NCBI GenBank assembly: GCA_937973635.1
Contig: CALJJZ010000068.1
Location: forward strand, 1-34,064
DNA: 34,064 bases
Direction: 5' to 3'
Source: an uncultured Bacillota bacterium
GTDB taxonomy: Bacteria > Bacillota > Dethiobacteria > DTU022 > UBA8154
A model generated the notes under the pieces. The model was not told the DNA's origin. It did no database searches and worked only from the letters and a program-made list of their open reading frames with translations. A program made the translations under genes and the position numbers. Shown one piece after another: positions 1 to 34,064 of this stretch (position 1 is its first letter; each line of letters begins with the position of its first letter).

Positions 1-58
1 AGGGAAGGAGGACTGCTTTAGCCTGCCGATTATTGGTGTTTTCAAAGAGCATTAATGG

Positions 59-76
59 CATTATTTAGCAATAATG
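59..76. repeat. Short inverted repeat downstream of the GAK-like operon
   Basis: A perfect 7-bp inverted repeat (CATTATT, loop TAGC, AATAATG) lies about 90 bases beyond the stop codon of the HprK-like gene. It is AT-rich with no T-run on the minus strand, so a terminator role is weak. Just beside it ATGGCCTGCTA (79-89) recurs with one change as ATGGCTTGCTA (98-108). The rest of 1-161 holds nothing else I can support. Confidence 0.3.
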
Positions 77-161
77 GTATGGCCTGCTAAATTATTTATG
101 GCTTGCTACTTACTTCACTTGGAGACTTTCTGAACACACTCTTTTAATTAAAAATTAAGCA

Positions 162-1238
162 TTATTGAGAGAGAAAATCAAGTATTTTTTGCTCGGCGTA
201 CGCAAAATCAAGCTCCCCCGTGATTTCAAAGACCCGGCACTTATGCAGCACTTTTACGACATCTGTCCCGCAATAAGGGCGTCCCGCAGGGTTTCTGTGC
301 AGATAAAAAAGGCCCGGCGCCTTAATAAAGGCAGGGTAAAGATCCGCTCTCCCGGCAAGGTCGATCTCCGTAACGGCTGTCTTTGCTCCGCTTTTACGGC
401 GCCAGTTTAAAATAAAGAGGGTGTGCAGCGGCGCAGCTATTTTAAATTTACCTGTACCATAGATTTCTTCGATAAAAAGGTCGTATTTTTTTTCCACCCG
501 CCAGAGCGCCTCGTCGTCAAGGGCGCTATAGACAGCGCTTTCCTCCCGGCTGAGGATGGTTTTAATCCTGGGGTTATGCATAATTGTCCCGGGGTTAATC
601 CGGGGATACTTGGCAACCCCAACCATAGCCGGGCAAGGGGAGCCGTCCTCCACCATAAGGCGGTCGTTGCTTACAAAAGACAGCCCTTGATTTAACAAGC
701 CCAGGGCAAGGGTAGATTTTCCCCTCCCGGCAAAACCTGAAAGGGCAATACCCCTGCTTTCGCTGCAAACGCCGGAAGCGTGCAGAAGGAACAAGCCGTC
801 GTTTAATTTACGCTCAATAAAGCGGTTGTTGATAAAATTGATCACCTGGTTGCTGTTGGCTACGCTGGGGCCTATGGCCATATTTTCAGCGCCGTTGAAG
901 AGGAAGACCATACCCGTCAAAAGTTTTCTTACGATTCTGCCGTCCTGCAGATCCACATACTCTTCCTTAACTATGCTCTTTCCCGGTTCAGGCTGCTTTT
1001 TATGGAAAACAAAAGCTGAAAGGTCGGGAGGAGGCGCATCAACGGCGGTTATCTCCAGATCGGCCTTTGTTTCCGCGCACAAAAAATATTTAAAATACCG
1101 TTTTAAAGCAGCGGACAGGGCAAGGCTATTTACCCGGACTTTAATGGTCAGATCATGCATCTTCAGGCAGAAAAAATCTACGGGAGGGTACTCAGCGCGA
1201 TAAAGCTCGAGCAGCTCCGATAAAAAAGGTTTACGCAT
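162..1238 (-). CDS. HprK-related kinase (GAK-system kinase B type)
   Basis: This 358-residue protein resembles the catalytic domain of HPr kinase/phosphorylase. A Walker A loop GFAGRGKST lies at residues 168-176, preceded by HASG near 153 and followed by an SND motif near 190-192, where HprK has its metal-binding acidic pair. The roughly 150 N-terminal residues are not a recognisable HprK N-domain. No HPr or PTS gene is visible here, so the substrate is unknown. The start ATG follows CTGGAG with good spacing and overlaps the end of the ATP-grasp gene by 8 bases, so the two are translationally coupled. It is the last gene of a four-gene operon. Members of this family with an ATP-grasp and a CofD-like neighbour have been grouped as the GAK system, of unknown function. 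Family assignment is fairly sure; the phosphorylated target is not. Confidence 0.85.
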   Translation of the reverse strand: MRKPFLSELLELYRAEYPPVDFFCLKMHDLTIKVRVNSLALSAALKRYFKYFLCAETKADLEITAVDAPPPDLSAFVFHKKQPEPGKSIVKEEYVDLQDGRIVRKLLTGMVFLFNGAENMAIGPSVANSNQVINFINNRFIERKLNDGLFLLHASGVCSESRGIALSGFAGRGKSTLALGLLNQGLSFVSNDRLMVEDGSPCPAMVGVAKYPRINPGTIMHNPRIKTILSREESAVYSALDDEALWRVEKKYDLFIEEIYGTGKFKIAAPLHTLFILNWRRKSGAKTAVTEIDLAGRADLYPAFIKAPGLFYLHRNPAGRPYCGTDVVKVLHKCRVFEITGELDFAYAEQKILDFLSQ

Positions 1239-2109
1239 TTATCTGCTCCAGGACGTAGGACAATAATTTTTCGGCCACATCAAGGCCGTAGGCCTCATAC
1301 AGACCCCTAAACCCGCCAAAAGCGCTGACCTCAAAAACCTGCGGCCCGGCTTCCGTCTCTACAATATCCACCCCCGTGTAATCAAGGTCAAACAGCGCCT
1401 GAGCCCGTGCGGCTATTTCCACGACCTCGGGAGCAGGCTCAAAAGGGGCATACCTCCCGCCGTTTACCGTGGTGGTATTCCAGGCGTCAGCAGCCCGGAG
1501 CCTGGCATAGGTTGCCAGGTACTTTCCTCCTAAAAACATTACGCCTAAATCTTGAGCGGGAATATCTACTTTTTTCTGGATATACATAAGTGTATTCCCT
1601 GCGTTTTTGAAAGCGGTTACCTTCTCTTTAAGCTGCGGGTCAAGGGCCGAGAGGACCACCATGCCCCGGCCTTTGCTGGAATATAAAGGCTTAAATACAG
1701 CCGTGCCAAAAGAGAGCACTGCTTCACAGCCATGCTCTACGCTTTCCGTGACAACCGTGGGGGGCATGGGTATATTATGGGCCCTTAGTTTTAGAGTGCA
1801 GGACAACCTGTCTAGGGCAAGGAGCATGGACGAGGGTTTGGAAAACACCCTGGTGCCCCGTTTATGTAGAAAATCGAGGAGATACAGGCGGTCAAGGAGA
1901 TGGGGAGAGTATTTCACTCCGATTTTTTTTACGATTAAAGCGTCAAAGGCGGCCAGATCCAGGTGGCCGTAGCACAATGTATTTTGCTGCGAATCCCACC
2001 TGACGTCTTCCATGTGTATAAGCAGGCGGCTACCCGTTTGCTTCTCCGCCGCCGCTGCCAGCCTTTCCGAAGACCAGCCGCCGGCAATCCCCACAATCCC
2101 GATCCTCAT
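1231..2109 (-). CDS. GAK-system-type ATP-grasp enzyme (RimK-like)
   Basis: A 292-residue ATP-grasp protein. The N-terminal part begins MRIGIVG, like a nucleotide-binding pre-ATP-grasp domain. The central KPLYSSKGRGM stretch is the ATP-grasp glycine-rich loop, and the C-terminal FEVSAFGGFRG corresponds to the EVNxxPGFxG metal/ATP site of RimK and glutathione-synthetase relatives, with Ser in place of the usual Asn. Such enzymes ligate a carboxylate to an amine or thiol through an acyl-phosphate. The acceptor here is unknown. The start has an excellent RBS (AGGGAGGG then AAA ATG). It lies 12 bases after the PhoU-APH gene and overlaps the HprK-like gene by 8 bases, so all are probably one transcript. 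Family is clear; the reaction is not. Confidence 0.85.
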   Translation of the reverse strand: MRIGIVGIAGGWSSERLAAAAEKQTGSRLLIHMEDVRWDSQQNTLCYGHLDLAAFDALIVKKIGVKYSPHLLDRLYLLDFLHKRGTRVFSKPSSMLLALDRLSCTLKLRAHNIPMPPTVVTESVEHGCEAVLSFGTAVFKPLYSSKGRGMVVLSALDPQLKEKVTAFKNAGNTLMYIQKKVDIPAQDLGVMFLGGKYLATYARLRAADAWNTTTVNGGRYAPFEPAPEVVEIAARAQALFDLDYTGVDIVETEAGPQVFEVSAFGGFRGLYEAYGLDVAEKLLSYVLEQINA

Positions 2110-2121
2110 TTTACCCTCCCT

Positions 2122-3759
2122 TTAATATTCAAGTATTTTTGCATTAAAGTTAAATTCCCCTTCGCGGCCCCGGTACTTGCTAAGCTGATCGAGCAGATAC
2201 ATGCCCCGCATAAACATCTGCTGGGAAAATTTTTTCCCCAGTTCAAAGCGAGTGGAAGTGATCAAAGAACGGGCCAGACCCAGGGCCAGGCGCCGGGGAA
2301 AAGTGCCATCCTGCTGCTCCTCGGCAAAATCACGGGCCATAGCCAGAAAATACCGGATAAGCCCCTTTGCTTTCTTCCGGAAAGACCTCGTAAAGACCGG
2401 CAACCTGAAAAGGGAAACGATTAAAACGGTGATATCCTGCACATAGTCTCCCTTTTGGGAGCGGTAGAGATCAATAAAATGAATGCTGTCTTCAAGGTCA
2501 TTATAAATAATATTATCCAGATTAAGATCTCCATGGATAAGCAGCGTAAAAGGGACTGTCAGCTCGTCATCCAGATACGCTAGAGCCTCCAGTTTAGCAT
2601 ATAAATCGGGAATATGCATCTCCCCGATTTGATACGCATTTATAAAGGAGGCATGAACCGTAGAAACATCTTCAATCCTTTTCTTTAATTGGGAGACAAA
2701 ACGGGGTTTACATGGCCCCTCGGCCCTTGTTGTCTGCCAGATCTGTTTCAGCTTTAAGGAAAAGGCATGGAAAGCCCGCTGCAATAATTTTTCCTCATTA
2801 CGCAGCATAATCTGCTTGAGGTCCAGACCCTGCATCAGCTCCATGAGCAAAGAGGCGTGTTCTCCATACTCATTATAACTATATATTCTGGGGACCGCCC
2901 CGGGGAACAAACTCTGCCAGTACTCCAAGTTCCGCCTTTCCAGCAAGATCTTCTGCCTGTTCCCTGTTTTAAAGACGCATTCCCTGATTTTCTCTGAAGC
3001 GGAAGAGACAATGCCAATCTGACAGCCGCTTTTTGCGTCCAGCCCTACCTTTTCCACATGAAAACCGATCTCCTCCTCCCCTGTCTCCAGGGAATCTTTT
3101 AAAGAAATATATTGGTTAATGCGCATTTTGCTGCCCATCATCCTGGAAATAATTGCCTCGCCGATATTTAAGAGGCTGTCCCCGATGCGCTCCAGATACC
3201 GGAAAACAAACATGGTGGAGAGGAGGTTTTCCAAATTTTTGCCTTTTTTTAGTTCCCTTTTAATCTGCTCAAAGTCCCGCAGGTAAAAATCGTCCAATGC
3301 AAACTCCGCCTTACAGATATCTATGGCCAGCTTGCTGTCGTTGTGGAAAAAGGCCTGCTCAATATGGTCGATGGCCTTGTTAATGGCCTGAAAATAGGAG
3401 CGATAATCATAATTGGTGATATAATGAGGATCGGTTAAATGGGTTAGTTGCGTGACGAGCTGCAGGGCATGATCGGCGATCTTTTCCAGGTTGTTCGTAA
3501 TAACATTGACGGCCATCATCTTCTCCACCAGGATGGATTCCTGCGTAGAAGCATTATAGATCTGGCCATAACTTTTCTTCTTAATCACTATTTTCAGGTT
3601 ATCAATATAATCGTCCTTAACGCTCATCTCCGCAAGGATTGAAGCCAGCCGCTGGGGGTTTTCCACGGCCTCCTGTGCTTTGCCTAACATCTTTTTGATT
3701 TCCAAAAGCATAAAACGCAGGTTGTCGTCCAGATTATTTTTGAAATGCATTTTTTTCAC
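2122..3759 (-). CDS. PhoU-like domain fused to aminoglycoside-phosphotransferase-like kinase
   Basis: A 545-residue two-part protein. Residues 1 to about 215 are helical and PhoU-like, with repeated patterns such as NLEKIADHALQL and RYLERIGDSLLNIGE that match the E/DxxxD metal-binding helices of PhoU. From about 230 to the end it is a phosphotransferase of the APH/choline-kinase fold: HGDLNLDNIIYN near residue 408 is the catalytic Brenner-type loop (HxDxxxxN) and HFIDLYRS near 425 takes the DFG-like metal-binding place. It overlaps the upstream YvcK-like gene by 26 bases. The GTG at the given start and an ATG nine bases later are both possible. PhoU normally controls Pst phosphate transport, but no pst or pho gene is in view. 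The joined architecture suggests a kinase gated by a metal- or phosphate-sensing domain (inference). Confidence 0.8.
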   Translation of the reverse strand: MKKMHFKNNLDDNLRFMLLEIKKMLGKAQEAVENPQRLASILAEMSVKDDYIDNLKIVIKKKSYGQIYNASTQESILVEKMMAVNVITNNLEKIADHALQLVTQLTHLTDPHYITNYDYRSYFQAINKAIDHIEQAFFHNDSKLAIDICKAEFALDDFYLRDFEQIKRELKKGKNLENLLSTMFVFRYLERIGDSLLNIGEAIISRMMGSKMRINQYISLKDSLETGEEEIGFHVEKVGLDAKSGCQIGIVSSASEKIRECVFKTGNRQKILLERRNLEYWQSLFPGAVPRIYSYNEYGEHASLLMELMQGLDLKQIMLRNEEKLLQRAFHAFSLKLKQIWQTTRAEGPCKPRFVSQLKKRIEDVSTVHASFINAYQIGEMHIPDLYAKLEALAYLDDELTVPFTLLIHGDLNLDNIIYNDLEDSIHFIDLYRSQKGDYVQDITVLIVSLFRLPVFTRSFRKKAKGLIRYFLAMARDFAEEQQDGTFPRRLALGLARSLITSTRFELGKKFSQQMFMRGMYLLDQLSKYRGREGEFNFNAKILEY

Positions 3760-4735
3760 CGAGCCTGTCCAGAATTATTCCGGCCAGCCTGCCGCCGTGG
3801 TGATGGGCCAGCTCACCGCCGGAAAGTAAAAAAGCCTGTACAACCTCCAGCTTCCAGCGGGAAAAATTATGCAGGTCGGCAATGACCGGCGTCGACCCTT
3901 CGAGGGCATATCTTACCAGCAGCCTTTCAGGGATCTCCGTATGGTTATTGACAATAACCACGTCCACCAGGTCGCCGCAACCATGGCGGTACAGGGCCTC
4001 CACGTGATCCGAGGCGCTCATCCCCTCCGTTTCTCCCGGTTCAGTCATAATGTTGCAAACATAAAAACAGAGGGCGGAGGCATGACGTATAGCCTCTTTT
4101 ACACCGGGGACGAGCAGGCTGGGCAGTACGCTCGTGAAAAGGCTGCCCGGGCCCATGACTATGGCCTCGGCATCGTTAATCGCTTCCAGGACATGGGGAA
4201 AGGGCCGGCAATCCCCTGGAGAGAGGAAAACATGCTCAATGGCTTTATGGCAGCTTACAATGGTTGTCTGGCCGGCAGAGGCACTGCCGTCCATAAATTT
4301 GGCGCTTAAGGTTACCGGGTCGAGGGTTACGGGCAGTACTTTGCCGCGCACAGCCAGCACTTTGCTGATTTCCCGAATGGCCGCTTCAAAACCCATCATC
4401 TCCGTCATGGCGGCAATAATCAGGTTCCCCAAGCTGTGCCCTTTAAGGCTTTTGCTGCCCTTAAAACGATGCTGGAAAAGACGCTCCAGCAGGGGCTCCG
4501 TCTCGGCCAGGGCCAGCAGGCAGTTGCGCAGATCTCCCGGGGGAAGCATGCCCATTTCCCTGCGCAAACGGCCGGAGCTGCCCCCATCATCGGTCATGGT
4601 CACGACGGCCGTAATATTGGACGTATACTCCTTCAGCCCCCGGAGTAACACAGAGAGGCCGGTACCGCCTCCCAAGGCGACAACTTTTGGCCCTTTGTCC
4701 AGGAAACGCCGGTAATAAGCATCTTCTTGCGCCAT
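3734..4735 (-). CDS. yvcK: YvcK/CofD-like protein (gluconeogenesis factor family)
   Basis: A 333-residue protein of the COG0391 family. It has the N-terminal GGGTGLS loop (about 22-28), DDGGSSGRLR, PPGDLRNCL, GHSLGNL, LAVRGKVLPVT and the CNIMTEPGET signature, all matching YvcK (GlmR) closely; the usual YvcK length is about 320. YvcK binds UDP-sugars and supports cell-wall precursor synthesis in Bacillus, while its fold relative CofD makes the F420 phosphodiester. In Firmicutes yvcK usually sits between rapZ and whiA, but here it heads an operon with a PhoU-kinase, an ATP-grasp and an HprK-like protein. It may be the housekeeping YvcK or the CofD-like part of a GAK system. No strong RBS precedes the ATG, so the start is only moderately sure. 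A candidate promoter lies about 60 bases upstream. Confidence 0.85.
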   Translation of the reverse strand: MAQEDAYYRRFLDKGPKVVALGGGTGLSVLLRGLKEYTSNITAVVTMTDDGGSSGRLRREMGMLPPGDLRNCLLALAETEPLLERLFQHRFKGSKSLKGHSLGNLIIAAMTEMMGFEAAIREISKVLAVRGKVLPVTLDPVTLSAKFMDGSASAGQTTIVSCHKAIEHVFLSPGDCRPFPHVLEAINDAEAIVMGPGSLFTSVLPSLLVPGVKEAIRHASALCFYVCNIMTEPGETEGMSASDHVEALYRHGCGDLVDVVIVNNHTEIPERLLVRYALEGSTPVIADLHNFSRWKLEVVQAFLLSGGELAHHHGGRLAGIILDRLGEKNAFQK

Positions 4736-4798
4736 AAAGCAACTTTTGCCTTTCTGTACAAATTAAAAACCTTCCTGCCACGGTTCTGTATGCCTTTT

Positions 4799-4807
4799 AT
4801 TCTACCA
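4799..4807 (-). promoter_or_regulatory. Candidate extended -10 promoter of the YvcK-HprK-like operon
   Basis: Read on the minus strand this is TGG-TAGAAT, an extended -10 element (five of six matches to TATAAT plus TGn). Transcription would begin near 4792 and leave a leader of about 57 bases before the YvcK-like gene. No good -35 hexamer is visible 17 bases upstream, which extended -10 promoters can tolerate. Confidence 0.4.
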
Positions 4808-4827
4808 TAAATCTATGATTTTTGTTG

Positions 4828-5469
4828 TTAACAAAATGTTAACTGGTAAAAGCTGGCCATCATCTCGCTGATATCGTGAAAATAATAGGTGGGCCTGAGC
4901 TGCTCCAGGGGATAATCTTGATACCAGTCTAGGACCGCGCTGGGTATGCGGGCGTTATACGCAGCCTGCACATCGAAAAGCGAATCCCCGACCATGATGG
5001 CCTCCTCTTTGGGCGACCGGAGCAGCGCCAGCGCTTTTTCCAGGGGCTCGGCAGAGGGTTTGGGAGTTTGCACATCACAGCTTGTAACCACGGCATCAAA
5101 AAGTCCCTCCAGCCTTAGCCTTTTAAAGTTTTCTTCCACGATTAACCTCTCCTTGTTGGTTACCAGCGCAAGCCTATTGCCCCTGCACCTTAAAAATTGC
5201 AGGTTCTCCCTTATGGCGGGAAACAAACGGGGACTTCTCTCCGCCTGAAGCATCCACTTAAAATAATCGTCCAGCACCTCTTTCCTCTTGCTGGCTTCAA
5301 ATTGTTCCAATATCTGCCGGAAAGAGAGGCTAAATTGGCTCTCCACTTCCTCGTACGTTGACGCTACGCCATATTTCTGGCACAAACCGTAGATGACGTT
5401 GGTCAACGCCCTTTTGCTGTCCAGCAGCGTGCCGTCCAGATCAAAAAGAAAAGTGCGGATTTTTTCCAT
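4828..5469 (-). CDS. HAD-family phosphatase (PpaX/Gph-like)
   Basis: A 213-residue haloacid dehalogenase phosphatase of the Gph/PpaX subfamily. Motif I is FDLDGTLLDS at the N-terminus with the nucleophile and acid/base Asp pair. Motif II is ALVTNK, the conserved Lys is in KPSAEP, and motif III is MVGDSLFDVQAA. A helical cap lies between motifs I and II. PpaX of Bacillus (about 216 residues) hydrolyses pyrophosphate and is encoded with HPr kinase, while Gph acts on phosphoglycolate; the sequence alone does not decide between them. The RBS AAGGAGGTG is a perfect match, somewhat far (about 11 bases) from the ATG. It lies upstream of the operon that ends in an HprK-like kinase, in the same direction, with 92 bases between. 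Confidence 0.85.
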   Translation of the reverse strand: MEKIRTFLFDLDGTLLDSKRALTNVIYGLCQKYGVASTYEEVESQFSLSFRQILEQFEASKRKEVLDDYFKWMLQAERSPRLFPAIRENLQFLRCRGNRLALVTNKERLIVEENFKRLRLEGLFDAVVTSCDVQTPKPSAEPLEKALALLRSPKEEAIMVGDSLFDVQAAYNARIPSAVLDWYQDYPLEQLRPTYYFHDISEMMASFYQLTFC

Positions 5470-5590
5470 TGCGGTGATACACCTCCTTGGTTTTAAATTT
5501 ACATTGCTTTTGTTAAAAATGCTTTAAAAATGAGCAAGGTTTGTGTAAAAAATTCCTTAAATGTTTGTAAAGGCGCTAGGGCGGTTCTCC

Positions 5591-5622
5591 TTGCACCAGC
5601 AGGCTCTTTAAGATAGTATAAA
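5591..5622 (+). promoter_or_regulatory. Weak candidate promoter for the Ldh2-family dehydrogenase
   Basis: TTGCAC at 5591-5596 is followed by the AT-rich stretch TAGTATAAATG around 5614-5624. TAGTAT at 5614 gives a 17-base spacer, while the better-looking TATAAA at 5617 would give 20. The region 5470-5676 between two divergent genes must hold promoters, but this assignment is tentative. Confidence 0.25.
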
Positions 5623-5676
5623 TGTATATATAGAAAAGGCGGAAAACTAAAATTGCATAAAAGAGGAGATGGAAAA

Positions 5677-6780
5677 ATGGAGAATGATACCCAGGCATAC
5701 ATAAAAATTCCCGCTCCCGCGTTAAAAAAAATTGTGGCGGAGCTGCTGGAGCGATATGATGTCCCCCCCGACCACGCCGCTATTGTTAGCGATGTCCTGG
5801 TCACGGCCGATTTAAGGGGCATAGAATCCCACGGCGTTGGCCGCCTCTATACCTATTACCTCTCACGGCTGGAGCGGGGTTACCTGAACCCCAGGCCCGC
5901 CCTTACGCTCACCGGCAATTTCGGGGCCACTTTTAATATGGATGCCGACAACGGCCTCGGACACGTGGCCTGCTATAAAGCCATGCAAAGAAGCATAGAG
6001 CTGGCCAGGCAGTTTGGCCTCGGTGCAGGAGGGATTAAAAACAGCAACCATTTTGGCATTGCCGGCTATTACTCCATGATGGCCTTGCAGAAAGGCATGA
6101 TCGGCATCTGCCTCTCCAACTCCCAGCCCCTGGCCCTGCCCACTTTTTCCCGGAAGCGGCTGCTGGGGACAAACCCCCTCAGCATCGCCGTGCCGGCCGG
6201 CCAATCCCGGCCCTTTGTCCTTGATATGGCCACCAGCGTAGTACCCATCGGGAAGATCGAGGTCTATAAGCGCAAAGGGGCCAAGGTTCCCCCTGAATGG
6301 GGAGCTGACAGCCTCGGCCTGGCCACGTCGGACCCCGCACAAATTTTTGAAGGCGGAGGCCTCTTTCCCCTGGGCGGACCCGCGGAAACCGCCGGTTATA
6401 AAGGGTACGGCCTCTCTGCAGCCATTGATATCCTCGCCGGGGTGCTCACGGGTTCTTCTTTCCTCTCCGGCGTTTTAAATGCCAGGGTCAGCCCCGAGCC
6501 TACCGGCGTCGGCCATTTTGTGGCCGCCATCCAGATAGAAGCCTTTATGGATACGGCAACTTTTAAAGAGCGCATGGACAGCTTTATCGCTGAGCTGAAG
6601 AATGCGCCCCTGGCCGAGGGCTGTGACAAGATTTATCTCGCCGGAGAAAAAGAGTTTCTGCAGTGGGAGCAAAACATGAAAGACGGTGTCCCCGTGCACC
6701 AGGAGGTCTTTGCCGAGCTGTCTGCCCTGTGCCATAAACATAATCTCCCGCTCCCTGAAAGTTACCTCGTCCAGCCCTGA
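5677..6780 (+). CDS. Ldh2-family malate/L-lactate dehydrogenase
   Basis: A 367-residue NAD(P)-dependent oxidoreductase of the Ldh2/YlbC family (malate, L-lactate, L-sulfolactate and ureidoglycolate dehydrogenases). Family marks are RGIESHGVGRL near 45-55 with the catalytic His, NSNHFGIAGYY, LGTNPLSIAVP for cofactor contact, and VLDMATS. The C-terminal GYKGYGLSAAIDIL is also typical. This family uses a fold unrelated to the classical Rossmann-type malate dehydrogenase. The ATG at 5677 is chosen because GAGGAG at 5663-5668 is well spaced from it; an upstream in-frame TTG at 5653 has no such site. The gene stands alone, divergent from the HAD gene and convergent with the dehydratase operon. Malate is a reasonable but unproven substrate. 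Confidence 0.9.
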   Translation: MENDTQAYIKIPAPALKKIVAELLERYDVPPDHAAIVSDVLVTADLRGIESHGVGRLYTYYLSRLERGYLNPRPALTLTGNFGATFNMDADNGLGHVACYKAMQRSIELARQFGLGAGGIKNSNHFGIAGYYSMMALQKGMIGICLSNSQPLALPTFSRKRLLGTNPLSIAVPAGQSRPFVLDMATSVVPIGKIEVYKRKGAKVPPEWGADSLGLATSDPAQIFEGGGLFPLGGPAETAGYKGYGLSAAIDILAGVLTGSSFLSGVLNARVSPEPTGVGHFVAAIQIEAFMDTATFKERMDSFIAELKNAPLAEGCDKIYLAGEKEFLQWEQNMKDGVPVHQEVFAELSALCHKHNLPLPESYLVQP

Positions 6781-6789
6781 AAAGGGCCC

Positions 6790-6812
6790 TCCCGCCGCCT
6801 CCTGCGGCGGGA
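6790..6812. terminator. GC-rich hairpin between convergent genes, possible bidirectional terminator
   Basis: A perfect 9-bp stem TCCCGCCGC / GCGGCGGGA closes a 5-base loop only 10 bases after the dehydrogenase stop codon. There is no long T-run on the plus strand, and on the minus strand only a short TTTT a few bases on. It lies between convergent genes, so it may end transcripts from both sides. Confidence 0.5.
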
Positions 6813-6817
6813 CTAGC

Positions 6818-6851
6818 AAACCGGGGGACAGTTACAGGCGGGGGACGGTTT
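6818..6851. repeat. REP-like repeat remnant (GGGGGAC units)
   Basis: Two near-identical 12-base units, CGGGGGACAGTT (6822-6833) and CGGGGGACGGTT (6839-6850), lie in tandem with a 17-base period. They are enclosed by a 6-bp inverted repeat, AAACCG at 6818 and CGGTTT at 6846. Sequences of the GGGGACAGTT/GGGGACGGTT kind are a familiar dispersed palindromic repeat in Clostridia genomes, often tied to REP-associated transposases. This looks like one short copy or relic. Confidence 0.45.
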
Positions 6852-6913
6852 CCTTTAAAGCCGGCCCCCGCACGCCGCCCCTATTTTTTAGTATTGTTGT
6901 TGCCCGCCTGTTT

Positions 6914-8350
6914 CTAATCCGTGATGCCGGCAAGGCGTTTGGCATATTCTTTCTTTTCCTCCAGGTTAACCTCCCGGAAAATAGTAACGCGGTGCGCCTC
7001 CGGTGAGCCGCCGCCGTGGATGTCCGAAACCGTGTCGGCACTCTCCAGGGCGAGCTTCTCCGCCAGGCGGTAAAGCTTGATGCGGTTTTCCACGTTATAT
7101 CCGTCGGCCCCTTTGAGGTATTTCTTCACCAGGGGACCGATTTCAGGGTTGGCCAGGTCCCGGTCCGAGGGCAGGTCGGCCACATAGCCCCCGCAGATAT
7201 CTACCATCAGGCGGGTTGCCTCCGCCATCTCCCTGCCTTCATGGATTTTGGAAGCGTTGGCCAGGACCGTATCGATGAAATAAGTCCCGGAGGGTTCCTG
7301 CCTGCCTTCGTAGGAAGAAGCAAGGCAGCAGCCGTACAGGGTCTCGGCCCGGTGGACCATATCGATCACCTTCTGCTTCAAGTGGCTGGCCTTGGCTGTG
7401 CCGTTATAATCCATCATCATCAGGGCCGTCCCCACCATGCAGTCGATTTTCCCCGCCTTGCAGCCGCCGTGGCTCTGGCGGTGGAAAGAAGAGAAGCGCA
7501 GGACCATCTCGCCGGCAAACTCGGTCTCGCCGCACATAAAGACCCTCTCCCAGGGGACAAAGACGTCATTAAAAATAAGGGTCGGGCAGTACTTGGAATA
7601 ACGGGTATTGCCGATATCACAGCCGTCCAGCTCCCGCATATCAAGGGTGGAGCGCCCCACCACGTGGATGAGGCCCGGGGCGTCAGCGGGGATGGCAAAG
7701 GAGATAGAATAGTCTTCGTCCCCTTTACGCATGGCCCGGGTGGGCAGGACGACAATTTCATGGGAAGAGAGGGAGCCGGTCTGGTGGGCTTTGGCACCTC
7801 GCACCACGATCCCGTCCTGGCGGCGCTCCACCACATGCAGGTACATGTCTTTGTCCTCCTGGTCGCTGGGGCCTTTGGAGCGGTCGCCTTTGACGTCGGT
7901 AACGCCTGCATTACAGGTCAGGTCGTTTTTCTGGACGTACTTTAAGAATTCCATAAAGTTATGGTAGTAAGACGTCCCGTACTTTTTGTCGATATCATAA
8001 GTAACGATGGCCAGGGTGGAAAGGCAATCCAGCCCCGTGCAGCGCTGGTGGCAGGTCCCGACCCAGCCGCCCAGTTTGCGGTTCAGCTTGACCCTGGCTA
8101 CCAGGTCTTCGATGGAGGCCGGCGGCAGAGTAAAACGGCTGACCGGCTCATTGATGAGGGGGCTCTGGGTCACTACCAGGTCGCGGAATTCGTCCATGTG
8201 GGCGATCTCATAGGTCGCCCCCGTCGCTTCTATGCCCGCCCGCAACCTGGGGTTGTCCACCACGTTGGTGAGCCGCTCGCCAAACATGTAAGCAGTGGGT
8301 TTCATGGCACGCAAAGATTCAATGTACTCTTCTTTTGTTTTTAAAGCCAT
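6914..8350 (-). CDS. abfD: 4-hydroxybutyryl-CoA dehydratase / vinylacetyl-CoA isomerase family
   Basis: A 478-residue enzyme of the AbfD branch of the HpaB flavoprotein family. AbfD uses FAD and a [4Fe-4S] cluster to dehydrate 4-hydroxybutyryl-CoA to crotonyl-CoA through a ketyl radical. The cluster ligands of the Clostridium aminobutyricum enzyme (C99, C103, H292, C299) have clear counterparts: C100 and C104 in GTCHQRC, and H290 and C297 in FHRQSHGGC. This separates it from plain HpaB monooxygenases, which lack the cluster. The start ATG has GGGAGGAAG upstream. It is the third gene after the SucCD-like pair, 63 bases on, probably in the same operon. The product would enter butyrate or acetyl-CoA formation. 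The enzyme is oxygen-sensitive, in line with an anaerobe. Confidence 0.93.
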   Translation of the reverse strand: MALKTKEEYIESLRAMKPTAYMFGERLTNVVDNPRLRAGIEATGATYEIAHMDEFRDLVVTQSPLINEPVSRFTLPPASIEDLVARVKLNRKLGGWVGTCHQRCTGLDCLSTLAIVTYDIDKKYGTSYYHNFMEFLKYVQKNDLTCNAGVTDVKGDRSKGPSDQEDKDMYLHVVERRQDGIVVRGAKAHQTGSLSSHEIVVLPTRAMRKGDEDYSISFAIPADAPGLIHVVGRSTLDMRELDGCDIGNTRYSKYCPTLIFNDVFVPWERVFMCGETEFAGEMVLRFSSFHRQSHGGCKAGKIDCMVGTALMMMDYNGTAKASHLKQKVIDMVHRAETLYGCCLASSYEGRQEPSGTYFIDTVLANASKIHEGREMAEATRLMVDICGGYVADLPSDRDLANPEIGPLVKKYLKGADGYNVENRIKLYRLAEKLALESADTVSDIHGGGSPEAHRVTIFREVNLEEKKEYAKRLAGITD

Positions 8351-8413
8351 AGATTCTTCCTCCCAAATATAACTTTTTATTTTATCCAGACGAGAATGAT
8401 CTCGCGGTTCCCT

Positions 8414-9277
8414 TTAGAGGCACTCTCTCGTTAAGCGGGCGGCATCGCTGGGTTTAAAAGCGACCATGGCGCCGGCTTTTTCCAGGGCTTTGATTTTGCT
8501 CTCCACCGTCCCCTGCCCTTTGCTGATAATGGCGCCGGCGTGGCCCATCCTCCGCCCCGCAGGGGCGGTGCGGCCGGCGATATAAGCGACGACCGGCTTC
8601 TTCATCTCCCGGATAAATGCGGCTGCTTCCTCCTCCGCATTGCCTCCGATCTCCCCCACGATAATCACCGCCTCCGTCTCGGGGTCCGCTTCAAATTCCT
8701 GTAAGATCTTCACCATCCGCGAACCCACCACAGGGTCACCCCCCACGCCGACCATGGTGCTCTGACCGAGCCCCACTTCCTTTAAAAGGCCGGCCATCTC
8801 ATAGGAAAGGGTGCCGCTGCGGGAAATGATCCCCACTTGCCCCCGCATAAACATATTCCCGGGCATAATACCCAGCTTGCCGATACCCGGGCTGATAATG
8901 CCGGGTGTATTGGGCCCCAGCAGCCAGACGTTATTTTTCTCGGCGGCGCTTTTCATGCGCAGCACATCATGGAGGGGAACATGCTCGGGAATGGCCACCA
9001 CCAGCTTGATGCCGGCATCTATGGCTTCCAGGACGGCATCCCGGATAAAAGGAGCCGGCACAAAAAGGACCGTGGCATTGGCCCCGTGTTTTTCCACTGC
9101 TGCATAAACATCGTCGTAGACAGGCAGCCCCTGTACCCTTTCGCCGCCCCTGCCGGGGGTTACCCCGGCAACAAGTTTGGTGCCGTATTCCAGCATCCAG
9201 GCAGTCTGAACGCTGCCGATACGGCCTGTAATCCCCTGGACCACGGCCCTGGTTTCATGGTTAAGCAGTATGCTCAT
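8414..9277 (-). CDS. sucD: Succinyl-CoA synthetase-like alpha subunit (ADP-forming acyl-CoA synthetase)
   Basis: A 287-residue alpha subunit, the usual length. The CoA-binding Rossmann part begins near the N-terminus ([11 protein letters not shown]) and the catalytic phosphohistidine is H246 in [10 protein letters not shown], the same number as in the E. coli enzyme. VGEIGG supplies the conserved glutamate. The normally conserved GPNCPG is GPNTPG here (T124), and the VGGDPxxG loop is also divergent ([10 protein letters not shown]), so the acyl substrate may not be succinate. The start overlaps the beta gene by 17 bases, with GAGGTG as RBS inside it. With its partner and the downstream AbfD it may serve 4-hydroxybutyrate or succinate metabolism while making ATP. 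Family certain, substrate open. Confidence 0.9.
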
Positions 9278-10454
9278 CCCGGTTCACCTCTTCCCCGCCT
9301 AAATTTGCGCCCTTCTCCTTACGGGAGTTTATGAGCTTGATAATACTGTCCACCGCATCTTCAGTCTTGACGGAAGTGACCACGGTGACGCCACCTTCCC
9401 GGAGGGTTTCCCAGCACTCTTCCTGCTTGTTGCCAAGGGCTTTAACGACAATGGGGGGAGGGGACTGCGTTTCCCGCACAAAGCGCACAATCCCCTTTGC
9501 CCCTTTTTCAATGGGATTAACGCCTCCGTAAAGGTTAATCACCACTCCGGCCACCTGGCTGTTTTTACAAACAAGTTTAAGGGCATTGTACATGAGGTCT
9601 TCCGTAATGCCCCCGCCCGTTTCCAGAAAATTGGCCGGCGCGTATCCCCTCTCCTCCAGCATATCCATGGTGGCCATGGCCAGGCCGGCCCCGCTGCCGA
9701 TAACGCCGACAGAGCCGTTGAGCTTGACATAAGTAACACCGATATGCCGGGCTTCCTTCTCCAGGAGGTCCTGCTCTTCCCAGAATTTCTTTTCAAATTC
9801 CTGGCGAAAAAGGGCGTTATCGTCTACCTCTACTTTGGCATCTAAGGCCAAGACGCGTTGGTCTGGAAGTATGGCTAGGGGGTTTATCTCCCCGATGAGC
9901 AATTCCTTTGCAAAGAACAGCTGTAAAAGTCTGGCAGCAATTTTAGTCAGCTCTTCTAAAATCTTGCCCTGGAAACCGCCTTGGCGGAGAAAAGCCCTTA
10001 ACCTGTAAAGGGGCGGAGGGGCAAGGGGATCCACTGCCAGGCGAAAGACTTTTTCCGGCCTACTGGCAGCGACCGCTTCTATATTAACCCCCCCTTCCGG
10101 TGAGAAGAGGAAGACTATATCACCGGTATCGGCATCTACAAGCAGCCCCATATATATCTCCTTGACAGCCTCAAGCCACTCCTCCACCAGGATTTTCTCC
10201 ACGGGGAATCCCCCGATGTCCATCCGGAACAGTGCTTCGGCCTCGGCAAAGAGCTGCTGCGGGTGAGAAATATACTTTATGCCGCCCGCTTTGCCTCTTC
10301 CCCCGACAGGCACCTGCGCCTTCAAAACAACCCTTTCCCCCAGCTGCGCTGCAGCCTCTTCCGCTTCCTGGGGATCTTCTGCCACTTTCCCCCGGGGGAC
10401 AGGCAGGCCGTATTTTGCAAATAAATTTTTACCCTGGTATTCCAGCAGCTTCAT
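9261..10454 (-). CDS. sucC: Succinyl-CoA synthetase-like beta subunit (ADP-forming)
   Basis: A 397-residue beta subunit with an N-terminal ATP-grasp domain ([32 protein letters not shown]) and a C-terminal ligase-CoA domain ([24 protein letters not shown]). The usual PANFLDxGGG is [10 protein letters not shown], and the loop normally like NIFGGIVRCD is [11 protein letters not shown], so it is a divergent paralogue. The ATG at 10454 is chosen because AGGAGGAG stands just upstream and the family begins exactly there; a longer reading to 10562 would add 36 unconserved residues. It is the first gene of the sucC-sucD-abfD unit and overlaps sucD by 17 bases. Confidence 0.9.
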
Positions 10455-10512
10455 CGCCGTCTCTCCTCCTTCTAACGCCAACCTCCTGGCAAGACATATC
10501 AATATAGGCTTA

Positions 10513-10523
10513 ATTTTATCATA
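10513..10523 (-). promoter_or_regulatory. Weak candidate -10 region for the sucCD-abfD operon
   Basis: The minus strand reads TATGATAAAAT here, which can supply TATGAT or TAAAAT about 60 bases before the SucC-like start. No convincing -35 hexamer is seen at the right distance. Confidence 0.25.
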
Positions 10524-10638
10524 AAATAAGCTCCTGATGGTAGTAGTCTGAAGTATTTTCATTTTCCTTTATTTTGTTTAGCAATGCTCATACAGGCAGG
10601 ATTAGGCCAAAGGTTCGCCAATTTTCTTGAATTTTCTT

Positions 10639-10667
10639 TTGAGTCCGCTGCACAGTTATGGTATGAT
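10639..10667 (+). promoter_or_regulatory. Promoter of the DUF1786 gene
   Basis: TTGAGT at 10639-10644 and TATGAT at 10662-10667 are 17 bases apart. The -10 is preceded by TGG, making it an extended -10. Transcription would start near 10674, about 50 bases before the ATG. Confidence 0.5.
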
Positions 10668-10724
10668 CCGACTACCCATGATCATTTTTTTTCTTTTCAC
10701 TTTACAAATTTGGAGTTGAAGCAA

Positions 10725-11774
10725 ATGACAGACAGGACGGAAAAGGCGATTTTAGCCATGGATATTGGCGGAGGCACCCAGGACATCCTCATCTATGAGG
10801 CAGGGGAAACCCCGGAAAATTATATCCAGCTTGTCCTCCCTTCCCCTACGGTAATCACAGCACAAAAAATTAACAAAGTTACGCAGGCAGGGAAGGGGCT
10901 GCACCTCAGCGGCACCATTATGGGCGGCGGCAAAAGCGTCGGCGCCATCAAAGCACACCTCAAAGCAGGTTTGCCCGTTACGGCGGAAGAGGAAGCGGCC
11001 CAAACCATTAAAGACGACCTCGCCCAGGTCAGGGCCCTGGGCATAGAGCTGGCAAACTCTCCCCCTCCCGGCTTTGAGACCGTGACAATGCAAGATGTGG
11101 ATTTAGATACCCTTGGCCGGGCCCTGGGGCTATATGGCATCAGGTTGCCCCGCGCTGTGGCCGTGGCAGTCCAGGATCACGGCGCAGCGCCGTCGGGAAA
11201 AAGCAACCGCGAGATCCGCTTTCAGCACTGGAAAAATTTTATAGAAAAAGGGGGCAAAGTCAGAGAGCTGGCTTATTTAACTGCCCCTCCTTACCTCACC
11301 AGGATGCAGGCCGTGCAAAAAACTGTGCCCGGCGCCCTGGTGATGGACACCTGCGCCGCTGCCGTATGGGGCTCCTTTGCCGATGACAAGATAAAAGAGA
11401 GACTCGCCCAAGGGGTTGTATTGGTAAACATAGGCAACCAGCATACCTTTGCCGTGCTCCTCCAGGGGGAGAGGATTTTCGGCTTATTTGAACACCATAC
11501 GCGCCTCCTCGATACAAGGAAGCTCTGCGCCATTATAAACAAACTGTGCCGCAGGGAACTTACCCATAAAGAGGTCTTTGACGATGGAGGCCACGGTTGT
11601 TACCTTGACCCGGAAACGCCGCCGGGCTTTACTTTCGTGGGAGTTACGGGACCCCGACGCTCTCTGGCGGCAGGCCAGAGCTTTTATCTGGTCAACCCCC
11701 ACGGCAACATGATGATGACCGGTTGCTTCGGCCTGGTGGAGGCGGCTCGCCATTATGGCCTTCTCTGTCCGTAA
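10725..11774 (+). CDS. DUF1786 (COG4012) ASKHA-like protein of unknown function
   Basis: A 349-residue protein that matches DUF1786 as I know it, a family scattered in methanogens and anaerobic bacteria. The N-terminal AMDIGGGTQDILIYE is a phosphate-1 loop like that of actin/hexokinase-type ATPases. A second glycine-rich stretch, LSGTIMGGGKSVGAIKAHL, lies near residues 55-75, and VLVNIGNQHTFAVLL near 230-245 looks like the phosphate-2 element. The ATG at 10725 is chosen because TTGGAG lies 9-10 bases upstream and the conserved region begins directly after it. The gene is divergent from the sucCD-abfD operon and precedes iorA in the same direction, but iorA has its own promoter. Some databases label the family as related to pyruvate-formate-lyase activation; the sequence gives no radical-SAM motif to support that. 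Confidence 0.7.
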   Translation: MTDRTEKAILAMDIGGGTQDILIYEAGETPENYIQLVLPSPTVITAQKINKVTQAGKGLHLSGTIMGGGKSVGAIKAHLKAGLPVTAEEEAAQTIKDDLAQVRALGIELANSPPPGFETVTMQDVDLDTLGRALGLYGIRLPRAVAVAVQDHGAAPSGKSNREIRFQHWKNFIEKGGKVRELAYLTAPPYLTRMQAVQKTVPGALVMDTCAAAVWGSFADDKIKERLAQGVVLVNIGNQHTFAVLLQGERIFGLFEHHTRLLDTRKLCAIINKLCRRELTHKEVFDDGGHGCYLDPETPPGFTFVGVTGPRRSLAAGQSFYLVNPHGNMMMTGCFGLVEAARHYGLLCP

Positions 11775-11806
11775 AAATTTAGGCACAGCAAAAACTTTTA
11801 GGCATA

Positions 11807-11835
11807 TTGACAATTGCGTGTCTATTTGCTAAGAT
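11807..11835 (+). promoter_or_regulatory. iorA promoter
   Basis: A perfect -35 TTGACA (11807-11812), a 17-base spacer and TAAGAT (11830-11835) with TGC just before it as an extended -10. The same TGCTAAGATAAA string occurs in the hydrogenase promoter near 21023. Transcription would start near 11842, at the edge of the palindrome described next. Confidence 0.65.
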
Positions 11836-11843
11836 AAAGGCTA

Positions 11844-11857
11844 AGCGAGCGCTCGCT
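11844..11857. promoter_or_regulatory. Palindromic operator in the iorA leader, probable TetR-family site
   Basis: AGCGAGCGCTCGCT is a perfect 14-bp palindrome, with the looser flanks TA and AA. It starts within a few bases of the expected transcription start and ends 11 bases before the RBS, so a bound protein would block the promoter. TetR-family repressors of acyl-CoA metabolism often use palindromes of this type. The TetR gene at 14453 is the natural candidate (inference). Confidence 0.55.
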
Positions 11858-11883
11858 AAGGATCTGCCAAGGAGGAATGAGCA

Positions 11884-13638
11884 TTGAAAAAACTAATGAC
11901 GGGAAACGAAGCTGTTGCCTACGGCGCTTACCTGAGCGGAGTTAAGGTAGGAGCGGCCTACCCCGGTACTCCCAGCACCCAGATCATGGAGAATTTTGCC
12001 ACATATCCAGGGGTTTTTGCCGAATGGGCACCCAACGAAAAGGTGGCCATGGATGTGGCCATCGGTGCAGCTTATGCCGGCACCAGGTCTATTGTCTCTA
12101 CCAAACACGTGGGTTTGAATGTCGCCGCCGATTCATTCTTTTATGCCGTCTATACAGGGTTGAACGCCGGAATGATTGTCTGCTGCGCCGACGACCCTGG
12201 TATGCACAGCTCCCAAAACGAACAAGACAATCGCAATTATGCTAAGTTCGCCAAAGCTCCCATGCTGGAACCAGCCGATAGCGAAGAAGCCAAACAATTT
12301 GCCGGTATCGGTATAGAAATCAGCGAAGCCTTTGATACTCCCGTACTTATCCGTTTCGTCACCAGGACCTCCCACTCTTCCTCCCTGGTGGATTACTCAC
12401 CGGACGCCGTGCCCGCCACTTACGAATCCAAGCCCTTTCCTAGGAATCCTGCCAAATACGTCATGGTGCCAGCCTTTGCCCGGGGACGCCATCCCATTAT
12501 TGAAGAAAAAATTAAAAAGCTGGCCGAGTACGCCGAGACTACACCCCTCAACCGCATTGAAATGGGAGACCCTTCGCTGGGTATTATCGCCGCTGGCTCG
12601 GTGTACCAGTATGCCCGGGAAGTTTTCCCCCACGCTTCCTTCCTTAAACTGGGCATGGTTTACCCCCTGCCGAAAAAAATGATCGAAAAATTTGCCGCCA
12701 GCGTCAAAGAGTTGATCGTGATCGAGGAACTAGATCCCTTCTTTGAAGAGCAGATTACCTGTATGGGCATTAAAGTAAGGGGTAAAGAGATCTTCCCCAT
12801 GATCGGCGAGTTCAGCCCCTCCCTCATCCGGCGTTGCGCCGCCGCCGCAGGGCTGCTGGAGATGAACGAGGAAGAAAAGGCTGCAGCGGAGCCTTCTCCA
12901 GAAGCAGCCGCCCTGCCCATCCGGCCGCCTATCCTCTGCCCCGGCTGCGGCCACCGCGGCATGTTTAACGTGCTCAGGGAAGCTGGTGTACTCGTTTTTG
13001 GCGATATCGGCTGTTATACGCTGGGCGTCGCCCCTCCCCTCAACGCCATGCATTTCACCGGGTGTATGGGGGCGAGCATCGGCGTGGCCCATGGCTTTGG
13101 CAAAGGCAAGACAAAGGAGCCGTACGTAGCTGTGCTGGGGGACTCCACCTTCTTCCATGCGGGGCTGCACCCCATCGTGGACGTGCTTTACAATAAAGGG
13201 GCTACAACCACGATTATTGCCGACAACCGCACCACCGGCATGACCGGCCACCAGCACCATCCCGGCACGGGCATGACTTTACAAAACGAGGAGACAGTGC
13301 GCGTAGATATTGCCGAGCTTGTCAAGAGCATGGGCTATAAAAAAGTAGACGTGGTCGATCCTTACGAGATGGACAAATTCGCCAAGATACTGAAGGATCA
13401 CCTGGCCAGCGAAGAACCTTCCGTCATCGTGGCTTTAAGGCCGTGCGCCCTGAAGGAAAAGGCAAACAGGCCTCCTCTGCACATCGATGCTGAGCTCTGC
13501 AGCAACTGTGGCACCTGCCTCGACCTGGGCTGCTCACCCTTGGTACAGGAAGAGGATCATGTCAGGATTGACCCGGTGCTCTGCAACGGCTGCGGCCTTT
13601 GCCAGCAAGTCTGCCCCATGGATGCTATCCAAAAATAG
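11884..13638 (+). CDS. iorA: Indolepyruvate:ferredoxin oxidoreductase, alpha subunit
   Basis: A 584-residue IorA, which with IorB oxidises arylpyruvates to aryl-acetyl-CoA and reduces ferredoxin. The N-terminal part (MTGNEAVAYGAYLSG, AAYPGTPSTQ) is the pyrimidine-binding domain. The thiamine-diphosphate domain has CPGCGHRGMF, GDIGCYTLG and a metal site GDSTFFHAG followed by NRTTGMTGHQ. Two Fe-S motifs end the chain: C539, C542, C545, C550 and C567, C570, C573, C577. The TTG at 11884 is chosen because AAGGAGG (11869-11875) lies 8 bases upstream; the ATG at 11896 would be too far. The promoter and palindrome upstream show regulated expression. Some IorA homologues take branched or other 2-ketoacids, so indolepyruvate is the likely but not the only substrate. 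Confidence 0.95.
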   Translation: MKKLMTGNEAVAYGAYLSGVKVGAAYPGTPSTQIMENFATYPGVFAEWAPNEKVAMDVAIGAAYAGTRSIVSTKHVGLNVAADSFFYAVYTGLNAGMIVCCADDPGMHSSQNEQDNRNYAKFAKAPMLEPADSEEAKQFAGIGIEISEAFDTPVLIRFVTRTSHSSSLVDYSPDAVPATYESKPFPRNPAKYVMVPAFARGRHPIIEEKIKKLAEYAETTPLNRIEMGDPSLGIIAAGSVYQYAREVFPHASFLKLGMVYPLPKKMIEKFAASVKELIVIEELDPFFEEQITCMGIKVRGKEIFPMIGEFSPSLIRRCAAAAGLLEMNEEEKAAAEPSPEAAALPIRPPILCPGCGHRGMFNVLREAGVLVFGDIGCYTLGVAPPLNAMHFTGCMGASIGVAHGFGKGKTKEPYVAVLGDSTFFHAGLHPIVDVLYNKGATTTIIADNRTTGMTGHQHHPGTGMTLQNEETVRVDIAELVKSMGYKKVDVVDPYEMDKFAKILKDHLASEEPSVIVALRPCALKEKANRPPLHIDAELCSNCGTCLDLGCSPLVQEEDHVRIDPVLCNGCGLCQQVCPMDAIQK

Positions 13639-13727
13639 GCAGACAAAACACGGTGCGGAACTAAACTAAAATTTTTATCAGAAAAGCAAGCCTGAAACAA
13701 TTTCTTAAGGAAGCGGAGGATGATCCG

Positions 13728-14315
13728 GTGAAAAAAATAGACTTCTTAAATACCGGCGTCGGAGGACAGGGCACTATTTTGGCAAGCAACATCCTGGCCA
13801 ACGTGGGCCTGGAGCTGGGGTATGACGTCAAAACAGCAGAGGTGCACGGCATGGCACAACGGGGAGGCTCGGTGGAAAGCCACGTCCGCTGGGGCGAAAA
13901 AGTCTACTCCCCCCTTGTGGAGCTAGGCAAAGCCGATTACCTAGTGGGTTTCGAGATGCTGGAAACAGGGCGCTGGCCCATGTACCTAAACAAAGATACG
14001 GTTGTGCTCTCCAACAGCTACCGTATCCCGCCCCCAGCCGTTAATCTGGGCAAAGCCGTTTACCCTTCGCAAAAGGAGATCGAAACCATCCTGACGAAAA
14101 AAGGCTCCAAAGTGTTTTGGCTTAACGCCACCGAAATCGGCAAAAACCTGGGCAACCCCGCCGTCTTGGGGGTTGTCATGCTGGGCGCCCTTTCCAATTT
14201 CGTCGGTGGAGCAGAAGAGGTCTGGCTCAAAGTAATCAAGGGCCTGGTCCCAGCTAGATTCCTGGAACTGAACCAGAAGGCTTTTCTGGCAGGCCGGGCG
14301 GTTAAATTCACCTGA
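13728..14315 (+). CDS. iorB: Indolepyruvate:ferredoxin oxidoreductase, beta subunit
   Basis: A 195-residue gamma-type domain protein typical of IorB. NTGVGGQGTILASNILA near the N-terminus is the conserved glycine-rich start, and EVHGMAQRGGSVESHVRWG is the family signature. It forms the catalytic complex with IorA. The start is GTG at 13728 with GGAGG about 10 bases upstream; 89 bases separate it from iorA with no terminator, so both are one transcript. A strong intrinsic terminator follows its stop codon. Confidence 0.94.
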   Translation: MKKIDFLNTGVGGQGTILASNILANVGLELGYDVKTAEVHGMAQRGGSVESHVRWGEKVYSPLVELGKADYLVGFEMLETGRWPMYLNKDTVVLSNSYRIPPPAVNLGKAVYPSQKEIETILTKKGSKVFWLNATEIGKNLGNPAVLGVVMLGALSNFVGGAEEVWLKVIKGLVPARFLELNQKAFLAGRAVKFT

Positions 14316-14353
14316 TCCGTCTTTAGTCATAAATAAACTGTAAAGTAACTTTG

Positions 14354-14398
14354 TCCGGCTGCTGTATAAGGAATAATCTGCAGCAGCCGGATTTTTTT
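14354..14398 (+). terminator. Intrinsic terminator after iorAB
   Basis: A perfect 11-bp stem TCCGGCTGCTG / CAGCAGCCGGA with a 16-base loop is followed directly by seven T residues (14392-14398). It is the clearest rho-independent terminator in the window and separates iorAB from the TetR-DUF35-thiolase group. Confidence 0.9.
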
Positions 14399-14452
14399 AA
14401 GTATTTTCCCATAACCTAACATCAACAAACAAGTTGCGCAGCAGGGGGCAAA

Positions 14453-15070
14453 ATGATGGTCATTAATGCAAACCAGGACAGCGCCACCGACCGCAGGCAA
14501 AAAATCATCGAGTCGGCCACCAGGCTTTTTTATGAGCTGGGCTATGACAATGCCTCGACCAGGGAGCTGGCCAAAGCGGCGGGGATGAGTAATGCCGGGA
14601 TTTATTACCATTTTAAAGACAAGGAAGACATCCTTTTCAGCATTCTGGATGGCTCGGTGAACAGGCTTATCCACTCCTTGCAGACTGCCATCAAAGCAGA
14701 AGACGACCCCCGGGTAAACCTGACCCGCATCTCACGCAGCTTACTGCAGGTAGTCCTGGACAACAAAATGGAAATCGGGCTCTTAAACAAAGAAAGCCAG
14801 AGGCTAAACCCGGAACAGCTAAAGGCCATAAACAGCAAAAAATATACAGCCCTGAAGATGATCGAAAAAGAAGTAAAACGGCTGGCCGACAAAAATATGC
14901 TCAAACCCCTTAATTTGACCACCGTAGCCTTTTCCCTCATCGCCATGACAAACTGGACCTATTTCTGGTATAATCCATCCGGGAGCCTCTCCGTTGACCA
15001 GCTCTCGGCGGAGATCCTGGAGATCTTTTTCCACGGGATCTTGCGCAAACCAAAGGACGCAGCTTTTTAA
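14453..15070 (+). CDS. TetR/AcrR-family transcriptional regulator
   Basis: A 205-residue repressor-type protein. Residues of about 12-60 are the TetR helix-turn-helix domain (IIESATRLFYELGYDNASTRELAKAAG, then SNAGIYYHFKDKEDIL). The C-terminal domain is helical and resembles those of FadR/KstR2-like regulators that sense acyl-CoA, though no ligand contact can be read from sequence. Start ATG with AGGGGG upstream; two further in-frame ATG-like choices lie within four codons. It stands between iorAB and the DUF35-thiolase pair. The palindrome in the iorA leader is its most likely target. No second copy of that palindrome was seen upstream of this gene. Confidence 0.9.
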   Translation: MMVINANQDSATDRRQKIIESATRLFYELGYDNASTRELAKAAGMSNAGIYYHFKDKEDILFSILDGSVNRLIHSLQTAIKAEDDPRVNLTRISRSLLQVVLDNKMEIGLLNKESQRLNPEQLKAINSKKYTALKMIEKEVKRLADKNMLKPLNLTTVAFSLIAMTNWTYFWYNPSGSLSVDQLSAEILEIFFHGILRKPKDAAF

Positions 15071-15088
15071 AATTTTGGAGCAGCAGCG

Positions 15089-15517
15089 GTGGTAAAAATG
15101 GCGGAAACAGGCCGGGACAGCCTTCTCTGGAATGGAAATACAGAAACGCCGGCCCTCCTTGCTTCCCGTTGCCGGGACTGCGGGACAAAGGGCTTCCCCC
15201 CACGTACCGTTTGCGGGCAGTGTTACAGCACCATCCAGGAAAGGATCACTCTCCCCCGGAGGGGGACTGTCTTTGCTTTCTGCCGCCTTTTTTCACGGGG
15301 AGACTCCTACGGCAAAGGGCCGCAAACGGTAGGCTACATTTTACTGGAAGACGGGATGCTCATCCCGGCGCGGCTCCTTTTTGGCGATGAGCTTCTGCAA
15401 ATAGGCACGCCCGTCGTCCTCTCCGCAGGGCCGGGCAAGCCACCCCCGGAGAAAACGGAGCAGCAAAGTGCTTATTATTTCGTCCCTGAAAACAAAGGTG
15501 AAGGAAGATGGAGATAG
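15089..15517 (+). CDS. Zn-ribbon/OB-fold DUF35 protein, partner of the thiolase
   Basis: A 142-residue protein with the DUF35 (ChsH2/YbgC-neighbour type) layout: an N-terminal rubredoxin-like zinc ribbon with C28, C31, C42 and C45, then an OB fold (GTVFAFCRLFSRG, TVGYILLEDG, IPARLLFG). DUF35 proteins form complexes with SCP-x-type thiolases or acyl-CoA dehydratases and help to bind acyl-CoA. The gene overlaps the thiolase gene by 10 bases, which supports such a complex. GTG at 15089 is favoured because GGAG ends 8 bases before it; ATG at 15098 is an alternative. It begins 18 bases after the TetR gene and is probably co-transcribed. Confidence 0.85.
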   Translation: MVKMAETGRDSLLWNGNTETPALLASRCRDCGTKGFPPRTVCGQCYSTIQERITLPRRGTVFAFCRLFSRGDSYGKGPQTVGYILLEDGMLIPARLLFGDELLQIGTPVVLSAGPGKPPPEKTEQQSAYYFVPENKGEGRWR

Positions 15518-16656
15518 CGGTAATCGGCCTAGGGATCACAAGGTTCGGGTATTTCCCCGGGCTCAGTCTGGAAAACCTGGCTGCGGAAGCCGTCCAAAAG
15601 GCCTTGGCAGATGCCGGCGTAGGGCCCGCCCATATCGATCTTGCCTGCAGCGCCAATGTCCTTGCCTCAAGCCTGCAGCAGGAATTTACCCTAGGGCAAA
15701 AAATATTATGGGAGCTGGGGATCAAGAAGATCCCCGTACTTAATCTGGAAAACGCCTGCAGCAGCGGCTCCAGCGCCTTTTACCTGACCTGCCTGGCCGT
15801 CCAGGCCGGGGCAGCGGAAATAGGGCTGGTCATCGGCACAGAAAAGATGCACCTGCCCGGAAACAGTATCCTCAGCGGTGCCGCTACAGGCGCAGCGGAG
15901 GCCCAGGCAGGTTTTTCCGTGCCCGCCCTCTTTGCCCTGAGGGCCAACCGCTATATGCACACATACGGCGCCACGGCCGCAGATCTGGCCTTGGTGGCCG
16001 TAAAAAACCGCCGCCACGCTTCTTTAAACCCCCTGGCCCAGTTCCGCGAGCCCATTACAACAGAAGACGTTTTAAATTCCACCCCTGTCGCCGGGCCCCT
16101 GACAAGGTTGAGCTGCTGCCCTTTAAGTGACGGCGCCGCCGCTGTGCTCATCTGCAACAAAAAAAGGGCGAAGCGCTACCAAAGCCGCCCCGTTTATGTC
16201 GCCGCTTCCGTCCTGCTCAGCGGCAGCTATACCAACCCTCCCTCCCTCACCGGCTGGGAGGTGGATGAACGGGCCGCCGCCAAAGCCTACGCCATGGCCG
16301 GGGCCGGGCCAGAAGATCTAGACGTGGTGGAGCTGCACGACGCCTTTACCATTGCGGAAATTATGCATTATGAAGGGCTGGGCCTGGCCGGGCCCGGGGA
16401 AGGGGTCAGGTTGCTAAAAGAAGGGGCAACAAGCCTTGGCGGCAGCATCCCCGTCAACCCCGGCGGCGGCTTGCTTTCCAGGGGGCATCCCCTAGCAGCC
16501 ACGGGAGTTGCCCAGATCGCCGAAATCGCCCTGCAGCTAAGGGGCGAAGCGGGAGCAAGGCAGGTGCCTGGCGCCAGGCTGGGGCTGGCCCATTGCATGG
16601 GAGGAGATCTCCAGGGTGACGCCCGCTCAGTAACCGTGCATATTTTAAAAAAATAA
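15508..16656 (+). CDS. SCP-x-type thiolase (acetyl-CoA acetyltransferase family)
   Basis: A 382-residue thiolase of the sterol-carrier/lipid-transfer branch. The nucleophilic cysteine is C84 in ENACSSGSSA; H277 in ELHDAFT and H327 in SRGHPLAATG are the conserved histidines, and C363 in AHCMGGD is the second cysteine. This branch acts in thiolytic cleavage or condensation of 3-oxoacyl-CoA and usually works with a DUF35 protein, as is encoded directly before it with a 10-base overlap. The substrate cannot be told: it could use acetoacetyl-CoA from the 4-hydroxybutyrate route or longer or aromatic acyl-CoA. Its stop codon is separated by a single base from that of the convergent aminotransferase. 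Confidence 0.9.
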   Translation: MEIAVIGLGITRFGYFPGLSLENLAAEAVQKALADAGVGPAHIDLACSANVLASSLQQEFTLGQKILWELGIKKIPVLNLENACSSGSSAFYLTCLAVQAGAAEIGLVIGTEKMHLPGNSILSGAATGAAEAQAGFSVPALFALRANRYMHTYGATAADLALVAVKNRRHASLNPLAQFREPITTEDVLNSTPVAGPLTRLSCCPLSDGAAAVLICNKKRAKRYQSRPVYVAASVLLSGSYTNPPSLTGWEVDERAAAKAYAMAGAGPEDLDVVELHDAFTIAEIMHYEGLGLAGPGEGVRLLKEGATSLGGSIPVNPGGGLLSRGHPLAATGVAQIAEIALQLRGEAGARQVPGARLGLAHCMGGDLQGDARSVTVHILKK

Positions 16657-16657
16657 G

Positions 16658-17833
16658 CTAACCTTTTTTTGCTTTAGATTGTGCCAGAAAAGATTGCAGG
16701 CGGTCCAGGCCCTCTGCTATCTTTTCCAGGGAGTTGGCGTAGGAGATGCGCAGGTGCCCCTCGGCATGGGGGCCGAAATCTACGCCCGGCGTCACGGCCA
16801 CCTTTGCCTTTTCCAGGATTTCAAAGGCAAAGGACAGGGAATCGGAGGTATAGGCGCGCGTATCGGCAAGCACATAAAAGGCGCCTTTCGGCTCCACCGG
16901 GGGCGCAATGCCCATGCCCCGCAGGCGCTCCAGCAGGTAGCAGCGGCGGCGATCATACATCTCCACCATGGCAGCCACGTGGCTGTCGCACCGAGTCAGG
17001 GCGGCGAGGGCCGCCTCCTGGACGAAGGAAGCGGCACAGATAAAAAGGTTTTGCTGCAGCCTCTGCAGGGGACGGACATAGGCGGGGGGCGCAATAACAT
17101 AGCCCAGGCGCCAGCCGGTCATGGCATAGACCTTGGAAAACCCGCCGATGACCAAGGCATTTTCTGTAAATTCCAGAATGGTGTGCGCTTCTTCCCCGTA
17201 AACCAGGCCGCCGTAGACCTCGTCGGAGACAATGGGGCAACCTAGATCTGCCAGCTCCGCCAGCTCGTGGCCGTTATAGACAGCGCCGGTGGGGTTGGCC
17301 GGAGAATTGAGGAGCAGGGCGGCAGTGGCCGGGCCTATTGCTTTCTTCAGGGCCGCGGGGTGATATTTAAAGCCCTCCTCTCCCCGGACAGGCAAATAAA
17401 CAGGTTTGCCGCCGAGGTAACGGATAAAATTGGGGTAGCAGGCATAGTGGGGATCAGGCAGGATTACCTCCCGCCCCTCCTCCATCAGCACGGAGAGGGC
17501 CAGCAGTAACCCGGGGGAGCTGCCGGAGGTGACGATGATCTGCTCCGGCGCCAGGCTCACACCGTATTTGCGCCGGTAAAAGGCAGTAATGGCCTCCCGC
17601 AGCGTAAGTTTGCCCAGGCTGTGGGTATAATGGGTGTCTCCCGCCGCCAGAGCCCGCTGTGCCGCCTCTCTGATAGGTTCAGGCGTATCGAAATCGGGTT
17701 CCCCGATCTCCAGGTGGATTATCTCCTCGCCCCGCCCTTCCAGCTCCTTTGCCCTTTCCAGCACATCCATGACAATAAAGGAGGTTATCTCCTTTGCCCT
17801 TGCCGCACATACGGGTCCTTTTTCGCGCTGCAC
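16658..17833 (-). CDS. PLP-dependent aminotransferase, class I/II
   Basis: A fold-type I aminotransferase of the aspartate/aromatic group. The conserved start is RAKEITSFIVMDVLERAKELE. LEIGEPDFDTPEPI, NSPANPTGAVY and SDEVYGGLVY are family blocks. The PLP lysine is in GGFSKVYAMTGWRLGY and the carboxylate-binding Arg in LRISYA near the end. The GTG at 17833 gives 391 residues, the usual length, but its RBS is modest (GGGGGCGG). An ATG at 17938 preceded by AAGGA would add 35 unconserved residues, so the start is uncertain. Beside iorAB this enzyme could supply arylpyruvates from aromatic amino acids (inference from context). Confidence 0.9.
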   Translation of the reverse strand: MQREKGPVCAARAKEITSFIVMDVLERAKELEGRGEEIIHLEIGEPDFDTPEPIREAAQRALAAGDTHYTHSLGKLTLREAITAFYRRKYGVSLAPEQIIVTSGSSPGLLLALSVLMEEGREVILPDPHYACYPNFIRYLGGKPVYLPVRGEEGFKYHPAALKKAIGPATAALLLNSPANPTGAVYNGHELAELADLGCPIVSDEVYGGLVYGEEAHTILEFTENALVIGGFSKVYAMTGWRLGYVIAPPAYVRPLQRLQQNLFICAASFVQEAALAALTRCDSHVAAMVEMYDRRRCYLLERLRGMGIAPPVEPKGAFYVLADTRAYTSDSLSFAFEILEKAKVAVTPGVDFGPHAEGHLRISYANSLEKIAEGLDRLQSFLAQSKAKKG

Positions 17834-17968
17834 AATTTCCGCCCCCGGTATTTTGATCTGGTTTTTATTTAATTCAGCATTATTTAAGGCAGATCCTTTT
17901 AAAAAAGAACACCATAAATTATGATAATATAGATGCAAACCGTTTCCTTATCGATCCCTTTAAGTAAA

Positions 17969-17974
17969 GAGGTG
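17969..17974 (+). promoter_or_regulatory. RBS pointing to an AUA start for the nitrilase-like gene
   Basis: GAGGTG (within AAAGAGGTG) is followed after 7 bases by ATA at 17982, which is in frame with the nitrilase-like protein and at its natural N-terminus. The GTG at 17986 is out of frame and runs into TGA four codons later. The in-frame TTG at 17997 is 22 bases from the site. Confidence 0.5.
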
Positions 17975-17981
17975 ACTCCTC

Positions 17982-18881
17982 ATACGTGCGGCAGCCTTGA
18001 ATTTTGCCGGCTGCGATTTTAGGCAGCGGCAGGGCTTTCTGGAGTATATTTACTCCCACGTTAAACCCGCTGCGGGAAATGAGCCTTTCCTGCTCGTTTT
18101 CCCTGCCCATCTGGCTCTCCTCTATGCCTTTCACCGCGGTGACCTAGGCGCCGCCTCAGATTTTGGGCAGGCCGTTTCCGCTTTCCTTGAACTGCCGCCG
18201 GGCTGGCAGGATCATTACCTGGAACTGCATAGCTATATTGCTCGCCGTCTGCAGGCCTATCTCGTGCCCGGTACCGTTTTAAAGACGGAAGAGGGGCAGA
18301 TCTATCACGAAGCCTGGCTCATCTCTGACAAAGGAGAGGTAAGAGGCAGCCAGCGTCAGCTTTTTCTTTCCCGGGAAGAACGGGAACTGGGCTGGTCCCG
18401 CGGCGACACAGCCGCATCCTTCTCCACGGCTCTGGGAAAACTGGGCATCATCATAGGGACAGACGCCTGGTATCCCGAGGTGGGCCGTGTCCTAGCCCTG
18501 CAGGGAACGGAGATCCTTTGCCACTGCGGAGCACTGGCAGCCGGGGAAAACAAATGGCGGCAGCTGGCAGGCAGCTGGCAGCAGGTACAACAAAACCAGT
18601 TTTTCTGTGTTGAAAGCCAGCTGGTGGCAGCGTTGCCCGGTCGGGCCTGGGGTGCACCTTCTCTGATCCACGCGCCCTGCGAAATGACCGCCGGGTTTAC
18701 CGGTATCCTGGCCGGAGACACAGAGACGGGGGCATATACAAACTATCTCGAAGCCAGTCTCAACAAGGAGGCGCGTCGGGCGGTCATCCGCAACTATCCC
18801 CTGCTTAAGCTTTTAAACCCGGCGTTCTGCCGCTACCCCGACAGCCTTTCAGCGGAGGAGGAGCATGCAAATAAAAATTAA
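17982..18881 (+). CDS. Nitrilase-fold pseudoenzyme (catalytic triad lost)
   Basis: The fold matches the carbon-nitrogen hydrolase family, here 299 residues if translation begins at the AUA codon (TTG at 17997 is the canonical alternative). The usual triad is absent. FPE becomes FPAH (Glu to Ala, residue 42). The Lys of the RKTHLF-type block becomes RQLFL (Lys to Gln, about 126). The nucleophilic Cys of the ICYDxWFPE-type block becomes IGTDAWYPE (Cys to Gly, 159). The surrounding framework is otherwise well kept. It overlaps the next gene, an intact nitrilase homologue, by 17 bases, which suggests a heteromer with a structural or regulatory partner. It is divergent from the aminotransferase. 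I cannot assign a substrate. Confidence 0.8.
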   Translation: MRAAALNFAGCDFRQRQGFLEYIYSHVKPAAGNEPFLLVFPAHLALLYAFHRGDLGAASDFGQAVSAFLELPPGWQDHYLELHSYIARRLQAYLVPGTVLKTEEGQIYHEAWLISDKGEVRGSQRQLFLSREERELGWSRGDTAASFSTALGKLGIIIGTDAWYPEVGRVLALQGTEILCHCGALAAGENKWRQLAGSWQQVQQNQFFCVESQLVAALPGRAWGAPSLIHAPCEMTAGFTGILAGDTETGAYTNYLEASLNKEARRAVIRNYPLLKLLNPAFCRYPDSLSAEEEHANKN

Positions 18882-19914
18882 GGAAAAATTATTCTTACAG
18901 CAACTCAAATGGCGGACACGTCCTTCCCTGATTAGGCGCCACCTGCAGCGCAAGCGGTTCTGGTTTACCCGTAACTGTAGGAAGCTAACAAGGCGCAACA
19001 TCAAAGTAGGCGCCACCCAGGTGTTGGCGAAGTTGTACCACAACCCCCTGGACTACGCCGACGAAATGTACCGGCATGTGCAGCGGGCCGCCGCCGCAGG
19101 CGTCCAGCTCCTGGCTTTTCCCGAGAACAACTCCCTGCAGCTCCTCGGCTTATTTCCGGGAGTGCAAGCCCTCTTGGAAAAGCAGGCTTCCGGCAGGCCG
19201 AGCAGAGAAGAGCTGCTCCATTTTGCCGCGCCATTCATAAACAGAGTGGCTCTTCAGGTCTTTGCCTGCCTCTCCAAGGCCTTCGGCATTTATATTATGG
19301 CAGGGAGTTCCCCTTATCCTGAGGGTAAAATCATACGAAACAGGTCATTTCTCTTTGGGCCCGACGGCATGCAGTTAGGGCAACAGGACAAAGTGCACCT
19401 CATGCCTCTGGAGCAAAGCTGGGGCTTCTCTGCCGGCGAGCGTTTCAGCATTATAGAGACACCTCTGGGACGCCTGGCCATGCCTATTTGCATGGACGCA
19501 AGCTTTTTTGAAACTTTCCGCTCCCTGGAGCAGCAGGGCGCAGAGATAGTGATCGTGCCCATCGCCAATACCGAGCCGTACAACTTCTGGCTGGCCTTAC
19601 GGGGTATCTGGCCCCGGGTCCAGGAAAGCACCGTTTATGGCCTTAAAAGCGCCCTTGTAGGCGAGTTGCTGGGTTTTACCCTCACCGGCAGGGCTGGTGT
19701 CTTTGCCCCTCTGGAGCTTACGCCGGACCGGGACGGTGTCCTCTGTGAAGCGCGGCACTTTGACCGGGAAGCGCTGCTTACCGCCGTCTTGGACCTAGAG
19801 GCGCTGGCAGAGCTGAGAAGAAACCACCCTTACCTGGGTGATGCTAACCCTTCTTTTAGCCAAAAATATTTCCCCGCTGCTTACAGCTTAAAGCTCAAGG
19901 ACCCTCAGGATTAA
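18865..19914 (+). CDS. Carbon-nitrogen hydrolase (nitrilase superfamily)
   Basis: A 349-residue protein with a complete Glu-Lys-Cys triad: E87 in LAFPENN, K176 in QQDKVHLMPLEQ and C209 in LAMPICMDASFF. Residue E183 fits the second conserved glutamate. These enzymes hydrolyse amides, carbamoyl groups or nitriles. An N-terminal extension of about 45 residues is rich in Lys and Arg and precedes the normal first strand (NIKVGATQV). It might bind nucleic acid, membrane or the partner protein, or the true start might be later. The ATG at 18865 has GGAGGAGGAGC directly upstream, which supports it. It is translationally coupled to the triad-less paralogue. Confidence 0.85.
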   Translation: MQIKIKEKLFLQQLKWRTRPSLIRRHLQRKRFWFTRNCRKLTRRNIKVGATQVLAKLYHNPLDYADEMYRHVQRAAAAGVQLLAFPENNSLQLLGLFPGVQALLEKQASGRPSREELLHFAAPFINRVALQVFACLSKAFGIYIMAGSSPYPEGKIIRNRSFLFGPDGMQLGQQDKVHLMPLEQSWGFSAGERFSIIETPLGRLAMPICMDASFFETFRSLEQQGAEIVIVPIANTEPYNFWLALRGIWPRVQESTVYGLKSALVGELLGFTLTGRAGVFAPLELTPDRDGVLCEARHFDREALLTAVLDLEALAELRRNHPYLGDANPSFSQKYFPAAYSLKLKDPQD

Positions 19915-20040
19915 CAATGGGGCCCGCTACCGGTTTGGCAATCTTCCTTATTAAAAAAGCCTAAAGTCTACAAGTCACAGAAAATTTTGCCATGGCAGCA
20001 GGAATTTAGGGAAAAAAAAGAGAATTAAAATTTTACCTTG

Positions 20041-20047
20041 AAGGAGG
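20041..20047 (+). promoter_or_regulatory. RBS deciding the TTG start of the chemotaxis-type transducer
   Basis: AAGGAGG is followed by GATGACC and then TTG at 20055. The ATG at 20049 nearly touches the site and is too close, so TTG is the likelier start. Confidence 0.6.
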
Positions 20048-20054
20048 GATGACC

Positions 20055-20897
20055 TTGCCTGAGCACAATGGTAAACATGAACTTATCCATTGTATTGTCG
20101 CCGCAGCTCCTTTTTTCCAGAAACTCAGCAACGCAGACGTAGCTATTGCCGTGGCAGATAAGAACCAGACCCTGCTGGAATATATCCCAGGCGAAAAAAT
20201 CGACCATAAGCAGACAGTGGGCGGCCTCTGCCCTGAACAAACCATCCTGTGGCAGTCGGTAATGGCAAACAAGAGGCTGGTAAAAAAAGTAGGCAAAGAA
20301 GTATTTGGTTTCCCTTATCTGGGGATCGGCATCCCGATTAAAGACGAAAAAGGGAATATCGTCGGCGGCATCTCCGTTACCCAGGCCCTGGACAAACAAG
20401 ACGTCCTTTTAAATATGGCTGACAACCTGCAAAAAACTATTCGGGAAACTAGTGCCGCCACGGAAAAACTGGCCGGGGAGGCCCAAGAGCTTTCAGCCAT
20501 CGGCGATACCCTTTCCCAGCTATCCAAAGTGCTGATAAATGAAGTGGCGGAAACGGACGGCGTCTTAAAGATAATTAAAAAAATTACCGGCCAGACCAAC
20601 CTTCTCGGCCTCAACGCCTCCATTGAGGCGGCCCGCGTCGGCGAAAAAGGCAGAGGTTTTGGTGTGGTGGCGGATGAAATCAGGAAGCTGGCGGAACACA
20701 GTACTAATTCTTTAAAACAGATTGAGGCTATCTTACATACATTGCGCAATGTAAGCGACCAGATCAGCGAAGTCATCGGCAGCATCGGGGAGATATCCAG
20801 CAGCCAGGCCGAAGACGCGCAAAAAGTGGCGGAGACTGTCCAAAATATCAGTATGATGGCGGACAAATTACTGGCCTACTCAGAGGAAATGTTTTAA
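20055..20897 (+). CDS. Soluble methyl-accepting chemotaxis-type transducer
   Basis: A 280-residue protein without any membrane segment or HAMP domain. The first about 115 residues form a small sensory module ([33 protein letters not shown]) resembling a PAS/GAF-like or heme/metal-sensing domain. The rest is a short MCP signalling coiled coil with the hairpin tip [38 protein letters not shown]. Length and layout resemble the short soluble transducers such as YfmS of Bacillus. No che or fla gene is nearby. The gene is alone, with its own RBS and a terminator, and precedes the hydrogenase operon. A link to hydrogen or redox taxis is possible but unsupported. Confidence 0.88.
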
Positions 20898-20925
20898 TTT
20901 CTTCCCTTTGCAAAAGCCAATCCTG

Positions 20926-20952
20926 ACCCGGGTCCAATCAGCCCGGGTTTTT
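20926..20952 (+). terminator. Intrinsic terminator after the transducer gene
   Basis: ACCCGGG (20926-20932) pairs with CCCGGGT (20942-20948) around a 9-base loop and is followed by a T-run up to 20952. It ends the transducer transcript before the hydrogenase promoter. Confidence 0.75.
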
Positions 20953-21002
20953 ACATGTACGTTAAGGGTATTTAACCTATAAAATTTTCTAATTAAGGGG
21001 GC

Positions 21003-21031
21003 TTTACCATTAATTAATTTTATGCTAAGAT
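21003..21031 (+). promoter_or_regulatory. Promoter of the hydrogenase operon
   Basis: TTTACC (21003-21008) and TAAGAT (21026-21031) stand 17 bases apart, with TGC before the -10 as an extended element. The string TGCTAAGATAAA is the same as in the iorA promoter. Transcription would begin near 21038, giving a leader of about 64 bases. Confidence 0.55.
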
Positions 21032-21101
21032 AAAATCGTTATGAGAGTATAAATCTCGCTTTGGCTGGTGTTTTTAAGCAGCAGCAAGCCCGGAGTTAAA
21101 G

Positions 21102-21533
21102 ATGGCAACAAAAAAACTGGAAAGAAAAGACTTTTTTAAGTACCTAGCCGGTGTTTTTACCAACACAGGTCTAGAACTGCTGAGCTCCTTCTCCCAAAAA
21201 GTGGAAAAAAAGATGCCTGGAGGGGCCTGGGTAAGGGCTATTACTCTCGACGCAGTAGAGGCGCTTCCCAGACTCCTTTTTTTGCAGGGCTATTGGGTAT
21301 TTATTACAGATAAAGCAGATAATGCTTTCAAAGCCCTCTGTCCCTATGACAACAGCATGCTGCAATACCGGCTGCCGGACAACCACCTCTTTTGCCTGCG
21401 CTGTTCCCGCTGCTACTGCCCGACAACAGGTCAGTGCCTTAGTGCCGGTAATGCAGCAAGCCATAATTTAAATTTGACTCCATTGTCTCTCAAAACCAGG
21501 GAAGGGGGGGTTTTTGTTTACCTGGAAAAGTAA
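21102..21533 (+). CDS. Rieske-like protein with altered ligands, first gene of the hydrogenase operon
   Basis: A 143-residue protein whose second half has the shape of a Rieske domain. Where Rieske proteins have CxH and CxxH, this one has C80-P-Y and C98-L-R-C101, followed by C104, C106 and C112 near PTTGQC, in place of the usual FDxxTG. So the histidine ligands are lost, yet six cysteines remain and could hold an all-cysteine cluster or a metal, or the fold may only bind protein. An N-terminal RKDFFKYLAG stretch recalls a Tat signal but lacks a true twin arginine. GGAG lies 6 bases before the ATG. The gene is the first in the hydrogenase operon, 68 bases before the small subunit, so it could be an electron-transfer or assembly partner. 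I do not know a named family for it. Confidence 0.7.
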   Translation: MATKKLERKDFFKYLAGVFTNTGLELLSSFSQKVEKKMPGGAWVRAITLDAVEALPRLLFLQGYWVFITDKADNAFKALCPYDNSMLQYRLPDNHLFCLRCSRCYCPTTGQCLSAGNAASHNLNLTPLSLKTREGGVFVYLEK

Positions 21534-21601
21534 CAGTGGTAGCCTTGTATGCCTTGTTTAACCGCAGGGGGCTATTGAAATGATGACAAAGGAGGTTTAG
21601 G

Positions 21602-22750
21602 ATGATGGGCAAACAATTAAAACAAGAAGATAACAGTCTGACCAAGTTGGAGTTCAGAGGGATCTCCCGGCGCGCTTTTTTAAAGTTTTGCGCCGCCACC
21701 GCCGTAATGCTGGGTCTGGATAGTTCTTACGGTTGGATGTTTGCTGAAGCAGCACAAGAAGCAATGAAGAAAAAGCCGGTGATCTGGATCCAAGGGCAGG
21801 GTTGTACCGGTTGCAGTGCTTCGCTCCTCTCCTCGTTTAACCCGGGACCAGCAGAGATTTTGCTGGACATGGTTTCCATGCGGTTTAACACCACCATCGC
21901 AGGAAATACCGGCCACATCAGCGCCCAAGTGCTGGCAGAAACCTTAAAAGAAGAAGGTTACCTGCTGGCTATCGAAGGTTCCATCCCCCTGGAAGACCCC
22001 CGTTACTGCATCGTGGAGGGGATGGATTTTAAAGATCTGGTATTAAAAGCAGCCAAAAACGCCGAAGCCGTCGTCGCCGTGGGCACATGTGCCACTTACG
22101 GGGGCATTCCCCGGGCCGGACTGACGGGAGCGGTAGGTGTAACAGAAGTAGTCAAAGATAAGCCGGTGGTAAACGTCCCTGGCTGCCCCATGAACCCGGC
22201 CTGGTTGATGGGCACGCTGCTTTATTACTTAACCTTCAAGGAGCTCCCCGCCCTGGATAAAGCCGGCAGGCCCGCTGCTTATTTCGGCAACCACAACATA
22301 CATGATACCTGTCCTCGTGTCTCTTTCTATGAAAGGGGAGAATTCCTTACCGACTGGAACGACCCGGCCACGGCCAACTGGTGCCTGCTCCTCGCTGGCT
22401 GCAAGGGCCCCGTAACCTATGCCGATTGCAACCGCAACTTCTGGAACGACGGGGTAAGTAGCTGCATCCGTTCGGGAGCCCCCTGCGCTGGGTGCGTACA
22501 ACCCCAGTTTTATGCAGATTTTGCCCCCCTCTATGCTCCTCTTTTTGTGCCACAGCCCAAAGGCACAGAGCAACCCGTTACAACCCCGGGTCCGGCCCCG
22601 GTACAACCGGTTCCCCCGGAAAAAAGCGGCCTGGATCTCAAGTCTGTAATCCTCGGCGCCGCCATCGCCGCCGCCCCGGTGGTGGCTAATAAAGCGGCAA
22701 ACACCTTGAAAAAAAATAAAAGCGAAAAAGGGGAGGTAAAGCATGGCTAA
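21602..22750 (+). CDS. [NiFe] hydrogenase small subunit, Tat-exported, group 1-like
   Basis: A 382-residue small subunit. A twin-arginine signal (ISRRAFLKFC, residues 21-30) is followed by a hydrophobic stretch, so the enzyme faces outwards. The proximal [4Fe-4S] cluster uses C68, C71, C163 and C195; no extra cysteines of the oxygen-tolerant type are seen. The distal cluster uses H234, C237, C261 and C267. The medial site has C276, C288, C295 and C298; C288 replaces the usual Pro, so a [4Fe-4S] rather than [3Fe-4S] cluster is expected. The C-terminus has a Pro-rich linker (about 318-340) and a short hydrophobic stretch (349-362), possibly an anchor. AAAGGAGG precedes the ATG. It overlaps the large subunit by 8 bases. 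Confidence 0.94.
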   Translation: MMGKQLKQEDNSLTKLEFRGISRRAFLKFCAATAVMLGLDSSYGWMFAEAAQEAMKKKPVIWIQGQGCTGCSASLLSSFNPGPAEILLDMVSMRFNTTIAGNTGHISAQVLAETLKEEGYLLAIEGSIPLEDPRYCIVEGMDFKDLVLKAAKNAEAVVAVGTCATYGGIPRAGLTGAVGVTEVVKDKPVVNVPGCPMNPAWLMGTLLYYLTFKELPALDKAGRPAAYFGNHNIHDTCPRVSFYERGEFLTDWNDPATANWCLLLAGCKGPVTYADCNRNFWNDGVSSCIRSGAPCAGCVQPQFYADFAPLYAPLFVPQPKGTEQPVTTPGPAPVQPVPPEKSGLDLKSVILGAAIAAAPVVANKAANTLKKNKSEKGEVKHG

Positions 22751-24329
22751 GATCGTAGTCGATCCCTTAACCAGAATCGAAGGACACCTCAAGGCCGAAG
22801 TAGAGGTAGAAAACGGTGTCATCGTCGATGCCCGCTGCAGCGGTACCATGTTTCGGGGTCTAGAGCAGATCGTCCTCGGCAAAGACCCCCGGGACGTGCC
22901 CTATGTGGTGGAAAGGGCTTGCGGCGTCTGTACAGGCGTGCATGGGGAGGCCGCCTGCATGGCAATCGAGGAGGCACAAGGCGCCACCGTGCCGGAAATG
23001 GGCCGGGTAATCAGGAACTTGATGATGGGCGCCCTCTGGTTGCATGACGGGGTGCTCCATTTTTATCACCTTACCGCCCTAGATTATATCGACGCCACGG
23101 CAGTGCTGCAGTACAAGGGCAACGTCCCAGAGCTGGTGGCCATAAAAGAAAAAATTAAAGCGCTGGCGGAGGCAGGGGACCTCCATCCCCTTCTGCCCAC
23201 CTACCCTCCCGATGATTTTTGCGTAGGCGACCCGGACCTGGTCACCCAGCTGGTCTACCATTACCTCAAAGCCCTGGAGATCCAGGCCAAAGGCAGAAAG
23301 GCTGCGGCCATCTTCGGGGGCAAGCAGCCGCACCATGCCAGCATGATCCCCGGCGGCGTTACCATTATCCCCACTGTCAGCCAGATCGAGCATTTCCGGG
23401 GCATAATCAGGGAGATTGTTTCCTTTGTTAAAAACGTTTACCTCCCCGACGCCAAGCTGCTGGCCACGGGGCCCCTGCTCCCCCTGGAACAAGCCTCAGT
23501 AGGTGCCACGGCGGGACATTACCTAAGCTACGGAGGATTTGCTCTGGACAGCAGCCGCACTAAGTATCTTTTCCCCAGCGGCGTAATCTTTGACAATGAC
23601 TTTAACAATGTCCTGCCCTTTAAGCGGGAAGAGATCACGGAAGAAGTAGGCTATGCCTGGTATAAGGACGAGGCCAGACCTGCTCATCCCTTTGAGCGGA
23701 AGGTGGAAGTGGACCTGGAAAAACAAAGGGCCTATACCTTTGTGCAGGCACCGCGCTACCAGGGCAAGCCCATGGAAGTAGGGCCCCTGGCCCGGATGCT
23801 GGTTATGCAGTATCCTCCCTTCATGGAGTTACTAAGGACGTACAACATTACACGCCCTGGGACAGTCATGCGCCACGCCGCCAGGGCCCTGGACACCCTG
23901 GTCATGGCCGATGCCATCGGTGCCTGGGTGGACGAGCTGCTGCAGCTGGTGGGAGAAACAGGGCTCTATACCAAAGGAGACAACGCCCTCATCCACGATA
24001 CGGATAAGTGGGAGCCGGTGGAGAAGGGCCAGGGCGCAGGCCTGAATGAGGCCCCCCGGGGCGCCCTGGGGCACTTCATCACCATTGCCGACAAAAAAGT
24101 AGAGAGGTACCAGATGGTTGTGCCCACGACCTGGAACTTCTCGCCCCGCGACGACAGGGGGCAGCTGGGGCCCATTGAAGAAGCCCTTATCGGGACACCG
24201 GTGCCCGATCCCGACAACCCCATCAACGTGGGCCGTGTGATCCGTTCCTTCAACCCGTGCCTTGCCTGCGCCATCCACGTGATCCATCCCAGGGGGGACA
24301 AAAAAATTAATCTATCTCCGGTTTTTTAA
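22743..24329 (+). CDS. [NiFe] hydrogenase large subunit
   Basis: A 528-residue catalytic subunit. RIEGHL near residue 11, the N-terminal ligand pair C60 and C63 in RACGVC, and the C-terminal pair C506 and C509 in NPCLACAIH bind the Ni-Fe site. The normally invariant Asp before Pro-Cys is Asn here (N504); the other canopy residues, Pro-Arg in EAPRGALGHF and Asp in TALDYID, are present. A 16-residue tail follows H512 and should be cut off by the maturation protease encoded next. It is exported folded with the small subunit by its Tat signal. No gene for a cytochrome b or other quinone-linking subunit follows, so the electron acceptor is unclear. Confidence 0.94.
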   Translation: MAKIVVDPLTRIEGHLKAEVEVENGVIVDARCSGTMFRGLEQIVLGKDPRDVPYVVERACGVCTGVHGEAACMAIEEAQGATVPEMGRVIRNLMMGALWLHDGVLHFYHLTALDYIDATAVLQYKGNVPELVAIKEKIKALAEAGDLHPLLPTYPPDDFCVGDPDLVTQLVYHYLKALEIQAKGRKAAAIFGGKQPHHASMIPGGVTIIPTVSQIEHFRGIIREIVSFVKNVYLPDAKLLATGPLLPLEQASVGATAGHYLSYGGFALDSSRTKYLFPSGVIFDNDFNNVLPFKREEITEEVGYAWYKDEARPAHPFERKVEVDLEKQRAYTFVQAPRYQGKPMEVGPLARMLVMQYPPFMELLRTYNITRPGTVMRHAARALDTLVMADAIGAWVDELLQLVGETGLYTKGDNALIHDTDKWEPVEKGQGAGLNEAPRGALGHFITIADKKVERYQMVVPTTWNFSPRDDRGQLGPIEEALIGTPVPDPDNPINVGRVIRSFNPCLACAIHVIHPRGDKKINLSPVF

Positions 24330-24405
24330 ATGCTACTGTGTTGGAAAGATAGAGAGAGACATATTTTAAAGAAAGAAGGTCGCACAGGAGGTCAGGTGAA
24401 GCAAG

Positions 24406-24440
24406 AAGGCCCGCTCCCCGGAGCGAGGGAAGCGGGCCTT
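24406..24440 (+). other. GC-rich hairpin between structural and maturation genes
   Basis: AAGGCCCGCT (24406-24415) and AGCGGGCCTT (24431-24440) form a perfect 10-bp stem with a 15-base loop, 20 bases before the maturation protease gene. No T-run follows, so it is more likely an mRNA processing, stabilising or partial-attenuation element than a full terminator. Confidence 0.5.
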
Positions 24441-24459
24441 TACAGTTAAGGAGGGGACG

Positions 24460-24978
24460 ATGATTATTAAAGCAGATAACCTTCACCAAAAGGAAACGGT
24501 TAAAGAAAAGGTGCTAATTTTAGGCATAGGCAACGTTTTTTGCAAAGACGACGGTATCGGTTCCGTCATCGCCAGGAACTTGGTCCCCTTCTACCATGGG
24601 AAAAACGGCGCCGATGTCCTCGACGGCGGGACTACAGGGCTGGGGCTGCTGTACCTTTTTCAGGAATATGCCCGGATCATCATCATCGACGCCGTAGATA
24701 TGCAGGCAGAAGCAGGAGAGGTATTTGTCTTCAGCCCTGCAGACCTGCAAAAGGTGGTTCCTGCCAGAGTAGTTTCCACACACCAGCCGGGAGTTTTACA
24801 GCTGCTCCAGCTGGGGAAAGCTACTGACATGGTGCCTGAAGAGGTCCTTATCCTGGGCGTGCAGATAAAGGAGCTAGGCAATACTTATGGGCTCAGCGAA
24901 GAGCTGCTGCAAAAAATGCCTGTAATCGAAAAGAAAATTAGGCGGGCTATCGAAGCCTATTTGAGCTGTGATGCATGA
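24460..24978 (+). CDS. Hydrogenase maturation protease (HyaD/HybD family)
   Basis: A 172-residue endopeptidase that removes the C-terminal tail of the large subunit after nickel insertion. Family blocks are ILGIGNVFCKDDGIGSVIAR with the first metal-binding acid, IIIDAVDMQ with the second, and STHQPGV with the metal-binding His. The start ATG has AAGGAGGGG close upstream. It comes 130 bases after the large subunit, past a hairpin, and overlaps hypA by 8 bases, tying the structural and hyp genes into one operon. Confidence 0.92.
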   Translation: MIIKADNLHQKETVKEKVLILGIGNVFCKDDGIGSVIARNLVPFYHGKNGADVLDGGTTGLGLLYLFQEYARIIIIDAVDMQAEAGEVFVFSPADLQKVVPARVVSTHQPGVLQLLQLGKATDMVPEEVLILGVQIKELGNTYGLSEELLQKMPVIEKKIRRAIEAYLSCDA

Positions 24979-25312
24979 ATTGTCCATCGTTTCTTCCTTA
25001 ATCGAAATTATCTCCAAAGACGCCCAAGGAAAAGGGCTGCGCGAGGTTACCTTTGTCCGCCTGGTAATCGGCGCCCTCTCCGCTGCTAGTCCCAAGGCCG
25101 TGGAGTTTGCCTTGGAGTATGCTACAAAAGGGACCATCCTGGAAGGGGCACAGGTAGAGATCGCTGTGGAAGAAGCAAAGAGCCGCTGCACAGGCTGTGC
25201 GACTCTCTTTGAGCCCCAGCTCCCTTTCCTCCTGTGCCCCGCCTGTGGCAAACCGGCTTCTTGTTTTCCCCAGGGCCGAGATGTTTACATTGACTATTAC
25301 GAGGGGGAATAA
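24971..25312 (+). CDS. hypA: Hydrogenase nickel-insertion chaperone HypA
   Basis: A 113-residue HypA. The essential MHE N-terminus, whose His binds nickel, fixes the ATG at 24971 rather than the GTG one codon before it. The zinc loop has CTGC (about 75-78) and CPAC (about 92-95). HypA works with HypB to deliver Ni to the large subunit. It overlaps the protease gene by 8 bases and ends 2 bases before hypB. Confidence 0.95.
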   Translation: MHELSIVSSLIEIISKDAQGKGLREVTFVRLVIGALSAASPKAVEFALEYATKGTILEGAQVEIAVEEAKSRCTGCATLFEPQLPFLLCPACGKPASCFPQGRDVYIDYYEGE

Positions 25313-25314
25313 GC

Positions 25315-25977
25315 GTGCGCGTTTACCTGGCCAAAAAACTGCGCGAGGCCAATAGCAACAATGCGGCGGATAACCGCAGGTTCCTAGAGCAATATGGAGT
25401 TTTGATGGTAAATATCATGGGGTCGCCTGGTTGCGGCAAAACATCCCTACTAGAAGAGACGCTGCGCCGTCTTTCCAGCAGATATCGCCTTGCCGTCATC
25501 GAAGGAGACCTCTATACGGCAGAGGACGCTGAGAGGCTTAAGCCCTGGGCAGCGGAAATTGTGCAGATTAACACGGAAGGCGGCTGCCACCTGGAGGCCA
25601 ACCTGATCGGGCAGCTGCTGACCAGCGACTCCCCTGCGCTGCTACAAACGGAAATGCTCTTTGTAGAAAATATCGGCAACCTGATCTGCCCCGCCGAGTT
25701 CGACCTGGGAGAAGACTTAAGGGTTACCCTTTTAAGTGTGACGGAAGGGAACGACAAGCCGCGCAAATATCCCCTTGCTTTTAAAGAAGCACAGGCTACG
25801 CTGATTACCAAGACAGACCTGCTGGCATATGTAAATTTTAGCCTGGAGCAAGCGATGCTGGATCTAAAGAAACTTAATGCTGAAGGCGCAATCTTCCCTC
25901 TCTCGGTAAAAACGGGTGAAGGAGTGGAAAACTGGTGCCACTGGCTGGAGCAAAAATTGGCAGAAAAAAGGAAATAA
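25315..25977 (+). CDS. hypB: Hydrogenase nickel-incorporation GTPase HypB
   Basis: A 220-residue SIMIBI-class GTPase. The P-loop is GSPGCGKTS (36-44), the base-recognition motif ITKTDLL, and the metal site lies in EGGCHLEA in the G domain. The N-terminal CxxCGC nickel motif and His-rich stretch of some HypB proteins are absent, so it cannot store nickel. The GTG start has GAGGGGG just upstream. Gene order hypA-B-F-C-D-E follows without gaps. Confidence 0.95.
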   Translation: MRVYLAKKLREANSNNAADNRRFLEQYGVLMVNIMGSPGCGKTSLLEETLRRLSSRYRLAVIEGDLYTAEDAERLKPWAAEIVQINTEGGCHLEANLIGQLLTSDSPALLQTEMLFVENIGNLICPAEFDLGEDLRVTLLSVTEGNDKPRKYPLAFKEAQATLITKTDLLAYVNFSLEQAMLDLKKLNAEGAIFPLSVKTGEGVENWCHWLEQKLAEKRK

Positions 25978-28283
25978 CCTGCCTGGAACTGACCATTAGA
26001 GGGGTCGTGCAGGGGATCGGCTTCAGGCCCCATGTCTTCTCCCTGGCCCATGCTTTCGGCCTTAAAGGCTGGGTCAGAAACGAAAGCGAAGGGGTCATCC
26101 TACAGATTGAGGGCGAAGCTGAACAAGTACACTCTTTTTGTGAGAATCTCCTGCAACACCCGCCACGGCTGGCCGTTATCGAAGAGGTGCGTTCCCGGGA
26201 GGTGCAGCCGGGGTATTATACAGATTTTGTGATCTTGCAGAGCAAAACCTGCAGCGAGCGGCAGGCCTTAATTCCTGCGGATCTTGCCGTCTGTCCGGAC
26301 TGCCTGGCCGAAACCATGGATTCCGCAGACAGGCGTTACCTTTACCCCTTTACTAATTGCACTCACTGCGGGCCGCGCTTTACCATTGTGGAGGATATAC
26401 CCTACGACCGCCCCTTTACTTCCATGCGGGATTTTCCTCTCTGCAGCGCTTGTTCCCGGGAATACAATGACCCCCTGGATCGCCGTTTCCATGCCCAGCC
26501 CGTAGCCTGTCCCGCCTGCGGGCCCCGGGTCGAGATACAGGACAAAAAGGGCGAAACGGTGGTTACAGCAGATAACTGGCGGCAATTTTTCTGGGAAAAG
26601 ATGCAAGGAGGCCATATTTTTGCCGTCAAAGGGCTGGGTGGATTTCACCTGGCTTGCCTGGCCAGGGAAGAGGTAATAGAAAAATTAAGGAGAAGAAAAG
26701 GCCGTCCTTTTAAGCCTTTTGCCTTGATGTGCCGGGATATGGAGACAATAGCTAGATACTGTTTTTATAACCAGGCAGAAGAAGCGGCCCTCCTTTCTCC
26801 TGCTGCCCCCATCGTGCTGCTGCAAAAGCGGCCTTGCTGCCCCCTACCTGAGAATATCAGCCCGGGCCTGGCCACCCTGGGGATTATGCTGCCCTATACA
26901 CCTCTGCATTTCCTGCTCATGCAAGGGCCTTTCGACATAATGCTCCTGACCAGCGCCAACCCCACCGACTTGCCTATCTTAAAAGACAACGGGGAAGCCC
27001 TGGCGCAACTCCAAGGTATTGCCGACTACTACTTGCTGCACAACCGGGATATTGTGCAAAGGTGCGATGATTCGGTGGTCAGGCTGGTGGACGGGCAACT
27101 GCAGTACCAGCGCCGCTCCCGCGGCTATGTCCCAGGGGCGATCAAGCTTGCTTTCGCAGCTGCGGTCCCTGTCCTCGGCGCCGGCAGCGAGATGAAAAAC
27201 ACCTTTTGCCTACTCAAGGGGAGCCAGGCCATCTTCAGCCAGCACCTGGGCGAAATGGGGACGGAAGAAAGTGCCTCCTTTTATCGGGAAAGCCTGGAAC
27301 ATTTCCTCCGTTTCTTTGCTTTAAAGCCTCAAGTGGTGGGTTATGATCTCCATCCCCACTACCGTGTCTCCACCTTGGCCCGGGAACTGAAGGGAGCCCG
27401 CAAGTATGGCGTCCAGCACCACCACAGCCATTTTGCCGCCTGCTTGGCAGAAAACGGCTGGCAGGGGAAGGCCATTGGCGCTGTGCTGGATGGCACCGGT
27501 TACGGCCTGGACAGCGCCGTTTGGGGCCTGGAGATTATCAGCGGCGATTACCTCGCTTTTCAAAGGGAGTACCACCAGCGCTATGTGCCCCTGCCTGGCG
27601 GCGAAGGGGCGATTAGATGGCCCTGGCGTATGGCTGTGGGCTACCTCCATGAGGCCCTGGGCGAAGAAGGGCTGGCTTATGCCTCCTCCCTTTTTGGCGC
27701 CCGTTTTGGGCAACAGTACCGCGTACTGGAGGCCATGCTCCAAAAAGGGCTGCACAGCATTCCCACCTCCAGCTGCGGGCGCCTCTTTGACGCCGTGGCA
27801 GCACTCCTCGGTATCTGCTACGAAAACACGTACGAGGGGCAGGCAGCCATCCAGCTGGGGGAACTACTGCGGGAAGAAGATACCTCCTTCCCCCTGGAGC
27901 CGTACCCCTACCTGGCAGAGGAGGGCAAACTTGATTTTACACCTGTATTCCCCGAAATAATCAAAGATTTAAACCAGAAGAAAGATTTAACAGAAATAGC
28001 CAGAAAGTTCCACGACACCGTTGCCTCTGCCGTCTTCACCGCTGTCACAGAGGTGTCGCAGCGCACAGGCCTGAAAGCGGTGGCCCTCTCCGGCGGTTCC
28101 TGGCACAACCCTTACCTTTTAGCCAGGACGAGACAAATCTTTGAAAAGCAGGGCCTGCAGGTGCTGCACCACCGCAAAGTGCCCCCCGGAGACGGGGGCC
28201 TGGCCCTGGGGCAGGCCGCAGTAGCCTACTGGAGGTGGAAAGAAGATGTGCCTGGGGATACCGATGAAGATCGTAGAGATTAA
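25935..28283 (+). CDS. hypF: Carbamoyltransferase HypF (cyanide-ligand synthesis)
   Basis: A protein of 782 residues from the GTG at 25935. Order: acylphosphatase domain (RGVVQGIGFRPHV), two double zinc fingers (CPDC, CTHC, CSAC, CPAC between about 115 and 200), YrdC-like domain (FAVKGLGGFHLAC), and Kae1-like domain with QHHHSHFAAC, AVLDGTGYG and LSGGSWHN. HypF makes a carbamoyl group from carbamoyl phosphate and ATP and hands it to the HypE C-terminal Cys. The start is uncertain: GTG 25935 has GGAG 10 bases upstream, but an AUU at 25956 with GGAG 5 bases before it, or CUG at 25983, could be used. It overlaps hypB by 43 bases and hypC by 38. Confidence 0.95.
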   Translation: MPLAGAKIGRKKEITCLELTIRGVVQGIGFRPHVFSLAHAFGLKGWVRNESEGVILQIEGEAEQVHSFCENLLQHPPRLAVIEEVRSREVQPGYYTDFVILQSKTCSERQALIPADLAVCPDCLAETMDSADRRYLYPFTNCTHCGPRFTIVEDIPYDRPFTSMRDFPLCSACSREYNDPLDRRFHAQPVACPACGPRVEIQDKKGETVVTADNWRQFFWEKMQGGHIFAVKGLGGFHLACLAREEVIEKLRRRKGRPFKPFALMCRDMETIARYCFYNQAEEAALLSPAAPIVLLQKRPCCPLPENISPGLATLGIMLPYTPLHFLLMQGPFDIMLLTSANPTDLPILKDNGEALAQLQGIADYYLLHNRDIVQRCDDSVVRLVDGQLQYQRRSRGYVPGAIKLAFAAAVPVLGAGSEMKNTFCLLKGSQAIFSQHLGEMGTEESASFYRESLEHFLRFFALKPQVVGYDLHPHYRVSTLARELKGARKYGVQHHHSHFAACLAENGWQGKAIGAVLDGTGYGLDSAVWGLEIISGDYLAFQREYHQRYVPLPGGEGAIRWPWRMAVGYLHEALGEEGLAYASSLFGARFGQQYRVLEAMLQKGLHSIPTSSCGRLFDAVAALLGICYENTYEGQAAIQLGELLREEDTSFPLEPYPYLAEEGKLDFTPVFPEIIKDLNQKKDLTEIARKFHDTVASAVFTAVTEVSQRTGLKAVALSGGSWHNPYLLARTRQIFEKQGLQVLHHRKVPPGDGGLALGQAAVAYWRWKEDVPGDTDEDRRD

Positions 28284-28479
28284 AAACAGCTCTACCGCCG
28301 TTGCCGAAACCATGGGCATAAGGCGCACGGTGCGCCTGGAGATGGTACCGGAAGCGGCTGTAGGGGATCACGTGCTAGTGCACGCTGGATTTGCTATACA
28401 AGTGATCGATACGGAAGAAGTTCTGGAACGTATGCACTACCTGGAAAAGATGCTGATCGCCCTAGAGGAAGAGAAATGA
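28246..28479 (+). CDS. hypC: Hydrogenase assembly chaperone HypC
   Basis: A 77-residue HypC beginning MCLGIPMKI, with the essential Cys2 that carries the Fe(CN)2CO unit with HypD. The beta-barrel continues with GIRRTVRLEMV and GDHVLVHAGFAIQVID. It overlaps the end of hypF by 38 bases and precedes hypD by 12. Confidence 0.95.
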   Translation: MCLGIPMKIVEIKNSSTAVAETMGIRRTVRLEMVPEAAVGDHVLVHAGFAIQVIDTEEVLERMHYLEKMLIALEEEK

Positions 28480-28491
28480 GGCAAATAGAAT

Positions 28492-29628
28492 ATGCAGATA
28501 AAAGCGAACGCCGCTACAGAACAGGAGCTCACCCGCAAGTTGCTAGCACAAGTGCGGGTTAGGGGAGAAAAAGCAGCAGCCCGTAAAGGGAGAAAGCTAA
28601 AAATTATGGAGGTCTGCGGTACCCATACCGTCTCCTTTTCTCGCTCAGGGATCTCTTCCCTGCTGGAAGACGTAATCGACCTCCGTTCCGGGCCTGGCTG
28701 CCCTATCTGTGTCACGCACCAGCAGGACCTGGACCAGATGCTTTCCCTGGCCGGGCTGGAAGACGTAATTATTATAACTTTTGGAGATATGCTACGCGTC
28801 CCCGGTTCCTTCACCACCCTGGAGAAGGAAAGGGCCAAGGGGGCCGCCGTACAGCTCTGTTATTCTCCCTTGGAGGCACTGGAGCAAGCTGCCCTTTTTC
28901 CGCAAAAAGAAGTGATCTTCCTGGGGGTAGGTTTTGAGACGACGGCGCCGACCATAGGGACAGTGCTGCTGGAGGCAGCAAGGCAGAAGTTAAACAATTT
29001 CAGCCTTTACAGCGCTTTGAAAGTTGTCCCGCCCGCGCTGGAGGCGCTGTTTACCCTTTACGCAAGCGAGCTGGATGCCCTCATCCTGCCGGGGCACGTC
29101 TCTGCAGTGCTGGGAAGCGGGGCCTTTGCTTTTATCGCAGAAAGGTTTGGCCTTCCTGCCGTAATCGCCGGCTTCGAACCCCTAGACCTGCTGACCGGCC
29201 TCCTCCAGGTTTTGCTGGGCCTGCAGGAAGAGAAGCCCCGCCTTTACAACGCTTACCCCCATGTGGTAAAACCAGAAGGCAACCCTGCCGCCAGGGAGAT
29301 TATCAAGAAGTGCTTTGTGCCCGTTGCAACACCGTGGAGAGGGCTGGGCGACATTCCCGGCAGTGGTCTCGGTATTGCCGCGACCTGGGAAGCCTTTGAT
29401 GCCTCCCAAAAATTTGCCGGCGCTCTGCCCGCCGCCCTCCCCTGTACCTATGAAGGCTGCCGTTGCGGGGAGGTCATTACAGGCAGGTTGCTTCCGCCTG
29501 AATGTCCTTTTTTTGGCAGGATCTGCTCGCCGTTAAACCCCGTCGGGCCCTGTATGGTCTCTTCAGAAGGAGCCTGCGGAGCTTATTATCAGTACAGAGG
29601 AGGTCAGCAAAATTTACCGATATCATAA
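28492..29628 (+). CDS. hypD: Hydrogenase Fe(CN)2CO assembly protein HypD
   Basis: A 378-residue HypD. MEVCGTHTVSFSRSGI holds the first conserved Cys, GPGCPICVTHQ the redox Cys pair, and FGDMLRVPGS the third block. The C-terminal part carries the Cys-rich cluster site (GCRCGEV, ECPFFGRICSPLNPVGPCMVSSEGACG) for its [4Fe-4S]. It forms the scaffold with HypC where HypE delivers cyanide. The ATG lies 12 bases past hypC, and the gene overlaps the inferred hypE start by 17 bases. Confidence 0.95.
   Translation: MQIKANAATEQELTRKLLAQVRVRGEKAAARKGRKLKIMEVCGTHTVSFSRSGISSLLEDVIDLRSGPGCPICVTHQQDLDQMLSLAGLEDVIIITFGDMLRVPGSFTTLEKERAKGAAVQLCYSPLEALEQAALFPQKEVIFLGVGFETTAPTIGTVLLEAARQKLNNFSLYSALKVVPPALEALFTLYASELDALILPGHVSAVLGSGAFAFIAERFGLPAVIAGFEPLDLLTGLLQVLLGLQEEKPRLYNAYPHVVKPEGNPAAREIIKKCFVPVATPWRGLGDIPGSGLGIAATWEAFDASQKFAGALPAALPCTYEGCRCGEVITGRLLPPECPFFGRICSPLNPVGPCMVSSEGACGAYYQYRGGQQNLPIS
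29598..29604 (+). promoter_or_regulatory. RBS pointing to an AUU start for hypE
   Basis: AGGAGGT is a perfect anti-SD match inside the end of hypD. Seven bases later stands ATT at 29612, in frame with HypE. No ATG, GTG or TTG occurs in that frame before TTG 29717, which would cut off the conserved HypE N-terminus. Confidence 0.6.
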
Positions 29629-30640
29629 AGAACAGGAACAAGATATAATTATCCTCAGCCACGGGGACGGTGGGCTTTTAACTCACCAGCTCCTGCAGGA
29701 GACGTTTTTCCCTTTATTGCACAACGTTTGGCTGCAGCAGCAGGGGGACGCGGCCATCTTGGAACTTAATGGCCAACGGCTGGCTTTTACCACCGATTCT
29801 TTCGTGGTCTCACCCCTTTTTTTCCCGGGAGGAGATATAGGGAAGCTGGCCGTCTGCGGCACGGTCAACGACCTAGTGGTAAGCGGAGCCAAACCCCTCT
29901 GGCTGACAGCGGGCTTTATCCTGCCGGAAGGGATCTCCAGGGAAAAGCTGCAGCTGATCGTCCGCTCCATGGCGGAGACGGCACAGGGGCTGGATCTGCC
30001 CATCGTGGCCGGAGATACCAAGGTGGTGAGCACCGGCGACCCGGAAAACCTTTTTATTAACACCTCCGGCGTCGGCCTGGTCCTGCCGGAAGTTCACTGG
30101 GAGACAAGCAGCATAAAACCTTCCGATCAGATCATCATCAGCGGCAGCATCGGCGACCACGGCGCCGCTATTATGGCTTCACGGCTAGGTCTTGGGCCCG
30201 GTGAAGCTCCTTTAAGCGACTGCGCGCCCCTTTATTACCTGTTAGAGCCTTTAAAGCCGTATTTTCCCCAAATTAAGGTCATGCGCGACCCCACCAGGGG
30301 CGGCTTGGCCACCGCCTTAAAGGAGCTTGCCACTGTAGCAGACGTGGATATGGTAGTGGAAGAAACAAGTATCCCCGTCCGGGAGAAGGTCCGGGCCATC
30401 GCGGAGATCACCGGCGTCGATCCTTATTATCTGGCCTGCGAAGGCAGGGCAATCTTGGTCGTGCAGGAGAACGCCGCTGCAGACGTGCTTCATACTTTAA
30501 AAGGACACCCCTTATGCAACGAAGCCGCTATTATCGGCGCCGTCAGGCCCGGTAAAGGGAACCTTTTCTTGCGTACCGCCCTGGGCGGGACGAGGCCCAT
30601 GCAGATGCTGGCAGGCACCCCCCTGCCCAGAATTTGCTAG
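29612..30640 (+). CDS. hypE: Hydrogenase maturation protein HypE
   Basis: HypE dehydrates the thiocarbamate on its C-terminal Cys to thiocyanate for the Fe cyanide ligands. The chain starts at an apparent AUU (29612), giving 342 residues, the normal length; it includes ILSHGDGGLLTHQL, equal to the HGxGG start of HypE. Then come the AIRS-type blocks AFTTDSFVVSP, AVCGTVNDLVVSGA and RDPTRGGLATALKEL. It ends with PRIC, the active Cys as last residue. The first canonical start, TTG at 29717, would remove the conserved first 35 residues. It overlaps hypD by 17 bases and closes the hyp series. Confidence 0.92.
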   Translation: MYRYHKEQEQDIIILSHGDGGLLTHQLLQETFFPLLHNVWLQQQGDAAILELNGQRLAFTTDSFVVSPLFFPGGDIGKLAVCGTVNDLVVSGAKPLWLTAGFILPEGISREKLQLIVRSMAETAQGLDLPIVAGDTKVVSTGDPENLFINTSGVGLVLPEVHWETSSIKPSDQIIISGSIGDHGAAIMASRLGLGPGEAPLSDCAPLYYLLEPLKPYFPQIKVMRDPTRGGLATALKELATVADVDMVVEETSIPVREKVRAIAEITGVDPYYLACEGRAILVVQENAAADVLHTLKGHPLCNEAAIIGAVRPGKGNLFLRTALGGTRPMQMLAGTPLPRIC

Positions 30641-30702
30641 TTAATCTTTTAGCTCCCATATCGTATTTTCAGGACAACAATAACAAAAACCGGGGAGTTA
30701 TA

Positions 30703-32691
30703 ATGCTTAAAAAACCTGGTATCTGGTTCAGTTATTTTTTTGGCTTTATCCTGCTTATCTTCATGATCATTGCCATAACAGGCTCCATCTCCATCAGCCT
30801 TTTTAACACCGGCGTCGAAGAACAGGCGAGAATAGCCATCACCAAAGACCTGGATGCAGCCCAGCGGATGCTCTACCGCCGGCAAGAGATGCTCCTCCTT
30901 TATCTGGACGCACTCTCTTGCAATACCTCCTTCCAGGATCTGTACGGAAAACCCGGCCTCAGGGACCTCTTAATAGAGATAAAAAACCGCCGGGAATTTA
31001 GCTTTGTCTATATTGTGGAACCCGACGGCACAATTGTCGCCAGCGCCAATAACGGTGACCTCAGCGGAAAAAAGTTGCCGGAAGGCTCTTTTATGTACAG
31101 ATACTTGGGGAAGCAGATGCACAAAGGCATCGCCGTGCTGGACGAAGACTTCCTGGCTGCTGAAGGGCTGGTACACCAAGCAAGGATTGAAGTAAGGACC
31201 GCGGCAACGGTAGAGACGAGGAGCGAAGAAAAAACAGAAGAAATGAGGGCTTTAGCCCTGGTGGCCTCGGTCCCCTTCTTCACTAGAGGCGGTCACAGGC
31301 GTTTTTACCTTATCGCCGGAGACCTGCTCAACCGGGATCAAAAATACGTCGACGAAGTTTCAGCCTTACTTAGGGTTTATACCACCGTTTTTTTAGGTGA
31401 TCTGCGCATCGCCACCTCCATACGCCTGAAAGATGGCGAGCGAGCCCTGGGCACACCAGTTGCGGCGGAAGTGGCAGAGATAGTCCTGAGAGAGGGCCGG
31501 CGCTACCTGGGCATGACGACGATTATCGACCAGCGCTACCTGGCCGCCTACGAGCCCATCAGGGACGACCGGGGGGAGATCATAGGTATGCTCTTTGTGG
31601 GCATACCGGAAGCACCTTTCATTTCCATGAAGAAGGACACCCTCGGTCAATATGCCCTTGTTTCTATCTTAAGCATCTTGTTGGCCCTTGTTATCGCTTA
31701 TACCCTCTCCCGCACAATTACAAACCCCCTGCACCAGCTTATCGACACCATGAAAAAAGTAGAGCTGGGCGACCTCTCTCAGCGCGTGAATCCCCAATTT
31801 TCCCCCGGCCAAGGAGAAGCCAAGCCGAGCAGGATTGCTCCTTTTCTGAAAAAAATCGGTATCAAGCCAGCGCTTGGAGAGGGAGATGAAATCCAGCAAC
31901 TGGGTAATATCTTTAACCGCATGATGGCTAGCCTACAGGCAAACTGGGAACACAACCAAAAGTTGCAGCAAAGCCTGAAGAAAAAGGAAAGCAACCGTAT
32001 CCAGCTGCTCAGAAAAATCATCAACATCCAGGAGGAAGAGAGAAAAAGGATTGCCCGGGAGCTCCATGATGAAACCAGCCAGTCCCTGAGCAGCCTGCTC
32101 TTAATTTTAAAGACGATCCAGCAGAGCGACGATCTGGAGACGATCCGCAAGCTGAGCAGCACACTCAGGGGAATAATCTACAACACCCTGGAGGAGATCC
32201 AGAAGCTGTCTTACGAGCTTAGGCCCATGGCCCTGGATAAACTGGGCATAGATCAGGCGTTGCAGAGATATATCACTGAACTTGCCCGACACACGGGCGC
32301 CAATATACATTATGATAATGAGGAGATGAAATTTTCCAGGCTGGACCCGGCCATTGAAACGACCCTTTACCGTATCGTCCAGGAAGCCCTGACCAATGCC
32401 ATAAGGCATGCCAAAGCTCAAAATATCAACATCACATTACAGTCAAACACGACGAGCGTTACCGTAGCCATAGAGGATGACGGCAAGGGCTTTGATCTGC
32501 AGGAGGTGCTGACCAAAAGCAAAGAAGCCCTAGGACTAGTGGGGATGATGGAAAGGGCCTCTTTGGCAGGCGGCTGGTTAAAAATAGAGACGGCTCCGGG
32601 TAAAGGGACGCGGGTACTACTTACTCTCCCCTTACTGGAAAAAGAAGATCTGCCCCAGAGCTCTGGCCTGCCAGTACAGGAACAGGAATAA
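30703..32691 (+). CDS. Membrane sensor histidine kinase, NarX/HisKA_3 type with Cache-like sensor
   Basis: A 662-residue kinase. TM1 spans about 9-33, an extracytoplasmic Cache-like domain about 34-315, TM2 about 317-337. A HAMP region follows, in which the two helices are separated by an extra Pro/Lys-rich stretch of some 30 residues. A coiled coil leads to the HisKA_3 box with His455 in RIARELHDETSQSL, then HATPase_c (IVQEALTNAIRHA, DDGKGFD, LGLVGMMERASLAGG). The ATG at 30703 with GGGGAG upstream is preferred to an earlier TTG in hypE. Such kinases pair with NarL/FixJ-type regulators, but none is in the window. It begins 62 bases after hypE with no terminator between, so it may be read with the hydrogenase operon. 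Confidence 0.9.
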   Translation: MLKKPGIWFSYFFGFILLIFMIIAITGSISISLFNTGVEEQARIAITKDLDAAQRMLYRRQEMLLLYLDALSCNTSFQDLYGKPGLRDLLIEIKNRREFSFVYIVEPDGTIVASANNGDLSGKKLPEGSFMYRYLGKQMHKGIAVLDEDFLAAEGLVHQARIEVRTAATVETRSEEKTEEMRALALVASVPFFTRGGHRRFYLIAGDLLNRDQKYVDEVSALLRVYTTVFLGDLRIATSIRLKDGERALGTPVAAEVAEIVLREGRRYLGMTTIIDQRYLAAYEPIRDDRGEIIGMLFVGIPEAPFISMKKDTLGQYALVSILSILLALVIAYTLSRTITNPLHQLIDTMKKVELGDLSQRVNPQFSPGQGEAKPSRIAPFLKKIGIKPALGEGDEIQQLGNIFNRMMASLQANWEHNQKLQQSLKKKESNRIQLLRKIINIQEEERKRIARELHDETSQSLSSLLLILKTIQQSDDLETIRKLSSTLRGIIYNTLEEIQKLSYELRPMALDKLGIDQALQRYITELARHTGANIHYDNEEMKFSRLDPAIETTLYRIVQEALTNAIRHAKAQNINITLQSNTTSVTVAIEDDGKGFDLQEVLTKSKEALGLVGMMERASLAGGWLKIETAPGKGTRVLLTLPLLEKEDLPQSSGLPVQEQE

Positions 32692-32722
32692 ACTTGATCG
32701 GCAGGGAGAGGGGTCAGAGATT

Positions 32723-34021
32723 TTATCTGTCCATGGCAGCTTTAGCAGTAGCCCCTTTCTTCAAGAAAAGGGCACCGGCCACGCCGGCCAGGGATACGGC
32801 CGTCGCCAAGATAAAGGAGTAGCTGAAAGTCCCCGTATAATCAGCTAGCAGGCCACCCAACCAGGGACCCAGCGCCTGGCCCAGGCCAAAAAAAAGCGTG
32901 ATAAAGCCCACACCGGCGGGGGCAAGGACTGGGCCTACATAATCGCCAGCCGTCGCCGCCATGATCGTAGGTACACTCCAGGCGCTGAGACCAAAAAGGA
33001 ATACAGATAGATAAAAGGTAGGCAGCGTATCAAAAAGGGCAAAAATAAGGTACGCCGTAGCCAGGGTAAAATAGGCCAGGGCTGCCCCATACTTTCTCCC
33101 TAGGAAGTCGGAGATACTGCCCCAGATCACCCCGCAGAAAACACTTAGCCCCCCCACCAGAGCCCACATGGAGCCGGCTCGCACGGCGGAAAGGCCTATC
33201 TCATCGGCAAGAAAAGCCTTAAAAAAGGTTATATAGATAACATAGGAAAACCCATACATCAGGTAGACTAGGCCCAGGTACCAGACTGCTTTAACTTTAT
33301 AGACCAGCTCCCACTGCAAAGTAGACAGGCGTTTTTGCGCGCTACCAAGGGGCGCGTCAGGCCCCGGCGGGTTTGCCTCAATCTCTCGCGAGGCTTGAGC
33401 TCCCACAGCCTGCAGGCCCAGATCCGCGGGGCGATTGCGCAGAAAAATAAAACATAACAAGGCCACAGCCAGCACCAGGCCACCCAGGTAAAACCAGGCG
33501 TAACGCCAGCCTGTGTTGCCGTAAGCAATGAGAATGCCCGGCACAAGCAGCCCGGAAATAAGCGTCCCGGCACCAATACCACCGGAAACAATCCCCGTGG
33601 CAAAGCCGCTATAGCGCCTGTCAAACCAGGTAGAGCCAAGAGACATGGCGGAGACGTACGCTCCCCCGTTACCCAGTCCAGTAAGGAAACGCAAAAACAG
33701 GGCCAGCTCCAGGGATTTGGCCATACCGGTGAGGATCATGGTCACACCCATCAGTGCCAGGGAAAGGGAGATCACCATACGGCTGCCATGGCGTGCTGCC
33801 AGCATGCCGCCCAGGAAACCAAAGATAAGATAGCCGATAAAATTACCCGTGGCCAAGATACCGGCCTGGGCATAGGTAATGCCCAGGCCCTCACGCATCT
33901 CCGGCAAGATCAGCGTGTAGGCCATACGGCCGAACCCGTGAGCACCTATGGTCGTAAGCATGCCGCTGAAGATGACAACCCAGCCGTAATGAAAGCGCCT
34001 TCTTTGTTTAACTCCCTGCAT
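32723..34021 (-). CDS. Major facilitator superfamily transporter
   Basis: A 432-residue protein with about 12 hydrophobic segments. MFS motif A is seen twice: FLGGMLAARHGSR after TM2 and GSISDFLGRKYG after TM8. A hydrophilic central loop (about residues 190-225) separates the two halves. The pattern resembles the OFA (oxalate:formate antiporter-like) and monocarboxylate groups, so an organic anion is a fair guess, not more. ATG 34021 is chosen because GGAGGAGGG precedes it; a start at 34048 would put that site inside the gene. It is convergent with the sensor kinase, 31 bases apart, and no terminator is visible between them. Confidence 0.88.
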   Translation of the reverse strand: MQGVKQRRRFHYGWVVIFSGMLTTIGAHGFGRMAYTLILPEMREGLGITYAQAGILATGNFIGYLIFGFLGGMLAARHGSRMVISLSLALMGVTMILTGMAKSLELALFLRFLTGLGNGGAYVSAMSLGSTWFDRRYSGFATGIVSGGIGAGTLISGLLVPGILIAYGNTGWRYAWFYLGGLVLAVALLCFIFLRNRPADLGLQAVGAQASREIEANPPGPDAPLGSAQKRLSTLQWELVYKVKAVWYLGLVYLMYGFSYVIYITFFKAFLADEIGLSAVRAGSMWALVGGLSVFCGVIWGSISDFLGRKYGAALAYFTLATAYLIFALFDTLPTFYLSVFLFGLSAWSVPTIMAATAGDYVGPVLAPAGVGFITLFFGLGQALGPWLGGLLADYTGTFSYSFILATAVSLAGVAGALFLKKGATAKAAMDR

Positions 34022-34064
34022 GGATAAGTACCCTCCTCCGTTGTCCATAACTCAGCGGCAATAT

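What the first reader, a model, noticed from the sequence alone, without database searches (positions are those of the whole stretch)
17982..19914. Nitrilase pair: a triad-less pseudoenzyme coupled to an intact enzyme
The first protein keeps the nitrilase framework but has Glu to Ala, Lys to Gln and Cys to Gly at the three catalytic places. The second has all three (E87, K176, C209) and a basic 45-residue N-terminal extension. The genes overlap by 17 bases. Loss of all three residues with a conserved fold and coupled translation points to a selected heteromeric complex in which the dead subunit shapes the active site, the filament or the regulation.
Basis: partly seen in the sequence, partly recalled or inferred. 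Interest (0 to 1): 0.7.

Follow-up and report, generated by a model that had tools for sequence, protein, structure and literature searches.

The report
Dead-plus-live nitrilase gene pair
Two neighbouring genes encode related enzymes, one with its catalytic residues gone and one intact; this dead-and-live pair is kept together, sometimes fused into one protein, in more than 100 other bacterial genomes, so the dead half is a selected partner of the live one and not a decaying gene.

Summary
Protein A (about 17982-18881) has the nitrilase fold (AlphaFold2 pLDDT 93) but Ala, Gln and Gly at the Glu/Lys/Cys sites; protein B (18865-19914) has E87, K176, C209 and a basic N-terminal extension; the 17-base overlap is real. 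At least four lineages have A and B fused in frame; the AlphaFold2 model of one natural fusion (pTM 0.81) holds the halves in a defined arrangement. A is under purifying selection as strong as B's. Conservation in A peaks on the helices that I recall as the nitrilase dimer interface. Best reading: an enzyme-pseudoenzyme heteromer in which the dead subunit supports the live active site. In many Bacillota the pair sits beside a GH125-like glycosidase and a sugar symporter, suggesting breakdown of an amide-bearing glycoside; this genome lacks that glycosidase. Complex, activity and substrate are unproven. A has ATA, not a usual start codon, at the conserved start position.

The parts
17966..17975 (+). 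AGAGGTGA ribosome-binding-site-like stretch before gene A
   Evidence: sequence; about 7 bases before ATA 17982, about 22 before TTG 17997
17982..18881 (+). Gene A: triad-less nitrilase-fold protein (pseudoenzyme); start ATA 17982 inferred, TTG 17997 the alternative; open frame from 17976
   Evidence: Pfam CN_hydrolase 51.7 bits; AF2 pLDDT 93.4, pTM 0.89; Foldseek best PDB matches are nitrilase-superfamily proteins, E 2e-17
18105..18107 (+). A: codon at the catalytic Glu site, Ala (A44 counted from 17976)
   Evidence: alignment
18357..18359 (+). A: codon at the catalytic Lys site, Gln (Q128); Gln in 111 of 113 A rows
18456..18500 (+). A: Gly at the nucleophile site (G161) and the following helix alpha5 (residues 161-175), the most conserved element of A
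18552..18596 (+). A: helix alpha6 (residues 193-207), second conserved interface-type helix
18854..18863 (+). GGAGGAGGAG ribosome-binding-site-like stretch of gene B, inside gene A
   Evidence: sequence
18865..18881 (+). 17-base overlap of genes A and B
18865..19914 (+). Gene B: nitrilase-superfamily enzyme with intact Glu-Lys-Cys triad (E87, K176, C209) and the fourth tetrad residue E183
18865..18999 (+). B: basic N-terminal extension (45 residues, 16 K/R, 1 D/E)
   Evidence: basic extensions also in most unfused B relatives
19123..19125 (+). B: catalytic Glu codon (E87)
19390..19392 (+). B: catalytic Lys codon (K176)
19489..19491 (+). B: nucleophile Cys codon (C209)

Best explanation
A is a conserved pseudoenzyme that forms a heterodimer (or a larger heteromer built from A-B units) with its active paralogue B, through the alpha5/alpha6 surface that nitrilase-superfamily proteins normally use to dimerise. 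B carries out ordinary Glu-Lys-Cys hydrolysis, most likely of a small amide. Because alpha5 starts at the nucleophile, a partner packed there would help hold B's active site in shape; A keeps the docking surface and gives up catalysis, so each heterodimer has one working site. Overlapping genes in this lineage, or one polypeptide in fused lineages, would make the two together. In many relatives B's substrate or product probably belongs to glycoside catabolism (GH125-like glycosidase plus sugar symporter next door). SHOWN: A is triad-less as a family, lies with B, is fused to B in several lineages, is under purifying selection, is sister to B and is co-inherited with it. INFERRED: the physical complex in this organism, the docking surface, support or activation of B, amide chemistry, the sugar link.
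For: A followed by B in every locus with room, over 30 loci of the same order, 73 named loci and most of 40 regions from a phylum-wide sample. Triad loss is general in A and nearly absent in B (A Lys-to-Gln 111/113; B Cys present in 105 of 106 rows that cover the site). In-frame A-B fusions: L108, L128, L182, L184, L185, L186, at four or more places of the tree. AF2 of the L128 fusion: pTM 0.81 with about 86 disordered residues, which needs a confident arrangement of the two halves. dN/dS of A mostly 0.09-0.25, like B. A and B are each one clade and neighbours in the tree; 24 of 49 splits shared between the A and B trees, shuffles at most 3. Conservation in A peaks at alpha5 (3.63 bits) and alpha6 (3.12) against 1.57-1.89 for outer helices. 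Glycosidase link: 39 of 45 genomes with F1 also have a strong A, 29 of them within 3 kb.
Against: No experiment; no direct heterodimer model of the window's own two proteins (only a natural fusion of a relative, whose B half had a two-row alignment, and its coordinates could not be inspected). Conservation at alpha5/alpha6 is expected of any nitrilase fold. Co-inheritance follows from adjacency. The GH125-like gene is missing from the window's genome, so the sugar link may not hold here. The non-ATG start of A in the window leaves a small chance that this particular copy is damaged.
Confidence: 0.72

Rival explanations
1. A is an independent protein (ligand-binding sensor or scaffold, for example for the GH125-like enzyme) that is co-expressed with B but does not form a stable complex with it.
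For: The pair is linked to a glycosidase and a transporter in many genomes, so A could bind other partners.
Against: Repeated A-B fusions, defined arrangement of the halves in the fused model, strongest conservation on dimer-type helices, A not seen without a second CN-hydrolase-type protein behind it where the contig allows.
Confidence: 0.12
2. A has a new catalytic activity with other residues in the old pocket, so A and B are two different enzymes acting side by side or in sequence.
For: Some polar residues are invariant or nearly so in A (Q128, D163, E168, N207, C235).
Against: D163, E168 and R171 correspond to the alpha5 motif also seen in active nitrilases (alignments); C235 is Val in several deep lineages (L111, L116, L119, L123, L125); the nucleophile site drifts among G, A, S, D, H and C, unlike a re-purposed site.
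Confidence: 0.1
3. A is a decaying duplicate of B.
For: No usual start codon at the conserved position in the window.
Against: Open frame and the same triad loss in more than 100 genomes, dN/dS mostly 0.09-0.25; 69% identity to the same-genus relative with the frame intact.
Confidence: 0.02
4. The two have unrelated functions and stay adjacent only because a tandem duplication was never broken up.
For: A and B are paralogues side by side, neighbouring clades in the tree.
Against: The neighbourhood outside the pair is reshuffled between lineages while the pair stays; bins of other phyla, if correctly binned, carry both (L058, L114, L127); repeated fusions.
Confidence: 0.04

Closest known systems
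Nitrilase superfamily (Pfam PF00795 CN_hydrolase), e.g. Nit2, N-carbamoylputrescine amidase, Helicobacter pylori 6mg6
   Same: Both proteins have the fold; B has the Glu-Lys-Cys triad and the fourth (CEEK) glutamate.
   Different: A lacks the triad throughout its family; neither protein reaches any NCBIfam function-level cut-off.
Poaceae NIT4A/NIT4B heteromeric nitrilases (Jenrich et al. 2007, as described in PMC3537687 and PMC5154151)
   Same: Nitrilases whose activity depends on a heteromer of two paralogues.
   Different: Plant enzymes of the NIT4 branch; I did not test their triads, and the texts read do not describe a triad-less subunit. Ours is bacterial, operonic, with a dead subunit.
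Trypanosome prozyme systems: AdoMetDC/prozyme (PMC5201418) and deoxyhypusine synthase with its dead paralogue (PMC3663545)
   Same: A catalytically dead paralogue joins the live enzyme; in AdoMetDC an N-terminal segment is involved.
   Different: Other folds, eukaryotes, and there activation is measured; here it is inferred.
NitFhit Rosetta Stone fusion (PMC9913352)
   Same: A nitrilase-fold protein fused to its functional partner.
   Different: Partner is Fhit, not a dead nitrilase.
GH125 exo-alpha-1,6-mannosidases (PDB 2nvp, 3qt9, 5m7i), relatives of the neighbour F1
   Same: F1 matches their C-terminal half and keeps the two acids aligned with D220 and E393 of the Clostridium perfringens enzyme (catalytic role of those two is from memory).
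   Different: F1 is longer, matches only part of the model, and is not in the window's genome.

Membership tests
Nitrilase superfamily (protein B) | CN_hydrolase fold/profile | tested here: met
   60.2 bits, cut-off 23.2
Nitrilase superfamily (protein B) | Glu-Lys-Cys triad plus second Glu | tested here: met
   E87, K176, E183, C209 invariant in alignment A5
Nitrilase superfamily (protein B) | Hydrolysis of a nitrile or amide C-N bond | not testable with these tools
   no assay; no function-level model reached
Nitrilase superfamily (protein A) | Alpha-beta-beta-alpha fold | tested here: met
   AF2 pLDDT 93.4; Foldseek best hits are nitrilase-superfamily structures
Nitrilase superfamily (protein A) | Catalytic triad | tested here: not met
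   Ala, Gln, Gly; family-wide loss. A shares fold and descent but is not filed as a working member.
Enzyme-pseudoenzyme heteromer (prozyme type) | Dead subunit is a paralogue of the live one | tested here: met
   neighbouring clades, SH-aLRT 84 for A and 99 for B
Enzyme-pseudoenzyme heteromer (prozyme type) | Dead subunit conserved and co-occurring with the live one | tested here: met
Enzyme-pseudoenzyme heteromer (prozyme type) | Physical complex | tested here: inconclusive
   natural fusions and one fused model; no direct complex
Enzyme-pseudoenzyme heteromer (prozyme type) | Dead subunit raises or alters activity of the live one | not testable with these tools
   needs enzymology
Poaceae NIT4A/NIT4B heteromers | Member of the plant NIT4 branch | not tested
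   no NIT4 sequences placed in the tree; NIT4 (6i00) is only a distant hit

The most novel reading that the evidence does not exclude
A widespread three-part bacterial system, pseudo-nitrilase plus nitrilase plus GH125-like glycosidase, acting as one complex on an imported amide-bearing glycoside, in which the dead subunit is both the structural support of the amidase and a docking point for the glycosidase (one genome, L183/G311, has B and the glycosidase in a single open frame).
Probability: 0.2. Interest if true: 0.75.

Novelty: new variant of a known kind. Interest (0 to 1): 0.6.

Why it matters
The dead-paralogue activators found in the papers read here are from trypanosomatids. This would be a large bacterial case inside a superfamily used in industry, with natural intermediates preserved (lineages that still keep Glu, others that still keep Cys, fused and unfused lineages), so how an enzyme loses catalysis but keeps a partner role becomes directly testable. 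It also means that many proteins annotated simply as carbon-nitrogen hydrolases are probably not enzymes, and it offers a function hook (GH125-like glycosidase, sugar symporter) for an uncharacterised family.

Tried and rejected
Decay of A: rejected. A joint alignment of A and B rows on the fused protein collapsed A rows onto the B half whatever MAFFT option was used, so the fused model was made with A rows and the two fusions only. Genome context of the window (aminotransferase, hydrogenase) as a clue to substrate: rejected, not conserved with the pair even in the same family. polA-mutM-coaE-isocitrate/isopropylmalate dehydrogenase neighbours in a related family: order shared within one family, taken as chromosomal neighbourhood and not function. 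Purine and tRNA-synthetase neighbours in some deep lineages: same. A GH125 gene elsewhere in the window's genome: not found. Literature for a triad-less nitrilase-superfamily subunit: nothing in the held open-licence papers with the terms tried, which leaves subscription papers unchecked.

Full report
WHAT IS THERE. Two forward genes lie between a reverse aminotransferase-like gene (16658-17938) and a methyl-accepting-type sensor gene (20049-20897). Gene A ends at 18881, gene B runs 18865-19914, and they overlap by 17 bases. Both proteins match Pfam CN_hydrolase above the curated cut-off, A with 51.7 and B with 60.2 bits, but neither reaches a function-level NCBIfam cut-off. The genome holds three further CN_hydrolase genes elsewhere. 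Counted from the open frame at 17976, A has Ala44, Gln128 and Gly161 at the Glu, Lys and Cys places; B has Glu87, Lys176 and Cys209. In AtNIT4 the fourth residue of the CEEK tetrad lies seven residues after the lysine (K163, E170; PMC6637149); at that spacing B has E183, invariant, and A has E135, nearly invariant.

START OF A. The open frame has no ATG, GTG or TTG where relatives start. ATA stands at 17982, well spaced behind AGAGGTGA; a start at TTG 17997 would cut off most of the first strand. The same-genus relative has GTG there. A non-canonical start or a one-base indel in this assembly both fit; the rest of the frame is intact.

RELATIVES OF A ARE TRIAD-LESS TOO. Among 60 relatives 45 gave a match, and those with a strong A have B next to it. 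A scan of one genome per species gave 73 further loci, in Dethiobacter-like and other Bacillota and a few other bins (Candidatus Hakubella, a Spirochaetales and a Myxococcales bin; binning not checked). Wherever the contig goes on, B follows A. In a sample of 299 genomes of the phylum 56 had a strong A. Forty regions read around such hits show the same order, except three regions fetched for a lone, more distant B, and two (L189, L197) whose second protein is strongly diverged. Over 113 A rows the Lys site is Gln in 111; the Cys site is Gly in 92, otherwise Ala, Ser, Asp, His, and Cys in four (L182, L184, L186, L194); the Glu site is Ala or Gly in most readable rows and Glu only in L116, L119, L123. 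The Cys-keeping rows branch first in A, so the likely order is Lys lost first, Cys and Glu later and separately. B keeps the triad; one B (L188) has Gly at the Cys place.

SELECTION AND DESCENT. dN/dS of A between near relatives is mostly 0.09-0.25, 0.22 for the window against its same-genus relative, and like B in the same pairs; L112/L113 and L175/L198 are higher. In the rows sampled A and B are each one clade, with modest support for A (SH-aLRT 84) and long-branch outgroups. Their trees share 24 of 49 splits; 2000 label shuffles shared at most 3. That shows joint inheritance, which adjacency alone would also give.

FUSIONS. L108 and L128 carry A and B in one open frame of 729 and 687 codons, as do L182, L184, L185 and L186. 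They fall in at least four places of the tree. In four of the six fused proteins (two lineages) B's basic N-terminal extension is replaced by a Gly/Pro/Ala-rich linker, while most unfused B proteins have a basic extension; a docking role for the extension is plausible but not shown. AlphaFold2 on the natural L128 fusion gave pTM 0.81 and mean pLDDT 81 with about 86 poorly ordered residues. Two 300-residue domains without fixed relation would not be expected to reach that pTM, so the model holds them in a defined arrangement. I could not read the coordinates, and the B half rested on two sequences.

STRUCTURE AND SURFACE. The window's A gave pLDDT 93.4 and pTM 0.89; best PDB matches are the H. 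pylori carbon-nitrogen hydrolase and yeast Nit3. Conservation per element in A is highest in the helix after the nucleophile place (3.63 bits) and in helix 193-207 (3.12), lowest in helices 18-28 and 63-92 (1.48-1.89). In the superfamily dimers form across the A-interface (PMC6637149); that these two helices make it is from my own knowledge of the family.

NEIGHBOURS AND POSSIBLE SUBSTRATE. In deep lineages the pair lies beside a GH125-like glycosidase (F1) and a GPH sugar symporter (F2) in varying order. F1 is found in 45 of 299 genomes, 39 of them with a strong A; 29 of these have both within 3 kb (Fisher p 4e-29, genomes not independent). F1 keeps the acids aligned with D220 and E393 of the C. 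perfringens GH125 protein. One genome has B and F1 in a single open frame, which could be an assembly fault. A PIG-L deacetylase joins in four loci. This suggests breakdown of an amide-bearing glycoside. The window's genome has no F1, so the role there may differ, and the substrate stays open.

VERDICT. A conserved enzyme-pseudoenzyme pair, most likely a heteromer. The kind is known (prozymes, PMC5201418, PMC3663545; heteromeric plant nitrilases, PMC3537687); a triad-less subunit in this superfamily is not described in the papers I could search.

Noticed in passing
17960-18000: Gene A has ATA where relatives have ATG, GTG or TTG; one extra base relative to the same-genus relative suggests a non-canonical start or an assembly indel.
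   Followed up: partly
L183:1825-5550 (minus strand): One genome has B and a GH125-like domain in a single 1242-codon open frame; only the two matches were placed, the join was not checked.
   Followed up: partly
L200, L201, L202: Lone, more distant B-like proteins without any A neighbour form a separate clade next to B; a natural control for what B does without A.
   Followed up: partly
L189, L197: Pairs in which the second protein is itself strongly diverged around the nucleophile (FAGEEQ, FCGEEQ); L189's second protein has no Cys there, so both subunits may be dead.
   Followed up: no
window 6914-16656: By eye: a 4-hydroxybutyryl-CoA dehydratase-like flavoprotein, succinyl-CoA-synthetase-like subunits, indolepyruvate ferredoxin oxidoreductase-like subunits and a thiolase-like protein in a row; looks like an amino-acid fermentation island.
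   Followed up: no
window 21602-30640: By eye: NiFe hydrogenase small and large subunits followed by maturation genes (protease, HypB-, HypF-, HypD-, HypE-like).
   Followed up: no
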